Source: Parvibaculum sedimenti
GTDB lineage: Bacteria > Pseudomonadota > Alphaproteobacteria > Parvibaculales > Parvibaculaceae
Assembly: GCF_009184905.1 (NCBI RefSeq)
Contig: NZ_WESC01000003.1
Span: 186,001 to 250,000, forward strand
DNA length: 64,000 nucleotides
Direction of reading: 5' to 3'
Numbering within the stretch: position 1 is the first letter of the stretch; the number at the start of each line of letters is the position of its first letter. The notes under the pieces were generated by a model. That model had not been told where the DNA came from, searched no databases, and worked only from the letters and a program-made list of their open reading frames with translations. The translations under genes and the position numbers were made by a program. Positions 1 through 64,000 of the stretch are shown in pieces.

Positions 1-1
1 G

Positions 2-1228
2 AAGCTCGCACGGCCCGAAGATGTCGGTCTGAATGCAGATCGCCTCGCCGCCATTCCCGATTATTTCGGCTCCTATGTGGACAAGGGCAAGCTCGCAGGC
101 CTTTCAACGCTCGTTTCACGGCGTGGCCAGATTGTCCATTTCGAGAGCATCGGCAAGCGCGACCGCGACTTGGGTGCGCCCATGGAGCGTGACTCGATCT
201 TCCGCATCTATTCCATGTCGAAGCCGATCACGAGCGTCGCGTTGATGATGCTCTTCGAGGAGGGGCACTTTCAGCTCAACCACGAGGTTTCGCGCTATAT
301 CCCCGAATTCAGGAAGCTGCGCGTCTGGGCGGGCGGCACCAACGCGGCATGGGCGACGAAGGAACCTGCGCGGCCGATGACGATCCGCGATCTCCTTACG
401 CATACATCCGGCCTCACCTACGACTTCATGAACCAGCATCCGGTGGACCGGCTCTATCGCCGCGCGGGCATCGACAGTCTGGCAAAAGACAAGATGACGC
501 TGAAGGAGATGATCGAGCGCCTTGCCGAAATTCCGCTTCTCTTCTCGCCCGGCGAATTCTGGAACTATTCCGTCGCCACCGACGTCTGCGGCTATCTGAT
601 TGAGGTGCTCTCCGGTCGTCCGCTCGACGAATTCCTTCAGTCGCGAATATTCATGCCGCTCGGCATGGTCGACACGGGCTTCACCGTGCCGAAGGAAAAG
701 CTCCACCGCTTCACGGCCAATTACGAGAAGAACGCGCAGACAGGTGAAACGCGCCTCGTCGACAGGAGCGACGAGACCAGCGCCTATGTGAAGGCGAAGC
801 CCTTCCTGTCCGGCGGCGGCGGCCTCGTCTCGACCATGACGGACTATTGGCGCTTCTGCCAGATGTGCCTCAATGGCGGCGAACTCGATGGCACGCGCGT
901 CATTTCGCGCAAGACGCTCGAATTCATGCGGCTCAACCATCTGCCCGGCGGGCGCACGATGAAGGAAATGAGCCTGTCGAGCTTCGGCGAGCTCGCCGCC
1001 GAAGGCGCGGGCTTCGGCCTCGGCTTTCAGGTGATCCTCGATCCTGCGGAAGCGCAGTCGATTGGCTCTGTCGGCAACTATTCATGGGGCGGCGCCGCCT
1101 CGACCTATTTCTGGATCGACCCGGAAGAAGAAATTGTCGCCATCCTGATGACGCAACTCATGCCGTCGAGCACCTACCCGCTGCGGCCTCAAATGCAGCA
1201 GCTCGTTTACGCTGCAATAGAGGATTGA
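2..1228 (+). CDS. Serine hydrolase, beta-lactamase/esterase family (5' end outside window)
   Basis: The reading frame is open to the left edge, so the true start is not visible; an in-frame GTG at 77 lies inside the domain because the 25 residues before it read like the usual family N-terminus. The product resembles class C beta-lactamase-like serine hydrolases (EstB type). Counting from GTG 77, the S46-M-S-K49 motif supplies the nucleophile and general base. The second motif is Y164-S-V rather than Y-x-N, and a W-G-G stands near the C-terminus in place of K-T-G. These replacements favour a carboxylesterase over a true beta-lactamase, which is inference. No signal peptide can be judged. It reads toward a DMT exporter gene about 140 bases downstream, with a palindromic repeat between them. 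Confidence 0.85.
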   Translation, partial: KLARPEDVGLNADRLAAIPDYFGSYVDKGKLAGLSTLVSRRGQIVHFESIGKRDRDLGAPMERDSIFRIYSMSKPITSVALMMLFEEGHFQLNHEVSRYIPEFRKLRVWAGGTNAAWATKEPARPMTIRDLLTHTSGLTYDFMNQHPVDRLYRRAGIDSLAKDKMTLKEMIERLAEIPLLFSPGEFWNYSVATDVCGYLIEVLSGRPLDEFLQSRIFMPLGMVDTGFTVPKEKLHRFTANYEKNAQTGETRLVDRSDETSAYVKAKPFLSGGGGLVSTMTDYWRFCQMCLNGGELDGTRVISRKTLEFMRLNHLPGGRTMKEMSLSSFGELAAEGAGFGLGFQVILDPAEAQSIGSVGNYSWGGAASTYFWIDPEEEIVAILMTQLMPSSTYPLRPQMQQLVYAAIED

Positions 1229-1278
1229 TCGGCGCGATCAATGTGAGGCGGCGCGGTCACGCCCGCCCCGAATACGTC

Positions 1279-1301
1279 ATGGCCGGGCTTGACCCGGCCA
1301 T
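1279..1301. repeat. Intergenic palindromic repeat (GGCCGGG hairpin)
   Basis: A perfect 9-base stem, ATGGCCGGG / CCCGGCCAT, surrounds the loop CTTGA between two plus-strand genes. Its flanks (CGTC before, CCACGTCTT after) extend a pattern I know as a frequent intergenic element in Hyphomicrobiales genomes. It has no T-run, so it is either a dispersed repeat or a weak transcription barrier. Copy number cannot be judged from one window. Confidence 0.6.
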
Positions 1302-1370
1302 CCACGTCTTCCTTTATGGAGCATCGCAAGCGAAGACATGGGCGCGCCGGTAAAGCGCGCGCAAAGCATC

Positions 1371-2276
1371 ATGCCCCTCTGGATCCCCCTCACCATCGCC
1401 GCGGCCTTTCTGCAGAACATGCGTTCGACGCTGCAGAAGCAGCTGACGGGCGACCTCTCTGCCATCGCTGCAACCTATGTGCGCTTCGCCTTTGGCCTGC
1501 CTATCGCGCTCGCCTATTTCTGGGGCCTTCATGCGATTGCGGGCTATGACATCCCGACGCCGAACCGGACGTTCCTTCTCTACTGCGTCATAGGCGGTTT
1601 CGCACAGATACTGGCGACCGCGCTGCTCGTCGCGCTCTTTGCCTATCGGAACTTCGCCGTAGGCACGACCTATTCGAAGACAGAGACGGTACAGGCGGCC
1701 CTTTTTGGCATCATTGTGCTGGGCGATCATCCAAGCTCCGGCGCCGTCGCCGCGATCCTTGTAAGCCTCGCGGGCGTCGTTGCTATCTCGATGGCGAAGT
1801 CGCATCTGACTTTCGCGAATTTCGTTCGTTCATTCGCGGAGCGCCCGACGCTGATGGGTCTCGGCTCGGGTGCGGGCTTCGGCATTTCGGCGGTTGCCTA
1901 TCGCGCTGCCTCGCTCTCGCTCGGCCGCCCGGACTTCCTGATGCCCGCCGCTTTCACGCTCGTCGTGGTGCTCGTCATCCAGACTGTCGCCATGACGGCA
2001 TGGCTCGCATGGCGCGAACCATCCCAACTCGTCGGCACGGCGCGGGCATGGAAGGTCAGCTCACTCGTCGGCATCGCAGGCTCCCTCGCCTCGATGGGCT
2101 GGTTCACCGCCATGACCATCGAGAACGCCGCCTACGTCCGCGCGCTCGGACAGATCGAACTCGTCTTCACCTTCGTCTCTTCGCATTTCCTGTTTCGCGA
2201 GAAGACGGAGCGACTAGAGTTCTTCGGCATTGCGTTGGTGATCTGCGGGATTTTGCTGCTGCTTTTTACGAGGTAG
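1371..2276 (+). CDS. DMT-superfamily transporter (EamA domains)
   Basis: An integral inner-membrane protein of about 300 residues with roughly ten hydrophobic segments arranged as two EamA repeats, typical of small-metabolite exporters of the drug/metabolite transporter superfamily. The first membrane segment begins directly after the ATG at 1371. An in-frame ATG at 1338 would add 11 polar residues, and neither start has a strong ribosome site, so the choice is tentative. The substrate cannot be inferred. It is followed after 10 bases by a small secreted protein gene on the same strand, but nothing links their functions. Confidence 0.85.
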   Translation: MPLWIPLTIAAAFLQNMRSTLQKQLTGDLSAIAATYVRFAFGLPIALAYFWGLHAIAGYDIPTPNRTFLLYCVIGGFAQILATALLVALFAYRNFAVGTTYSKTETVQAALFGIIVLGDHPSSGAVAAILVSLAGVVAISMAKSHLTFANFVRSFAERPTLMGLGSGAGFGISAVAYRAASLSLGRPDFLMPAAFTLVVVLVIQTVAMTAWLAWREPSQLVGTARAWKVSSLVGIAGSLASMGWFTAMTIENAAYVRALGQIELVFTFVSSHFLFREKTERLEFFGIALVICGILLLLFTR

Positions 2277-2286
2277 GCGCTACGCC

Positions 2287-2697
2287 ATGCCAAAGCGCTT
2301 CGTAGCCATCGCAATAGCACTTCTTCTGAATGGCCGCACAGCATACGCAGCCGAGTGCCTATTCTACGAACCGGCGACAAGCACAATTTCCGGTGTTGCA
2401 CATGTCATGCACGGCTATGGCCCGCCGGGCTTCGGAGAAAGCCCCGACACCGACGAAAAGACTGTTTATCTGATCGTCGATCTCGATCATCCGACCTGTC
2501 TGAAGGGAGGAGACGGGGAACCCAACGAAGACATGGCGAATGTCAGACAGATTGAGCTATTGCCACAAGAAGGAAAGATCGACCAAAATCTGGACGGTCA
2601 GCACATTAATGCCACCGGCAAACTCACGATGCACATCATCGACACAGGTAGCCCAGCTGCCGTGGCGATGTATGCCATAGGCATCGGCAAGGATTAG
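2287..2697 (+). CDS. Small secreted protein, DUF4431-like
   Basis: A 136-residue protein with a clear signal peptide (basic MPKR start, hydrophobic core, A-Y-A-A before E-C), so it is probably periplasmic. The mature part has two cysteines, C24 in the E-C-L-F-Y-E-P segment and one in the D-H-P-T-C-L segment, which could form a disulfide. The order of CL-YEP, G-x-GPPGFGESP-x-x-D and LDHPTC elements resembles the DUF4431 pattern, whose function is unknown. It starts 10 bases after the DMT transporter and ends 5 bases before the convergent TauD gene. Confidence 0.6.
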   Translation: MPKRFVAIAIALLLNGRTAYAAECLFYEPATSTISGVAHVMHGYGPPGFGESPDTDEKTVYLIVDLDHPTCLKGGDGEPNEDMANVRQIELLPQEGKIDQNLDGQHINATGKLTMHIIDTGSPAAVAMYAIGIGKD

Positions 2698-2702
2698 GAT
2701 AA

Positions 2703-3569
2703 TCACCTCGGTCTGTCGCCTGCCGTCGTCGTGCGATACATCAGCCGCCGGTGCCCGTCATAGCCGCCATCGGCGTAATGCTGGACACAGCGATTGTCCC
2801 ACATGGTCAGCATGTCGACCTGCCACTTGTGACGATAGACATATTTCTCCTGCGTCGAATGCTTCGTGAGGAAGCCGATCAACGCCTCGCCTTCATCCCT
2901 CGTCATGCCTTCGATACCGATCGTGTAAACGCGATTGACGTAGAGACACTTGCGGCCCGTCTCCGGATGCGTCCGCACCACCGGGTGAAGCTCGGTCTTC
3001 TTCGCTTCGTCCGACGGAATGATCGTCATCGACCGCGCCTTGCCTTCATTGGCGTAGAAGCCTTCCTTCGAATAGGGAAGCGCCGCGCTATGAACCGCAT
3101 TGAGCGGCGCGAGCATCTTCTTCATCGCGTCGGAGAGATCGTCATAGGCCGCATACATGTCGGCGAACAGCGTGTCGCCACCGACAGGCGGCGTGATCTT
3201 CGACAGAAGCAACGTCGCCGCAGGTGGCTCCGGCTGGAATGAATAATCCGAGTGCCAGCCTGCGCCGAAATTGGATGAACGCTCATCCGGTTCGCGGCGG
3301 AGTTCGAGCACGTTCGGATGGCCGTCGAGCGGCTTGATGAAATCCGTGCGGCCCCAATCGCCCATCGACAGCGTGAAGCGCTCGAGATCGTCGAGCGATA
3401 GCGGCTGGCCCGGAAGCCAGACGACGCGATGGGCGAGCCAGACGCGGCGAATATCCGCCAACACCCCCGCATCGAGCGGCTGGCGGAGATCGACACCAGT
3501 GATCGCGGCGCCGAAGCCGCCCTGCCGCGGCGCGACCTGAATGGATGCTTTTGTGGCAGCCTCAGCCAT
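2703..3569 (-). CDS. TauD/TfdA-family 2-oxoglutarate-dependent dioxygenase (copy 1)
   Basis: A 288-residue non-haem Fe(II)/2-oxoglutarate dioxygenase. The metal triad is visible as H106-S-D108 and distal H264 (C-V-Q-H264-Y-A), with R275 placed to bind 2-oxoglutarate. The ATG at 3569 is preferred over an ATG five codons upstream because GAGGAGGG lies at the right distance. The family hydroxylates small molecules such as taurine, alkyl sulfates, phenoxyacids or xanthine. The substrate is unknown here. It lies 84 bases downstream of a second TauD gene on the same strand and probably shares its promoter opposite a Crp/Fnr regulator. Confidence 0.88.
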   Translation of the reverse strand: MAEAATKASIQVAPRQGGFGAAITGVDLRQPLDAGVLADIRRVWLAHRVVWLPGQPLSLDDLERFTLSMGDWGRTDFIKPLDGHPNVLELRREPDERSSNFGAGWHSDYSFQPEPPAATLLLSKITPPVGGDTLFADMYAAYDDLSDAMKKMLAPLNAVHSAALPYSKEGFYANEGKARSMTIIPSDEAKKTELHPVVRTHPETGRKCLYVNRVYTIGIEGMTRDEGEALIGFLTKHSTQEKYVYRHKWQVDMLTMWDNRCVQHYADGGYDGHRRLMYRTTTAGDRPR

Positions 3570-3653
3570 GAGTCCCTCCTCCATAGCCGGTTGATCCGGC
3601 TCTTTCCCTCATGGCGCCAAGTCTGCCACGAGCCGGAAGAGGAGGAAACAAAC

Positions 3654-4487
3654 TCAGTTGAGCGCGCAACCGCCGATCGTGATGCGATGCAGCAGACGCC
3701 GCTCGCCGTGATAGTCGTTCACGGCATAATGCCAGGTCGCGCGATTGTCCCAGAAGGCAACCGAACCGTCGCGCCACTGGAAGCGGCAGGTGAACTCGGG
3801 CCGAACCGCATGCGCATAGAGCAAGTCGAGCAACGGCCTGCTTTCAAGCGGCGTCCAACCTTCGAAATGCGTCGTGAAGGCCGGGTTGACATAGAGCGCC
3901 TTGCGGCCGCTCAAGGGATGCGTGATGACGACGGGATGCGCCGCTTCCCCGACGAGGCTCTCGCCCTTGAAGCCGCCCGCCTGATCGCTGTTCTTGTAAA
4001 AGCCCGCCGCGCCGAAGGCGAGCGCGTTCGAATGCACGGACTTGAGATTGGCGAGCGTCTGCTTCAGCCCCTCGGACAGCGCGTCATAAGCGGCATACAT
4101 GTTGGAGAAAAGCGTGTCGCCGCCCTCTGCGGGCAATTCGCGCGCAACGAGAATCGAGCCCATGGCGGGCGTCGGATCGTAGGAATGATCCGTATGCCAT
4201 CCGCCGCCGATATTGGTCTTCTGATCCTTTTCCTTCCGCACTTCCGCAATCTCGGGATATTGCCCGTTCGCGGGAAAGAACTTGTTGATGTCGATCTCGC
4301 CCCAGCGCCGCGCAAAGGCGATGTGCTGCTCGGGCGTCAGGTTCTGATCGCGAAAGAAGATCACCCCGTGATCGACATAAGCCTGCCGCACGAGTTCCAT
4401 CTCGCTGTTGCTGAGCCGTGTGAGGTCTACCCCCAGCACCTCCGCCCCACATCCCGCCGTCAGCTTCCTCACCACTGGTGTCGCCAT
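3654..4487 (-). CDS. TauD/TfdA-family 2-oxoglutarate-dependent dioxygenase (copy 2)
   Basis: A 277-residue TauD-fold enzyme with metal ligands H98-T-D100 and H253 and the 2-oxoglutarate arginine R264. It is a diverged paralogue of the downstream dioxygenase: both share the W-H-x-D core and the G-G-D-T-L-F segment followed by M-Y-A-A-Y-D, but differ in most other residues. It is the promoter-proximal gene of the pair. Its start is about 90 bases from the divergent Crp/Fnr gene, and the palindrome at 4550-4565 sits between them. The pair may oxidise two related substrates, or two positions of one substrate; this is inference. Confidence 0.88.
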   Translation of the reverse strand: MATPVVRKLTAGCGAEVLGVDLTRLSNSEMELVRQAYVDHGVIFFRDQNLTPEQHIAFARRWGEIDINKFFPANGQYPEIAEVRKEKDQKTNIGGGWHTDHSYDPTPAMGSILVARELPAEGGDTLFSNMYAAYDALSEGLKQTLANLKSVHSNALAFGAAGFYKNSDQAGGFKGESLVGEAAHPVVITHPLSGRKALYVNPAFTTHFEGWTPLESRPLLDLLYAHAVRPEFTCRFQWRDGSVAFWDNRATWHYAVNDYHGERRLLHRITIGGCALN

Positions 4488-4549
4488 CGTTTCCTCCTCC
4501 GAAAGGCACCCTCATTAAGCTTGAGAATAGGGCCGCATTCGGACAAAAA

Positions 4550-4565
4550 TGTTACTTAGGTAACA
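4550..4565. promoter_or_regulatory. Palindromic operator, Crp/Fnr-type architecture
   Basis: A perfect inverted repeat TGTTAC-TTAG-GTAACA, equivalent to TGTTA-N6-TAACA, lies in the 93-base divergent region between the TauD pair and the Crp/Fnr gene. The arm spacing is that of Crp/Fnr dimer sites. The flanks are A-rich on the left. It most likely binds the adjacent regulator and controls both directions. Confidence 0.65.
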
Positions 4566-4580
4566 ATCTCGAGGGGCCCG

Positions 4581-5285
4581 ATGGCCGGACCTGCCAGCCC
4601 GCATGAGCGTGTAGCCAGGGTTTTGAATCACAACGCATGGTTCAGCCGCCGGCCGGCGGAGCTTCGCCGGCAGTTGATCCAGCGCGCGCAGGTTTCGACC
4701 GTCGATGCGGGCCACTGGCTCTACGACAAGGGCGACGAGGCGCGCGGGCTCTATGGCGTCCTGAGCGGCTCGGTGACAACGCTCGTCGCGCTCGACAATG
4801 GCGAGAACGTGCCGGTGAACATTTCCGGGCCGGGCACGATCTTCGGCTATGCGGCACAGATCCTCGGCGGCCACCGCGTCGCAACCGCCATTGCCCGCGA
4901 ACGGTCGGAAATCATCTTCATCCCACAACATGCGCTCGCGGCCATTGCCCACGAACAACCGTCGCTCTGGATTCACTTTGCGGAACTCGCCACCGAACAG
5001 CTCATCTGGGCAGTCAAAATCATTGCGGAGCGCTCACGTCTCAGCCCTCGCGCCCGCCTCGCCGCGCGCCTATACACCTATGCGACCACATGGGGCGACA
5101 CCGACGGCGAGGTCTCTCTGCCAATCCGGCAGGACGAACTCGCGGAATTGTCCGGTCTCTCCCGCAAGACGGTCAACGGCTTTTTGCGCGACTTCGAGAA
5201 GAAGGGCTTCGTCGCACTCGGCTATCGTGAGATCGAGGTGCGTGACCTGCGCGGATTGAAGCAATGCATACAATCAGGAGACTGA
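4581..5285 (+). CDS. Crp/Fnr-family transcriptional regulator
   Basis: A 234-residue regulator with an N-terminal cyclic-nucleotide-binding-like beta roll (about residues 20-115), a dimerisation helix and a C-terminal winged helix (about 165-215, containing the L-S-G-L-S-R-K-T-V-N recognition region). It lacks the N-terminal cysteine cluster of FNR, so it is not an obvious [4Fe-4S] oxygen sensor. The effector is not evident. It is divergent from two TauD dioxygenase genes and carries a candidate operator just upstream, so it probably controls them and itself. Confidence 0.88.
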   Translation: MAGPASPHERVARVLNHNAWFSRRPAELRRQLIQRAQVSTVDAGHWLYDKGDEARGLYGVLSGSVTTLVALDNGENVPVNISGPGTIFGYAAQILGGHRVATAIARERSEIIFIPQHALAAIAHEQPSLWIHFAELATEQLIWAVKIIAERSRLSPRARLAARLYTYATTWGDTDGEVSLPIRQDELAELSGLSRKTVNGFLRDFEKKGFVALGYREIEVRDLRGLKQCIQSGD

Positions 5286-5349
5286 TCAATAAAGGCACGG
5301 TAGATTTAAACCGTACTTCGACAAATGTCCTAGATAGACCGGAGAGAAT

Positions 5350-5892
5350 ATGATCGCCTCAAAGCACCTATGCGCTCTCGCCGGCATCGTATTCTTTTTC
5401 CTGCCAGCGACGGCATGGGCCGATTCTTGTACCGGCACTCCCAAGGACGCCGCCATGGAGCTCCCGTCACCGCTCAACAAATGGGGGCGCATAATCTGTA
5501 CGCCCTATGGGCATGTCATTGCCAGCCGTGAACATTGGATATGGACGCCACCGGGAACCTATTCGCCTGTCTTTATTCCCTCGCAGATGGTCCGCGAGAA
5601 CCCGGAGCGGGTGGGCAACGCATCCTATTTTTCAAAGATAGATATGCGAAGGATATCAGGAGACGAGTATGAGGAAGCTTACAAAGCTTTTCACGCGGCT
5701 CTTGCCCCAGATAAAGTCAAGCCGGACGGCTACAGACTGGACCTGACTTCCGTCTCGAAGAGAAAACTTGGCCTCTACTTCTTCGACTATGGAACCTCTG
5801 CATGGGGCATATGGTGCACCACCAAATGTGAACCAACGTCAGTGTTTATGCTACTCGACATGGATCATCGGCCGAAGACACCACCCAAATAA
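5350..5892 (+). CDS. Hypothetical secreted protein
   Basis: A 180-residue protein with a strong signal peptide (hydrophobic ALAGIVFFFLPATAWA, cleavage likely before D-S-C). The mature region contains several aromatic residues and a C-T-T-K-C pair near the C-terminus that could form a disulfide with the other cysteines. I recognise no family. The stop codon abuts the inverted repeat at 5894-5919. It stands alone between a Crp/Fnr gene and a convergent oxidoreductase gene. Confidence 0.55.
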   Translation: MIASKHLCALAGIVFFFLPATAWADSCTGTPKDAAMELPSPLNKWGRIICTPYGHVIASREHWIWTPPGTYSPVFIPSQMVRENPERVGNASYFSKIDMRRISGDEYEEAYKAFHAALAPDKVKPDGYRLDLTSVSKRKLGLYFFDYGTSAWGIWCTTKCEPTSVFMLLDMDHRPKTPPK

Positions 5893-5893
5893 A

Positions 5894-5919
5894 AGCCCGC
5901 GCCGTTTCCGGCGCGGGCT
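5894..5919 (-). terminator. Rho-independent terminator of the minus-strand oxidoreductase gene
   Basis: An 11-base-pair stem (AGCCCGCGCCG / CGGCGCGGGCT) with a four-base loop. Read on the minus strand it is followed by TTTATTT, giving an intrinsic terminator about 20 bases after the stop of the gene ending at 5940. On the plus strand no T-run follows, though it may also stop the gene ending at 5892. Confidence 0.75.
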
Positions 5920-5939
5920 CAATTCAAGAAGTGAGACGC

Positions 5940-8048
<2,109 letters not shown>

Positions 8049-8148
8049 TCATCTGCGCACAGGCCTGTGTGGATTTGTGCGCAGACAAGGCCACGCCGCC
8101 AGACCATAGTTTTGCCAACGCTTCACAACACCCGGTCAGGAAACGCTC

Positions 8149-9156
8149 ATGGCTTTGACTAACAACCTCAAGAACCGGCTCGAACTGCCCGTCGTCGGCT
8201 CGCCGCTCTTCATCGTCTCGGGCCCCGAACTCGTCATTGAGCAGTGCAAGGCCGGCATCGTCGGCTCCTTCCCGGCGCTCAATGCGCGGCCCGCGCATGT
8301 GCTGGAGGAATGGATCAAGCGGATCAAGGACGAACTCGCCGAATATCAGGCGAAGCACCCGGAAAAGAAGGTTGCGCCCTTCGCCGTCAACCAGATCTGC
8401 CACTCGTCGAATGATCGCCTCGCCCATGACATCGAAGTCTGCACGAAGCTCGAAGTGCCGATCATCATCACAAGCCTTCGTCCGCCTGCGGAAGTTGTCG
8501 ACGCTGCGCATTCCTATGGCGGCGTCGTCTTCCATGACGTCATCAATGTGAAGCATGCGAAGAAGGCGGCTGAGCAGGGCGTCGATGGCCTCATCCTCGT
8601 CTGCGCGGGCGCGGGCGGCCATGCGGGCACACATTCGCCCTTCGCGCTGGTGCGCGAAGTGAAGCAGTGGTTCAAGGGCACGGTGCTGCTCTCGGGCTCG
8701 ATCGCAGACGGCTACGGAATCGCAGGCGCGCTCGCCATGGGTGCGGACCTCGCCTATATGGGCACGCGCTTCGTCGCCACCGCCGAAGCCAATGCCGAGG
8801 CCGCCTACAAGCAGGCGCTGATCGACTACGCCGCCGGGGATATCGTCTATTCGAACCTCTTCACCGGCGTTCACGGCAATTACCTTGCGCCGTCCATCGC
8901 CGCTGCCGGTCTCGATCCATACAATCTGCCCGAAGCCGACAAGTCGAAGATGAATTTCGGGTCCGGCGGCAACACCAAGGCCAAGGCCTGGAAGGATATC
9001 TGGGGTTCGGGTCAGGGCATCGGCCAGATCAAGGACGCGCCGCCCGTAGGCGAGCTCATCGCCCGCCTCAAGGCCGAATATCTTCAGGCTTGCCGCGAAT
9101 TCGCCGAGCGCATGCCGCGCGAAGCGCTCGCCGGATTGCAGGCGGCTGCCGAGTAA
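8149..9156 (+). CDS. Nitronate monooxygenase-family protein
   Basis: A 335-residue NPD-type TIM-barrel flavoprotein, distinct from the one at 5940-6938. The A-G-A-G-G-H-A-G-T-H segment carries the conserved histidine, and L-S-G-S-I-A-D-G-Y is the FMN phosphate loop. The C-terminal third contains a G-H/G-x-Q-G-I-G-Q element typical of this subgroup. It follows the LysR gene on the same strand by 100 bases. The substrate is not known; annotation as nitronate monooxygenase is by family only. Confidence 0.85.
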   Translation: MALTNNLKNRLELPVVGSPLFIVSGPELVIEQCKAGIVGSFPALNARPAHVLEEWIKRIKDELAEYQAKHPEKKVAPFAVNQICHSSNDRLAHDIEVCTKLEVPIIITSLRPPAEVVDAAHSYGGVVFHDVINVKHAKKAAEQGVDGLILVCAGAGGHAGTHSPFALVREVKQWFKGTVLLSGSIADGYGIAGALAMGADLAYMGTRFVATAEANAEAAYKQALIDYAAGDIVYSNLFTGVHGNYLAPSIAAAGLDPYNLPEADKSKMNFGSGGNTKAKAWKDIWGSGQGIGQIKDAPPVGELIARLKAEYLQACREFAERMPREALAGLQAAAE

Positions 9157-9165
9157 AGCAACAAC

Positions 9166-9197
9166 CTGTCACCCCGGCCAGGATGCCGGGGTGACAG
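9166..9197. terminator. Bidirectional hairpin between convergent genes
   Basis: A 13-base-pair perfect stem, CTGTCACCCCGGC / GCCGGGGTGACAG, with a six-base loop lies between the plus-strand gene ending at 9156 and the minus-strand small gene ending at 9204. There is no T-run. The GTCACCCCGGC motif also resembles a dispersed alphaproteobacterial palindrome, so it may be a repeat serving as a transcription barrier. Confidence 0.6.
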
Positions 9198-9203
9198 CAT
9201 TCG

Positions 9204-9317
9204 TCAGTGTCCGAGGATCAGAGCCGAGAGGATCCAAACTGCGGTCCCGACGATGGCTCCGCCGAGCGAGAGCATAATCCGCGCGGCCCGCGCCCTGATT
9301 TCTTCAGGCATGCACAT
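9204..9317 (-). CDS. 37-residue membrane microprotein, coupled to upstream epimerase
   Basis: A short gene that needs careful reading: ATG at 9317, TGA ending at 9204. A perfect AAAGGAGG lies five bases before the ATG-TGA-ATG junction. The ATG overlaps the last base of the epimerase stop (TGATG), so translation is probably coupled. The 37 residues comprise a charged start (M-C-M-P-E-E-I-R-A-R-A-A-R) and one hydrophobic helix (about residues 14-35) ending in G-H, consistent with a single-pass inner-membrane protein. I recognise no family. Its job might be to tether or modulate the epimerase, which is speculation. Confidence 0.6.
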   Translation of the reverse strand: MCMPEEIRARAARIMLSLGGAIVGTAVWILSALILGH

Positions 9318-10324
9318 CACATCCTCCTTTCAGCGCCGATTGCACCGGCTTTGAACGATTTCGCGTCGAGACAACCCAGACCTTTGAGCGCGACGCACAA
9401 CGCAACATCAGTCGGCGTATGCGGCTCCTCACCGAGAAAGGCGACAAGCTTCCGATTGTCGAGGCGGACGGGGCGTTTCCAGAGGTAACGCATCTCGACC
9501 ATCTCGCGGAACGTCTCGACGAAAGGCGAAGCGAGATAGAGGGCGAACCAGGGAAAGCTGCGGATCGGTGCATCGGGGACACCCGCTGCCTTGCGCGTCG
9601 CATCCGCAATCTCGACGCCCTTCTCGAACCAATGACCACCGAAGTGAAAGACGTCGAAATCGGCGAGATCCTTATCACGCTCGATGAGACGAACCATCGT
9701 CTCGGCAAGATCGGGAAGATAGGCCCAGGCATGACCGACATCGCGCTTGCCCGGATAGGTAACTGAGCGGAGAGGCTTGCCCATTTTCACCAGCCCCTGT
9801 CCGAACCAGTTGTTACCGCCATACGGCCCGAAGAAATCGCCCGCTCGAACGATCAGCACCGGCACGCCTTCTTTCGAGGCCCGGCGCAGCCGCATTTCCA
9901 TCGCGACGCGGATCGCCCCCTTGCGCGTCTTCGGGTTTTGCGGCGAGGTCTCGCTGATGAGCGGAAAGGCATCCGGCCCGAAATTATAGACCGTCCCCGG
10001 AAAGACGATCCGTGCGCCTGCCGCCTTCGCCGCGGCAATCGAGCTTTCGAGCATGGGCAGGGCCGTGCCCTTCCAGTTCCTGTAGCCGGGCGGGTTCGCG
10101 GCATGAACGACCAGGCTCACACCTTCCGAGGCGGCGATGACGTCCGACGCATTCATGGCGTCGCCCTTCACCCATTCGAGGCTACCGAGCCGCGCAAAGC
10201 CCCGCGCGGCCTTTTCCGGATTGCGGTTGAGCGCCCGGACGTTCCAGCCGCGTGCCTTGAGCGCCAGAGCCATTTCGCTGCCGATTCCGCCTGTAGCGCC
10301 GATGATGAGAGCTGTACGGGTCAT
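9317..10324 (-). CDS. NAD(P)-dependent epimerase/dehydratase family protein (extended SDR)
   Basis: A 335-residue extended SDR-type protein with the dinucleotide-binding G-A-T-G-G-I-G at residues 9-15 and a V-Y-N-F-G segment where the catalytic tyrosine of epimerases normally sits in Y-x-x-x-K. The lysine four residues later is not obvious, so this may be an atypical SDR acting as a reductase or NAD(P)-binding sensor. It is divergent from a LysR gene, with a near-perfect palindrome in the 110-base gap, and is coupled at its 3' end to a 37-residue membrane protein. Confidence 0.82.
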   Translation of the reverse strand: MTRTALIIGATGGIGSEMALALKARGWNVRALNRNPEKAARGFARLGSLEWVKGDAMNASDVIAASEGVSLVVHAANPPGYRNWKGTALPMLESSIAAAKAAGARIVFPGTVYNFGPDAFPLISETSPQNPKTRKGAIRVAMEMRLRRASKEGVPVLIVRAGDFFGPYGGNNWFGQGLVKMGKPLRSVTYPGKRDVGHAWAYLPDLAETMVRLIERDKDLADFDVFHFGGHWFEKGVEIADATRKAAGVPDAPIRSFPWFALYLASPFVETFREMVEMRYLWKRPVRLDNRKLVAFLGEEPHTPTDVALCVALKGLGCLDAKSFKAGAIGAERRM

Positions 10325-10380
10325 GTTCCGTCCTCTTGTTCAATCAACCTGGATTCCTGTTGACCCCGAAAAGATGATCT

Positions 10381-10400
10381 ATTCAAATACGAATATGAAT
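10381..10400. promoter_or_regulatory. Candidate LysR operator between epimerase and LysR genes
   Basis: ATTCAAATACGAATATGAAT reads nearly the same on both strands (16 of 20 positions symmetric, centred on C-G). It is A/T-rich in a GC-rich region and lies 34 bases upstream of the LysR start, where an autoregulatory LysR site is expected. Confidence 0.5.
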
Positions 10401-10434
10401 TGCCTATTATCGGCTGATTGATATACGTTTTTGA

Positions 10435-11331
10435 ATGACAAACACGCAGCCAGGCTGGGAGCTTTACCGCTCCTTTCTCGCCGTGGTCCGGGAGGGAAGC
10501 CTTTCTGGCGCCGCCCGGGCGCTCGACATCACCCAGCCGACCGTCGGTCGCCATATCGACGCGCTGGAACAGGCGCTGGGTATCGCCCTCTTCACGCGTT
10601 CGCAGACGGGCCTTAACGCCACCGAAGGAGCACTGGCCCTCGTGCCCCATGCGGAGGCCATGGCCGCCGCCGCCGAGGCCCTGCAACGAGCAGCCTCCGG
10701 CGAGGCCGAGGAAGACCGGGGTACGGTCCGCATCACCGCGAGCGAGATCATTGGCACCGAAGTTCTGCCCCCGATCCTCGCCGCCTTCCATGAGCAGCAT
10801 CCGCGCATCGCGGTCGAGTTGCTGTTGTCGAACCGCACCGAAGACCTGCTGCGCCGCGATGCCGACATCGCCATCCGCATGGTCAGGCCCACGCAAGCCG
10901 CCCTCGTGGCAAAGAAGATCGGCACCATTCATCTCGGGCTGCACGCCCATCCGAGCTACGTCGAGAAGCACGGGGCACCCAGGAGCGTCGAGGAGATCAC
11001 AGCCCATCCGATCATCGGCTTCGACCGTGAGCCCTCCGTCCGCCGCCTCGAGGGTCTCGGCATACCGATTTCCCGAGACCTCTTCGCCTTTCGCTGCGAC
11101 AGCGACGTCGCACAATATGCGGCCCAGCGAGCGGGCTTCGGTCTTGGCTTCTGCCAGATCGCACTGGCCAAACGCGATGGGCTCGTCCCCATCCTTCCCG
11201 GCCTCATCGGCTTCCAGCTGGAGGTCTGGGTCGCCATGCATGAGGACCTCAGAACCAGCCGCCGTATGCGGCTGATGTTCGACCATCTGGCGGAGCACGT
11301 CGCCGCCTATATCGCCTCGGAAAATCGCTGA
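10435..11331 (+). CDS. LysR-family transcriptional regulator
   Basis: A 298-residue LTTR with an N-terminal HTH (residues about 8-66, with I-T-Q-P-T-V-G-R-H as recognition helix) and a substrate-binding-like effector domain. It belongs to the same GcvA-like subgroup as the LysR at 7134-8048 (shared W-x-x-Y-R-x-F-L-A-V start). It is divergent from the epimerase/microprotein operon, which it probably controls through the palindrome at 10381-10400. The effector is unknown. Confidence 0.88.
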   Translation: MTNTQPGWELYRSFLAVVREGSLSGAARALDITQPTVGRHIDALEQALGIALFTRSQTGLNATEGALALVPHAEAMAAAAEALQRAASGEAEEDRGTVRITASEIIGTEVLPPILAAFHEQHPRIAVELLLSNRTEDLLRRDADIAIRMVRPTQAALVAKKIGTIHLGLHAHPSYVEKHGAPRSVEEITAHPIIGFDREPSVRRLEGLGIPISRDLFAFRCDSDVAQYAAQRAGFGLGFCQIALAKRDGLVPILPGLIGFQLEVWVAMHEDLRTSRRMRLMFDHLAEHVAAYIASENR

Positions 11332-11415
11332 TGCCTTGCGCGGAAGGGGAGTCGCGCATCCCCCTGTGCCCTGCTATATGACCGGCCAAACGCCTATTTC
11401 CGCGAGGTCAAGCCG

Positions 11416-12618
11416 ATGTCAGAAGCCGTGAAGACCAATCCGCCGCTTCCGCCCTTCAACTGGGAGGATCCGCTCCTCCTCGACGAACAGCTCACCGAAG
11501 AAGAGCGCCTTGTGCGCGACAGCGCCCGCGCCTATGCGCAGGAAAAGCTCTTTACCCGCGTGAAAGAGGCCAACCGCCACGAGATCTTCCATCGCGAGAT
11601 CATGAACGAGATGGGCGCCCAAGGGTTGCTCGGCCCGACGCTGCCGGAGAAATATGGTTGCGCCGGCCTCTCCTATGTCTGCTATGGCCTCGCCGCCCGC
11701 GAAGTTGAGCGCGTCGACAGCGGCTACCGCTCGGCGATGAGCGTTCAGTCCTCGCTCGTGATGCACCCGATCTATGCCTATGGCTCGGAGGCCCAGCGCG
11801 AGAAATATCTGCCCAAGCTCGCCACCGGCGAATGGGTCGGCTGCTTCGGCCTGACCGAGCCCGACCATGGCTCCGATCCGGGGTCGATGAAGACCCGCGC
11901 GAAGAAGGTCGATGGCGGCTACATCCTCAACGGCGCGAAGATGTGGATCACCAATGCACCCATCGCCGATCTCGCCGTCGTCTGGGCGAAGACGGAGGAT
12001 GACGTCATCCGCGGCTTCGTCGTCGAACGCGCCTTCAAGGGCTTCTCGACGCCGAAGATCGAGGGCAAGTTCTCGCTCCGCGCCTCCATCACCGGCGAAA
12101 TCTCTCTGCAGGACGTTTTTGTGCCCGACGAAAATCTGCTGCCCAACGTCCGCGGCCTTGCCGGCCCCTTCGGCTGCCTCAATCGCGCCCGCTATGGCAT
12201 CGCCTGGGGCGCCATGGGCGCGGCGGAATTCTGCTGGCATGCGGCGCGGCAATATACGCTTGACCGCAAGCAGTTTGGACGCCCGCTCGCCGCGAACCAG
12301 CTCATCCAGAAAAAGCTCGCCGACATGCAAACGGAGATCACGCTCGGCCTTCAGGGCTGCCTGCAGCTCGGCCGCCTCTTCGACGAAGGCAAGGCCGCGC
12401 CCGCCGCGATCTCGCTGATGAAGCGCAACAATTGCGGCAAGGCCCTTGATATTGCCCGCGTCGCGCGCGACATGCATGGCGGCAATGGCGTCTCGGACGA
12501 ATATCACGTCATCCGCCACGCGATGAATCTCGAAGCAGTGAATACCTATGAAGGCACGCATGACGTTCATGCGTTGATCCTCGGCCGCGAGATCACGGGG
12601 ATACAGGCTTTCAGCTGA
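11416..12618 (+). CDS. gcdH: Glutaryl-CoA dehydrogenase
   Basis: A 400-residue acyl-CoA dehydrogenase of the glutaryl-CoA subgroup, which oxidises and decarboxylates glutaryl-CoA to crotonyl-CoA in lysine, tryptophan and benzoyl-CoA breakdown, passing electrons to ETF. Supporting elements are the N-terminal F-N-W-E-D-P-L segment, the [14 protein letters not shown]/substrate loop, and the C-terminal [10 protein letters not shown] region containing the catalytic glutamate. Length is as expected. It stands about 85 bases after a LysR gene and is followed by a hairpin and an MFS gene. Confidence 0.93.
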
Positions 12619-12626
12619 CAGGCGAT

Positions 12627-12654
12627 GCGGACCGGATCCAATGGGCCGGTCCGC
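12627..12654 (+). terminator. Hairpin after gcdH
   Basis: GCGGACCGG / CCGGTCCGC forms a 9-base-pair stem with a 10-base loop eight bases after the gcdH stop. Only a short TT follows, so it is a weak terminator or attenuator before the MFS gene that starts at 12678. Confidence 0.4.
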
Positions 12655-12677
12655 TTGCCGATACATGGGAGACGATC

Positions 12678-13904
12678 GTGAGTGACAACGTTGCGAATGC
12701 TCCCGCCTCTTCGGCCAAGGACACGGCCTTCGTCGTGCTCGCCGCAATCAGCCTCTGTCATCTCATCAACGACATGCTGCAATCGCTGTTGCCGGCGATC
12801 TATCCGATGCTGAAAGAGAATTACGGTCTCGACTTCGGACAGGTGGGGCTCATCACCCTCACCTATCAGATGACCGCCTCGCTGTTGCAGCCTGTCGTCG
12901 GCCTCTACACCGACAAGCGCTCAAGCCCCTGGTCGCTCGCCATCGGCATGGGCTTCACGCTCGCAGGTCTGCTTCTTCTCTCGGTCGCAAGCTCCTTCCT
13001 CCTGCTGCTTGCCGCCGCCGCGCTTGTCGGCACGGGTTCGTCGATCTTCCATCCCGAATCCTCGCGCGTCGCGCGCATGGCGTCCGGCGGGCGGCATGGG
13101 CTGGCGCAATCGCTTTTCCAGGTGGGCGGCAATGCGGGTTCGGCAATCGGTCCGCTGCTCGCTGCCTTCATCGTCATCCAGAAGGGTCAGGCGAGTGTCG
13201 CCTGGTTTTCCATCGCCGCCATGCTCGGCATTGTGCTGCTCTGGAATGTCGGTGGCTGGTACAAGCGCCACGCAGCGCCCATCGTAAAGAGACCCGCGCA
13301 AGGAACGACGAACATTCACGCCTTGCCGACGCGGCGCATCCGCATGGCCATCGGCATCCTCTTGCTGCTGATCTTTTCGAAATATTTCTATCTTGCGAGC
13401 TTCACCAGCTACTACACCTTCTATCTGATCGAGAAGTTCCACGTGTCGGTGGAGCACGCGCAGGTGCTGCTCTTCGTCTTCCTCGGCGCGGTTGCAGCCG
13501 GCACGATCATCGGCGGCCCGCTCGGCGACCGCTTCGGGCGCAAATATGTGATCTGGGGGTCGATCCTCGGCGTACTGCCATTCACACTGATCCTGCCCCA
13601 CGCCAATCTCTTCTGGACGGCGTTCCTCAGCGTGCCTATCGGCGTCGTTCTCGCTTCGGCATTTCCCGCGATCATTGTCTATGCGCAGGAGCTGATGCCG
13701 GGCCGGGTCGGTACGGTGGCAGGCCTCTTCTTCGGCTTCGCCTTCGGCATGGGCGGAATCGGTGCTGCCGTGCTCGGCGAGCTCGCCGACATGACGAGCA
13801 TCGACTTCGTCTATGCGGTCTGCGCCTTCCTTCCGGCACTGGGACTCATCGCTGGCTTCCTGCCAAATCCCGATGCTGCGCGGCACGCTGCCGCGAAGGC
13901 CTGA
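12678..13904 (+). CDS. MFS transporter, fosmidomycin-resistance (Fsr)-like
   Basis: A 408-residue major-facilitator protein with 12 predicted membrane helices. The N-terminal L-C-H-L-I-N-D-M-L-Q-S-L-L-P segment and the central G-S-S-I-F-H-P-E-S-S-R region are characteristic of the Fsr subgroup, whose E. coli member exports fosmidomycin. The start is GTG at 12678 with GGGAGACG upstream. The natural substrate here is not evident. It is a monocistron or read-through partner of gcdH. Confidence 0.87.
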   Translation: MSDNVANAPASSAKDTAFVVLAAISLCHLINDMLQSLLPAIYPMLKENYGLDFGQVGLITLTYQMTASLLQPVVGLYTDKRSSPWSLAIGMGFTLAGLLLLSVASSFLLLLAAAALVGTGSSIFHPESSRVARMASGGRHGLAQSLFQVGGNAGSAIGPLLAAFIVIQKGQASVAWFSIAAMLGIVLLWNVGGWYKRHAAPIVKRPAQGTTNIHALPTRRIRMAIGILLLLIFSKYFYLASFTSYYTFYLIEKFHVSVEHAQVLLFVFLGAVAAGTIIGGPLGDRFGRKYVIWGSILGVLPFTLILPHANLFWTAFLSVPIGVVLASAFPAIIVYAQELMPGRVGTVAGLFFGFAFGMGGIGAAVLGELADMTSIDFVYAVCAFLPALGLIAGFLPNPDAARHAAAKA

Positions 13905-13916
13905 CCGCGCGGCCCG

Positions 13917-14942
13917 TCAGCGGGTAATTCGCCAGATGATCCCGTCGTTGCCATATTCGGCATCAAGCCGAAGGTGGCGATTGTGAACGGCAAGCGCTCC
14001 CTCCCAAAGCGTGTTCCACGCCCGGAAGGCGGCTTTGCCCGGCTCAAGCCCCGCCATCAATTTCCAGCCGCGCTGGCGCAGCACAACGGCGCCAGCTTCT
14101 TTCGCGATTTCAACATGCTCGCCTTGGGCCGCCGCGATCCGCCCGAGATAATCCGCGAACTGCATCGCCGATCCCGGCTCGATGCCGAGAAGCGCCGCCG
14201 TCTCGTCATAGAACTGCAAGCCGATGAGCCGCGCCGCGCGACCAAGTTCCATGCGCGTCACATCCGGGCCGAAGAGATCGAGCATGGTCGGGACCAGCGA
14301 TCGTACATATTCCATCGCATAGGCCCGCTCTACCCTCTTCAAGCGCTCATCGGGCCAACTTGCGCTGTCGAGCTTCGGCACCTTGGTCGCATCGAAATCG
14401 GGCGCATGTTCATCGGGCGCAAAGCGGACGCGCTCCGATTCCGAAATCTCGCGGCCATAGTCGAAGTAATAGCCCTCGAGTCCCGGCGCGCCTTCGACCG
14501 TTTGGCCCGTGCAGACAAAGCCCAGACATGGATTGCCGAGCGAAACGCCGTTGTGCCCGTGCCAGCCATGCAGCATGGCCTCGTTGACCTTGGCCGGGAC
14601 GCCGCAAATGGCGGTGCCCTGCCAGATCCACCGCGGCGGCGGATAGCGCACCCAGGCCTTGCGATCATTCTCCGGCATGAATTCGGTTTTCACGCCGCCC
14701 AGCGCGTTGGAAAAATAATGGTACTGGGCGCAAGCGACAGCGTCCGGAAGATGGTCGAGCCCGAGCTTCTTCAATCCGGGCAAAAACTTTTCAAGATGTT
14801 GACGGCGAAAATGTCCGAACACGAATTGCGCCGCTGCGTCCTCGCCCTTGCGCGATACCAACGTCAGCACAAGGCCGGTCATCAATGCGTTGTAGAGTCT
14901 GGCGACGGCCTTGTAGCCCGCAAGCGACGGCTCGATTTCCAT
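13917..14942 (-). CDS. Conserved hypothetical protein of about 341 residues
   Basis: A soluble protein without signal peptide or membrane helices. The ATG at 14942 is chosen because AAGGGGA lies upstream and the preceding in-frame residues are Arg-rich and unlikely. Recognisable landmarks are an H-G-W-H-G-H-N-G-V-S segment, a C-L-G-F-V-C pair and a D-Y-G-R-E-I element, which might form a metal or active site. I cannot assign a family with confidence. It ends 12 bases from the convergent MFS gene. Confidence 0.6.
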   Translation of the reverse strand: MEIEPSLAGYKAVARLYNALMTGLVLTLVSRKGEDAAAQFVFGHFRRQHLEKFLPGLKKLGLDHLPDAVACAQYHYFSNALGGVKTEFMPENDRKAWVRYPPPRWIWQGTAICGVPAKVNEAMLHGWHGHNGVSLGNPCLGFVCTGQTVEGAPGLEGYYFDYGREISESERVRFAPDEHAPDFDATKVPKLDSASWPDERLKRVERAYAMEYVRSLVPTMLDLFGPDVTRMELGRAARLIGLQFYDETAALLGIEPGSAMQFADYLGRIAAAQGEHVEIAKEAGAVVLRQRGWKLMAGLEPGKAAFRAWNTLWEGALAVHNRHLRLDAEYGNDGIIWRITR

Positions 14943-15112
14943 TTCCGGTCTTCCCCTTGATGCCCGCACGGTCAAAACCGTCCGACGCAAAACTCCCCTT
15001 CGGCGCCCCCGGGTGCCGTCAAGTCAGCTTACGATGCTCGGCATTTTCAGGCACAGCCTATCGAAGACAAGAATCCACCTGTCAGCCGTGGTAACAGCGT
15101 TTGAAACGGCAA

Positions 15113-15667
15113 TCAGGCGTCGCGGCCCTGCTGCCAATGGCGCACACGGCCGCAATCGACATGTACGAAGTCGGATGCCGGATAATAGCCGACGCCGCCG
15201 CCCTTGAGCACCAGCGCCGCCTTATGCACCGCCGCGAGATCGCGACCCGGCACACGAATGTCGATCGCCTCTCCCTGCATGTGGAGACTGTGCTTGGCGA
15301 CGCCGCCGCTCACCTTGTGCATCTTCGCGTTGCTTTCGGGCGACCGATAGCCGGAGATCACTTCGAAATGGGAGTTCGTATCGAGCTTGCCTCGCAGCAC
15401 GACCAGAAGATCGAGCAGCCGCGTGTCGATGTCGTGCTCGGCGCCGTTGCGATGGTCGCGCAGGACCTTCTTGATCCCTGTGAGCGCCTCAGGCACGTAG
15501 GCGCCGTCCGCCCAATAGGTCGCGCCAAAAACTTCGCCCGTATGCGTATTATGGAATTTCAGGGCCCGACGTGAGGGGCCCGCGGCAAGTGCCGGTTTCG
15601 TGAGCGCCAGGGTCGCTGCACCAGCGCCCAGACCGAAAAAACCTCTGCGTGTGAAATCCAACGCCAC
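15113..15667 (-). CDS. YcbK/MepK-like murein endopeptidase (DUF882, peptidase M15 family)
   Basis: A 184-residue exported protein with a twin-arginine signal (T-R-R-G-F-F-G, residues 6-12, then an A-rich hydrophobic stretch ending A-L-A-A). The mature domain has the zinc-peptidase pattern of M15/VanX-like enzymes: S-L-H129-M-Q-G-E-A-I-D136 and F-V-H169-V-D171. The family cleaves meso-DAP cross-links in peptidoglycan. It lies next to an L,D-transpeptidase gene on the same strand, an arrangement that makes sense because L,D-transpeptidases form the bonds this enzyme would cut. Confidence 0.87.
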   Translation of the reverse strand: MALDFTRRGFFGLGAGAATLALTKPALAAGPSRRALKFHNTHTGEVFGATYWADGAYVPEALTGIKKVLRDHRNGAEHDIDTRLLDLLVVLRGKLDTNSHFEVISGYRSPESNAKMHKVSGGVAKHSLHMQGEAIDIRVPGRDLAAVHKAALVLKGGGVGYYPASDFVHVDCGRVRHWQQGRDA

Positions 15668-15776
15668 GCTACCTCTCGAAGTTTGTGGACCCCCGCCAAT
15701 CCCGTATAGAAAATACGGTCTCCGGCGTCAAATGACATTGCAGCCATGCGATCATGAGACGCAACTGCAATCACCC

Positions 15777-17393
15777 TCAGGCCATGCAGGCCCCCACCTT
15801 GGCTCCGCTCACAGGTGCCATGCTGACCGGGCCCATTCCGGGCGCTGGCGCTGCTTCTCCGCCATGCGGCAGCGCCGCCGCGAGCCGCGCGTCGCGGCCG
15901 TAAATATCCTCGCGGAATTCCGCGGCTCCATCCTCGTCGGCAAAGGCCGTCCAGTAGGCGATCACCACGGGAATGTCGGTCGCCATCTGCACACGCTGAG
16001 TCGCGCCCTCTTCAATCGCCGCTTCGATGCGCTCGCGTGGCCAGTTCACATTGGCCTTGAGGAGCTTCTCGGCGAGGTCGAGCGGCTTTTCGAGACGGAC
16101 GCAGCCATGGCTGCGGGCACGCGCATCGCGATCGGCTTTATTGAAGAGACTCCGCGCCGGCGTGTCGTGCAGATAGACGTCGAAGGCGCTGTGCAATTCG
16201 AACTTGATCCGGCCCAGCGAATTCTTCGGCCCTGGTGCCTGCACGATCTGGCCGTTCTTCCACTCCATGTTGTGCGCTTCGAGATAATCCGGATTGCGTC
16301 GCAGCGCCGGCATGATCTCCTTGCGCACGATCGACACCGGCACGACCCATGGCGGATTGACCACCACCGCGCGAATATCGCTACGCACCAGCGGCGTCGG
16401 CGTCTTCCTGGCGCCAACAACAGTGCGCATGCGCAACACGGGCTTCTGGTCCACGATGAGTGCCGCTGTGGCCGATGCTGTGTTGACCTCGATACGCGTC
16501 GGGGGGATGCCGCGCGACAGTTGCCGCCACCGCTCGAGATTGAGCGCGATCTGCTCGGCGCGCGCGGCGGCGCTTACATTGAGCGCGGCGGCGGTCTTCT
16601 TGCCCAACGCGCCGTCATCGTCGAGACCATGACGTTCCTGAAATTGCTTCAGCGCCGCGAGCACATCGCCTGTCAAAACATCGCTACCTTCGGCATTCGC
16701 GAGATAGCCTTCCGCTGCGAGACGCTGCCTCAGCGTCGCGACGAGCGGGCTCGACTTGCCGGGCTTCACAGAGGTTTCGGGGGGGTCGATCATGTGCCAA
16801 CCGCCCTGTGCGGCGAGCGCGCGGTAATGCGCGAGCAGGCCGATAAGAGCCGCATATTGAGGCTGCTGCGGCGGGAGACCTGCGAGCCAGGTCGAAACAT
16901 CGCCGTCGGTGAGCGCCGTCTTCAATCCGGGCAGCACGTCGCCGGGATAGATGTCGAAATCGATATCGGAATCGACAGTCGTGGGATCGACCTGTCCCCG
17001 CGTCATGATCCGCGCATAGCGAAGTGCGTCGTCGGAAAGAAGCAGATCTCGCAGAGCCGCGTCCGTAGGTGAACCATGGAGCCGCGCAATATCGCCGAGA
17101 TGGAAGATCCCGGGATCGAGCCCCTGCTCGCCCGCCTTGCTCAACGTGGCTATGAGCGCAGCCGCGTTCTGGCTAGACCACAGACAAGGCCCCTGCGCGC
17201 CGGAATATAACCGCTGCAGATCATCGGTGCGAATTTCGGTGCGCAGGCCTGCGCTCAACGAGGCGATGCTTCCAAGCGAAGCGGCGCATTCCCCCGCCTG
17301 AGCACCGCCGCCCGGAAGGAAAAACCCGGCCACTGTCAGAAAAACCAGACCGGATAGCCGGGAGATAGACGAATAACGCTGCACTGGCGACAC
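15777..17393 (-). CDS. Murein L,D-transpeptidase, YcbB type
   Basis: A 538-residue exported enzyme: signal peptide (residues about 1-33), a scaffold region, a peptidoglycan-binding domain (about 215-272) and a YkuD catalytic domain (about 298-450). H409 and the S428-H-G-C431-V-R433 motif give the catalytic cysteine centre. It would make 3-3 meso-DAP cross-links in the periplasm. Length and domain order match E. coli LdtD/YcbB. It is immediately upstream of the endopeptidase gene on the same strand, separated by about 110 bases. Confidence 0.92.
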   Translation of the reverse strand: MSPVQRYSSISRLSGLVFLTVAGFFLPGGGAQAGECAASLGSIASLSAGLRTEIRTDDLQRLYSGAQGPCLWSSQNAAALIATLSKAGEQGLDPGIFHLGDIARLHGSPTDAALRDLLLSDDALRYARIMTRGQVDPTTVDSDIDFDIYPGDVLPGLKTALTDGDVSTWLAGLPPQQPQYAALIGLLAHYRALAAQGGWHMIDPPETSVKPGKSSPLVATLRQRLAAEGYLANAEGSDVLTGDVLAALKQFQERHGLDDDGALGKKTAAALNVSAAARAEQIALNLERWRQLSRGIPPTRIEVNTASATAALIVDQKPVLRMRTVVGARKTPTPLVRSDIRAVVVNPPWVVPVSIVRKEIMPALRRNPDYLEAHNMEWKNGQIVQAPGPKNSLGRIKFELHSAFDVYLHDTPARSLFNKADRDARARSHGCVRLEKPLDLAEKLLKANVNWPRERIEAAIEEGATQRVQMATDIPVVIAYWTAFADEDGAAEFREDIYGRDARLAAALPHGGEAAPAPGMGPVSMAPVSGAKVGACMA

Positions 17394-17485
17394 CCTGCTT
17401 CAACCTATCGATACGCATTCACAATCGACCGAAGACTAGACCAACCAGCACCAGATTACATTGAAGGAGATCAACAGGGCAAAAA

Positions 17486-18145
17486 TCAGGCGGGACGTTT
17501 CAGCACAGCGAGCCAGCTATAGCCGCGATGAAGTGACTGAAAATCGAGCGTTGCATCATGTGCGGCGGCGATTTCACCCAGCGCCTCGCGCAGATCTGCA
17601 CGCGGGCTGACATGGAACCAGCCGAGCCAGGCGAAAAGCAACGCCCGGAAGAAGCGGGGCAGCCCCTCCTGCTGGCCGAAATCGACGATGTGAAGACTGC
17701 CGCCCGGCGCGACATTCCGCATCGCCTGCTCGACGGCCCTACGCCATTCCGGGATCATCGACACCGTGTAGGACATGAAGACACGCTCGAATTTCCGGAT
17801 GCCGAACGCGCGCTCCGGATCGAAATCAGTCGCATCGCCCTGCGCAAAGCTCACCCGCTGTTCGAGCCGCGCCTTGCACGCCGCGGCGCGCGCGGTCGCG
17901 AGCATCTCCGACGAGATGTCCATGCCGTAGAACTCGGCCTGCGGAAAGCGCCGCAGCGCGGAGATGAGGTTGCGGCCCGTGCCGCAGCCAACTTCGAGAA
18001 CGCGCATGCCCGGCCGCGCGCCGAGACCGGCAATGAGCCGGTCGCGGCCGAGGAGGTAATAGCGCCGGGTGAGGTCGTAGATATGCCGCTGGTTCCGGTA
18101 GACCCGGTCCATCAAATGCGAATGTCCGGTGTCGGCGATCGACAT
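17486..18145 (-). CDS. btaB: BtaB: S-adenosylmethionine:diacylglycerylhomoserine N-methyltransferase
   Basis: A 219-residue class I SAM methyltransferase with the motif V-L-E-V-G-C-G-T-G at residues 49-57. Its N-terminal H-I-Y-D-L-T-R-R-Y-Y-L-L-G-R segment is characteristic of BtaB. It trimethylates diacylglyceryl-homoserine to the betaine lipid DGTS, a phosphorus-free membrane lipid made in phosphate-limited Rhizobium and Rhodobacter. It begins 9 bases after btaA, so they form one operon. Assignment rests on both the sequence and the pairing. Confidence 0.9.
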   Translation of the reverse strand: MSIADTGHSHLMDRVYRNQRHIYDLTRRYYLLGRDRLIAGLGARPGMRVLEVGCGTGRNLISALRRFPQAEFYGMDISSEMLATARAAACKARLEQRVSFAQGDATDFDPERAFGIRKFERVFMSYTVSMIPEWRRAVEQAMRNVAPGGSLHIVDFGQQEGLPRFFRALLFAWLGWFHVSPRADLREALGEIAAAHDATLDFQSLHRGYSWLAVLKRPA

Positions 18146-18154
18146 GTGCGTCCC

Positions 18155-19420
18155 TCAGCCTTTGAACGTATAGAGATGGAAGCCGCCATAGATCGAAGAG
18201 CGGTCACGCTGAGTCCAATCGTGCGAACGCTCGGCCTCGTAATGCCAACGGTCGAGGATTTCGGGCACAACACGACCGGGCAGCAAGGTCGGCTCGGCAG
18301 CCGTGCGGAAGATAACGCGCGCGCCGGGGCGCGCCGTGCGCGTCATTTCACGCCAGATGTCGTTCAGCTGTTCGTCGGTCATCCAATCCTGCGCATCGAG
18401 CAGGACATAGCGGTCGGCACTTGCATCGGGCTCGCTGCGCAGGAATTCGGTGAAGTTGCGGTTCATCACCTCGACGCGCCCGGCGCCAGCCTGCAATGCG
18501 GCGAAATTTTCGCGCTGAAGATAGGGCGGCAGAGAGGGATTGTCGCCCGGTGCATAGTGGCGGGCAAAGGCCTGCCATGCGAAATAATTGTCGGCGATGG
18601 GAAAGCCGCAGGCGAGCCGTTCGAGGCGCTCGCGCAGCACCTCATGCATCGGCCGCCCACCGGCAAGCTTCTCATATTGCGACGGCGGAATGCCGAGGCC
18701 GTAGAGCGAAGCCGGATTGTCGGTGACGCGACGCACGAATTTCCTGTCGAAGAGAGGCGCGAGCTTCGTATCGAAAAAGACCCGCTGACCGGCGAGCGAA
18801 CCGGCGTCGAGCAACGGACGAAAATCGACGCCATAAAGCTTCGCAGCGAGATGCGCCCAGCCGATGAAATAGCCGAGAAGGCCATAGCGATAGAAATTGC
18901 GCGTGAAGAGCGTGATGCGCTTGCGGCCAGAAATCGACCGACGCTCCCAATAGTGGAACGTATCATCGTCGAGCCGGTCGCGCAGAAAACGCTGATAGGC
19001 TTCGAGATTGGCCTGGCTGTCCGCCTCGCCGAAGAAGCGGAAGAAGTGTTCATAGCTCGGCATATGCGCGGCGGCGGCAAGCTTCAGGCGTCCGAGCGCC
19101 ACATGCGCCGGATTGAGGTCCACCGCCGTGATGCGGGCGGGACCCGCGGCGAGATAGGACATGACGTTGCAGCCGCCCGATGCGATCGCCACCACGTGAT
19201 GCTCGGGGCGAAGTTCCATCGCTTCGAGGTCGATCACCGGGTCTTCCCAGATCTGCGGATAGACAAGGCCGGTGAAGAGCAGCGTGAAAAGCCGCTCCAG
19301 AACACCCTCTTTCGAGGCCGCACTGTGCCGGTGCACGGCGCGGTTCAAACGTTCCTTGGGGCGCAGGAGGGCGCCTTCTTCCACCAGAGGTTCGGCAATG
19401 GCAGCGGCCTGGTCGGTCAC
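18155..19420 (-). CDS. btaA: BtaA: S-adenosylmethionine:diacylglycerol 3-amino-3-carboxypropyltransferase
   Basis: A 421-residue DUF3419 protein, the first enzyme of betaine-lipid (DGTS) synthesis, transferring the aminocarboxypropyl group of SAM to diacylglycerol. The SAM site is visible as V-V-A-I-A-S-G-G-C-N followed by I-T-A-V-D-L-N-P. The L-V-Y-P-Q-I-W-E-D-P segment near residue 50 is another family hallmark. It is cotranscribed with btaB directly downstream. In other alphaproteobacteria the pair is induced through PhoB; I found no convincing Pho box here. Confidence 0.92.
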   Translation of the reverse strand: MTDQAAAIAEPLVEEGALLRPKERLNRAVHRHSAASKEGVLERLFTLLFTGLVYPQIWEDPVIDLEAMELRPEHHVVAIASGGCNVMSYLAAGPARITAVDLNPAHVALGRLKLAAAAHMPSYEHFFRFFGEADSQANLEAYQRFLRDRLDDDTFHYWERRSISGRKRITLFTRNFYRYGLLGYFIGWAHLAAKLYGVDFRPLLDAGSLAGQRVFFDTKLAPLFDRKFVRRVTDNPASLYGLGIPPSQYEKLAGGRPMHEVLRERLERLACGFPIADNYFAWQAFARHYAPGDNPSLPPYLQRENFAALQAGAGRVEVMNRNFTEFLRSEPDASADRYVLLDAQDWMTDEQLNDIWREMTRTARPGARVIFRTAAEPTLLPGRVVPEILDRWHYEAERSHDWTQRDRSSIYGGFHLYTFKG

Positions 19421-19712
19421 GTCGTCCCTCGCTTTCGCGCTATAGGCCGGCGAATCGAATGCCCGAAAATCTCGTGCCGGCTTTTCAGCAGCTACAGGGC
19501 TTGCGTGAAGTGCTTATGAACTTCTTGTGTCGAATGTGACAATGCGAGCACAGATTGATGGAAACACTGCTGGAATGATGACAACGGCCACGGGAACAGC
19601 AGAGCGCTTCATCAAATTCATGAACAGAGCCGCCACCCTTTCACGAAACACGGGAGCCATGATCTAATGGCTATTCACAGCGAGGTGGAACAATGATCGG
19701 GCGTGCAGGCTG
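19421..19712. other. Non-coding divergent region between btaA and the GmhB-like gene
   Basis: About 290 bases without a credible gene. It must hold the btaA promoter (minus) and the promoter for the HAD phosphatase (plus). No palindrome, Pho box pair or riboswitch-like structure stood out. Confidence 0.5.
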
Positions 19713-20351
19713 ATGCTTCTGGAGAACGGCGTCTGGATTTCCGACCCCGCGCCCGCGCGGCATGGCGGCCCCGCCCTCTTTCTCGACCGCGATGGCGTCA
19801 TCGTGCGCGAGATTAACTACCTCTCGCGGCCTGAAGACGTGGCTCTGGAAACGGGCATTGCAGAGCTGATCGGCTGGGCGCATGCGCGGGGCATCGCGGT
19901 GGCCGCCATCACCAATCAATCAGGCGTCGCGCGCGGGCGCTTCAGCTGGGCGGAATATGAGGCGGTAGAGGCGGAAGTGGCGCGGCAGCTCGCGGCGCGC
20001 AATGTGGCGCTCGACCTCGTCATCGCCTGCGCCTTCCATGAAGACCACACGGAGGGCTTCGGGCAGGAGCATGCGCGCTGGCGCAAACCCGGCCCGGCCA
20101 TGCTCGAACTCGCCGCCGAAAAGCTGGGCCTGGACCTCGGCGCGAGCATCATGATCGGCGACAAGGCGAGCGACGTCGAAGCGGCCCGCAATGCAGGGCT
20201 CACCCATGCCATCCATGTCCTCACCGGACATGGCGAAAAGGAACGCGCCGCTGCGCTGAAACTTGCGCGGCCCGGCTTCGCGGTTCACGCCGCCGCCGAC
20301 CTCCACGAAGCGCTGGCGCTGCTCAAATCCGGGGCCTGGGAACGACCATAG
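19713..20351 (+). CDS. HAD hydrolase, GmhB-like heptose-bisphosphate phosphatase family
   Basis: A 212-residue HAD phosphatase. The nucleophile motif F-L-D25-R-D27-G-V sits near the start, followed by I-T-N-Q-S-G-V-A-R-G (motif II) and M-I-G-D-K-A-S-D (motif IV), as in D-glycero-D-manno-heptose-1,7-bisphosphate 7-phosphatase. The C-A-F-H-x-D loop contains fewer cysteines than classical GmhB zinc loops, so the substrate may be a different sugar phosphate. It precedes a sugar aminotransferase by about 100 bases, suggesting a role in cell-surface polysaccharide precursor synthesis. Confidence 0.8.
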   Translation: MLLENGVWISDPAPARHGGPALFLDRDGVIVREINYLSRPEDVALETGIAELIGWAHARGIAVAAITNQSGVARGRFSWAEYEAVEAEVARQLAARNVALDLVIACAFHEDHTEGFGQEHARWRKPGPAMLELAAEKLGLDLGASIMIGDKASDVEAARNAGLTHAIHVLTGHGEKERAAALKLARPGFAVHAAADLHEALALLKSGAWERP

Positions 20352-20457
20352 GCCACCCCTTGCATAAGCATCATCGGGCCTGTTGAATGAGCGCCGACTC
20401 GGGCCTGGACGTTTGTTCCCGCCGCCCGTCCGGCCCACCCCGCCCTGGCAGACACAA

Positions 20458-21582
20458 ATGACCGTTCCCTATTACGAGCCAACCCTCGCCGGCCGCGAGA
20501 GACAGTATCTGGACGAAGTTCTTTCGGCGAAGCAGCTTGCGGGCGACGGCAAATTCACCAAGGCCTGCCACGCGCTGATCGAGGAGGAAACGGGCACCCA
20601 CAAGGCGCTGCTTACCCATTCCGGCACCGGCGCACTCGACATGATCGGCCTGTTGCTCGAAATCCAGCCGGGCGACGAGGTCATCATCCCGACCTATACC
20701 TTCGTGAGCTCGGCCAACGCCATCGCTCTGCGCGGCGGCGTTCCGGTCTTCGTCGACATCCGCGCCGATACGCTCAATCTCGACGAGACGCTTGTCGAGG
20801 CGGCCATCACGCCCAAGACCCGCGCCATCATGCCGGTGCATTACGCAGGCATTTCCTGCGAGATGGACACCATTCTCGCCATCGCGCAGAAGCACAACCT
20901 CATCGTGGTCGAGGATGCTGCGCAAGGTTACGGCGCGACCTACAAGGGCAAGCCGCTGGGGACGCTCGGCGCGCTTGCCGCGCTAAGCTTCCATGCCAGC
21001 AAGAACGTCATCGCCGGTGAAGGCGGCGCGCTGCTGGTGAACGATCCCGCTTACCGCTTACGCGCCGAAATCGTGCGCGAAAAGGGTACGAACCGCGCCC
21101 AGTTCTTCCGCGGCGAGATCGACAAATACACGTGGGTCGACCTCGGCTCATCCTTCCTGCCGAGCGAGATCGTCGCCGCTCTGCTGCTTGCCCAGCTCGA
21201 ACAGGCCGATGCTATCAATGAGCGTCGCGTCGCGCTGTGGGAGACCTATCATGCCGCGCTGGCGCCGCTCGAAGCGCGGGGCCTCGCCCGGCGCGCCGTG
21301 GTGCCCAATGCCTGCCGCCACAACGGCCATATCTATTGGCTGGTTTTCGAGAGCGGCGACCTCCGCGCCAAGGCCCGCGACCTTCTGGTCGCCGAAGGGC
21401 TCACGGCTTCAGCTCATTTCGCTCCGCTACACAATTCGCCCGCGGGCAAGCGCTTCGGCCGCACGGGCAGCGACATGAAGGTCGCAGAACACGCGGGCGA
21501 CGGCCTTCTCCGCATGCCGCTTTTCGCCCATATGGAGCCGGACGTCATCGCCCAGGTCGCGGATGTTCTGAAAAAGCTTTGA
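20458..21582 (+). CDS. DegT/DnrJ/EryC1-family sugar aminotransferase, WecE/RffA-like
   Basis: A 374-residue PLP enzyme beginning M-T-V-P-Y-Y-E-P-T-L. The ATG at 20458 matches the usual family start; an upstream in-frame ATG at 20383 would add a Pro/Arg-rich tail. The PLP lysine is K182 in F-H-A-S-K-N-V, and D153 (E-D-A-A-Q) contacts the pyridine nitrogen. The sequence follows the dTDP-4-amino-4,6-dideoxygalactose transaminase (WecE) subgroup. Together with the upstream GmhB-like gene it suggests amino-sugar synthesis for an O-antigen or other glycan, though no glycosyltransferase is adjacent. Confidence 0.88.
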   Translation: MTVPYYEPTLAGRERQYLDEVLSAKQLAGDGKFTKACHALIEEETGTHKALLTHSGTGALDMIGLLLEIQPGDEVIIPTYTFVSSANAIALRGGVPVFVDIRADTLNLDETLVEAAITPKTRAIMPVHYAGISCEMDTILAIAQKHNLIVVEDAAQGYGATYKGKPLGTLGALAALSFHASKNVIAGEGGALLVNDPAYRLRAEIVREKGTNRAQFFRGEIDKYTWVDLGSSFLPSEIVAALLLAQLEQADAINERRVALWETYHAALAPLEARGLARRAVVPNACRHNGHIYWLVFESGDLRAKARDLLVAEGLTASAHFAPLHNSPAGKRFGRTGSDMKVAEHAGDGLLRMPLFAHMEPDVIAQVADVLKKL

Positions 21583-21603
21583 GCCTGAAAGACCGGCGAA
21601 AGG

Positions 21604-21921
21604 TCAGCCTTGCTTGACCGGCAGGCCCGCTCGCTTCCAGCCCTCGATGCCGCCGGTTAGTTCGAAAAGCTCGCCCTCGCAGGCTGCGGCAAGCTTGCCC
21701 GCATTCGTGGTCGTGCGCATGCCGCCCTTGCAGTGAAAGACGACTTGCTGCTTGCCGAGCGACTTCAGGTCGTGCTCGCCGAGTTCCGACAGGGGCACGA
21801 GATGAGCGCCGGCGATATGCTCGGCGGCATGCTCATTGCGCTCGCGAATATCGACAAGCACGGCATCGCCCGCATCGAGCCACGACTTGACGGTGGCTGC
21901 GTCAACCGGTTTCAGCGACAT
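21604..21921 (-). CDS. Rhodanese-domain sulfurtransferase
   Basis: A 105-residue single-domain rhodanese. The active-site loop is H-C64-K-G-G-M-R69-T, giving the persulfide-carrying cysteine. The ATG at 21921 is chosen because GAGGAAA lies seven bases upstream and the ATG shares a base with the stop of the upstream ArsR gene (TGATG). It is therefore translationally coupled to a BigR/SqrR-like repressor, implying a role in sulfide or persulfide handling in the cytoplasm. Confidence 0.9.
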   Translation of the reverse strand: MSLKPVDAATVKSWLDAGDAVLVDIRERNEHAAEHIAGAHLVPLSELGEHDLKSLGKQQVVFHCKGGMRTTTNAGKLAAACEGELFELTGGIEGWKRAGLPVKQG

Positions 21922-22265
21922 CAGATTTTCCTCTTCATGGCTCGCGCCTTTGCGGGCGGGCAATAAATATCGGCCAGCGTTTCGATGACGCGCTGCGCCG
22001 CCGGGCTCGCAAGCTTGTAATAGATCGTCTGCGCTTCGCGCCGCGTGGCCACCAGCCCCAGCTCACGCAGCAGAGCAAGATGCTGGGAGAGCGCCGACTG
22101 GCTGATACCGACGAGTTCCTGCAGATCGCCGACCGAGATTTCACGGTCCGCGATCTGGCAAAGGATCAACAGCCGTCGCTCATTGGCGAGCGCACCGAGG
22201 AGCTTCGTCGCCTCGGCGGCGCTCGCCTCCAGATCCCTGATATCCGCCGCCATGGCCATGCTCAA
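21921..22265 (-). CDS. bigR: ArsR-family repressor, BigR/SqrR-like persulfide sensor
   Basis: A 114-residue ArsR-type winged-helix protein (HTH at about residues 46-75, S-Q-S-A-L-S-Q-H-L recognition helix). It has two cysteines, C36 in the alpha2 region and C102 in the C-terminal helix, 66 residues apart. That is exactly the spacing of the redox cysteines of BigR (C42/C108) and SqrR (C41/C107), which form a polysulfide bridge to release DNA. No metal-binding C-x-C motif is present. It is coupled to a rhodanese gene, supporting a reactive-sulfur role. Confidence 0.8.
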   Translation of the reverse strand: MSMAMAADIRDLEASAAEATKLLGALANERRLLILCQIADREISVGDLQELVGISQSALSQHLALLRELGLVATRREAQTIYYKLASPAAQRVIETLADIYCPPAKARAMKRKI

Positions 22266-22308
22266 ACTAGTCCCGTCGCCGCCCGCCGACGACGTGTTTC
22301 AACAAAAT

Positions 22309-22335
22309 CTTATATTAGCATTAGTTGATATATTT
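22309..22335. promoter_or_regulatory. A/T-rich imperfect palindrome upstream of the ArsR repressor
   Basis: A short A/T-rich stretch (TATATTAGCATTAG followed by TTGATATAT) stands out in GC-rich surroundings, 44-70 bases upstream of the ArsR start. ATAT ends are symmetric and the inner part partly so, as in ArsR operators of the BigR type. It probably holds the promoter and operator of the arsR-rhodanese operon. Confidence 0.4.
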
Positions 22336-22377
22336 TCAAGCGACCTTACATTTTCACGCGAAATCCGCGCGGAGTGC

Positions 22378-22407
22378 TTGACGCCCGCCAGCCGCCAACG
22401 CTAGTCT
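22378..22407 (+). promoter_or_regulatory. Candidate sigma-70 promoter of the HpaB operon
   Basis: TTGACG, an 18-base spacer and TAGTCT lie about 150 bases upstream of the first gene of the ten-gene operon. The -10 element is weak. It is the only reasonable promoter pair I see in the gap. Confidence 0.35.
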
Positions 22408-22450
22408 TGTTGCAATGCAGCATCGGACCCGAAAATGGGAGATGCGTCAT

Positions 22451-22465
22451 TCCGAGTTATTCGGA
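22451..22465. promoter_or_regulatory. Palindrome upstream of the HpaB operon
   Basis: TCCGA-GTTAT-TCGGA lies about 45 bases downstream of the candidate -10 element and 90 bases upstream of the HpaB-family gene. It is suited to a repressor site for a regulator not encoded next to the operon. The arms are only five bases. Confidence 0.35.
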
Positions 22466-22555
22466 CATACCCTTTATCTTTCAAACGGCCTTTCCTCCGA
22501 TTTGCAAAGGGCATGAAGCCTGGCGTCGGTCTCCAGCTCAGAAAGCGGACCCGCC

Positions 22556-24037
22556 ATGGTAAAAGACAGCAAGCGCCACATTGACAGCCTTAAGGACGGG
22601 CGGACCATCTTCATCGATGGGCGCCGCGTCGCGGATGTGACGACCGATCCCGCTTTCGCTCATGCCGTCGCCACGGCCGGCAATTTCTACGATTTCCAGG
22701 CGGCTCCCCAGAACATCGATGCGATGACCTTCACCTCGCCCAAGACTGGCGATCAGGTGAGCCGCGCCTGGCAGCTGCCCCGCAACCACCGTGAGCTGGT
22801 CGAGCGGCGCGAAGCACTCGTCAAATGGTCGCGCATGACCTGCGGCATGGTCGGTCGCTCACCGGACCACGTCGCCTCGACCATGGCGGGCTTCCGCATG
22901 GGCCTGCATGTCTTCCACGAGAACAATCCGGCGCGCGCCCGCGCGGTCGAGAGCTATTACGAATATGCCCGCGACAACGACCTCTACCTCTCCTACGTCA
23001 TCATCAATCCGCAGTCCGACAAGGCGAAATCCGCCAGTGGTCAGCCCGATCCTCATCTCGTCGCCTCAGTAGTGGACGAAGACTCGACCGGCATCACCAT
23101 TCGTGGCGCGAAGATGCTTGCAACCAGCGGCATCATGGCGAACGAGGTTCTGGTTTCCGGATTCCAGGCCCTGCAGGCGGGCGATGAGGCCTATGCCTTT
23201 ACGGCAGCCGTACCCATCGGCGCAAAGGGCCTGACGCTGATGTCGCGCCGCAGTTATGAGCAGAATGCGACCTCCACATTCGACTACCCGCTCTCCGCCC
23301 AGTTTGACGAGAACGACGCCGTCATCTATTTCGACGATGTGAAGATTCCGTGGGACCGCGTCTTCGTCTACAAGGACATGAAGATGGCGCAGGCGCAGTG
23401 GCATGACACGCGCACGCATGTCTTCCAGAACTATCAGTGCATGATCCGCCTGATGGTGAAGCTGCAATTCCTGCTGGGCCTCGCCCGCAAGATCGCGGAA
23501 ATCAACAACATCATCAATTATCCGCAGGTGCGCGAGACGCTCGGCCTGCTGGCGGCCAAGGTCAACAATATCGAGGCGCTCGTCATCGCGATGGAAGCCT
23601 CTGGCGAAAATTACCACGGCTATTACGTGCCGAACCGCAGCATTCTCTGCACGGCGCAGGTGATCGCCCAAAACACCTACCCGGAAGTCGTGGAGGCGAT
23701 CCGCACGCTCGCCGGCGGGGGCCTCATCATGGTGCCGTCTTCCTATGCCGATTTCGATACGCCGGAAACCAACGCTATCATCCAGAAGACGCAGCGCTCG
23801 GTCAGCACCACGTCGGAAGGCCGCGTGAAGCTGATGAAGCTCGCTTGGGATGCCGTCGGCTCGGAATTCGGTTCGCGGCATCTGCAATACGAGATGTTCT
23901 ATTCCGGCCCGACTTTCGTCACGCGCGGAAACTCCTTCCGCTTCTTCGACTGGGACGGAGTCAAGGGATTCGTGGACGAGTTCATGAATTCCTACGATCT
24001 GCCCTCCGCTGGATCTTCGCGCTCCGCAGCGGAGTGA
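22556..24037 (+). CDS. HpaB-family flavin-dependent monooxygenase, oxygenase component
   Basis: A 493-residue protein of the 4-hydroxyphenylacetate 3-monooxygenase (HpaB) / PvcC family, which has an acyl-CoA-dehydrogenase-like fold and uses reduced FAD from a separate reductase to hydroxylate aromatic or heteroaromatic rings. Supporting regions are the D-G-R-x-V/I-x-I-D-G-x-R start, the central R-x-x-x-G-L-x-V-F-H-E-N-N segment, and the C-terminal T-S-E-G-R-V-K-L and G-S-E-F-G-S-R-H regions. It is the first gene of a ten-gene run in which the fifth gene encodes a matching flavin reductase. The amidases and amidohydrolases around it suggest an N-containing ring as substrate rather than 4-hydroxyphenylacetate. 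Confidence 0.87.
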   Translation: MVKDSKRHIDSLKDGRTIFIDGRRVADVTTDPAFAHAVATAGNFYDFQAAPQNIDAMTFTSPKTGDQVSRAWQLPRNHRELVERREALVKWSRMTCGMVGRSPDHVASTMAGFRMGLHVFHENNPARARAVESYYEYARDNDLYLSYVIINPQSDKAKSASGQPDPHLVASVVDEDSTGITIRGAKMLATSGIMANEVLVSGFQALQAGDEAYAFTAAVPIGAKGLTLMSRRSYEQNATSTFDYPLSAQFDENDAVIYFDDVKIPWDRVFVYKDMKMAQAQWHDTRTHVFQNYQCMIRLMVKLQFLLGLARKIAEINNIINYPQVRETLGLLAAKVNNIEALVIAMEASGENYHGYYVPNRSILCTAQVIAQNTYPEVVEAIRTLAGGGLIMVPSSYADFDTPETNAIIQKTQRSVSTTSEGRVKLMKLAWDAVGSEFGSRHLQYEMFYSGPTFVTRGNSFRFFDWDGVKGFVDEFMNSYDLPSAGSSRSAAE

Positions 24038-24043
24038 GCGTCG

Positions 24044-25240
24044 ATGCACGGATCAGTGACAGTCTCGTCGGATGAAATCCGGCGGCTCGCCTTTGCCGAG
24101 CATGGGCCTGCCTCCCTTCAGATTTCGGAGACCGGCGCGCTTGCCGGTCTCGATTTCGCGGTGAAGGATCTCTTCGACGTCGCGGGCTACAAGACCGCCT
24201 GCGGCAATCCGGACAGGCTGCGGGACAGCGCTCCCGCTGTCGCGACGGCTCCGTCCGTCGTCGTAGCGCTCGCAGCTGGCGCACGCCTCATCGGCAAGAC
24301 GCATACGGATGAAGTCGCCTGCGGCATGTTCGGCATGAACCCGCATTTCGGCATCCCCATCAACCCGAAAGCCCCCGACCGTGTGCCCGGCGGCTCGTCC
24401 AGCGGCTCGGCTTCAGCCGTCGCCGCAGGCTTCTGCGACTTCGCGCTCGGTTCCGATACCGGCGGCTCGATCCGTGTGCCGGCGAGCTTCTGCGGCCTTT
24501 ATGGTCTTCGCACGACATTCGGCCGCGTATCGGTCGCAGGCGTCATGGCGATGGCGCCGAGCTTCGACACGGTGGGCTGGCTCGCGCGGGACGCCGCCAT
24601 GCTCCGCCGCGTGAGCGAGGTCTATCTGGGCCCCGTCGGCAAATACTCCGCGCCTCGCTTGCTCCTCGCCCGGGACACGTTCGACATTCCCTCGCGCAGC
24701 ATCGGCGCCGCGCTTCTTCCTTTCGCGAATGCGCTTGGAGCGACGCGCGAAATCACCCTCTTCGAGGAAGGCGTCGATTATTGGCTCGACACGTTCCGCC
24801 CGCTCCAGCTCCATGATCTCTGGTCGACTCTCGGCCAATGGGGCACAGCGCCGGGGCGGAACCTGAGCCAGGCAGTTGCCGAACGCATCGAGCTTTCATC
24901 GACCATCAAGCCGGAGGCCGTCGCCGCAGCCGTCCTCAAGCGCGAGGCGCTGACCACGCGGCTCATCGACCTTCTCGGCGATGACGGCTTCATCATCATC
25001 CCGACCGCGCATGACCTGCCGCCGCTTCGCGACGCGCCCGTCTCCGCACAGGTCGAGTTCCGCGAAAAGACGCTGGCGCTCACCTGCATTGCGAGCCTGA
25101 CCCGGTTGCCGCAGATCAACATCCTGGCGACGACATTCGATGGCTGCCCCATCGGACTTTCGCTCATCGCAGGTCCGCGCGGAGAAGAGCGGCTTCTCGC
25201 TTTTGCCGAGAACCTCGGTGCACTGGACGGCGCCGCATGA
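24044..25240 (+). CDS. Amidase-signature family amidohydrolase
   Basis: A 398-residue amidase-signature enzyme, shorter than the usual 450-500. The Ser-cisSer-Lys triad is K41 (A-V-K-D-L-F-D), S119 within G-G-S-S-S-G-S, and S142 within G-S-D-T-G-G-S-I-R-V-P. It hydrolyses a C-N amide bond in the cytoplasm. It starts 6 bases after the HpaB-like gene and overlaps the next gene by 4 bases (ATGA), so it belongs to the same pathway. Relatives include AtzE-like and indoleacetamide hydrolases, but the substrate is not identified. Confidence 0.88.
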   Translation: MHGSVTVSSDEIRRLAFAEHGPASLQISETGALAGLDFAVKDLFDVAGYKTACGNPDRLRDSAPAVATAPSVVVALAAGARLIGKTHTDEVACGMFGMNPHFGIPINPKAPDRVPGGSSSGSASAVAAGFCDFALGSDTGGSIRVPASFCGLYGLRTTFGRVSVAGVMAMAPSFDTVGWLARDAAMLRRVSEVYLGPVGKYSAPRLLLARDTFDIPSRSIGAALLPFANALGATREITLFEEGVDYWLDTFRPLQLHDLWSTLGQWGTAPGRNLSQAVAERIELSSTIKPEAVAAAVLKREALTTRLIDLLGDDGFIIIPTAHDLPPLRDAPVSAQVEFREKTLALTCIASLTRLPQINILATTFDGCPIGLSLIAGPRGEERLLAFAENLGALDGAA

Positions 25241-26157
25241 AGATTTTGCCCAACGGACAGCGCGACTTCGTGGGCTATGGCCGCAACAGGCCAGATGCCC
25301 GCTGGCCAGGCGGGGCGCGCATGGCGCTCGTCATCGTGCTCAATGTTGAGGAGGGGGCCGAGCCCTCCCTGCCCGATGGCGACGCCGCAACCGAAATCGC
25401 GCTGACCGATGGGATTTTCGGCGAGGTGCCCGCTGGCACACGCGACTTCGTGGCCGAAACGCTCTTCGAATATGGTTCCCGCGTCGGCTTCTGGCGGCTC
25501 CACGACCTCTTCGTCGAGCGCGGTGTGCCGCTGACCATGAACGTCTGTACGCAAGCCCTATTGCGCAATCCGGAAATCGCAAGCGCAATCCGTGAAGGAA
25601 AGTTCGACCTCTGCTGCCATGGCGACCGTTTCCTGCGCCAGTTCAACATGAGCGAAGACGCGGAACGCAACGCCATCGCCGCCGCCGTAAAAGGCCTCCA
25701 ACAAACGCTTGGCCGCGCGCCGCTCGGCTGGCAGAGCCGCTACTCGCCGAGCGAGCGAACACGCGCGCTTCTCGTCGAGCATGGCGGATTTCTCTACGAC
25801 GCGGACTCCTATGCCGACGATCTTCCCTACTGGGTTGATGTCGCAGGCAAGCTCCACCTCATCGTGCCGCACACATTCACGAATAACGACAACAGGCTCG
25901 CCACCGCAAAGCTCGCGACGGCATCGGAGTTCTATGAGCACCTCGCCAGCGCCTTCCGCGTCCTCCACGCCGAAAGCGCCCGCAGCCCGCGCCTGATGAC
26001 GGTGAGCCTTCATTCCCGTATCTCCGGCCAGCCCGCGCGCCTCGAAGGCATCAGCCGCTTTCTCGATCTTGTCGCGCAGCATGATGATGTCTGGATCGCC
26101 GGACGCTCCGACCTCGCGCGGCACTGGATCGCAGAGCATCCTCCGGTGACATCATGA
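25237..26157 (+). CDS. Polysaccharide-deacetylase-fold hydrolase, PuuE allantoinase-like
   Basis: A 306-residue NodB-fold protein whose N-terminus (R-D-F-V-G-Y-G-R-N then W-P-G-G-A-R) and N-V-E-E-G-A-E segment follow the cofactor-independent allantoinase PuuE rather than chitin or peptidoglycan deacetylases. PuuE opens the allantoin ring without metal. An H-G-D-R segment stands where the family has its conserved HG. It overlaps neighbours on both sides by 4 bases. It may open a hydantoin- or pyrimidine-like ring in this pathway. A second, different deacetylase lies six genes later, so true allantoinase activity is not assured. Confidence 0.78.
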   Translation: MKILPNGQRDFVGYGRNRPDARWPGGARMALVIVLNVEEGAEPSLPDGDAATEIALTDGIFGEVPAGTRDFVAETLFEYGSRVGFWRLHDLFVERGVPLTMNVCTQALLRNPEIASAIREGKFDLCCHGDRFLRQFNMSEDAERNAIAAAVKGLQQTLGRAPLGWQSRYSPSERTRALLVEHGGFLYDADSYADDLPYWVDVAGKLHLIVPHTFTNNDNRLATAKLATASEFYEHLASAFRVLHAESARSPRLMTVSLHSRISGQPARLEGISRFLDLVAQHDDVWIAGRSDLARHWIAEHPPVTS

Positions 26158-27662
26158 GCGCGGCGCAACTCCTCATCCGCGGCGGTCTGGTTGCCGACCC
26201 GGCATCGGCCCTTGTGGAGCCTCGCGATCTTCTGGTCGAAGGCGCTCGCATCGTTGCCGTCGCCGCGCCGGGAAGCATTGCGGCGCCGGGCGCGAAAATT
26301 CATGACGCCTCGAACCGCTTGATCCTGCCCGCCTTCGTCAATGCGCATACGCACGGACATTCCAATCTCGTCAAAGGCGTGGCCGATCGCTGGACGCTCG
26401 AAGCCTCGCTGACCAATGGCCCCTGGCTCGCAGGCGCGCGCGACACGGAGACGATCTATCTCTCCGCCCTGCTCGGCGCTCTCGACATGCTGTCCAAGGG
26501 CTGCACCTCCTGCTTCGATCTCGTTTATGAATTTCCGCTGCCGACGAAAGCGGGCTTCGCCGCCGTCGCACGCGCCTATGCCGACGCAGGCATGAAGGCG
26601 GTGCTCGCGCCGATGGTCGCTGACAAGACGCTCTTCACCGCCATCCCTGGCCTGCTCGATTCCCTGCCGGAAGATCTCCGCAAGACCGTCAGCCAGTTCG
26701 ATCTCGGTAGCGCAGATGCCACGATTGCAGCCATTGAGGACATAGCTGAGGGTCGCGACGAGTTGCCGGAAGGGATCGAACTCGCCATCGCGCCGACGAT
26801 CCCGCATCACTGCTCGGAAGATTTTCTCGCGCGCTGCATCGATCTTGCCGAACGGCATGACCTGCCGATTCACATGCATATTGCGGAATCCCGGCTTCAA
26901 GCAACCACGGCGCGGAAACTCTGGGGTGTCTCGCCCGTGCGCTATCTGGCTGACCGCGGCATCCTGCGCCCCGGCTTCGTTGCCGCTCACGGCGTATGGC
27001 TCGACGGAAGCGACCTCGACCTCCTTGCCAAGCATCAATGCTCCGTCGCGCATATCCCCGCGAGTAACCTCCGCCTCGGCTCCGGCATGGCGCATGTGCG
27101 CGCCATGCTCGACCGAGGCATCAATGTCGGCCTCGCGACCGATGGTGCAAACTCTTCCGATGCGCTCAGCATGCTTCAGGCAATGCGGCTTGCTTCCTAT
27201 GCATCGCGTGGATTTTCCGGCCCCCGCGAAAACTGGCTCAATGCAACAGAGACGTTGAGACTTGCGACGCAAGGCAGCGCGGGCATCACCGGCTTTGCAA
27301 ACACGGGCCGAATGGAACTCGGCGCGGCCGCCGATCTTGTTTTCTTCGATCTCGATCACCTCGATTTCATCCCACTCACCGATCCTGTCAACCAGATCGT
27401 GACAGCAGCAGACACTGCATCGATCAGCGACGTCATGGCGAATGGCCGCATGGTCTTTTCCGGTGGCCGCTTCACCGCCATCGATACATCCGGCCTACGC
27501 GAGCGTGTACGCGAAGCCGTCCTCAAGCTCTCCGCGAAGCTCGCCGATGCGCGGCCACTGGCAGCAAGGCTGGAGCCGCATGTCGTCGCTTTCGCCGAGA
27601 AGGCGTCCGAAGAACCCCTCGGTGTCGAGCGTTTTGTAAACCCGCGTGAGAAAAGCCAATGA
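26154..27662 (+). CDS. TRZ/ATZ-family amidohydrolase (deaminase-like)
   Basis: A 502-residue amidohydrolase-superfamily enzyme with a mononuclear metal site: H65-T-H67, H242 (in H-M-H-I-A-E245), H279 and D330, with E245 as the general base. The pattern is that of guanine, S-adenosylhomocysteine or triazine deaminases. The C-terminal 70 residues extend beyond the usual end. It overlaps the upstream and downstream genes by 4 bases. A CobW-type GTPase in the same operon could supply its metal, which is inference. Confidence 0.86.
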   Translation: MSAAQLLIRGGLVADPASALVEPRDLLVEGARIVAVAAPGSIAAPGAKIHDASNRLILPAFVNAHTHGHSNLVKGVADRWTLEASLTNGPWLAGARDTETIYLSALLGALDMLSKGCTSCFDLVYEFPLPTKAGFAAVARAYADAGMKAVLAPMVADKTLFTAIPGLLDSLPEDLRKTVSQFDLGSADATIAAIEDIAEGRDELPEGIELAIAPTIPHHCSEDFLARCIDLAERHDLPIHMHIAESRLQATTARKLWGVSPVRYLADRGILRPGFVAAHGVWLDGSDLDLLAKHQCSVAHIPASNLRLGSGMAHVRAMLDRGINVGLATDGANSSDALSMLQAMRLASYASRGFSGPRENWLNATETLRLATQGSAGITGFANTGRMELGAAADLVFFDLDHLDFIPLTDPVNQIVTAADTASISDVMANGRMVFSGGRFTAIDTSGLRERVREAVLKLSAKLADARPLAARLEPHVVAFAEKASEEPLGVERFVNPREKSQ

Positions 27663-28171
27663 CTGTCATGTCCACCACAATCGGTGTTCAGGATTTCCGC
27701 CGGGCCTGTTCTCTCTTCGCGACCGGCGTTGCCGTGGTCACGGCCCGCCTCGGTGAGGCGCAAGTCGGCATGACGATCAACTCCTTCGCGTCCGTCTCCC
27801 TCGAACCGCCGCTCGTTCTCTGGAGCCTGCGGGAGACATCGCGATCTCGTCCTGTTTTTGAAGAAGCGGGCCATTTCGCCATCAACATTCTTTCCGCCGA
27901 ACAAATGCCTCTTGCACAGCATTTCGCCAAGGGCGCCGAAGATGTCTTCGATGGTCACGAACTCGCGCCGTCGACGCTTGGCCTTCCCCTCCTCACCGAT
28001 GCGCTCGCCCATCTCGAATGCCGCACGCGCCACATCTATGACGCAGGCGATCACCGCATCTTCGTCGGCGAAGTCATCGACCTCACGTCGCGCGAGGGCT
28101 CGCCCCTCGTCTTCTATCAGGGCCGCTTTTCACCCGGCCTCCCCGACCTCAATGTTTCAGGCGTCGCCTAA
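27659..28171 (+). CDS. Flavin reductase (HpaC-like), partner of the HpaB-family monooxygenase
   Basis: A 170-residue flavin reductase-like protein with the split-barrel fold. The segments F-R-R-A-C-S-L-F-A-T-G-V-A-V-V-T, G-M-T-I-N-S-F-A-S-V-S-L-E-P-P and H-F-A-I-N-I-L-S are typical of NAD(P)H:FMN/FAD reductases in two-component monooxygenases. It would reduce free FAD for the HpaB-like oxygenase encoded four genes upstream. It overlaps the gene before by 4 bases and the next by 1 (TAATG). Confidence 0.9.
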   Translation: MTVMSTTIGVQDFRRACSLFATGVAVVTARLGEAQVGMTINSFASVSLEPPLVLWSLRETSRSRPVFEEAGHFAINILSAEQMPLAQHFAKGAEDVFDGHELAPSTLGLPLLTDALAHLECRTRHIYDAGDHRIFVGEVIDLTSREGSPLVFYQGRFSPGLPDLNVSGVA

Positions 28172-28896
28172 TGAGCAAAACCATCCGCATCGGCCACATC
28201 ACGCCCTCTTCCAACACAGCCCTCGAACCGCTCACCTATGCGATGAACGAGCCGCTGAAGCATCGCATGACGCATCACTTTTCGCGCATGACGGTGACGC
28301 ATCTGGCTCTCAGCGGGTCCTCGGAGGCGCAATTCCAGCTGGAGCCAATGCTTGCCGCCGCGCGCCTTCTCGCCGACGCGCCGCTCAATGCGATCCTCTG
28401 GAACGGCTCCTCGGCAAGCTGGCGCGGCCTCGAGAACGACGTCGCGCTTTGCGAAGCGATCACCCGCGAAACAGGCATCGCCGCTTCGACCACGACCATT
28501 GCCTTCTGCAAAACCTTTCGTGAGAACAGCTGGCGCCGCATCGCGCTCGCTGTTCCCTACACGTCGGATATCACGGGGCAGATCGGCGTCGAATATGCGC
28601 GACAGGGCTTCGAGGTTGTCGGCGCGGCGAGCCTCGGCGCCCGAGAGAATATCGAGATCGGTGCGACCGACCCCGAACCGATCAGGAGACTTCTGCGCGC
28701 GGCCGCGCAAAGCAAGCCCGATTGCATCGCCGTCGTCTGCACGAATTTCAATGCGACCGAACTCGTTGAAGAGATGGAAACCGAACTCGGCATACCCATT
28801 GTCGACTCGATCGCCATCACTTTTCGCGAAGCCTGCCTGATGACAGGCGTCGACCTCGCCATCCCCGGCTGGGGCCAAATTCTCGCCGGAAACTGA
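28171..28896 (+). CDS. Maleate isomerase / Asp-Glu racemase superfamily protein
   Basis: A 241-residue protein of the Asp/Glu/hydantoin racemase superfamily closest to maleate cis-trans isomerases and arylmalonate decarboxylases, shown by the P12-S-S-N15-T16 start and the two-half domain layout. The C-terminal cysteine is present (V-V-C190-T-N-F), but the N-terminal half has W77-N78-G-S where isomerases carry their first cysteine. One-cysteine members are decarboxylases or isomerases with altered mechanism. In the operon it would act on a C4 or malonate-like acid released by the hydrolases. Start and stop are tightly fused to neighbours. Confidence 0.8.
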   Translation: MSKTIRIGHITPSSNTALEPLTYAMNEPLKHRMTHHFSRMTVTHLALSGSSEAQFQLEPMLAAARLLADAPLNAILWNGSSASWRGLENDVALCEAITRETGIAASTTTIAFCKTFRENSWRRIALAVPYTSDITGQIGVEYARQGFEVVGAASLGARENIEIGATDPEPIRRLLRAAAQSKPDCIAVVCTNFNATELVEEMETELGIPIVDSIAITFREACLMTGVDLAIPGWGQILAGN

Positions 28897-28899
28897 CGC

Positions 28900-29916
28900 A
28901 TGGAAGAGGCCGCCTCATTCGCCGGTAAGGTCGCCATACTCACCACGGGCGGCACAATCGCCTCGACCTACGATCAGTCGAGCGGCTCCGTACATGCGGC
29001 GCTGGACGCAAACGTCCTTCTCGCGGGACTACCCACCGCCTGCCTTCCGCCTGTCGAAGGCCGCAGCATCCTCACGCGCAACAGCTACGCGCTCTCCTTC
29101 GACGATGCGCTCACCATCGTGGAGGCGATAGAGGAGACGCGGTCTCGAGACGACATAGCGGGTGTCGTCGTCACGCATGGAACGGACACGCTGGAGGAAA
29201 CCGCCTTTCTGGCCGGCCTTCTGCTTGAGCCGGGCAAGCCAGTCGTCTTCACCGGCGCACAAGCCTCAGCAGACGAACCGGACCGTGACGGGCCGCGCAA
29301 CCTCGCTGATGCGATCCGCGTTGCGGGTACAGGCGCGGCATCCGGTCTCGGCGTTCTGGTCGTCTTCGACGGCGATATACTCACCGCCCGCGACGCCACC
29401 AAGAGGCACAGCTCGCGTCGGCACGCCTTCACCGCCGCCAGCGGACCGATAGGCACCGTGGATCGCAGTGTCGTTCGTATCACGCAGCGGCCCACTCCCT
29501 TCGCACGTTTTTGCGAGGCAAGACTCGCCGGACCCGTCGATCTCGTCACGCTGACACTCGGCGGGGATGACAGGATTCTGAAGCTCTGCGCCGAGGCGGG
29601 CGCGCGCGGCATCGTGCTGGCGGCAACGGGGCGCGGCAACGCAACGCCGAACATCGTCGCCCTCATCTCACAGCTCAGTGCGCGCGGCGTCCCCGTTCTC
29701 GTCACCTCACGCTCGCCGGAAGGCCGCGTCGAGCCGATCTACGGACAGGGAGGCGGCGCGGATCTTGAAAGGGCAGGCGCTATTTTTGCAGGTGATCTCA
29801 ACGGTCCCAAGGCGCGGCTTCTGCTCGCGCTGATCCTCGGCCAATCCACAATTGGAAACATCGCCGCTCTCGTTCACTCCATCGCCAATTCATGCATCGA
29901 GGAGAAAGTCTGGTGA
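28900..29916 (+). CDS. L-asparaginase/glutaminase family amidohydrolase
   Basis: A 338-residue asparaginase-fold enzyme. The first threonine motif is T15-T16-G-G-T19-I-A and the second is T-H93-G-T95-D96-T97. An A-T-K-R-H-S-S-R segment provides the usual lysine region. There is no signal peptide, so it is cytoplasmic. It starts 3 bases after the isomerase gene. In this operon it would deamidate an asparagine-like or half-amide intermediate and release ammonia; housekeeping asparaginase would not need such coupling. Confidence 0.87.
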
Positions 29917-30809
29917 CGAAGGAAATTCTGGTTGCTTACGGCATCGACGTCGATGCGGTCGCGGGTTGGCTTGGCTCCTATGGCGGCGAGGACAGTCCCT
30001 GCGACATCTCGCGCGGCGTCTTTGCAGGCGAGGTCGGCATTCCTCGCCTGCTGCGCATGTTCGACCGCTTCGGCATCGAGACGACATGGTTCGCCCCCGG
30101 CCATTCCATCGAGACGTTTCCCGACGAGATGAAAGCGGTCGCCAATGCTGGTCATGAAATCGGCATGCATGGCTATTCGCATGAAAATCCGCTGATGATG
30201 ACGCCAGATCAGGAAGCCGCCGTCATCGACAAATCCATCGAGCTCATCACGAAGTTGCAGGGCCGCCCGCCCGTCGGTTATGTCGCGCCGTGGTGGGAAT
30301 TCAGCGCGGGCACGATCGAACTGCTGCTCGAACGCGGCATCCTCTACGACCACAGTCTGATGCATAACGACTTCTTTCCCTATTACGCGCGCAAGGGCGA
30401 AAGCTGGTCGAAGATCGACTACGGCAAGCCGGCCGAGACGTGGATGAAGCCGATGAACCGGGGCACGGAAACAGACCTCGTCGAAATTCCTGCTTCCTGG
30501 TACATCGACGATCTGCCGCCCATGATGTTCATGAAGGCCTCGCCCAACAGCCACGGTTTCGTCAATCCGCGCGATATCGAGGAGCTTTGGCGCGACCAGT
30601 TCGATTGGGTCTATCGCGAATATGATTATGCGGCCTTCACCATCACGATCCACCCGGACGTCTCGGGCCGCCCGCAAGTGCTCTCCATGCATGAGCGCTT
30701 CTTCAGCCATATGGCAAGCCATCCCGGCGTGTGTTTCGTGACCTTCGAAGAAATCGCCCGGGATTTCCTTGTGCGTTTTCCGCGCGGCACACAAGGTCCG
30801 AGGCCCTGA
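29913..30809 (+). CDS. Polysaccharide-deacetylase-family hydrolase (HpPgdA-like subgroup)
   Basis: A NodB-fold protein of about 298 residues beginning at GTG 29913, which overlaps the asparaginase stop as GTGA and has GAGGAG nine bases upstream. An in-frame ATG at 29892 is an alternative. The [13 protein letters not shown] start and the [13 protein letters not shown] motif (metal histidines) mark the cytoplasmic subgroup that includes H. pylori PgdA-like proteins and many predicted amide or imide hydrolases. Having no signal peptide, it cannot act on cell-wall glycan and probably hydrolyses a small C-N bond. Confidence 0.85.
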
Positions 30810-30814
30810 CGCTG

Positions 30815-31117
30815 ATGTGCGGCTTCTGCGGATCCTTCAGCGAACACAGGCACTGGAGTGCCGGCCCGCTCACGGCGGCGCGACAGGGCGCGGTGCGTAT
30901 ACGCATCGCACACATGGCGGGTGAACTTGCCGCACCCGCCGGCGTCCGCCTGACGGCATGGCGCGACCGCTTTCAATTGACGGGCCCGACGGGCAAGCGC
31001 GAACTGGCGACTGATCTGGCCAGCATCTGGCGCGCCGTCGATCGGCTCGGTCGCGCCATGCCGGACCCGCTCGACGACGCATTTTTCGACGGCCTCGAAG
31101 CACAGGCGAAAGAATGA
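30815..31117 (+). CDS. Small conserved-looking protein with N-terminal CxxC
   Basis: A 100-residue protein starting at ATG 30815 (M-C2-G-F-C5-G). It overlaps the CobW start by 4 bases and starts 5 bases after the deacetylase stop. The two cysteines form a C-x-x-C that could bind zinc or a cluster. The rest is R-rich and A-rich with no membrane helix. I recognise no family. Position next to CobW suggests it is a metal-dependent accessory or client, which is inference only. Confidence 0.65.
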   Translation: MCGFCGSFSEHRHWSAGPLTAARQGAVRIRIAHMAGELAAPAGVRLTAWRDRFQLTGPTGKRELATDLASIWRAVDRLGRAMPDPLDDAFFDGLEAQAKE

Positions 31118-32142
31118 CAGGCGACGCCCCTGTCATCGTCGATGTTCTGACGGGCTTTCTCGGTGCAGGAAAGACATCGCTGGTGCGGCGACTTGCCGAA
31201 GCCGGCGCTCTTTCCGGCGTGGCCGTGCTGGTCAACGAATATGCCGCCCCTCCCGTCGACCAAAGCCTGATGGGGCTGTCCGGCCTCAAGGCCGGAACCT
31301 TCGCCGATGGCTGTCTCTGCTGCGCGACCGATGGCGATCTCCGCGCGTCCCTGCTGCAACTTCTGGAAAATCGCGCAGGCGGCAAGGTTCGCCCTTTCAC
31401 GCGCATTCTGATCGAGACGTCCGGCATCGCCGATCCCGCGTCGCTCCTCGCCACGCTCGTTTCTGATCCGATGTTGCGCCCGCGCCTTAGGCTCGGCCGT
31501 GTCGTCACGCTGGTCGATCTCTGCCATGCGCCGACGACTCTGGCCGAACAGCAGGAGGCCGTCGCGCAGATCGTCGCCGCCGACATCGTCCTCTTCACCA
31601 AAGCGGACATGGCGGACGAAGGCGCGGTCGAATTGGCCTGCGCCGTGGTAGGGGCAATCAACCCGATCGCAGCGTTGCGTGAATGCAGCCCGCACGACAA
31701 CACAGACCCCTTCGACCTGCACGCGCTACAACCACGCCATAGGAAAGCGCCGGTTGCGTCAGCGGTTCACACACACCATCACCACATTGCCTCAACTGTG
31801 CTTCGCTGGCCTTCGCCGGTCGACTGGGCCGTCTTCGCAAGCTGGCTCTCGTTGCTCTTGCACCGGCACGGCCCCAATATTCTCAGGATGAAAGGCATCA
31901 TGACGATCGCGGGCGAAGAACAACATGGTCCCGTGGTCATCCAGTCCGTGCGCCACATCGTCCACATGCCCGAACATGTGGCCCAACCAGCGGCGAACGG
32001 CGGAGCCGAAATCGTCGTCATCGCGCGGGAGATCGATCCGGCCCTTATCCGCCGCTCGTTTGAAACCTTCCTCGCACATGCTGAACGCAAAAACCGCTCC
32101 ACAGAGGATCATTTGCCCCAAATCAATGCGGTGATTGCCTAG
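31114..32142 (+). CDS. CobW/COG0523-family G3E GTPase, putative metallochaperone
   Basis: A 342-residue GTPase: Walker A G14-F-L-G-A-G-K-T21, the family's C67-L-C-C70 metal motif, the T-K-A-D guanine-specificity loop (162-165), a His-rich linker H219-T-H-H-H-H224, and a CobW C-terminal domain. Members deliver zinc, cobalt or iron to client enzymes, including nitrile hydratase activators. It is the last gene of the ten-gene operon and is followed by a hairpin. The likely clients are the metal-dependent amidohydrolase or deacetylases upstream. Confidence 0.9.
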   Translation: MTGDAPVIVDVLTGFLGAGKTSLVRRLAEAGALSGVAVLVNEYAAPPVDQSLMGLSGLKAGTFADGCLCCATDGDLRASLLQLLENRAGGKVRPFTRILIETSGIADPASLLATLVSDPMLRPRLRLGRVVTLVDLCHAPTTLAEQQEAVAQIVAADIVLFTKADMADEGAVELACAVVGAINPIAALRECSPHDNTDPFDLHALQPRHRKAPVASAVHTHHHHIASTVLRWPSPVDWAVFASWLSLLLHRHGPNILRMKGIMTIAGEEQHGPVVIQSVRHIVHMPEHVAQPAANGGAEIVVIAREIDPALIRRSFETFLAHAERKNRSTEDHLPQINAVIA

Positions 32143-32159
32143 TTTTTCGCCACCCCCTT

Positions 32160-32181
32160 GGCGCGATGCCGGGATCGCGCC
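32160..32181 (+). terminator. Hairpin after the CobW gene
   Basis: GGCGCGAT / ATCGCGCC forms a perfect 8-base-pair stem with loop GCCGGG, starting 18 bases after the CobW stop. No T-run follows, so termination would be inefficient or Rho-assisted. It marks the end of the ten-gene run. Confidence 0.45.
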
Positions 32182-32515
32182 GCCGCTGAACTGGTACAAG
32201 CATTGCTAGGTAGATACTGCTCCGAGTGACCGGAAAACCGGATCGGGCCGACCTCCATAAATGCGCGACACATGCAGCGTAATTGCGTCGGATACCGGCT
32301 GGTCCCTGGGGCAGATGAGTAAGCGTTTGGGAAACTCGCCGAATGTCCAGTCAAGCATGCGTCGCGACAAAATGGCGAAGCGAAACCGCCCCGAGCCAAA
32401 GCGTCAAATCTGCCCCTGGCGCGCAGGCGACGGCATCGGCGGCCATCGTCGCAACATCGTTTTCCTGAATGCGTTTCGGGCCGAGGCCTGAAGCTCAATC
32501 GTTCCGAGAGTACTC
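32182..32515. other. Non-coding gap upstream of the ArcS-like gene
   Basis: About 330 bases without a convincing gene. A 76-codon frame at 32261-32491 is basic and lacks a ribosome site or recognisable similarity. It should contain the promoter of the second catabolic unit. I saw no preQ1-type or other familiar riboswitch, only a minor CCGG-AAAA-CCGG hairpin near 32230. Confidence 0.45.
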
Positions 32516-33535
32516 ATGGTTACCATCATCGACCGCGACCAGCGCTTCCTCGAATCCTCGCAGAAAATCGAAAGCCCCTTCCAGCTCGATCCAACGCTCT
32601 GCCTCTATAGCCCGCAGGACAATGTCGACTCGCTCGCGCATCCGCGCATTGCTGCATGGATCGATTTTGTGCGGAAGGAATATGAGCCCAAGTTTCCCAA
32701 GGCAAAGCGTCGTGTGCTGCTTTTCATGCCTTGCACCAAGACCAAGCCTTACCCCTTCTCCTCGGAGCACAAGGCTATCAACCAGCGGCTGATCGACTCC
32801 GGATTCCGCCCCACATCGCGCCAATATCTACCGCAGGAATTACAGGCTCGGCTCGAACCTTCCTTCTCGCAGGAAGTGCTCAATCTTTCGCCGCTGATTG
32901 ACGACGAAGGCTTGCTCATTCACCGCATGGTGATTTCCGAACCCATGGGCGTCGTGCCTTACGAACACATCGTCGAGTATCGCGGCCAGCCCTCGCCCGC
33001 GACCGCCTATGACGATCCGGGCCTCTTTGAAAAGCGCGGCAATGCCGTCTCACCCTGGCGCACAGATTCGACCGCGACTGCCGTCTCCGCGAACCGCTGG
33101 AAATGGGGCGACGAGGAACGCCGCGCCTATGTGGTGATGCACAACGCCATGGCGGAGGCTGTCGCCACCGTCGTCGCGCGCATCGGACACAATTACGACG
33201 ACATCGTTTCCTGGGTTGCGCCCGGCCTTACCCACCGCAGCTTCGTCATCGGCCGCAGCGAACGCTCGGCGAACAATGTCGCGGCATCCCGCAAGGTTGG
33301 AACGACGCGCCTCGAACTCATCGGCGCGAATGACCATCTGCCTGAGGGCCAGAAGATCACCTGCCTGCCGACGCCCGAGCAATGCAAGGAAGCCGTGGAG
33401 CGGCTCGCCGACCGGCTCGGCACCGACCTCACCCATGCCTATGGCGTCTATGCGCGCGGCGGCGCCAATGCGACGCCGCTTGCGCTGCCCGAACTCCTCG
33501 ACGATCTGATGGCGCGCCTGCGTCCCACGGCGTAA
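32516..33535 (+). CDS. ArcS-like (DUF5591) protein, bacterial homologue of archaeosine synthase core
   Basis: A 339-residue protein carrying the full archaeosine-synthase signature PC-x3-KPY-x2-S-x2-H: P72-C73, K77-P78-Y79, S82 and H85. After it come M-V-I-S-E-P-M-G-V-V-P-Y-E, P-A-T-A-Y-D-D-P and a W-x-x-D-E element, in the order seen in DUF5591. In archaea this domain, fused to TGT-like and PUA parts, adds lysine to the nitrile of preQ0 in tRNA. Here TGT and PUA parts are absent and the gene opens a catabolic cluster, so a free small molecule is a more likely substrate. Function is unassigned; the domain call is fairly sure. Confidence 0.78.
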   Translation: MVTIIDRDQRFLESSQKIESPFQLDPTLCLYSPQDNVDSLAHPRIAAWIDFVRKEYEPKFPKAKRRVLLFMPCTKTKPYPFSSEHKAINQRLIDSGFRPTSRQYLPQELQARLEPSFSQEVLNLSPLIDDEGLLIHRMVISEPMGVVPYEHIVEYRGQPSPATAYDDPGLFEKRGNAVSPWRTDSTATAVSANRWKWGDEERRAYVVMHNAMAEAVATVVARIGHNYDDIVSWVAPGLTHRSFVIGRSERSANNVAASRKVGTTRLELIGANDHLPEGQKITCLPTPEQCKEAVERLADRLGTDLTHAYGVYARGGANATPLALPELLDDLMARLRPTA

Positions 33536-33553
33536 GCGAAGAGAAGCGAAAAA

Positions 33554-34531
33554 ATGGCATCAAAGAAGCTGAAGATCGGCGTCAGCGACAGCGACAGGAC
33601 AAGGCCGCTGGCGAATGGCGAAGTCCCGCTCGATGGCATCGATGCGGAAATCTCGCTGATGGGCGTGCAGGCGCTCTTCAACAGGCAGTTGAAAGACCAT
33701 ACTTTCGACGCCTGCGAGTTCCCCATCGCAACCTATCTGCGCACGCTGGAGACGCCGGAACGCCCCTATGTGGCCGTACCGCTATTCCCCTCACGGCATT
33801 TCCGCCTCTCCTGCGTCTTCATCAACAAGACGAAAGGCATCAGGACGCCTGCCGATCTCGCGGGCAAGCGTATCGGCATGATGGTTTTCGACATGGCGGC
33901 GGCCGTCTGGCTGCGCGGAATTTTCGAGGAGCATTTCGGACTCCCGCGCACATCACCCATCTATGTGAGCGGCGGCCTCGATGCCCCGCGCTCGGGCGAC
34001 GAGCATCCGCAATTTTACCCGGAGCAGTTCAAGATCGAGCATCGTACCGATGCTAGCCTCGCGGCGCTTCTCGAAAGCGGTGAGATCGACGCGCTCTATA
34101 CGGCGCGCGCCCCGAGCACCTGGCCGTCGGCGAATGTCGGCCGTCTCTTCGAAAATCCGATGGAGGCGGAACTCGGCTATTTCGAGAAGACGAGCATCTT
34201 CCCGCCCATGCACATCCTCGCGATCAAGCGCCCGCTGGTCGAGGCCGCCCCGACTCTGCCGCGCAAACTCTTCAACGCCTTCGCAGCCGCGCAGGAAGTT
34301 GCCCGCTCGAAGCTTTTCGATTCCGCGGCCCTTTCCACCATGCTGCCCTGGCAACTCGAAGCGCTGCTCCAGACCGAAGAGAAGCTTGGCAAGGATTACT
34401 GGCCGGTCGGCTTTGCAAAGAACCGGGCGATGCTCGACGTCTTCATCCGCTACATGCTGGAAGACGGGCTCATCACCACTCCTTTCACGCCGGAAAGCAT
34501 CTTCGACGGCGCGGATATTCTTTCAACCTGA
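33554..34531 (+). CDS. Periplasmic-binding-fold protein, 4,5-dihydroxyphthalate decarboxylase-like
   Basis: A 325-residue protein with the type II periplasmic-binding fold but no signal peptide, resembling 4,5-dihydroxyphthalate decarboxylase (Pht5). The R-P-L-A-N-G-E-V-x-L-D-G-I-D start and the C-E-F-P-I-A-T-Y-L segment are the hallmarks. This supports a cytoplasmic decarboxylase rather than an ABC binding protein. It lies 18 bases after the ArcS-like gene and 24 bases before the AraC regulator. It may remove a ring carboxyl group in the pathway of this cluster. The substrate is inferred from fold only. Confidence 0.78.
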   Translation: MASKKLKIGVSDSDRTRPLANGEVPLDGIDAEISLMGVQALFNRQLKDHTFDACEFPIATYLRTLETPERPYVAVPLFPSRHFRLSCVFINKTKGIRTPADLAGKRIGMMVFDMAAAVWLRGIFEEHFGLPRTSPIYVSGGLDAPRSGDEHPQFYPEQFKIEHRTDASLAALLESGEIDALYTARAPSTWPSANVGRLFENPMEAELGYFEKTSIFPPMHILAIKRPLVEAAPTLPRKLFNAFAAAQEVARSKLFDSAALSTMLPWQLEALLQTEEKLGKDYWPVGFAKNRAMLDVFIRYMLEDGLITTPFTPESIFDGADILST

Positions 34532-34555
34532 AGATGGAACAGCGGAGAGAGCGGC

Positions 34556-35521
34556 ATGGCCCAGGCGACAGGTAGCTGGCAGAACCTCTGCACCGAGGCC
34601 GTTCCTCCACGCGATCGTCTCGACTACTGGCACGCGGCGACCAACCGGCTCTTTCCGCCCACGCGCCTCAGCCGGTCGAGCCATGAAGGCTTTTATGGCC
34701 GCGTCTCATGGCTCAAATTCGGCGAGGTGACGCTGGCCAACATCGTCTCGACGAGTCTCGACGTAACGAGGAGCGAACGCGACATCACCCGCGACGACGA
34801 CCGCTGGTATGAAATCAACGTCCAGATAGACGGGGCAAGTGCCTTTACCCAGGACGGGCGCGAGGTCGCTTCCGGCCCACGCTCCGTCATTCTCTATGAC
34901 AGCCGCCGTCCCTATCAGATGCGCTTCGACGGACCATATCGGCAACTCTCGCTGAAGGTGCCGCGCGAGGCGCTGCGCGACCGCGTGCCGAATATCGACG
35001 CGCTGATCTCCCGGCATATCCCCACTGACGGCATTCCCGGCCGCTTCTTCTACGACTTTGCCGCCGCGCTCTGCGACGCGCCGGAAGGTATTCCGGGCTT
35101 TATCGCCTCGCGCCTCGAACAGCACACGCTCGATCTTCTTGCGACGGCTCTGCTGGGCGCAAATATCGAACCTGCCTCCACGGTCAACCGCATATCGCAG
35201 CTCGACCGGATCAAAGCCTACATTCTCGACAGGCTGGACCAGCCCGACCTCACGCCCCGCGCCATCGCAGAGGCTCACCATATTTCACTCCGCCACCTCT
35301 ATGACCTCTTCGAGGCCGAGGAGCAGCAGGTCGCGCGCTGGATTCAGACACACCGGCTCGACCGGATCAGACGAGACCTCGCCGATCCGCTGAAGCGCGG
35401 CTGGCCGATCAACACCATCGCGCTGAGCTGCGGCTTCAAGGACTTCTCGCATTTCAGCCGGAGCTTCCGGCGGCAATTTGGTGTCTCGCCCCGCGACTAC
35501 CGCAACGGGCTCTCTCACTGA
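34556..35521 (+). CDS. AraC-family transcriptional regulator
   Basis: A 321-residue regulator with an N-terminal AraC-binding-like domain (about residues 30-190, the C-T-E-A-V-P-P-R-D-R-L-D-Y-W start is typical) and a C-terminal double helix-turn-helix (about 220-318, ending C-G-F-K-D-F-S-H-F-S-R-S-F-R-R-Q-F-G-V-S-P). It sits 24 bases after the decarboxylase-like gene and upstream of the aminotransferase gene on the same strand, so it probably activates this catabolic unit. The inducer is unknown. Confidence 0.9.
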   Translation: MAQATGSWQNLCTEAVPPRDRLDYWHAATNRLFPPTRLSRSSHEGFYGRVSWLKFGEVTLANIVSTSLDVTRSERDITRDDDRWYEINVQIDGASAFTQDGREVASGPRSVILYDSRRPYQMRFDGPYRQLSLKVPREALRDRVPNIDALISRHIPTDGIPGRFFYDFAAALCDAPEGIPGFIASRLEQHTLDLLATALLGANIEPASTVNRISQLDRIKAYILDRLDQPDLTPRAIAEAHHISLRHLYDLFEAEEQQVARWIQTHRLDRIRRDLADPLKRGWPINTIALSCGFKDFSHFSRSFRRQFGVSPRDYRNGLSH

Positions 35522-35661
35522 ATGACGCACGGTCGGTCATGTTTTCGTGCCTCGCCAGACCAGGTGGCAAGCTGGCATCCCGTTACGAATGAAGGCTCAA
35601 TGGCCGCCAGAGCGGCAGTCCCGCCGCGCTGTATGCGAGTGACATCTTGACCTACAAAAGC

Positions 35662-37023
35662 ATGGAAACACAGGCCTGGCAGGTGCTCGACCGGGCGCAT
35701 TACCTCCATCCCTTCACCGATCATGCAGGACTCCGCCAAACCGGCTCGCGCGTGGCAACGCGGGGTGAAGGCGTTTATGTCTGGGATACGGACGGCAAGC
35801 GCATCATCGACGGCTTGTCGGGTCTTGGCTGTGTCAATATCGGCTATGGCCGCAAGGAGCTTGTCAACGCGGCCGCCGAGCAGATGCTCGAACTCTCCTT
35901 TTGCCAGTCCTTTTTCAAGACCACGCACCGCGCTGCCGTCACGCTTGCCGAGAAGCTTGCGAGCATGCTGCCGGAGGGACTGAACCATGTCTTCTTCCAG
36001 TCGTCAGGCTCGGAAGCGAACGAGACCGCCATGCGCACCATCCGCCGCTACTGGGATCTCGCGGGCCAGCCGCAACGCCGCGTCGTCATCGCCCGCGAAC
36101 TCGCCTATCACGGCAGCACGCATATGGCGGCAAGTCTTTCCGGCATTCCGCCAATGTACACAGCGGGCGGCGATATTCCGCTTCCTGGCATCGTCCACAT
36201 CAAGACGCCCTATCAGTACAGGCACGGACCTGAGATGAATGCCGACGAATTCGGCATCGTCGCTGCGGGCTGGCTTGAAGAAAAGATTCTGGAGGTCGGC
36301 GCCGACAAGGTTGCCGCTTTCTTCGCCGAGCCTGCGCAAAGCGCAGGCGGCGCGATCTGTCCGCCCATGACCTATTGGCCGGAGATCCAGCGCATTTGCA
36401 AGAAATACGATGTGCTTCTCGTCGCCGATGAAGTCGTATGCGGCTTCGGCCGCACCGGCCAATGGTTCGGCGCCGATCATTACGGCATCACGCCGGACCT
36501 CATGCAGCTCGGCAAGGGCATCACTTCGGGCTATCTGCCGCTTTCCGCCTGCGCCATGTCGGACCGCGTGGCCGACATGCTGATCGAGAAAGGCGGTGAA
36601 TGGGCGCATGGCTTCACCTATTCGGGTCATCCCGCCTGCTGCGCTGTTGCGCTTGAGAACATCCGCATCCTCGAAGAGGAACGCATCGTCGAAACGGCAG
36701 CCGCCGAGCTCGTCCCCTATTTCCGCTCGAAGCTCGAAACATTCGTCGACCACCCGCTGATCGGTGATGTGCGCTCGGTCGGCCTCATGGGCGGCCTTGA
36801 GATCGTGCAGAACAAGAAGACGCGCGAATCCTTCCCCTATGAGGCGAAGATCGGCGAGGCCTGCAGCACCGAAGCCCTAAAGCGCGGCCTCGCCTTCCGC
36901 GCCAATGGCGACACGATGAGCCTCATGCCGCCGCTCGTCATCACCAGGCCTGAAATCGACACGATGTTCGGCATCGCGCGCGAAGCGCTCGATGCCACCG
37001 CAGTTAAATATGACGTGATGTAA
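35662..37023 (+). CDS. Class III (omega-amino acid) aminotransferase
   Basis: A 453-residue PLP enzyme of the omega-amino acid:pyruvate transaminase group. K285 (Q-L-G-K-G-I-T-S-G) forms the aldimine, D256 (A-D-E-V-V-C-G-F-G-R-T-G) holds the pyridine nitrogen, and S-S-G-S-E-A-N binds phosphate. An in-frame TTG at 35647 would add five residues; ATG 35662 is preferred without strong ribosome-site evidence. It would convert an omega-amine such as beta-alanine or beta-aminoisobutyrate to a semialdehyde, for the dehydrogenase encoded 2 bases downstream. This may finish the reductive pyrimidine route encoded further on. Confidence 0.9.
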   Translation: METQAWQVLDRAHYLHPFTDHAGLRQTGSRVATRGEGVYVWDTDGKRIIDGLSGLGCVNIGYGRKELVNAAAEQMLELSFCQSFFKTTHRAAVTLAEKLASMLPEGLNHVFFQSSGSEANETAMRTIRRYWDLAGQPQRRVVIARELAYHGSTHMAASLSGIPPMYTAGGDIPLPGIVHIKTPYQYRHGPEMNADEFGIVAAGWLEEKILEVGADKVAAFFAEPAQSAGGAICPPMTYWPEIQRICKKYDVLLVADEVVCGFGRTGQWFGADHYGITPDLMQLGKGITSGYLPLSACAMSDRVADMLIEKGGEWAHGFTYSGHPACCAVALENIRILEEERIVETAAAELVPYFRSKLETFVDHPLIGDVRSVGLMGGLEIVQNKKTRESFPYEAKIGEACSTEALKRGLAFRANGDTMSLMPPLVITRPEIDTMFGIAREALDATAVKYDVM

Positions 37024-37025
37024 GT

Positions 37026-38456
37026 ATGCCAGATCCCCGCCCTTTTTATATCGACGGAAGATGGGTTGAACCGGCGAGCCCCAATCCTGCCGATGTGATC
37101 AATCCAGCGACGGAAACTCCCGTCGCGCAGATCAGCCACGGCAGCGTTGCCGATGTCGACCGCGCGGTGGCGGCGGCCCGTGCCGCCTTCCCGGCCTTTG
37201 CCGCAACGAGCAGAGAGGAGCGCCTCGCTCTTTTCGGGCGCATCGTCGAATGCTTCAAGGCGCGGCGCGAGGATCTCGCCCGTGCCGTGACGGCGGAAAT
37301 GGGCGCACCCTCGAAACTCGCATGGGACATTCAGACCGGCTCCAGCATCATCTATTTTGAAGATGCCGCTGCCGTCCTGCGCGATTTCGAATTCGAGACG
37401 CTGAGAGGCACGACGCTGATCGCGCATGAGGCGATCGGCGTCTGCGGCCTCATCACGCCATGGAACTGGCCGCTCAACCAGATCGTAACGAAGCTCGCGC
37501 CCGCACTTGCGGCCGGCTGCACCGTAGTGCTGAAGCCGAGCGAACTTTCGCCGCTGAGCGCGCTTATCCTCGCCGAAGTCCTGCACGAAGCCGGTGTGCC
37601 GAAGGGCGTCTTCAACCTTGTCAACGGCACGGGCGCGGAGGTGGGCGCGGCAATTGCCGCGCATCCGGACATCGACATGGTGTCCTTCACAGGCTCGACC
37701 CGCGCAGGCATTCTCGTTGCCGAAGCTGCCGCGAAAACAGTGAAGCGCGTCCACCAGGAACTCGGCGGCAAGTCTGCCAATATCATCTTGCCGGATGCGG
37801 ACCTCGACCTGGCAGTCGCCGACGGCGTCAATCGCTGCTTCATCAATTCAGGCCAGTCCTGCATAGCGCCAACGCGCATGTTCGTTCACCGCTCGCAACT
37901 CGACGAAATCATCGACCGCGCAAAAGCCATCGCCGCATCGGTCGCTGTCGGCGATCCAACCTTGCCGGAAGCCACCATGGGCCCGGTCACCGGCGCGGCG
38001 CAGTTCTCCAAGGTCGGCTCGATGATCGACGCTGGACTTGCAGAGGGCGCGACGCTCGTGGTGGGCGGCCCCGGCAGACCACAGGACCTCAATCGCGGAT
38101 ACTTCGTCCGCCCGACCATCTTCGCCAACGTCACGCCCGACATGACCATCGCGCGGCAGGAGATATTCGGGCCCGTCCTTTCGATCCTCACCTATGACGA
38201 TGAAGCCGAAGCGATACGCCTCGCCAACGACACGGTCTACGGGCTCGCAGGCTACGTCCATTCAAAAGACGAAGCCCGCGCCCGACACGTCGCAGCCCAC
38301 ATCCGCGCCGGCCGCATCTTCATCAACAACCCGCCCTTCGATTTCAACGCGCCCTTCGGCGGCTACAAGCAATCCGGCAACGGGCGCGAACTCGGCACCT
38401 TCGGCATGACCGAATTTCTCGAAGTGAAAGCCGTTCTCGGCTATTCAAAAGCGTAA
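37026..38456 (+). CDS. NAD(P)-dependent aldehyde dehydrogenase
   Basis: A 476-residue ALDH with T-P-W-N147-W-P, the general base E245 (H-Q-E-L-G-G-K-S) and the catalytic C279 (N-S-G-Q-S-C-I). It lies 2 bases after the aminotransferase gene and so probably oxidises the semialdehyde formed by that enzyme. No CoA-dependent MMSDH signature is obvious, suggesting a free acid product. Which semialdehyde, for example malonate semialdehyde or a longer chain, is not determined. Confidence 0.92.
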   Translation: MPDPRPFYIDGRWVEPASPNPADVINPATETPVAQISHGSVADVDRAVAAARAAFPAFAATSREERLALFGRIVECFKARREDLARAVTAEMGAPSKLAWDIQTGSSIIYFEDAAAVLRDFEFETLRGTTLIAHEAIGVCGLITPWNWPLNQIVTKLAPALAAGCTVVLKPSELSPLSALILAEVLHEAGVPKGVFNLVNGTGAEVGAAIAAHPDIDMVSFTGSTRAGILVAEAAAKTVKRVHQELGGKSANIILPDADLDLAVADGVNRCFINSGQSCIAPTRMFVHRSQLDEIIDRAKAIAASVAVGDPTLPEATMGPVTGAAQFSKVGSMIDAGLAEGATLVVGGPGRPQDLNRGYFVRPTIFANVTPDMTIARQEIFGPVLSILTYDDEAEAIRLANDTVYGLAGYVHSKDEARARHVAAHIRAGRIFINNPPFDFNAPFGGYKQSGNGRELGTFGMTEFLEVKAVLGYSKA

Positions 38457-38465
38457 GGCGACGAC

Positions 38466-39806
38466 ATGAGAACCTGGTTGCGTGATCCCATTGCCGTCCT
38501 GGCCGAAGGCGCCGAGCGCGGAATCGTTATCGAGGATGGACGTATCGCCGAACTCGTCGGTCGCGATGGCCCCTCCATACCCTGCGATGAGGTCTTCGAT
38601 GCGGGACGGCATGTCGTTCTCCCCGGCCTCATCAATACGCATCACCATTTCTTCCAGACGCTCACCCGCGCGCATCCGCAGGCGATCAACAAGGAACTCT
38701 TTCCCTGGCTGAAATCGCTCTATCCGATCTGGGGCGATCACCTGAACCGCGACAGCTTCCGCCTCGCAACGCGCGTGGCGCTGACGGAAATGCTGATGTC
38801 CGGCTGCACGACAGCGTCAGATCACCTCTTCGTCTTTCCGGGCGATATACCCGACGCCGTGGACATCGAAGCCGAGGAGGCATCGAAGCTCGGCATGCGC
38901 ATGACGCTGACGCGCGGTGCCATCAATGTCGGAACGAAGAATGGCGGGATCGCCGATGAAAGGCTGATGCAGGACTATGACACGGTGCTCGCCGACTGCG
39001 AGCGGGTGCTCCACAAATATCACGACCGCTCAGAAGGCTCCTATTTGCAGGTCGCGCTCGCGCCATGTGCCCCTTTCAACGTCACCAAACAATTGATGAT
39101 CGACTCGGCGGCTCTCGCCGACAAACACGACTGCCGCCTCCATACCCATCTCGGCGAAACGCATGACGAGGATGAATTCTGCATCTCCCAGTTCGGCCTG
39201 CGCCCACTCGACTATCTCGAAGAAGTCGGTTGGCTCAATTCCCGCGTCTGGCTCGCCCATGGCATCCACTTCAACGATGAAGAAGTATGCCGCCTCGGCA
39301 AGCACAAGGTCGGCGTCTGCCACTGTCCGACATCGAACATGGTTCTCGCCTCAGGCACCTGCCGCACGAAAGATCTGGAAGCCGCAGGCGCCATTGTCGG
39401 CCTCGGCGTTGACGGCTCGTCGTCCAATGACAGTTCCAACCTCATGGAGGCCGTGCGCCACGCCATGATGCTGGGCCGTCTCGCCTATGGCGCGGCGGCG
39501 GTCACGCATCTCGACGCTCTTCGCTGGGCCACCGAAGGGTCTGCCGCTTGTCTCGGCCGCACTGATATCGGCAAGATCGAAATTGGCCGTCAGGCTGACC
39601 TCGCCCTCTTCACACTCGACGAATTGCGCTTCTCAGGTGCCGGCGATCCCATCGCGGCCCTCGTTCTTTGCGGTGCGCATCACGCCGATCGCGTGATGAT
39701 CGGTGGCAAGTGGCGCGTGACGGAGGGCCAGCCCGTCGGGCTCGATCTCGCACAACTCCGCCACGAGCATGGCGAAGCGGCCAAGGCATTTTTGAAAACG
39801 CTCTGA
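38466..39806 (+). CDS. 8-oxoguanine deaminase-like amidohydrolase
   Basis: A 446-residue amidohydrolase of the TRZ/ATZ branch. Metal ligands are H59 and H61 (N-T-H-H-H-F), H228 (H-T-H-L-G-E231), H265 and D316, with E231 as acid/base. The segments I-N-K-E-L-F-P-W-L-K-S-L-Y-P-I-W and H-T-H-L-G-E-T match my recollection of Pseudomonas 8-oxoguanine deaminase (PA0142), which makes urate from 8-oxoguanine. A hydroxydechloroatrazine-type aminohydrolase is the alternative. It starts 9 bases after the dehydrogenase gene. With the downstream AllA gene it suggests purine catabolism. Confidence 0.82.
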   Translation: MRTWLRDPIAVLAEGAERGIVIEDGRIAELVGRDGPSIPCDEVFDAGRHVVLPGLINTHHHFFQTLTRAHPQAINKELFPWLKSLYPIWGDHLNRDSFRLATRVALTEMLMSGCTTASDHLFVFPGDIPDAVDIEAEEASKLGMRMTLTRGAINVGTKNGGIADERLMQDYDTVLADCERVLHKYHDRSEGSYLQVALAPCAPFNVTKQLMIDSAALADKHDCRLHTHLGETHDEDEFCISQFGLRPLDYLEEVGWLNSRVWLAHGIHFNDEEVCRLGKHKVGVCHCPTSNMVLASGTCRTKDLEAAGAIVGLGVDGSSSNDSSNLMEAVRHAMMLGRLAYGAAAVTHLDALRWATEGSAACLGRTDIGKIEIGRQADLALFTLDELRFSGAGDPIAALVLCGAHHADRVMIGGKWRVTEGQPVGLDLAQLRHEHGEAAKAFLKTL

Positions 39807-39814
39807 TGTGCGCT

Positions 39815-39831
39815 GTTGCCTATTTGGCAAC
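39815..39831. promoter_or_regulatory. Palindrome in the gap before the FMO-like gene
   Basis: GTTGCC-TATTT-GGCAAC is a perfect inverted repeat and contains a T-N11-A core, the form of LysR-type sites. It lies 97 bases upstream of the flavoprotein start. The nearest LysR is at 42435-43367. A simple RNA hairpin is the alternative. Confidence 0.45.
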
Positions 39832-39927
39832 GGAATGTTCGAAACACGCTTCTTTTATAGAACGCCAGAAGTAGAAGAGACTAAGGCATCGAAGGCTCCT
39901 TCCGCGCGAAAGCATCTGAGGTCATCC

Positions 39928-41376
39928 ATGTCTCCCATCGACGCCCCCCTCGACGAAACGGCGCTCGCCGAGCTTGCGCAGGAGGAATTGGCGCTCCTCT
40001 CCTATCCCGACCGGCGATGGACGAAACCTCACTTCGATGCCAAGGGGCGGCAGCTTTATGACGTGGTCATTGTCGGAGGTGGACAGTCAGGCCTTCTCAT
40101 CGCGCATTCGCTGATGCGGCAGGGCGTCGACAATGTCCTGGTTCTGGACCGCAGCCCCGAGGGCTATGAAGGCGTCTGGGAGAATTTCGCCCGCATGTCG
40201 CATCTGCGCACGCCCAAGGCGCTGTGTGGCATGGAGATCGGGCAACCGAACCTGTCCCTCCAGCGCTGGTACATGGCGCGATATGGGCGCGAGGCATGGG
40301 AAGCGCTCGACCGTGTCCCACGCCTCGCCTGGATGGAATATCTTCGCTGGTATCGAAAAACGCTGAACCTCCCCGTCGTCAACAATACGGAAGTCGAGGC
40401 GGTCGGGCCCGAAGGCGACCACATCGTCGTGACCACACGGCGGAATGGCAAAATCGAAACTCATCCGGGACGGCTCGTCGTGCTGGCGACCGGCTTTGAC
40501 GGCGCGGGCCGCTGGAGTGTACCGGAGATCATCAGCAAGAACCTCCCCAGGTCGCTCTATTCCCATTCCAATGTGGAAATCGACTTTGCGCGGCTCGCTG
40601 GCAAGCGCGTCGGCATTCTCGGCCATGCCGCATCCGCCTTCGACAATGCGGCAGCGGCCCTCAAGGCGGGCGCGACCTCAGCCGATGTCTGCTTTCGCCG
40701 CCCGGCGCTGCCGACCGTCAATCCGCACCGGCATGTCGAAACGGCAGGCTGTCTCGCAAACTTCCCGGAGCTTTCCGATGCAACGCGATGGGCGATCGCG
40801 CGCTATTTCCGCGAAGTCGACCAACCGCCAGCACATTCAGGGTTCTTCGCGGCGACCGCACTTCCCGGCTTCCGCATGCATGCGTCGAGTCCGTGGCTTG
40901 ACGTCCGGCAGGAAGGCGACGCTATCAGGGTGACGACGCCGCGCGGCGAACATGTCTTCGACTATCTCATCGCCGCGACGGGCTACATGGTCGATTATTC
41001 GGCTCGTCCGGAACTCGCGACCCTCTCCCCCTTCGTCGCTCGCTGGAAAGATCGCTACACGCCGCCCGAAGGCGCGGAGCATCCCATGCTCGGTGAGTTT
41101 CCCTATCTCGGTCTTTCCTATGAATATCAGCCACGTGAAGCTGGAACCGCACCCTGGATCGAGCGCATACACGCCTTTAATTTCTCCGGCGCCGTCAGCA
41201 TGGGACCGCATTCGACCTCGATCAGCGGGCATAAATATGCGCTGCCGAGGCTGGTACGCGGCCTTGTGCGCCGCCTCTTCCTCGAACAGGAAGAACACGT
41301 GATCCCCGACCTCCTCGCCTATAAGGATGTCGATCTGGTCATACCGCCAAATCTCCAGAGCATGGCAGCGGAATAG
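39928..41376 (+). CDS. FMO-like FAD/NAD(P)H-dependent oxidoreductase
   Basis: A 482-residue flavoprotein. It has an FAD-binding V-G50-G-G-Q-S-G55 motif and a second dinucleotide site V-G-I-L-G-H-A-A-S-A-F-D (about 228-239), the layout of flavin-containing and Baeyer-Villiger-like monooxygenases. The classical F-x-G-x-x-x-H-x-x-x-W/Y motif is not seen, so its precise class is open. The ATG at 39928 has GAGG seven bases upstream; an earlier in-frame start at 39808 adds an unlikely tail. Placed between a deaminase that could make urate and a ureidoglycolate lyase, it could oxidise a purine-derived ring; this is inference. Confidence 0.84.
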   Translation: MSPIDAPLDETALAELAQEELALLSYPDRRWTKPHFDAKGRQLYDVVIVGGGQSGLLIAHSLMRQGVDNVLVLDRSPEGYEGVWENFARMSHLRTPKALCGMEIGQPNLSLQRWYMARYGREAWEALDRVPRLAWMEYLRWYRKTLNLPVVNNTEVEAVGPEGDHIVVTTRRNGKIETHPGRLVVLATGFDGAGRWSVPEIISKNLPRSLYSHSNVEIDFARLAGKRVGILGHAASAFDNAAAALKAGATSADVCFRRPALPTVNPHRHVETAGCLANFPELSDATRWAIARYFREVDQPPAHSGFFAATALPGFRMHASSPWLDVRQEGDAIRVTTPRGEHVFDYLIAATGYMVDYSARPELATLSPFVARWKDRYTPPEGAEHPMLGEFPYLGLSYEYQPREAGTAPWIERIHAFNFSGAVSMGPHSTSISGHKYALPRLVRGLVRRLFLEQEEHVIPDLLAYKDVDLVIPPNLQSMAAE

Positions 41377-41388
41377 ATAGGCACAAAA

Positions 41389-41910
41389 ATGACAACGAAA
41401 ACGAATGATACGCCGCTCGTCATCGAAGACCTCAAGCTCACGCCGATCACGGCCGGGAATTTCCGGCCCTATGGCACGCTCGTCGAAGCGACTGAGGACG
41501 GCACGCCTTTCGGCCCTCAGGATGCGCAGCTCGACCTCTCCCGAGGAATCCCGCGCTTCTACATCATGCGGCTCGAATTCCGCGAGCGGATCGCACGCCA
41601 TCTCACACGGCATCGTCAGACGACGCAGGTTCTTGCGTCTGTCGGCGGCAAGGCATGGCAGCTCGTCGTCGCGCCACCTCATGACATCGACAACCCGAGC
41701 GCCGAGCCTCATCTCGACGAGATCATGGCCTTCGATATTCCCGGCAATGTCGGCGTGATGCTCTTTCGCGGCACATGGCACGCGGGGCCTTATTTCGACG
41801 ACACGGAAACAAGCTTCTTCAATCTCGAACTTGCCGACACGAACGAAGTCGACCATCAGACATGCAAGCTACCCGACCACTTCTCAAGGGCGTTCCGTCT
41901 GATCGCATGA
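41389..41910 (+). CDS. allA: Ureidoglycolate lyase (AllA family)
   Basis: A 173-residue cupin-like protein of the AllA family, which splits ureidoglycolate into glyoxylate and urea at the end of allantoin breakdown. The F-R-P-Y-G start, the T-x-x-L-A-S-V-G-G-K-A-W region and the G-x-W-H-A-G-P-Y segment are family features. It starts 12 bases after the FMO-like gene and ends 16 bases from the convergent cytosine deaminase. No allantoicase was found in the window, so ureidoglycolate would come from elsewhere or the substrate is an analogue. Confidence 0.86.
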   Translation: MTTKTNDTPLVIEDLKLTPITAGNFRPYGTLVEATEDGTPFGPQDAQLDLSRGIPRFYIMRLEFRERIARHLTRHRQTTQVLASVGGKAWQLVVAPPHDIDNPSAEPHLDEIMAFDIPGNVGVMLFRGTWHAGPYFDDTETSFFNLELADTNEVDHQTCKLPDHFSRAFRLIA

Positions 41911-41926
41911 GAGCATCGACGACCGA

Positions 41927-42376
41927 TCAGTGGCCGCCGATATCCTCATCCCACACTTCTGGATGATCCTTGATGAAGTCCTGAAGGATCTTGTAGCACT
42001 CCGCATCGTCGGCCACCTCGACCTCGATGCCCTTGCTGCGCAGGAAGTCCTCGCTCATCTCGAAGGTTCGATTCTCGCCGATCACGACCTTCTTGACGCC
42101 GAAGAGCGCCGCCGCGCCCGCGCACATCGAGCAGGGTGACAGGGTCGTATAGAGCGTCGCCTCTCGATAGATGCCGGGGGCAAGACGGCCTGCATTTTCG
42201 AGGCAGTTCATCTCTGCATGATGAATCACGCTGCCATCCTGCACGCGCCTGTTGTGACCGCGTCCGATGATGACGCCACCGCGGACGAGCACCGAGCCAA
42301 TGGGAATTCCGCCCTCGTCGCGCCCCTTGGCGGCTTCGGCGAGAGCTTCGGCGAGAAAGACATCTTTCGGCGGCAT
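41927..42376 (-). CDS. Cytosine deaminase of the yeast Fcy1 type (CDA fold)
   Basis: A 149-residue zinc deaminase with H53-A-E55 and P81-C82-x-x-C85 metal/catalytic motifs. The rest, including G-V/I-P-I-G near residue 25, the V-V-I-G-E-N-R-T-F segment and the C-terminal D-E-D-I-G, resembles fungal cytosine deaminase more than bacterial CodA or TadA. It would make uracil from cytosine. It is the third gene of a minus-strand set with LysR and dihydropyrimidinase, so its product feeds the reductive pyrimidine pathway. Confidence 0.83.
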   Translation of the reverse strand: MPPKDVFLAEALAEAAKGRDEGGIPIGSVLVRGGVIIGRGHNRRVQDGSVIHHAEMNCLENAGRLAPGIYREATLYTTLSPCSMCAGAAALFGVKKVVIGENRTFEMSEDFLRSKGIEVEVADDAECYKILQDFIKDHPEVWDEDIGGH

Positions 42377-42434
42377 GGATCACTCTCCTGAGTCTATTTT
42401 GATTTTGATCTTGGCACGCACCACAATCAAGGCG

Positions 42435-43367
42435 TCAGTGCCCATAGGCGCCGGGCGCTTTCTTTTCGGCGAGCGCGGCGAACATTGCCGCCATGCGCTC
42501 ACACAAAAGAGCGGCAGCGACGGGCGGCGCGCGCCGCGCCTTGGTCAGAATGACGACCTGCGTGCTTCGGAACGCTCGATCGGCGATCGGCACAAAGGCA
42601 ATCTCGCCGCGCGCGATTTCCGCCGAAATGCCGACACGGGTACGCAGGCCGATTCCGAGGCCTGCGATGATGAGGCTCGTCATCGCTTCAAAGGAGTTGG
42701 TCTCGAAAATCCTTGACAGTTTGAGCCCCGCGCCCTGCATCAGCTTGTTGAGGCGATCGTGAATATCGTAATTCGCGTCGGGCAGGATCAGCGCCTCGCC
42801 CACAAGTTCCGAAAGATGCAGGTTGGCTCGCCCCGCAAGTGGGTGCTCATGCGCCATGGCCGCGCCCAACTCGACATGAACTTCGGCCGCGCGGCGCAAA
42901 TCCGTATCGAAGTCCGGTTCAAAACCAATACCGATGTCCGCAGTGCCGTCCTCAACCGCCGCGACAACGGCAGGAAGACCCGCCACGTCAACCTTGTAGG
43001 TAACGCGCGGAAACTGCTGATGAAAGGGCCTCAACACGCGGGGAAGAAAATCCTTCGCAAATCCCTCCTCGCAGCAGATCGTGACATGGCCGCGCCTGAT
43101 GCCGCGCAGATCCTCAATCTCCGAAAGTGTGCGTTCGAAATCCTGTGCATGTCGCAGGACATACGCGTGGAAGACTTCGCCTGCCCCGGTAAGCCTCATC
43201 CCGCCAGAGACGCGCTCAAAGAGATCGCAGCCGAGCTGTTCCTCCAGTTTCAATATCTGGCGATTGATGGCAGACGCCGCGACATTGAGCGCCTCCGCCG
43301 CCTGACGAATGGACCCACGCTCGACCGTCTCCCTGAAATAGAGAAGCGCGACGAAATGAAAATGCAC
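42435..43367 (-). CDS. LysR-family transcriptional regulator
   Basis: A 310-residue LTTR with an HTH near residues 8-60 (F-R-E-T-V-E-R-G-S-I-R-Q-A-A-E-A-L) and a co-inducer domain. It lies 15 bases after the dihydropyrimidinase gene and 58 bases before the cytosine deaminase gene, all on the minus strand. It may provide substrate-specific activation on top of RutR repression. A T-N11-A palindrome at 39815-39831 is one possible site. Confidence 0.88.
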   Translation of the reverse strand: MHFHFVALLYFRETVERGSIRQAAEALNVAASAINRQILKLEEQLGCDLFERVSGGMRLTGAGEVFHAYVLRHAQDFERTLSEIEDLRGIRRGHVTICCEEGFAKDFLPRVLRPFHQQFPRVTYKVDVAGLPAVVAAVEDGTADIGIGFEPDFDTDLRRAAEVHVELGAAMAHEHPLAGRANLHLSELVGEALILPDANYDIHDRLNKLMQGAGLKLSRIFETNSFEAMTSLIIAGLGIGLRTRVGISAEIARGEIAFVPIADRAFRSTQVVILTKARRAPPVAAALLCERMAAMFAALAEKKAPGAYGH

Positions 43368-43382
43368 GCCGCGCTCCCGTGG

Positions 43383-44882
<1,500 letters not shown>

Positions 44883-44886
44883 TTAT

Positions 44887-44902
44887 CTGACCATTCGGTC
44901 AA
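44887..44902. promoter_or_regulatory. RutR-like operator upstream of dihydropyrimidinase
   Basis: CTGACC-ATTC-GGTCAA has the same arms and spacing as the RutR consensus TTGACCANNTGGTCAA. It lies 50 bases upstream of the dihydropyrimidinase start and downstream of the rutR-like gene. It would let uracil-responsive repression control the minus-strand operon. Confidence 0.75.
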
Positions 44903-45013
44903 GAAGCATGAGACGTGCCATCGTCAAAGGCGCAGCAACCGGCGGATTCTTGCAAGGAGATGTTTTCAGCCTGCCGCTTTATTCGGCGCGTTGGTCGTCT
45001 GGAATGCAGATCG

Positions 45014-45745
45014 TCACAGGGGCGATTTCAGCCCCAAACCCCGCAGGATAAGCCGGGTCGCCGTCTGCGTCGCATCCGCAAACGCCTCATCGTCGAGCGT
45101 TCTCTTGCCCAGCACCGCGGTCATCTGCGCCCCGAAATCAGCATAGGTCTGCGTCATTGCCCAGATCATGAAGAAGAGATGCCTGGGATCAATGTCGCTG
45201 ATCTTCCCCTGATCGATCCACTTCTGGACGATCGCGCCCTTCTCCTCCACGAGCTTGCGCAGCCGGCCCTTGAGGAAGGGCTGCACATGCCGCCCGCCGC
45301 CGATAATCTCGATTGCCCAGAGACGCGACGGCTGCGCGGAACTCTGCGCCGCCTTCATCTTCCGGGCGATATATTCCGCGAGGGCCGCTGCCGGATCGCT
45401 GTCCTCTTCTATGTCCTCGAGCGCGTCGAGCCAGGATTCGACGATCTCGACCAGCACCGCCGAATAGAGATCCTGCTTCGTCCGGAAATAGTAATGCAGA
45501 TTGGCCTTAGGCACGTCCGCCCGGCGGGCAATTTCCGCCGTGCTGGCGCCGCTGAAGCCGTCTTTCGAAAATACGGCTTCAGCCGCCTTCAATATCTTTG
45601 CGACATTGCGCTGACGGATCGCACCTGCGCTCCCAAAGCCTCCATCGGCGGGAGAAGCGCTCCCCTTGCTCACCGTTTTCGCGGCCCTTCTCGATGCGGG
45701 CCGACCGCCCGTAACAGCGGCCTTTTCTGTCTTCCGTCTCGGCAT
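45014..45745 (-). CDS. rutR: RutR-type TetR-family pyrimidine regulator
   Basis: A 243-residue TetR-family protein with an N-terminal HTH (about residues 40-90) and a C-terminal TetR_C_3 domain. The segment I-D-P-R-H-L-F-F-M-I-W-A-M-T-Q-T-Y-A-D-F closely follows E. coli RutR, which binds uracil and thymine. The ATG at 45745 is chosen because GGGAGA lies about seven bases upstream; earlier in-frame starts add a poorly supported tail. It carries a Lys/Arg/Ala-rich N-terminal extension. RutR-like boxes flank it on both sides and occur at 54010, so it probably controls all three units. Confidence 0.87.
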   Translation of the reverse strand: MPRRKTEKAAVTGGRPASRRAAKTVSKGSASPADGGFGSAGAIRQRNVAKILKAAEAVFSKDGFSGASTAEIARRADVPKANLHYYFRTKQDLYSAVLVEIVESWLDALEDIEEDSDPAAALAEYIARKMKAAQSSAQPSRLWAIEIIGGGRHVQPFLKGRLRKLVEEKGAIVQKWIDQGKISDIDPRHLFFMIWAMTQTYADFGAQMTAVLGKRTLDDEAFADATQTATRLILRGLGLKSPL

Positions 45746-45868
45746 CTTATCTCCCGGTTGAGCAGATTTGGTGACGACGCTTTGAGCAATTGCATAGAGG
45801 GCGGGCAAACTTTCTGCTTCACATGAGTAGCGCGGGGCCGGCGGCAACGGCAAGCCCCGGAAAATATT

Positions 45869-45898
45869 TTGACCGAAAGGTCAGGTTTTTTCTACTCT
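45869..45898 (+). promoter_or_regulatory. RutR-like operator overlapping the preT promoter
   Basis: TTGACC-GAAA-GGTCAG (45869-45884) is a RutR-type palindrome. Its left arm doubles as a -35 box, with TACTCT at 45893-45898 as -10 after an 18-base spacer. Binding would block polymerase, as expected for repression of preT-preA. It lies in the divergent region between rutR and preT and could also regulate rutR. Confidence 0.75.
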
Positions 45899-45990
45899 AA
45901 ACCTACGATTTCGTTGAAGACAATCCGCATACGCTGAAACGGCATCGTTCTTGCGAAGGGGGATTCAGGATGCAATGAGCGGAGCACGCG

Positions 45991-47358
45991 ATGGGAACCT
46001 CGAATCTCACCAAAGACAGTCCCGACATCTCGGCCGGGCGACTCGACCTTAGCGAGTATGCGATCAACTTCGACGACGCGGTCCCGCCGCTCAATCCGCA
46101 GACTGCGCGCGTCGAGGCGAACCGCTGCTACTTCTGCTACAACGCCCCCTGCATGACTGCCTGCCCCACGGGTATCGACATTCCGGGCTTCATCAAGAAG
46201 ATCGCGACGGATAATCTGACAGGCGCCGCCGTCCGCATTCTCGAACAGAACATCCTCGGCGGCTCCTGCGCGCGCGATTGCCCCACGGAGATCCTTTGCG
46301 AGCAGGCTTGCGTCCGCAATGCGGAGGGCGAAAGTCCGATCACCATCGGCAGCCTGCAACGCTACGCGATGGACAATGGCCTCGACGGCATGCCTCATCC
46401 CTTCACCCGCGCGGAGACGACGGGCAAGCGCGTCGCCGTCGTCGGCGGCGGGCCGGCGGGTCTGGCCTGCGCACATCGTCTCGCCATGCTCGGCCATGAG
46501 GTCACGATCTTCGAGGCGCGCGAGAAACTTGGTGGCCTCAACGAATATGGTGTCGCCGAATACAAGCTCGCCAATGATTTTGCCGCCCGCGAAGTCGCCT
46601 TCATCATGGAGATCGGCGGAATTGAGGTGAAGCTCGGAACGGCGCTCGGCCGCGACGTGACGCTTGCCGGTTTGCGCGCCGAATATGATGCCATCTTCCT
46701 CGGCCTCGGCCTCGGCGCGGTCAAGGCGCTGGACTGCGAGGGCGAGACGCTCGAAGGCGTCTATAACGCAGTCGATTACATCGCCTCCATTCGCCAAGCG
46801 GAAGATTTCGCCTTGCTGCCCATTGGGCGGCGGATCGTCGTCATCGGCGGCGGCAATACGGCCATCGACATTGCCGTTCAGGCGAAGCGCCTCGGAGCGG
46901 AAGACGTAACGCTCGTTTATCGTCGTGATGCGGAAGCGATGAGCGCCACCGATCACGAGCAGGAATTCGCCCAGACAAATGGAGTTACCATCAAATATTG
47001 GTCGCGTCCGCTGCGCATCGAAGGAGTCAACGACCATGTGACCAAGGTGGTGTTTGAACACACGGGCCTGGATACAAACGGCAAGCTTGTAGGCACCGGC
47101 CGCGAATTCGTCATTGAGGCCGACATGGTCTTCAAGGCGATCGGCCAGAGCTTCGTGGCCGATCCGCTCAAGGATAGTGAGCAGAGTCTTCTCGAACTTA
47201 GCCAGGGACGCATCAAGGCTGATGACGAAGGCCGGACCTCCCTCGGAGGTGTCTGGGCGGGTGGCGACTGCGTCGCCGGTGGACAGGATCTGACAGTCGA
47301 GTCAGTGCAGGCGGGCAAGATCGCCGCGCATTCGATCGACCGCGTATTGAGGAAGTGA
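45991..47358 (+). CDS. preT: PreT: NAD(P)-dependent dihydropyrimidine dehydrogenase, electron-transfer subunit
   Basis: A 455-residue FAD and iron-sulfur protein equivalent to the N-terminal half of mammalian dihydropyrimidine dehydrogenase. Eight cysteines bind two [4Fe-4S] clusters: C46, C49, C54, C58 and C93, C97, C103, C107. The FAD site V-A-V-V-G-G-G-P-A-G follows near residue 150, and V-I-G-G-G-N-T-A-I-D binds NAD(P)H. It feeds electrons to PreA encoded immediately downstream. A RutR-like operator overlaps its promoter. Confidence 0.94.
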   Translation: MGTSNLTKDSPDISAGRLDLSEYAINFDDAVPPLNPQTARVEANRCYFCYNAPCMTACPTGIDIPGFIKKIATDNLTGAAVRILEQNILGGSCARDCPTEILCEQACVRNAEGESPITIGSLQRYAMDNGLDGMPHPFTRAETTGKRVAVVGGGPAGLACAHRLAMLGHEVTIFEAREKLGGLNEYGVAEYKLANDFAAREVAFIMEIGGIEVKLGTALGRDVTLAGLRAEYDAIFLGLGLGAVKALDCEGETLEGVYNAVDYIASIRQAEDFALLPIGRRIVVIGGGNTAIDIAVQAKRLGAEDVTLVYRRDAEAMSATDHEQEFAQTNGVTIKYWSRPLRIEGVNDHVTKVVFEHTGLDTNGKLVGTGREFVIEADMVFKAIGQSFVADPLKDSEQSLLELSQGRIKADDEGRTSLGGVWAGGDCVAGGQDLTVESVQAGKIAAHSIDRVLRK

Positions 47359-47363
47359 GACAG

Positions 47364-48641
47364 ATGGCTGACATTTCCAGCATTTTCGCAGGCATCAAAT
47401 CGCCGAACCCATTCTGGCTCGCCTCTGCGCCGCCGACCGACAAGGCCTATAATGTCGTCCGGGCCTACAAGGCGGGCTGGGGTGGCGTCGTCTGGAAGAC
47501 GCTCGGAGAAGATCCGCACGTCGTCAACGTCTCGTCGCGCTATGGCGCCTATTCCTACAAGGGCAACCGCGTCGCCGGCTTCAACAATATCGAGCTCATC
47601 ACTGACCGTCCGCTTGACGTCAATCTGCGGGAGATCAAGGAGGTCAAGCGCGACTGGCCGGGCCGTGCGCTTGTCGTCTCCCTGATGGTGCCCTGCACCG
47701 AGGAAAGCTGGAAATCCATCCTCGCCCGCGTCGAAAACACAGGCGCCGACGGCATCGAACTCAACTTCGGCTGCCCGCATGGCATGTCGGAGCGTGGCAT
47801 GGGCGCCGCCGTCGGTCAGGTGCCCGAATATGTCGAGATGGTCACGCGCTGGTGCAAGCAATATAGCCGCATGCCGGTGATCGTGAAGCTGACGCCGAAC
47901 GTCACCAACATCCTGGGCTCCGCACGCGCTGCCGTTCGCGGCGGCGCGGATGCCGTCAGCCTCATCAACACGATCAACTCGATCATGTCCATCGATCTCG
48001 ACGCCATGGCACCAACGCCGGTGGTCGATGGCAAGGGCACGCATGGCGGCTATTGCGGCCCCGCGGTAAAGCCCATCGCCATGCACATGGTGGCGGAGAT
48101 TTCGCGCGATCCGGAATGTGCGGGCATCCCGATCTCGGGCATCGGCGGCATCGAAACATGGCGCGACGCCGCCGAGTTCGGCGCGCTCGGCTGCGGCACC
48201 ATGCAGGTCTGCACCGCAGCCATGCATTACGGCTTCCACATCGTCGACGACATGATCGACGGATTGAAACGCTGGATGGACGCGAAGGGCTACGCCACCA
48301 TCGAGGACTTCCGCGGCAAGGCAGTGCCGAACGTCACCGACTGGCAGTATCTCAACCTCAACTTCAAGACCATCGCGAACATCAACCAGGACCTCTGCAT
48401 CAAATGCGGCCTCTGCCACATTGCCTGCGAAGACACGTCACACCAGTCGATCGCTTCGCTGCTGGAGGATGGCACTCGCAAATATGAGGTAATCGAGGAA
48501 GAATGTGTGGGCTGCAATCTCTGCGCGCATGTCTGCCCGGTCGAAAGCTGCATCACCATGAACCCTGTCGATAACGGTCTGCCCTACCTCAACTGGACGC
48601 AGCATCCGAACAATCCGATGCGGAAGCAGGCAGCCGAGTAA
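47364..48641 (+). CDS. preA: PreA: dihydropyrimidine dehydrogenase, catalytic subunit
   Basis: A 425-residue FMN/[4Fe-4S] protein reducing uracil and thymine to dihydropyrimidines. C137 in N-F-G-C-P-H-G-M-S-E-R-G-M-G corresponds to the catalytic cysteine of mammalian DPD (C671). The C-terminus has a ferredoxin-like domain with C345, C348, C351, C355 and C381, C384, C387, C391. The ATG at 47364 has GAGGAAG ten bases upstream; a GTG at 47355 overlapping the preT stop is the alternative. It is followed 16 bases on by the amidohydrolase for the third step. Confidence 0.95.
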   Translation: MADISSIFAGIKSPNPFWLASAPPTDKAYNVVRAYKAGWGGVVWKTLGEDPHVVNVSSRYGAYSYKGNRVAGFNNIELITDRPLDVNLREIKEVKRDWPGRALVVSLMVPCTEESWKSILARVENTGADGIELNFGCPHGMSERGMGAAVGQVPEYVEMVTRWCKQYSRMPVIVKLTPNVTNILGSARAAVRGGADAVSLINTINSIMSIDLDAMAPTPVVDGKGTHGGYCGPAVKPIAMHMVAEISRDPECAGIPISGIGGIETWRDAAEFGALGCGTMQVCTAAMHYGFHIVDDMIDGLKRWMDAKGYATIEDFRGKAVPNVTDWQYLNLNFKTIANINQDLCIKCGLCHIACEDTSHQSIASLLEDGTRKYEVIEEECVGCNLCAHVCPVESCITMNPVDNGLPYLNWTQHPNNPMRKQAAE

Positions 48642-48657
48642 ACCGAAGGACGACACC

Positions 48658-49899
48658 ATGAGCACGAAGACAATCCAGAACCTTCAAATCAATCAGGATC
48701 GTCTCTGGGATAGCCTGATGGAGATGGCGAAGATCGGCGCGACGGAAAAAGGTGGCTGCGCCCGCCTCGCCCTTACCGATCTCGACAAGCAGGGCCGGGA
48801 TCTCTTCGTGCAATGGTGCAAGGAGGCGGGCTGCACGATCACAGTTGACCGCATGGGCAACATCTTCGCCCGCCGCCCCGGCCGGAACAACGACCTGCCG
48901 CCGGTGGTGACCGGCAGCCATCTCGACACGCAGCCGACCGGCGGCAAGTTCGACGGCGTGTTCGGCGTCCTCGCCGGACTTGAAGTCATCCGAACCTTGA
49001 ACGACTACAAGTTCGAGACCGAAGCGCCGATCGAGGTTTCGGTCTGGACGAACGAAGAAGGCTCGCGCTTTGCCCCGGCCATGATTGCCTCCGGCGTTTT
49101 TGGCGGCGTCTTCACCGAAGAATATGGGCATAGCCGCGCCGATCTCGACGGCAAGACCATCGGCGAGGAGCTGAAGCGCATCGGCTATTTCGGCGATGCA
49201 CCCGTCGGCGGCCGCCCGTTCAAAGCCTTCTTCGAAGCACATATCGAGCAGGGCCCGATCCTTGAAGCCGAAGACAAGATCATCGGCGTCGTGCAGGGCA
49301 TTCAGGGCATCAAATGGTTCGAGGTGACGCTGACGGGGCAGGATTGCCATGCCGGCACCACGCCGATGAACCGGCGCAAGGATGCGATGCTTGCCGCCGC
49401 CCGCATGGTCGATCTCGTCAACAAGATCGCGCTCGACCATCTGCCAGGCGTCGGTACGGTGGGCCTGATGACCGTCCATCCCAATTCACGTAACGTCATT
49501 CCCGGCAAGGTCTTCTTCACCGTCGATCTGCGGCACCCTTACGACGAGGAACTCGAGAAGATGAAGGCTGCGCTCGATGCGGGCGCCGCCAAAATCTGCG
49601 GCAACCTCGACGTCGAATACGACCTGCAGGAAATCTGGAACTCGCCCGCGATCCATTACGATCCCGCCTGCATCGACGCGGTCCGAAAGGCGGCCGACGA
49701 GGCGGGCCTCCCCAACCGCGACATCGTCTCGGGGGCCGGCCATGACGCGGGCTATATCGCTCGCGTCGCGCCTGTTGGCATGATCTTCGTTCCCTGTGCT
49801 GAAGGTATCAGCCACAATGAGATCGAATCCGCCCTGCCGGAAGATCTCGCCGCAGGCTGCAACGTGCTGATGCGTGCAATGGTGGAACTCGCCGCTTAG
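48658..49899 (+). CDS. N-carbamoyl-beta-alanine amidohydrolase (M20-type Zn hydrolase)
   Basis: A 413-residue member of the allantoate amidohydrolase / beta-ureidopropionase branch of M20 peptidases. The metal site is visible as G-S-H88-L-D-T, the bridging D99 (G-G-K-F-D-G-V-F-G) and E133-E134 (T-N-E-E-G-S-R-F). Context makes it the third enzyme of the reductive pathway, releasing beta-alanine, CO2 and ammonia from N-carbamoyl-beta-alanine. An N-carbamoyl-L-amino acid hydrolase or allantoate amidohydrolase cannot be excluded from sequence alone. It is in operon with preA and the ABC importer. Confidence 0.9.
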   Translation: MSTKTIQNLQINQDRLWDSLMEMAKIGATEKGGCARLALTDLDKQGRDLFVQWCKEAGCTITVDRMGNIFARRPGRNNDLPPVVTGSHLDTQPTGGKFDGVFGVLAGLEVIRTLNDYKFETEAPIEVSVWTNEEGSRFAPAMIASGVFGGVFTEEYGHSRADLDGKTIGEELKRIGYFGDAPVGGRPFKAFFEAHIEQGPILEAEDKIIGVVQGIQGIKWFEVTLTGQDCHAGTTPMNRRKDAMLAAARMVDLVNKIALDHLPGVGTVGLMTVHPNSRNVIPGKVFFTVDLRHPYDEELEKMKAALDAGAAKICGNLDVEYDLQEIWNSPAIHYDPACIDAVRKAADEAGLPNRDIVSGAGHDAGYIARVAPVGMIFVPCAEGISHNEIESALPEDLAAGCNVLMRAMVELAA

Positions 49900-49913
49900 G
49901 AGACAGAGAGGCC

Positions 49914-50750
49914 ATGACGACAGTTCCTCAGCCGCGACCGGAAGACGGCAACTCGCTCAAGCCCGGTTGCATTCCCGCGGTTGAGGTGAAGGATCTGAGC
50001 CTTGTCTTCCAGACGGCGGACGCACCCGTCCACGCGCTGTCGCATGTAGATCTCACCATCGAGAAGGGGGAGTTTGTTTCGTTCATCGGCCCCTCCGGCT
50101 GCGGCAAGACGACCCTTCTGCGCGTTATCGCCGATCTTCAGCAGGCAACTGGCGGCACGATAGAAGTGAACGGCACCAGCCCTCAGGCGGCGCGCCTCGA
50201 CCGCGCCTATGGCTATGTCTTTCAGTCACCCGCCCTCTTCCCGTGGCGGACCGTGGAACGCAACATCACGCTTCCGCTTGAGATCATGGGGCTCACCAAG
50301 ACAGAGCAAAAGGCTCGTGCGAAGCGCGTGCTGGAGCTTGTCAATCTTTCCGGTTTCGCGCGCAAGTTTCCGTGGCAGCTTTCAGGCGGCATGCAGCAAC
50401 GCGTTTCGATTGCCCGCGCGCTTTCCTTCGATCCCAATCTGCTGCTGATGGACGAACCCTTCGGCGCGCTGGACGAAATCATTCGCGATCATCTGAACGA
50501 GCAATTGCTCGATCTCTGGCGACGCACCGAAAAGACGCTGGTCTTCGTCACCCATTCGATCCCCGAGGCCGTATTCCTTTCGACCAAGATCGTGGTGATG
50601 TCGCCCCGCCCCGGCCGGATCATCGACATCATCGAGTCGTCTCTGCCGCGCGACCGGACGCTGGACATTCGCGAGACGCCGGAATTCGCTGAGATCGCCC
50701 ACCGCGTTCGCGAAGGCCTGAAGGCCGGGCATTCCTATGACGACCACTAG
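49914..50750 (+). CDS. ABC transporter ATPase (SsuB/TauB/ThiZ type)
   Basis: A 278-residue ATPase: Walker A G59-P-S-G-C-G-K-T-T-L68, signature L-S-G-G-M-Q-Q-R (156-163), Walker B L-L-L-M-D180-E181. It belongs to the nitrate/sulfonate/pyrimidine importer class. It starts 14 bases after the amidohydrolase gene and overlaps the permease gene by 14 bases. With two permeases and an NMT1/THI5 binding protein it completes an importer, probably for pyrimidines given the operon. Confidence 0.93.
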   Translation: MTTVPQPRPEDGNSLKPGCIPAVEVKDLSLVFQTADAPVHALSHVDLTIEKGEFVSFIGPSGCGKTTLLRVIADLQQATGGTIEVNGTSPQAARLDRAYGYVFQSPALFPWRTVERNITLPLEIMGLTKTEQKARAKRVLELVNLSGFARKFPWQLSGGMQQRVSIARALSFDPNLLLMDEPFGALDEIIRDHLNEQLLDLWRRTEKTLVFVTHSIPEAVFLSTKIVVMSPRPGRIIDIIESSLPRDRTLDIRETPEFAEIAHRVREGLKAGHSYDDH

Positions 50751-51660
50751 CGCCATCTTCGCATTTCCCGCCGACCTCATCCGGCGCGCGGCGCGAGGGA
50801 CTGCCCTTCCCGTCGCGACCATTCTCCTTCTCGCGCTCACCCTCTGGTATGCGGGCACAGTCTTTCTCAATGCAGCCGTTGTCACCGATCAATATCAGCG
50901 TGACAGGAAGACGAGTTGGACGACGGAAGAGTTCATCGCCGACACGATGTCGATGGAGCGCCCAGTCCTGCCAGCGCCTCATCAGGTGGCGGCGGAACTT
51001 GAGAAGTCGATCTTCGGCGTCAGGCTGACCTCGAAGCGCAACCTGCTCTATCACGCCTGGGTCACCTTCTCGGCGGCCTTCCTCGGCTTCGGCTTCGGCA
51101 ACCTGCTTGGTATCGCGCTCGCCATTGCCATCGTTCATCTGAAAAGTCTCGAACGCGCGCTTCTGCCTTGGGTCATCGCTTCGCAGACCGTGCCGACGCT
51201 CGCCATCGCACCTATGATCATCGTCGTGCTGGGCTCCATCGGCTTTGTCGGCCTGTTGCCGAAGGCGCTGATCTCCACCTATCTCTGCTTTTTCCCTGTG
51301 ACCATCGGCATGGTGAAGGGACTTTCCTCGCCGGAACCCATCCAGCTCGACCTGTTGCGCACATACAGCGCCAGCGAAGTTCAGACGCTGCGTTATCTGC
51401 GCCTTCCTGCCTCGCTCTCCTTCCTCTTTCCGAGCATGAAGGTCGCCGTGGCGCTCGCCATTGTCGGCGCGATTGTCGGGGAGCTGCCAACCGGCGCGCA
51501 GGCTGGCCTCGGCGCGCGGCTCCTGGCCGGTTCCTATTACGGGCAGACAGTGCAGATCTGGTCGGCGCTCGTCGCGGCCTCGGTCCTTTCTGGCGCCTCG
51601 GTCGGCCTCATCGACTTGGGCGAACGCTGGCTCGACCGACGCCTCGGAGGCCAGCGATGA
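50737..51660 (+). CDS. ABC transporter permease (first)
   Basis: A 307-residue inner-membrane permease of the BPD_transp_1 class with about six helices; the coupling EAA-like loop falls in the Y-S-A-S-E-V-Q-T-L-R-Y-L-R-L-P-A region. It has a polar periplasmic stretch after the first helix. It overlaps the ATPase gene upstream and the second permease downstream (ATGA). The two different permeases would form a heterodimer. Confidence 0.9.
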   Translation: MTTTSAIFAFPADLIRRAARGTALPVATILLLALTLWYAGTVFLNAAVVTDQYQRDRKTSWTTEEFIADTMSMERPVLPAPHQVAAELEKSIFGVRLTSKRNLLYHAWVTFSAAFLGFGFGNLLGIALAIAIVHLKSLERALLPWVIASQTVPTLAIAPMIIVVLGSIGFVGLLPKALISTYLCFFPVTIGMVKGLSSPEPIQLDLLRTYSASEVQTLRYLRLPASLSFLFPSMKVAVALAIVGAIVGELPTGAQAGLGARLLAGSYYGQTVQIWSALVAASVLSGASVGLIDLGERWLDRRLGGQR

Positions 51661-52763
51661 AACGCGATCCTGTCCTCATCATTGCCCTGGCCCTTGCCGG
51701 CCTTGCCCTGTTCCTTCCGCTCGGCGGCGCATCCTGGACCGCAGCGCCCATGGCGTTCGCGCTATGGCTCGCCATGTTCGCTGCCTCGGCATTCCAGACC
51801 CTTCGACCTCTTCCGACTACACGCGCCTTCGTGCTACTCGCGTTTGCCGCGCTCGCTGGCGGTTATTCTCTACTGCAACTCATTGAGGCCGGCGCGAACG
51901 GCGGCGAAGCGCTAGCGCTCTGGACGGGGCTCGCATCACTTTTCTTCCTCATCTGGCGCGTGGTTGAGCGCGCGGCCATGCTCGGCATTGAGCGTCCCGG
52001 CATCGCAACACTCATCGCCGCACCGCTCATCTTCGGCATCTGGCTCCTCTATGTCTGGCAGGTGCTGGTCCTTGGCTTCAAGGTGCCGGGCGTTCTGCTG
52101 CCCGCTCCCAGCGTGATCTGCGCTGCGCTCATCGGTGCCCGGGAAACGCTCGCAGCCGATTTCGTGCAGACCTTCATCAAGGCCGTCATCCCGGGCTTTT
52201 TCATTGGCGGCGGCGCGGGCTTCGTCACCGGCCTCCTCGTCGACCACATGCCCTTCCTTCAGCGTGGCCTTCTCCCACTCGGCAATCTGGTCAGCGCGCT
52301 CCCCATCGTCGCCGTCGCGCCGATCATGGTGATGTGGTTCGGTTTCGACTGGCAGTCAAAGGCGGCCGTCGTGGTCATCATGACCTTCTTCCCGATGCTG
52401 GTGAACACCATCGCCGGTCTCGAGGCGCTGGGACGCATTGAACGCGACCTCATGGCGACCTATGCCGCGAGCTATGGACAGACACTCTCCATGGCCAAGC
52501 TTCCCGCCGCGCTACCCTTCGTCTTCAACGCGCTCAAGGTCAACTCCACCTTGGCGCTGATTGGCGCGATCGTTGCAGAGTTTTTCGGCACCCCGATCGT
52601 GGGCATGGGCTTTCGCATTTCAACCGAGGTCGGACGCATGAATATCTCGATGGTCTGGGCGACGATCGCCGTCGCCGCCGTCGCCGGTTCTGCGAGCTAT
52701 GGGCTCATCGCCCTCGCGGAACGCCGCTTCACATTCTGGCACCCGTCGTTTCGCAAGCCGTGA
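51657..52763 (+). CDS. ABC transporter permease (second)
   Basis: A 368-residue permease. The ATG at 51657 overlaps the preceding stop by 4 bases; the frame is open further upstream but that part is out-of-frame reading of the first permease. The first 130 residues contain several extra helices before the conserved BPD_transp_1 domain (about residues 170-360), with the coupling loop at Y-A-A-S-Y-G-Q-T-L-S-M-A-K-L-P. The longer form is seen in RibX/ThiX-like permeases of the NMT1 class. Confidence 0.9.
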   Translation: MKRDPVLIIALALAGLALFLPLGGASWTAAPMAFALWLAMFAASAFQTLRPLPTTRAFVLLAFAALAGGYSLLQLIEAGANGGEALALWTGLASLFFLIWRVVERAAMLGIERPGIATLIAAPLIFGIWLLYVWQVLVLGFKVPGVLLPAPSVICAALIGARETLAADFVQTFIKAVIPGFFIGGGAGFVTGLLVDHMPFLQRGLLPLGNLVSALPIVAVAPIMVMWFGFDWQSKAAVVVIMTFFPMLVNTIAGLEALGRIERDLMATYAASYGQTLSMAKLPAALPFVFNALKVNSTLALIGAIVAEFFGTPIVGMGFRISTEVGRMNISMVWATIAVAAVAGSASYGLIALAERRFTFWHPSFRKP

Positions 52764-52811
52764 TCTTTCCCCGAGGCAGAGTCTCAAGGGGCAACACAGA
52801 GGAGTAATTGC

Positions 52812-53816
52812 ATGAAGTTGAGGGCAATTTACGGAGCGATGCTGGGGGCAGCGCTGCTTGGGTCGCTCGGCGCGACCGGCGCCCAGGCTGCCGACGCCGT
52901 GACCTTGCAGCTCAAATGGGTCACGCAGGCACAGTTCGCGGGCTACTACGTCGCCAAGGACAAGGGCTTTTACAAGGACGCCGATCTCGATGTCACCATC
53001 AAGCCGGGCGGCCCGGACATCGCGCCTGAACAGGTGCTCGCCGCCGGCGGTGCCGACGTCATCGTCGACTGGATGCCCGCAGCACTCGCGGCCCGCGAGA
53101 AGGGCGTGCCCCTCGTCAACATCTCGCAGACTTTCCAGAAATCAGGCATGGAACTGACCTGCGCAGCGACAAGCGGGATCAAGTCTCCCAAGGACTTTCC
53201 GGGTCACACGCTTGGCGTCTGGTTCTTCGGCAATGAATATCCCTTCCTCGCCTGGATGGCGAAGCTTGGCATCCCGACCGATGGCAGCGCCAAGGGTGTG
53301 AAGGTTCTGAAGCAGGGCTTCAATGTCGATCCCATCATCCAGAAGCAGGCCGATTGCATCTCGACCATGACCTATAATGAGTATTGGCAGGTCATCGACG
53401 CGGGTTTCAAACCGTCCGATCTCGTCATCTTCAAATATTCGGATGAGGGCGTGGGCATGCTCGAGGACGGGCTCTATGCCAACGGCAAGAAGCTCGCCGA
53501 CAAGGCCTATGCCGACAAGCTCGCCCGCTTTGTCAAAGCCTCCATCAAGGGCTGGGAATGGGCAAAGGCGCATCCGGACGAGGCGTCAATGATCGTGCTC
53601 GACAACGATACAACCGGCGCCCAGACCGAAAAGCACCAGAAGCGCATGATGGCCGAAGTGGCAAAGCTCCTGGGCGACACGAAGCTCGGCTATCTCGAGC
53701 CTGCGGATTACGAGCGCACCGTCTCGATCCTGTTGTCGACGAAGTCCGACCCGGTCATCACCAAGAAGCCCGAAGGCGCCTATACGCACGCCATATACGA
53801 GGCGGCGATGAAATAG
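52812..53816 (+). CDS. ABC substrate-binding protein, NMT1/THI5-like
   Basis: A 334-residue periplasmic protein with signal peptide (cleavage near A-Q-A-A-D, residue about 27). The V-T-L-Q-L-K-W-V-T-Q-A-Q-F-A-G-Y-Y start of the mature protein is the NMT1/THI5 hallmark, shared with binding proteins for pyrimidines such as hydroxymethylpyrimidine and riboflavin precursors. In this operon uracil, thymine or a dihydropyrimidine is the likely ligand. GAGGAG precedes the ATG by six bases. A strong terminator follows. Confidence 0.92.
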   Translation: MKLRAIYGAMLGAALLGSLGATGAQAADAVTLQLKWVTQAQFAGYYVAKDKGFYKDADLDVTIKPGGPDIAPEQVLAAGGADVIVDWMPAALAAREKGVPLVNISQTFQKSGMELTCAATSGIKSPKDFPGHTLGVWFFGNEYPFLAWMAKLGIPTDGSAKGVKVLKQGFNVDPIIQKQADCISTMTYNEYWQVIDAGFKPSDLVIFKYSDEGVGMLEDGLYANGKKLADKAYADKLARFVKASIKGWEWAKAHPDEASMIVLDNDTTGAQTEKHQKRMMAEVAKLLGDTKLGYLEPADYERTVSILLSTKSDPVITKKPEGAYTHAIYEAAMK

Positions 53817-53844
53817 AGGGCAGCCAGCCTTCGGCGACCCATCG

Positions 53845-53871
53845 ACGGCGGGGGAAACCCCGCCGTTTTTT
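53845..53871 (+). terminator. Rho-independent terminator of the preTA-importer operon
   Basis: ACGGCGGGG / CCCCGCCGT forms a 9-base-pair stem with a GAAA loop, followed by six T residues, 28 bases after the binding-protein stop. It closes the plus-strand operon starting at preT. Confidence 0.9.
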
Positions 53872-54009
53872 CATGCCCGGCCTCCCAAAAGCACTCCGCC
53901 GCATTTGTATGCATTAACTGCTCAATAATCCGTCGAATCGCTAGGGCCTTTGCCGAAAAACGGCCATCCACCGGCTTCGTCGAAATGGCACGGGACTTGA
54001 AGAACAAGC

Positions 54010-54025
54010 CTGACCAATTGGTCAG
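54010..54025. promoter_or_regulatory. Perfect RutR-like operator upstream of the 2-oxoglutarate oxygenase operon
   Basis: CTGACCAATTGGTCAG is a perfect 16-base palindrome that matches TTGACCANNTGGTCAA except at the end bases. It lies 41 bases upstream of the oxygenase start. It links that operon to the RutR-type regulator encoded 8 kb upstream. Confidence 0.8.
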
Positions 54026-54066
54026 GATTCTGACGAATTCCACGACGACGCAACGAACAAAGACGG

Positions 54067-55077
54067 ATGAGCGCGATGACACTCAAAGCAGTGCCTGTAA
54101 TCGACATTTCGCCCTTCCTCAAGGGAACGCCTGCGGGCAAGCAGAAGGTCGCAGCCGAAGTGGGGCGCGCTTGCCGCGATATCGGCTTCCTCGTAATCAC
54201 GGGGCACGGGGTTCCTGAGGCCCTCATCCAGCAGACCTACGACACGGCAAAAGCCTTTTTCGACCTTCCCGAGGAAGAGAAGATGAAGGTCGAGCGCCCG
54301 AGCCCCGATCAGGTGCGTGGCTACAGCCCCCTGATGGGCGAAGGCCTCGCCTATAGTCTCGACGACAAGACCCCGCCCGATCTGAAAGAATCCTTTTCCA
54401 TCGGGCCGACCAATGTGCCGGCGGGCGCCCCCTATTACACCGGTCCGGAGGCCGGGCCCCATTTCGCGCCGAATGTCTGGCCTGCTTCGCCTTCGTTGCT
54501 GAAGCCTGTCTGGACCGAATATTTCCACGCCATGGAGAACCTTTCGGCCCAGCTCATGGCCATGTTCGCCATGGCGCTCGACCTTCCTGAAGATTTCTTC
54601 GAGGACAAGATCGACAAGCACATCAGCATGCTTCGCGCGTTGAACTATCCCGATCAGAATACGCCGCCCGAACCCGGCCAGATGCGCGCAGGCGCACATT
54701 CCGACTATGGCAGCCTCACCATCGTCCGTCAGGAAGAGGCGCCCGGCGGCCTTGAAGTGCTCAACGACGATGGAGAGTGGGTACCGGCGAAGCCCGTTCC
54801 CGGCGCCTTCGTCGTCAATATCGGCGACCTGATGATGCAGTGGACCAACGACACCTGGAAATCCACCATGCACCGGGTCGTCAATCCGCCGCGCGACAAG
54901 GCACTCGGCAGCCGCCGCATCTCGCTCGTCTTCTTCCATCAGCCGAACTACGACGCGATGGTGACCTGCCTTGATAGCTGCCACGACGAAAATCGCCCGA
55001 TCAAATATGCGCCGATCAGCTCCGGTGACCATCTGAAGAGCAAGTTCGTCAAGCAAACCTCCGTCGAGGCTGCGTGA
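54067..55077 (+). CDS. IPNS-family Fe(II)/2-oxoglutarate-dependent oxygenase
   Basis: A 336-residue oxygenase of the isopenicillin N synthase-like family: an N-terminal DIOX_N region (P-V-I-D-I-S, then G-F-L-V-I-T-G-H-G-V), metal ligands H211-S-D213 and H269, and R284-I-S286 for 2-oxoglutarate. This family includes fungal thymine 7-hydroxylase as well as ethylene-forming and hormone oxygenases. It heads an operon with a VOC protein and a nucleoside-type ABC importer and has a perfect RutR-like box upstream. A pyrimidine or nucleoside substrate is therefore plausible but unproven. Confidence 0.87.
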   Translation: MSAMTLKAVPVIDISPFLKGTPAGKQKVAAEVGRACRDIGFLVITGHGVPEALIQQTYDTAKAFFDLPEEEKMKVERPSPDQVRGYSPLMGEGLAYSLDDKTPPDLKESFSIGPTNVPAGAPYYTGPEAGPHFAPNVWPASPSLLKPVWTEYFHAMENLSAQLMAMFAMALDLPEDFFEDKIDKHISMLRALNYPDQNTPPEPGQMRAGAHSDYGSLTIVRQEEAPGGLEVLNDDGEWVPAKPVPGAFVVNIGDLMMQWTNDTWKSTMHRVVNPPRDKALGSRRISLVFFHQPNYDAMVTCLDSCHDENRPIKYAPISSGDHLKSKFVKQTSVEAA

Positions 55078-55466
55078 TGGCCGAACTCTCCTACGTCAAT
55101 ATCTTCGCGAAGGACATCATTGCCCTTTCGAACTTCTACATGGACGTTTTCGGCTTCACCGAGATCGAAGCGATCCGTTCGCCGATCTTCCGCGGCGTCG
55201 CGACTGGCAAGAGCGCCATCGGCTTCAATGCGCTCGACGCCTATGAGCTGCTGAAGCTCAGCGACTATGCGGATACGAAAGGCATCAAGTTCCTTCTGAA
55301 TATCGACGTCGATACGCCGGAAGAAGTTGACCGCATGGTTCCGGTCGCTCTCTCCAAAGGCGCGACGCTGATCAAGGAACCCTACAAGACCTACTACAAC
55401 TGGTATCAGGCGGTGCTGCTTGATCCCGAAGGCAACGTGTTCCGCATCAACAAGATGCTGGAATAA
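55077..55466 (+). CDS. VOC-family (glyoxalase/dioxygenase superfamily) protein
   Basis: A 129-residue VOC-fold protein. ATG 55077 shares a base with the oxygenase stop (TGATG), so it is translationally coupled; GTG at 55074 is the alternative. It has the Y-V-N-I-F-A-K-D start and the L-L-D-P-E-G-N-V-F-R-I end of the family. The usual N-terminal metal histidine is absent (N in its place), while a C-terminal acidic residue remains, so metal binding is uncertain. It probably acts on, or binds, the product of the oxygenase. Confidence 0.83.
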   Translation: MAELSYVNIFAKDIIALSNFYMDVFGFTEIEAIRSPIFRGVATGKSAIGFNALDAYELLKLSDYADTKGIKFLLNIDVDTPEEVDRMVPVALSKGATLIKEPYKTYYNWYQAVLLDPEGNVFRINKMLE

Positions 55467-55564
55467 CGCGCCCGACAAAATCCGAAACCTACGCCTGGGT
55501 CCGACAATGGGGGGCGTAGCCGCTAAGAGACCTGATGTCGTTCCCATAGAAAGAGGGTTATTCG

Positions 55565-56662
55565 ATGAGATCAAACTGGTGGCTGAAGATCGCGGCGGTG
55601 GCAACCGTTGCGGTCGGCATGATGAGCGGTTCCGCCTTCGCGGATGACGCCGGCTTTTCGCTGAAGGCCAAGCCGAAAATCGCAATCATCATGTATGGCG
55701 CGAAGAACGACGGCGGCTGGACACAGGCCTTTGAAGAAGCGCGCGAGCGCATGGAAAAAGACCTGGGCATGAAGATCGCCTATGTCGAAAATGTCGACGA
55801 GAACGCGGCAAAGATCACGCCTCCCGTCGAGAAGTTCATCAAGAAGGGCTATAATATCATTATTGGAACGGCCTTCGGCTATTCCGACACGTTCCTCGCC
55901 CTGTCGAAAAAATATCCGGACGTCGCCTTCCTGAATGGCTCTGGCACGACCAACGGCCCGAACCTTCAGGCCTTCTACGGCCGCACCTATGAGAGCCAGT
56001 ATCTCTGCGGCATGGTTGCCGGTGCGATGTCGAAGACCGGCAAGCTCGGCTTCGTCGGAGCCAACCCCTATGGCGTCGTGAACTGGACGGTGAACGGCTT
56101 CGAAATGGGTGCCAAGCTCTCGAACCCGAAGGCCACGACGACCGCGATCTTCATCGGCACCTGGGCCGACCCGGTCAAGGAACGCGCGGCGGCCGAAGCG
56201 CTTATCGACGGCGGCGCCGATGTGATCGGCCAGCATGTCGACACGCCCACCCCTCAGATCGTCGCACAGGAGCGCGGCGTCTACGGCACGGGCCATCACC
56301 GCGACCTCAGCGAGTTCGCCCCCAAGGCGACGCTCTGCTCATCGGTCTGGTACTGGGACCGCTACCTGACACCTGAGATCAAGAAGATCATGGCGGGCGG
56401 CTGGAAGCCCAATCCCTATGGCGCCTTCCCGACCATCAAGGAAGGTCCGACCGACATCATCCTGAACAAGAATCTCGTTCCCGCCGATGTCGTGACGAAG
56501 GTCATGGCAGAACGTCAGGCGCTCATCGACGGCAAGGAAATCTATGCGGGTCCGATCGTCGACGTGAACGGCAAGGAGCAAGTGTCTGCGGGCAAGGTGC
56601 TGGACGATGCCGGCCTCTGGAAGATGGATTGGTACGTACCGGGCGTCATCACGCAGAAGTAA
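55565..56662 (+). CDS. BMP-family ABC substrate-binding protein (nucleoside type)
   Basis: A 365-residue protein with signal peptide (cleavage near A-F-A-D-D, residue about 27) and a PnrA/BMP domain: I-A-I-I-M-Y-G-A-K-N-D-G-G-W-T-Q and the G-T-A-F-G-Y and G-A-D-V-I-G-Q-H segments. BMP proteins bind purine or pyrimidine nucleosides. It is followed by a hairpin and then by its ATPase and two permeases. An AGAGGG ribosome site precedes ATG. Confidence 0.92.
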   Translation: MRSNWWLKIAAVATVAVGMMSGSAFADDAGFSLKAKPKIAIIMYGAKNDGGWTQAFEEARERMEKDLGMKIAYVENVDENAAKITPPVEKFIKKGYNIIIGTAFGYSDTFLALSKKYPDVAFLNGSGTTNGPNLQAFYGRTYESQYLCGMVAGAMSKTGKLGFVGANPYGVVNWTVNGFEMGAKLSNPKATTTAIFIGTWADPVKERAAAEALIDGGADVIGQHVDTPTPQIVAQERGVYGTGHHRDLSEFAPKATLCSSVWYWDRYLTPEIKKIMAGGWKPNPYGAFPTIKEGPTDIILNKNLVPADVVTKVMAERQALIDGKEIYAGPIVDVNGKEQVSAGKVLDDAGLWKMDWYVPGVITQK

Positions 56663-56673
56663 GCCACGCAGCC

Positions 56674-56702
56674 GGGACGCGAAGCCTCACGCTTCGCGTC
56701 CC
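56674..56702 (+). other. Intra-operon stem-loop between binding protein and ATPase
   Basis: GGGACGCGAAGC / GCTTCGCGTCCC forms a perfect 12-base-pair stem with a five-base loop, 12 bases after the binding-protein stop. No T-run follows. Such elements commonly protect the binding-protein mRNA and lower expression of the downstream ATPase and permease genes. Confidence 0.65.
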
Positions 56703-56728
56703 TGATCTCTGTAACCGAGGTTCTCTTC

Positions 56729-58234
56729 ATGACTCCAGCGCTCGACCTTGTCGATATCAGAAAGACCTTCGACGGTTTTGTTGCGCTGGACGATGCTCAT
56801 TTCTCTGCCTATGCAGGCGAGGTCCATGCGCTGCTCGGCGAAAACGGCGCCGGCAAATCCTCGCTGATGAACGTCGCTTGCGGCCTCTACACGCCTGACG
56901 CCGGACAAATGCTGATCGATGGCGCGGAGGTTTCGCTCGCCGGCCCCAGCGAGGCCAGCGCGCGCGGCATCGGTATGGTCCATCAGCATTTCAAACTGGT
57001 GAAGCCCTTCACGGTCGCCGAAAATATTCTTCTCGCAAACCCGCGCCGGAGCTTCGCCAAAGGCATCCGCGAAATCTCCGATGAAATCCGCCGGCGCTCC
57101 GATGCACTCGGCTTCAACATCGACCCCACGCGCCGCGTGGGTGAGCTTTCGGTAGCCGAGCAGCAGCGCACCGAAATCCTGAAGGTGCTCGTCGGCGGCG
57201 CGCGCATTCTCATTCTCGACGAGCCGACCGCCGTTCTGACCGATCAGGAAGCCGAGACGTTGCTGACGACGGTGCGCGGCATCGCAGCTCAGGGCGCGGC
57301 AATCATTCTCGTCACCCACAAACTCGCCGACGTAAAGAAATTCGCCGATCGCGTTACGGTTATGCGCGGCGGAAAGACTGTCGCGACAATCGATCCCTCT
57401 ACCAAAACGACGGACGAGCTGACCGAGCTTACCGTCGGCGCCAGCCTCCCCCTCCCTGCCCGCACGCCTGGCCATTTCGGGCGCCGCCGCATTGAGGTCA
57501 TCAATCTGCGTTGCACACGCGCCGACGGGCATATCGCGCTCGAAGATGCGAGCTTTTATGTCCGCGCGGGCGAGATCTACGGCATCGCCGGCGTCAGCGG
57601 AAATGGACAAAGCGAGCTCGCCGAAGCGTTGATGGGCGTTCGCACCCCGGAAAGCGGCTTGATCCAGATCGAGGATGCGGGCGAAGCCGTCTCCGCCGCG
57701 AGCCCGGCCAGAATGCGCGCCCTCGGTGCCGCCTTTATCCCCGCTGATCGCTACAGCTATGCACTTGCGGGCAGCCTCTCGATCACCGAGAACTTCGCCG
57801 TAGGCGGCGTCGGCACCGGTCGTTATGGCTCCTGGGCACATCTTCGTCAGAGCGCGATGAAAAAAGATGCGGAAGAGGCCATCGGCGCCTTCGACGTGCA
57901 GGGCGTTCGTACCCTGTCGCAGAAGGCTGCGCTCCTCTCCGGCGGCAATGCACAGAAGCTCGTCATCGCGCGCGAGTTCAGCCGCTCGCCCAATGTCATC
58001 GTGGCGCATAGTCCGAGCCGCGGCCTTGATGCCAGAGCAACCGCTGCCGTCCATTCGCGCCTGATGTCGGCGCGAGAAGCGGGTGCCGCAGTGATCCTGA
58101 TCAGCGAGGACCTCGATGAGGCGCTCGCCCTTTCCGACCGAATCGGTGTGATGACGCATGGACGTCTCGTCGCCGAATTCGATGCGCCGGCCGACCGGCA
58201 ACAAGTAGGACGCGCCATGGTGGGTCATGTCTGA
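56729..58234 (+). CDS. BMP-type ABC transporter ATPase (two ATPase domains)
   Basis: A 501-residue tandem ATPase. The first domain has L-G-E-N-G-A-G-K-S-S (Walker A), L-S-V-A-E-Q-Q-R and I-L-D-E-P-T. The second has the degenerate G-V-S-G-N-G-Q-S-E and L-S-G-G-N-A-Q-K, as usual in the NupA/RbsA-like nucleoside class. It powers the importer formed with the two downstream permeases and the BMP binding protein. It overlaps the first permease gene by 8 bases. Confidence 0.93.
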   Translation: MTPALDLVDIRKTFDGFVALDDAHFSAYAGEVHALLGENGAGKSSLMNVACGLYTPDAGQMLIDGAEVSLAGPSEASARGIGMVHQHFKLVKPFTVAENILLANPRRSFAKGIREISDEIRRRSDALGFNIDPTRRVGELSVAEQQRTEILKVLVGGARILILDEPTAVLTDQEAETLLTTVRGIAAQGAAIILVTHKLADVKKFADRVTVMRGGKTVATIDPSTKTTDELTELTVGASLPLPARTPGHFGRRRIEVINLRCTRADGHIALEDASFYVRAGEIYGIAGVSGNGQSELAEALMGVRTPESGLIQIEDAGEAVSAASPARMRALGAAFIPADRYSYALAGSLSITENFAVGGVGTGRYGSWAHLRQSAMKKDAEEAIGAFDVQGVRTLSQKAALLSGGNAQKLVIAREFSRSPNVIVAHSPSRGLDARATAAVHSRLMSAREAGAAVILISEDLDEALALSDRIGVMTHGRLVAEFDAPADRQQVGRAMVGHV

Positions 58235-59333
58235 GGACGCAATTTCGACAGTTCCAAATCCCGCCACGTCCAAGCGCCGCTTGCACGGAATACGCTTCAA
58301 TCTCGAAGTCCGTCGCGATATCTCGCCATGGTGGCAGGCGGCTTACCTCGCGGGCTTCATCGCGCTGGGCATTGGCATTTCGGCCATCATCCTCATCTGG
58401 GCGGGCGTTCCCGCCGGCGATCTGATCGACCAGTTCCTCGTCGAAACGCTCACCGACAGCGACAATCTGCGTTCCGTGCTGTTTCAGGGCGCGCCCTTCA
58501 TCCTTGTGGGCCTCAGCGCCTCTGTCGCCTTTCGCGCGCGCTTCTGGAATCTCGGACTCGAAGGCCAGATGATCTGGGGCGGCATTGGCGCCACATTCAT
58601 CTCGATCCACCACATCGGCCCGGAAGCGCTTCGCTTGCCAATCATGATCTTTGCCGCCGCTGCCTGCGCTATGGCCTGGGTGGCCATCGCGGGCCAGCTC
58701 AAGCTCAAGCTCGCGGTCAATGAGATCATCTCGACGCTACTCATGAACTATGTCGCGTTGAATTTTCTCTATCACCTTCTCTACGGACCGTGGCGCGATG
58801 CGACGGACGGCTTTCCCCATTCGCCGAAATATGCGGATTTCGAACGCCTGCCGGATTTCTTCAGCTTTAGCGGTGCGCTGCCGCTTGCCCTCATCACCGC
58901 GCTCGGCGTCTGGTGGCTCGTCAGCTTCACTCGCTTCGGCTTCTACATGAAGTTCGTGCAGGCCAGCGACAAGGTGGCAGGCGCGGTTGGTATTCCCGTC
59001 GCCCGCATCACGCTTGTATCCGTTCTGCTTTCTGGCGCTCTCGCGGGTATTGCGGGCTTCGTCGTTGCTTCGGGACAGGAAGGCCGCCTGATTCAGAACT
59101 TCTCGGACGGCTATCTCTTCTCGGGCATCCTCATTGCCTTCCTGTCGCGCAACAATCCCATCGTCGCCGTGATCGTGGCGATGCTCGTCTCCATGCTCTT
59201 CATCTCCGGCCAGAGCCTTCAGGTTTTCTACCAGATCCCCTTCGCCATGGTTCAGCTCGTGCAGGCAATCATCGTCATATGCGTCGCCGCGTCGGAGTTT
59301 CTGATCCGTCACCGCATTCACATCGTTCGTTGA
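58227..59333 (+). CDS. BMP-type ABC transporter permease (NupB/YufP-like)
   Basis: A 368-residue permease of the BPD_transp_2 class with about ten hydrophobic segments. F-R-A-R-F-W-N-L-G-L-E-G-Q-M-I-W-G-G is the characteristic conserved region. The N-terminal 60 residues include a cytoplasmic basic segment before the first helix. It overlaps the ATPase gene by 8 bases and precedes the second permease by 9 bases. Confidence 0.92.
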   Translation: MSEDAISTVPNPATSKRRLHGIRFNLEVRRDISPWWQAAYLAGFIALGIGISAIILIWAGVPAGDLIDQFLVETLTDSDNLRSVLFQGAPFILVGLSASVAFRARFWNLGLEGQMIWGGIGATFISIHHIGPEALRLPIMIFAAAACAMAWVAIAGQLKLKLAVNEIISTLLMNYVALNFLYHLLYGPWRDATDGFPHSPKYADFERLPDFFSFSGALPLALITALGVWWLVSFTRFGFYMKFVQASDKVAGAVGIPVARITLVSVLLSGALAGIAGFVVASGQEGRLIQNFSDGYLFSGILIAFLSRNNPIVAVIVAMLVSMLFISGQSLQVFYQIPFAMVQLVQAIIVICVAASEFLIRHRIHIVR

Positions 59334-59342
59334 GGGCCTGAG

Positions 59343-60281
59343 GTGAACGAACTCTTCATCAACTGGATTGCGAATACGCCGGGCTACGCCGCCCCCTACG
59401 CGCTGGCGGCACTGGGCCTCATCCTCTGTGAGCGGGCGGGCGTTCTCAATCTCACGGCCGAGGGCATCATGCTCGTCGGCGCACTTTCGGGCGTCGGCGC
59501 CACACTGACCATGGGCGGCTATCCGCAGCTCGCGATCATCATCGCAATGATCATGGCCTCTTTAGTCTCCACGCTCTTTGCAACCATGACTGTTCTCCTG
59601 CGCGTCAATCAGGTGATTGCTGGTCTCGCCATGGTCTTCTTTTGTCAGGGGCTGACGGCGCTTCTCGGCAACCTCTTCGAATGGAAAAACCAGCCCATCA
59701 CCGGCATCGGGCGAATAGACGTCTGGCCGCTTTCTGAAATTCCCGTGATCGGCCACATCTTCTTCAGTCAGGACCTGATCGTCTTCCTTATCATCCCGAT
59801 CTTCTACCTCGTTAACCGGGTGCTGACGCGCAGCATGGTGGGCCTGCGCCTGCGCGCCGTTGGCGAAAGTCCGGAAGCGTCGGACGCCGCGGGCATCAAC
59901 GTCACCGCCTATCGTTTCCTGACTGTGATGGCTGGTTCCGCGCTGGTCGGCCTTGCGGGCGCCTATATTTCGGTCGCCAGCACGAAAATCTGGGTCGACG
60001 GAGTGACGGCGGGCCGCGGCTGGATCGCGCTCGCTCTCGTCATCTTCGCGCGCTGGCGCCCCTGGCGTGCGCTTCTCGGCGCGCTTCTCTTCGGCGCCAT
60101 CGAAAGCGCCATGCCGCGCATCGCGGCAGCGGGCATCAAGGTGCCGCAATATTTCATGCTCATGCTCCCCTATGTCGTGACGCTCGGCGTGATGATCTGG
60201 GTCGCATGGTCGAAGCGCGGCGGCGCCACTGACGAGCCGGGCGCTCTCGGCCAACCGCACGTGCGCGAAGAACGCCGCTAA
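59343..60281 (+). CDS. BMP-type ABC transporter permease (NupC/YufQ-like)
   Basis: A 312-residue permease of the BPD_transp_2 class, shorter than its partner, with the L-C-E-R-A-G-V-L-N-L-T-A-E-G-I-M conserved segment and about nine helices. The start is GTG at 59343 with a TGAGG ribosome-site-like sequence just before it. It forms a heterodimer with the preceding permease. Two cysteine hydrolase genes follow on the same strand, suggesting that the imported compound or its products are hydrolysed by them. Confidence 0.92.
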   Translation: MNELFINWIANTPGYAAPYALAALGLILCERAGVLNLTAEGIMLVGALSGVGATLTMGGYPQLAIIIAMIMASLVSTLFATMTVLLRVNQVIAGLAMVFFCQGLTALLGNLFEWKNQPITGIGRIDVWPLSEIPVIGHIFFSQDLIVFLIIPIFYLVNRVLTRSMVGLRLRAVGESPEASDAAGINVTAYRFLTVMAGSALVGLAGAYISVASTKIWVDGVTAGRGWIALALVIFARWRPWRALLGALLFGAIESAMPRIAAAGIKVPQYFMLMLPYVVTLGVMIWVAWSKRGGATDEPGALGQPHVREERR

Positions 60282-60303
60282 GTCTCACGCGAAGGAAATC
60301 GAT

Positions 60304-60975
60304 ATGCAGGCCTATGTCTATGGCTCGAAGCGCGAGTTGCCGGAAGGCTTCGAAGATTATGTCAGCCGAAAGAATACGGCCGTCATATCGATCGACATGC
60401 ATGAGGGTCATCTGGCGGATACGCCCGACTGTCCCTGCCCTACACCACGCGCCCGCGATATCGTGGAGCCCCTCAACAAGTTTCACCGCGCCGCCCGCGC
60501 ACTCGGCGTTCCGATCATCCACATCCGCAGTGTACTCCGCAAAGGCGGCGTCGATGACATAAATGGAATCCCATCCGCGTGGCGCCGCACCTTCCCGCTA
60601 TATGTGGGCGACATCCCCAATGCCGATGAACATGCGATTGAGGGTACGCGCTGGACGAACTTCGTCACCGAAGTCGCGGAAGGCGACCTCATCGTCGAGA
60701 CCAAGAAGCGTCTCTCGGCCTTCTATCCAACCGATCTCGATTTCCTGCTCCGCAACATGCGCATCGAAACCGTGATCTTCGATGGCGGCTTCACGGATTG
60801 CTGCGTCCTCAACTCCTCATTCGATGCGAGCAACCACAATTATCGCGTCGTCGTACTTCGCGATCTCGTTCGTGGCACCAATGACGAGATGGAGGATGCG
60901 GCTCTCAAGATCGTTTCGCTCCATCTCGGCCTGGTGATGGACAGCGCCGATCTCCTCGCCGCCTGGAGGACCTGA
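60304..60975 (+). CDS. Isochorismatase-family cysteine hydrolase
   Basis: A 223-residue cysteine hydrolase. D31 (I-S-I-D-M-H), K134 (V-E-T-K-K-R) and C167 (F-T-D-C-C-V) give the Asp-Lys-Cys triad. The neighbouring C166 is unusual but should not hinder catalysis. The family hydrolyses carbamoyl or amide groups, as in N-carbamoylsarcosine, ureidoacrylate, nicotinamide and biuret. It lies 22 bases after the second permease and 64 bases before the biuret hydrolase-like gene. The substrate is unknown; ureidoacrylate or a carbamoyl compound is plausible. Confidence 0.86.
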
Positions 60976-60995
60976 GAGCGTCACTCTGTTTTGCA

Positions 60996-61017
60996 CCAAT
61001 CTTGCATACAAGATTGG
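60996..61017. promoter_or_regulatory. Palindromic operator upstream of the biuret hydrolase-like gene
   Basis: CCAATCTTG-CATA-CAAGATTGG is a perfect inverted repeat with 9-base arms. Its core TTGCATACAA is of the kind bound by FCD-type GntR regulators. It lies 22 bases upstream of the start codon, in a position for repression. The gene for a GntR regulator of that class ends at 61704, immediately downstream. No T-run follows, so it is not a normal terminator. Confidence 0.7.
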
Positions 61018-61039
61018 AACGACAGCACCGGAGTCCCGC

Positions 61040-61723
61040 ATGCCCAAGACTTTTGCGAAAGCCGATCCCTATCCCTGGCCTTTTGACGGCAATCTGACGC
61101 CTCAAAATACGGCACTCATCATCATCGACATGCAGACCGATTTCTGCGGCGATGGTGGCTATGTCGACAAGATGGGGTACGACCTCGGCCTCACGCGCGC
61201 GCCGATCAAGCCGATCTCCCGCATTCTCGCCGCCATGCGAACCAAGGGCTACCACATCATCCATACGCGCGAGGGGCATAAGCCTGACCTTTCCGACCTC
61301 CCCGCGAACAAGCAATGGCGTTCGCGCCAGATCGGTGCCGGCATTGGCGACGCAGGCCCCTGTGGGCGCATATTGGTGCGCGGCGAACCGGGCTGGGAAA
61401 TCATTCCCGAACTCAGCCCCCTTCCCGGAGAGCCGATCATCGACAAGCCGGGCAAGGGCTCTTTCTGCGCGACAGATCTCGAGCTCATCCTGCGCATTCG
61501 CGGCATCACCAACATCGTGCTGACCGGCATCACGACTGATGTCTGCGTTCACACCACGATGCGCGAAGCGAACGATCGCGGATTCGAATGCGTGATCCTC
61601 GAAGATTGTTGCGGCGCAACTGATCGCTCCAACCACGAACACGCCATCAAGATGGTAAAAATGCAGGGCGGCGTCTTCGGCTCGGTCTCGACCGCCGACG
61701 ACCTTATCGCGGTTCTGCCCTGA
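61040..61723 (+). CDS. biuH: Biuret amidohydrolase-like cysteine hydrolase
   Basis: A 227-residue isochorismatase-fold enzyme with triad D30, K136 and C169. These are each offset by exactly six from the D36, K142 and C175 that I recall for Rhizobium BiuH, and the A-D-P-Y-P-W-P, T-R-E-G-H-x-P-D-L and D-K-P-G-K-G-S-F segments agree with it. BiuH converts biuret to allophanate and ammonia in cyanuric acid breakdown. No cyanuric acid hydrolase, barbiturase or allophanate hydrolase is in the window. The 3' end overlaps the convergent GntR gene by 20 bases. A 22-base palindrome stands at its promoter. Confidence 0.83.
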
Positions 61724-62420
61724 GTTTCACGTCGCCGGCTCCGCGCCCGGCCTGGGCGCGGGCCTCATGCAGCATGTGCAGCGTGATCTTGCGCACTTCC
61801 ATTCTGCTCTCGGTGATATGCGCCCGCAGCAGGATCTGCGCCTCTGTCACCTTGCGCCGCGTAATCAATCTCAACACCTTGGCATGCTCTTCATAGGTCA
61901 CATCGACGCGGCGCGCGTTGAGGAAGTCGAGACGCCTTATGATGCGGATTTTCTCCGTGATATCGCCGTGAATGCGCGCCATCTCAGTATTGCCCGCCGC
62001 CTTCACCAACGTGGTGTGAAACGCCTCGTCCAGAGCCGCTACCTTGCGTGCATCCTGTTCTCGCTCCGATGACGGAACCAGCCATTTCTCCTTGAGTTCT
62101 TTCAGGATGTCGGGCTCGTCCAGCTGGCAGATGCGCTCGACAGCTGCGCATTCTATGATGATGCGCAAATCATAGAGCTCATCGAAACGCACGAAGTCGA
62201 AGGGCCGGATATGCCATCCGCTTCGGAACTCGACCTCTACATAGCCTTCATGGCGGAGCCGATAGAGCGCATCCCGTACCGGCGTCCGCGAGACGCCATA
62301 GCGCTCGGCCAATTCGGTCTCGGTGAACCGGTCTCCAGGCAAGAGTCGAAAATCAAAGATGTCGGCCTTGATCTGGAGATAAACCGTTTCCGCCGCTTGA
62401 TTGGCCTTTTTGGTAAGCAT
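61704..62420 (-). CDS. GntR-family transcriptional regulator (FCD/FadR subfamily)
   Basis: A 238-residue regulator with an N-terminal winged helix (about residues 10-75, [16 protein letters not shown]) and an FCD effector domain in which D/H residues (D-E-A-F-H and H-A-K-V-L) bind metal and ligand. It follows the BMP-type ATPase gene by 20 bases on the minus strand. The palindrome at 60996-61017 is its probable site, so it may control both the hydrolase genes and its own operon. The ligand is unknown. Confidence 0.9.
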
Positions 62421-62440
62421 GATACTCTCTTAGACGCGGC

Positions 62441-63982
62441 CTAGTGGCCGGCCATACTACGTCCTATATTCGTGCGATCCGCTTGCGCGATCGGCGTCTC
62501 ATAGACAATCTTGCCATCGAACATGACGAGGATACGATCCGAGAGCTCAAGCAATTCGTCAAGGTCTTCGCTGACGAGCAGCACCGCCGCACCGCGATTT
62601 CGCGCTTCCACGATCTGTCCGTGAATATCGGCCACAGCGGCAAAATCCAGACCAAACACCGGATTTGCGGCGATCAACACATCGACATCGCCGCCGAGCT
62701 CGCGCGCCAGCACCGCGCGCTGCACGTTGCCGCCGGAAAGGGTCGCGATTGCCGCATCTGGCGATGAGGTCTTCACGCGATAGCGCTCGATAAGCCCGCG
62801 CGCCTCCGCCCTCATCCGCGACTTGCTGAGCCAGACACCTTTCGAGAAAGGCGGCTGGTCGAAGTTGCGAAAAGCCATGTTCTCGGCAACGCTCATGCGT
62901 CCGACGCAGGCATTGTGCAACGGCTCTTCGGGAAGAAGCGCAAGCTTGTGACGCAACATTTCCGTCCGCGTCGCGTGATAGGCGTCGCCCCGCACCATGA
63001 TGGCGCCACCCGTCGGCGGCCTCTGGCCCGCCAGAACCTCCACGAGCTCGCTCTGCCCATTGCCGGAGACGCCCGCTATGCCGACAATCTCGCCGGCGGC
63101 AACGTCGAGATCGACGCCGTTGACGGCGGCATCGCCATTTTCGTCATCCGCCGTCAGGCCGCGCACCTGAAGGCAAATCGCCCCCGGCGCTTGCTCGGTG
63201 CGCGCCGCAGCCGGCGCAATTTCACGCTCGCCGATCATCATCCTCGCCATCGCGTCGACGGTGAGGTCGGCCACCTTGCCACCGCCGACATATTGTCCAC
63301 GGCGCAGCACGGAAACCTCGTCGGCATAGGCGAGAACTTCGCGAAATTTGTGCGTGATGATGAGAACGGTGATATCGCCCGCGTGAGCCATGCCGCGAAC
63401 GAGGCCCAGAATTTCGTCCGCCTCCTGCGGCGTCAGTACAGAGGTCGGTTCATCGAGAATAAGAAGCCGCACATTGAGATAGAGCTGCTTGAGGATTTCC
63501 GCCTTCTGCTTCTCGCCCGCTGCGAGACTCGCCACCGGCAGATCCAGCGGCACCGAAAAGGGCATGCTATTCACAAAATTCGATAGATCCGCGCGCTCCT
63601 TCTTCCAGTCGATCAGGGCAGGCACATGCGAGCGCCCCATGACGAGGTTCTCAAGCACTGTCATCGAAGGAACGAGCGTGAAATGCTGATAGACCATCCC
63701 GATACCGAGCATGTGTGCCTGGCGTGGATTGTCTGTTTCGACCTCCTTGTCATTGACCATCACAGCACCTGTGTCCGGCGTGTAGAAGCCCATGATGCAT
63801 TTGACGAGCGTGGACTTGCCCGCACCGTTCTCGCCAAGCAGGGCGTGAACGGAACCGGCCTCAACCCGCATCGATACGCCGGCCAACGCTGCAATGCCGC
63901 CGAATCTCTTGCCCATGTCGACGACTTCGAGCTTCACCGCCTTTTGCGGTGGAACAGGCTCATGCATCAGCGAACTCGTCAT
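62441..63982 (-). CDS. Second BMP-type ABC transporter ATPase
   Basis: A 513-residue tandem ATPase in the same class as the one at 56729-58234. The first domain has G-E-N-G-A-G-K-S-T and I-L-D-E-P-T, but the signature is L-A-A-G-E-K-Q-K instead of LSxGxxQR. The second domain is degenerate at Walker A (G-V-S-G-N-G-Q-S-E), as is normal. The ATG at 63982 has GGAG eight bases upstream. It is followed by the GntR gene 20 bases on. Its permease and binding-protein genes are not in the window; they may lie beyond the right edge, or it may share the plus-strand permeases. Confidence 0.9.
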   Translation of the reverse strand: MTSSLMHEPVPPQKAVKLEVVDMGKRFGGIAALAGVSMRVEAGSVHALLGENGAGKSTLVKCIMGFYTPDTGAVMVNDKEVETDNPRQAHMLGIGMVYQHFTLVPSMTVLENLVMGRSHVPALIDWKKERADLSNFVNSMPFSVPLDLPVASLAAGEKQKAEILKQLYLNVRLLILDEPTSVLTPQEADEILGLVRGMAHAGDITVLIITHKFREVLAYADEVSVLRRGQYVGGGKVADLTVDAMARMMIGEREIAPAAARTEQAPGAICLQVRGLTADDENGDAAVNGVDLDVAAGEIVGIAGVSGNGQSELVEVLAGQRPPTGGAIMVRGDAYHATRTEMLRHKLALLPEEPLHNACVGRMSVAENMAFRNFDQPPFSKGVWLSKSRMRAEARGLIERYRVKTSSPDAAIATLSGGNVQRAVLARELGGDVDVLIAANPVFGLDFAAVADIHGQIVEARNRGAAVLLVSEDLDELLELSDRILVMFDGKIVYETPIAQADRTNIGRSMAGH

Positions 63983-64000
63983 GGGCGTCTCCTACCGCGT

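Follow-up and report, generated by a model that had tools for sequence, protein, structure and literature searches.

What does the core domain of archaeosine synthase (ArcS) do in a bacterium, within a gene cluster that looks catabolic? In archaea this domain serves tRNA modification and deals with 7-cyano-7-deazaguanine, an uncommon base. The question is raised by an ORF in the 64,000-nucleotide stretch of the Parvibaculum sedimenti genome that was analysed here as a whole (the window). A sequence-only reading had described the product as a bacterial protein with the ArcS motif in a catabolic cluster and had suggested that it may have been taken over for use on a free nitrile or a deazapurine.

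The ArcS core domain and its relatives

The ORF product has a single Pfam match, to DUF5591 (PF17884; 32.6 bits, cut-off 26), over residues 47–91 only. The same part was weakly matched by the two NCBIfam ArcS models (E = 1.9e-6 and 3.9e-6), whose full-length cut-offs were missed (26.8 bits vs 440, and 25.5 bits vs 600). TGT and PUA domains, claimed to be missing, indeed gave no Pfam match in the protein at E <= 1, and a sequence search of the PDB with the protein alone as query returned no match at E <= 10. The own genome holds one DUF5591 match.

Residues 72–85 (PCTKTKPYPFSSEH) fit PC-x3-KPY-x2-S-x2-H exactly, just as had been read from the letters. Pro72, Cys73, Lys77, Pro78, Tyr79, Ser82, and His85 are invariant in all 30 aligned bacterial sequences, the window protein included, among which the lowest identity is 43%, and a chance occurrence of the motif in the ORF is therefore ruled out. 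This alignment consists of the window protein, a Rhizobium plasmid sequence, L004, and 27 of the 28 loci from a contig scan described below; L034, whose match was split into two overlapping pieces, was omitted from alignments A2 and A3 and retained among the 30 loci used for neighbourhood counts. Several rows of A2 and A3 begin at the match or a few codons earlier, with start codons unchecked. DUF5591 matches all 30 sequences at E <= 0.01, a criterion that differs from the curated cut-off. When three viral DUF5591-type proteins and two haloarchaeal proteins matching TGT and ArcS models (from a Haladaptatus plasmid) were taken into the alignment, 12 positions were invariant: Tyr31, which lies in a gappy part, Pro72, Cys73, Lys77, Pro78, Tyr79, Ser82, His85, Leu92, Ser141, Pro148, and Tyr165. 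The later segments, with Ser141, Pro148, and Tyr165, had been claimed to follow the order of DUF5591, and they do.

Comparison of the bacterial family with a viral ArcS-core profile (four proteins, two of them near-identical) by hhalign gave a probability of 98.2% and an E-value of 5.3e-14 over residues 37–249. The structure of the window protein was predicted with a pLDDT of 91.9, and the best match among solved structures is PDB 2q07, the Archaeoglobus fulgidus protein AF0587, which was deposited without an assigned function and which we take to be a part of ArcS. VIA-align superimposed 138 residues at 20% identity with an rmsd of 2.9 and a Z of 11.2, the next row having a Z of 5.5. AF0587 was also ranked first by Foldseek, but with an E-value of 0.033, and was found by the bacterial sequence profile at E = 0.015 only. 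Its motif segment, PCTARKPYLTSRTH, has the same PC-x3-KPY-x2-S-x2-H pattern as the window protein. A different fold, given by an HMM search or a structure, had been set in advance as the finding that would count against the ArcS assignment; the HMM gave DUF5591 and the top structure is AF0587, weakly by Foldseek and clearly by VIA-align. Homology to the ArcS core thus spans the domain beyond the motif, as indicated by the hhalign range and the Z of AF0587.

Many of the rows ranked after AF0587 in this comparison are uracil-DNA glycosylases or TDG, at a Z of about 4–5.3 and amid unrelated folds. These rows, and the free base that the deaminase and ring-opening steps of the cluster would need, are consistent with a nucleosidase-like enzyme of uracil-DNA-glycosylase-like fold that frees a deazapurine base from ribose. 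However, a Z below 8 may reflect a mere common arrangement, cutinases and tubulin scoring like the uracil-DNA glycosylases, and a nucleosidase leaves both the invariance of Cys73 and the linkage to a decarboxylase-like gene unexplained. We consider such an activity quite unlikely.

The viral relatives were collected by scanning viral contigs with the motif as a DNA pattern, which gave 14 loci, four of them with DUF5591-type ORFs (L040, L042, L043, and L046); the other 10 were rejected as chance or short frames, a judgement made by eye without an HMM. Pfam DUF5591 was run on three of the viral ORFs and scored 73.9 bits for L046 and 54.5 bits for L043, over the cut-off, and 22.9 bits against 26, below it, for L042. 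The L042 and L043 ORFs (3055-3672 and 3162-3755), both on IMG/VR contigs, each code for a protein of the ArcS-core type that stands alone and is about 200 aa long. Scans of the viral contigs returned only its own contig with the L043 protein as query and no match with the window protein as query, and Foldseek of the window model against the viral models gave nothing at E <= 0.001. One of the four proteins is identical to STSV1 ORF19. The gene immediately before ORF19 is annotated as queuine tRNA-ribosyltransferase, and this placement ties the DUF5591 domain to deazaguanine chemistry. The Haladaptatus plasmid (L050) carries its two genes matching TGT and ArcS models at 2522-4486 and 5200-7221; the two differ in strand and are separated by one small gene, and the pair possibly belongs to a DNA-modification system rather than to tRNA modification.

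Like archaeal ArcS, the window protein has the core with its motif and the later Ser, Pro, and Tyr residues. Unlike archaeal ArcS, it has no detectable TGT-like or PUA domain, carries extra N- and C-terminal segments as well as insertions, and is encoded in a bacterial catabolic-looking operon rather than acting in a tRNA modification setting. The viral ArcS-core proteins (STSV1 ORF19 and its IMG/VR relatives) resemble it in being single-domain DUF5591-type proteins and differ in length (185–206 aa) and in the queuine tRNA-ribosyltransferase-like neighbour of the STSV1 protein. Membership of the window protein in the DUF5591/ArcS core domain is well supported. Because the full-length ArcS models were not reached, we class it, from its sequence, as a variant of the ArcS core that stands alone in a catabolic context, and not as ArcS proper. 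The original description stands for the ArcS core and for a catabolic-looking cluster, which recurs in other bacteria.

Distribution and gene neighbourhood

The ArcS-like gene was found in 1 of 27 genomes of its own genus and 1 of 40 of its order, the own genome included in each, and in 4 of 385 genomes of its class, counting the own genome and one weak match (G098; 34% over 63 residues, with one internal stop) that was discarded. With the Pfam model, DUF5591 was detected in 1 of 397 sampled genomes of the phylum, namely the own genome. A genome-contig scan with a four-sequence alignment gave 28 loci with an ArcS-like gene, 25 of which are alphaproteobacterial (Kaistia, Bosea, Mesorhizobium, Bradyrhizobium, Ciceribacter, Rhizobium, Pseudooceanicola, Maritimibacter, Actibacterium, Rhodovarius, and various MAGs). 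The other three are Actinomycetota-type MAGs (L028, L032, and L033), for which binning errors are possible. One plasmid, of Rhizobium sp. ACO-34A, carries the gene, and phage records gave no match to it. L003 duplicates L017, with agreeing lengths and positions, and the two were counted once; L003 and L004, of 4 kb each, are outside the 30 loci. The gene is rare, and its presence in a single genome of the genus suggests that it sits in an accessory cluster. The GC content of the cluster (62.1%) nearly equals that of the rest of the window (61.4%), so composition is silent on horizontal gain.

The neighbours had been named as a decarboxylase-like protein, an aminotransferase, an aldehyde dehydrogenase, and an 8-oxoguanine-deaminase-like enzyme, which proved correct and can now be stated more precisely (Table 1).

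Table 1. Features of the cluster around the ArcS-like gene, with positions in the window
Feature	Position	Strand	Match or remark
HpaB-type flavin-dependent monooxygenase	22556..24037	+	259.9 bits to 9lft
Amidase-signature enzyme	24044..25240	+	Amidase 212 bits
Polysaccharide-deacetylase-family protein A	25237..26157	+	26.2 bits, cut-off 23.1
Amidohydrolase A, aminohydrolase type	26154..27662	+	
Flavin reductase, candidate HpaB partner	27659..28171	+	148.7 bits
Asp/Glu-racemase-superfamily protein	28171..28896	+	Best Pfam match arylmalonate decarboxylase (Amdase), 64.2 bits
Asparaginase-family protein	28900..29916	+	178 bits
Polysaccharide-deacetylase-family protein B	29892..30809	+	Nearest NCBIfam model allantoinase PuuE, 82 bits, cut-off 424.6
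CobW-type GTPase, possible metal chaperone	31114..32142	+	116.6 bits
ArcS-core (DUF5591) stand-alone protein	32516..33535	+	339 aa, ATG start; motif residues 72-85; putative nucleophile C73
4,5-Dihydroxyphthalate-decarboxylase-like protein	33554..34531	+	197 bits to solved 4,5-dihydroxyphthalate decarboxylase 9jp7; Pfam NMT1 18.4 bits, below cut-off 20.5
AraC-family regulator	34556..35521	+	
Class III aminotransferase, PRK07480 subfamily	35647..37023	+	666 bits, cut-off 510
Aldehyde dehydrogenase	37026..38456	+	Aldedh 541 bits
Amidohydrolase, 8-oxoguanine-deaminase-like	38466..39806	+	NCBIfam 8-oxoguanine deaminase PRK08203, 617.7 bits, cut-off 532
Flavoprotein monooxygenase-like protein (FMO)	39808..41376	+	Pyr_redox_3 / Lys_Orn_oxgnase
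Ureidoglycolate-lyase family protein	41389..41910	+	Pfam 43.6 bits, cut-off 23
Cytidine-deaminase-like protein	41927..42376	-	Nearest NCBIfam model TadA, 66 bits, cut-off 150; cluster membership uncertain

To compare relatives, we counted homologues at the 30 loci, 22 of which are well flanked, with 8.9 kb or more to each side of the ArcS-like gene; the counts include the window itself, and related species are counted separately. Homologues of the decarboxylase-like protein, HpaB, the amidase, and the FMO were each present in 18 of the 22 well-flanked loci, the 8-oxoguanine-deaminase-like homologue in 13, and those of the aminotransferase and the aldehyde dehydrogenase in nine each. Within 250 bp of the ArcS-like match lie a decarboxylase-like homologue in 20 of the 30 loci and an FMO homologue in 17; the FMO homologues of relatives (39–47% identity) are often directly upstream of the ArcS-like gene, and the HpaB homologues of related clusters are 65–85% identical. 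An amidohydrolase of the class II HDAC family, encoded between the aminotransferase and the aldehyde dehydrogenase in L009 (14464-15585) and L026 (12529-13650), has homologues in eight of the 22 well-flanked loci and in 9/30 overall, the query's own locus included. It is absent from the window, and its sole match in the own genome, at 41% identity, is on another contig.

None of the four core partners occurs in L016, L017, L024, L026, L028, L032, L033, and L034, eight of the 30 loci, some of them on short contigs. In L016, as in L004, the ArcS-like gene adjoins the large subunit of a xanthine-dehydrogenase-like protein, and in L028 it adjoins an asparaginase-like protein and a cyanuric acid amidohydrolase. 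In L026 the deaminase, the aldehyde dehydrogenase, the HDAC-like gene, and the aminotransferase occur together with genes for ABC transport. DUF1989 and class II aldolase genes are present in L033 and L034, a Rieske oxygenase in L024, and cell-shape genes with a deaminase-type protein in L017; the few proteins scanned in L032 include a GntR regulator. The theme shared by the loci is the breakdown of nitrogen compounds, though not at every locus. The conserved set of ring-breaking enzymes beside a lone ArcS core hints at an undescribed consumption of deazapurine-type compounds.

Three further observations concern the surroundings. Beside the cluster, beyond a LysR regulator, positions 43383-53813 of the window hold a reductive pyrimidine catabolism set, with PreA (722 bits), dihydropyrimidinase (587 bits), a PreT-like protein, an M20 peptidase-type protein, an ABC ATPase, and an NMT1-type binding protein. 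Two long plus-strand ORFs of 653 and 490 aa (17558-19519 and 15600-17072) have no Pfam match at E <= 1e-8 and may not be genes, because long ORFs on the opposite strand overlap both. In L033, an Acidimicrobiia MAG, a gene of the DNA N6/N4-methylase family (10031-11119) adjoins the ArcS-like gene in a catabolic-looking operon.

Candidate substrate and reaction

We tentatively favour the reading that a stand-alone ArcS-core enzyme works within an operon that breaks down a 7-deazaguanine-like pyrrolopyrimidine; the enzyme would act on the C7 substituent and feed the decarboxylase and ring degradation. Substrate and reaction are inferred from the evidence set out here. A 2-amino-4-oxo-pyrrolopyrimidine would be bound in the ArcS pocket, and Cys73 would attack the carbon of a C7 nitrile or that of a related imine or amidine. 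Water would take the place of an amine in resolving the intermediate, so that an amide or a carboxylate forms, and the C7 carboxylate would then be removed by the neighbouring decarboxylase-like enzyme. Where present, the aminotransferase and the aldehyde dehydrogenase could convert an aminomethyl side chain, as in preQ1, to the same carboxylate. The 2-amino group would be removed by the 8-oxoguanine-deaminase-like enzyme, the pyrrole ring opened by HpaB with the flavin reductase, and the pyrimidine dismantled by the amidohydrolases and amidases. The order of these later steps (deamination, oxidation of the pyrrole by HpaB, and hydrolysis) is suggested by family names.

Three reported activities underlie the assignment of Cys73 as the probable nucleophile and the idea that water may take the place of the amine. 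Some ArcS enzymes transfer lysine, while that of M. jannaschii is reported to use ammonium, asparagine, or glutamine (PMC11298593). For phage ArcS, whose published context is DNA modification, a hydrolytic activity was suggested by the authors as an explanation of the 7-amido-7-deazaguanine in the DNA of Vibrio phage nt-1 (PMC6884629). In QueF-L, the QueF-like enzyme of archaeosine synthesis, the nitrile of preQ0 reacts with a Cys to a thioimide, an adduct that absorbs at 376 nm (PMC5485725); the chemistry proposed for Cys73 would be the same by analogy, although QueF-L belongs to the T-fold superfamily and has a fold other than that of the ArcS core.

The same amine chemistry allows a second route, in which ammonia or an amine would be joined to the C7 nitrile in an ArcS-like manner and the amidine hydrolysed by later enzymes, the side chain being handled by the aminotransferase, the aldehyde dehydrogenase, and the HDAC-like amidohydrolase of relatives. 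It agrees with the core residues, which are those of ArcS, with the amine donors just described, and with the position of the HDAC-family gene in L009 and L026. To make an amidine ahead of degradation would be roundabout, however, the aminotransferase is missing from 13 of the 22 well-flanked loci, and the HDAC-like gene is absent from the window; we regard this route as unlikely.

The nearest solved relatives of the deaminase are 3hpa (deposited as an amidohydrolase), 7ww2, 2paj (a putative cytosine/guanine deaminase that presumably acts on isoxanthopterin), and triazine hydrolases. The family name leaves the substrate unfixed, because 7ww2 is named both 8-oxoguanine deaminase and hydroxydechloroatrazine ethylaminohydrolase and other relatives are triazine hydrolases. 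These nearest relatives, the general purine/pyrimidine-type character of the neighbours, and the fact that no queuosine-specific gene was identified at the cluster would also fit a domain adapted to a different ring of aminopyrimidine type, fused or substituted (for instance a triazine-like compound, a pterin, or an oxidised guanine), which the operon degrades without a nitrile taking part. Against this, all motif residues of the ArcS core, Cys73 included, are kept throughout the bacterial family, which is more than the re-use of a pocket shape needs, and the deaminase scores 348 bits to 7ww2 and exceeds the cut-off of the 8-oxoguanine deaminase model, as compared with 228.5 bits to 2paj. A nitrile-free ring is somewhat unlikely in our judgement. 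The invariance of catalytic-type residues also speaks against a purely ligand-binding or assembly role within the operon, which we consider highly improbable, even though regulator- or chaperone-like genes are among the neighbours.

The 7-deazaguanine reading agrees with purine/pyrimidine-type neighbours in other contexts, namely the xanthine-dehydrogenase-like gene of L016 and L004 and the cyanuric acid amidohydrolase of L028. Several findings count against it: the loci without core partners, the presence of the aminotransferase and the aldehyde dehydrogenase in a minority of the well-flanked loci, the ambiguous deaminase name, the short Pfam match, and the E-values of AF0587 by sequence and by Foldseek. 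To these is added that T. kodakarensis ArcS does not act on the free preQ0 base, is slow on the nucleoside, and is faster with a 5'-phosphate (PMC11298593). The suggested recruitment to a free nitrile or deazapurine thus fits the domain and the purine/pyrimidine-type neighbours, while the substrate use of this ArcS counts against its simplest form.

A queuosine-specific link at the cluster was also sought and did not emerge, which counts against the 7-deazaguanine reading as well. A preQ1 riboswitch would have linked the cluster directly to deazaguanines, but Rfam searches at gathering thresholds returned no match in the five sources covered (the window, L008, L009, L010, and L012), and the three rows below gathering scores in window positions 21000-43000 include no riboswitch. 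Q_salvage had no match anywhere, the controls likewise being without a match, so this search carries no information. Vut_1 matches occurred in 7 of 14 genomes or records, that of the own genome on contig C9 whereas the window is on C23, and nucleoside hydrolase matches in 9 of 14, the own genome being without one. In the open-licence literature, no described catabolic route for deazaguanines appeared among the matches listed, nor did the term DUF5591 in the archaeosine synthase literature among the matches listed there.

Possible implications for deazaguanine turnover

Queuine and related deazaguanines are widespread. It is possible, though speculative, that the cluster encodes the breakdown of free 7-deazaguanines (queuine, preQ1, preQ0, or breakdown products of archaeosine), in which the ArcS core has been turned into a degradative nitrile or amidine hydrolase ahead of the decarboxylase. 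The conserved gene set, combined with a domain whose known action elsewhere is on the preQ0 nitrile, makes the cluster a concrete and testable candidate for deazaguanine catabolism, and study of so compact a stand-alone form may clarify the mechanism of the ArcS core. If the pathway is real, a domain of tRNA modification would have been turned to catabolism, and the cluster would account for the recycling of nitrogen from hypermodified tRNA bases by bacteria of soils and the sea.
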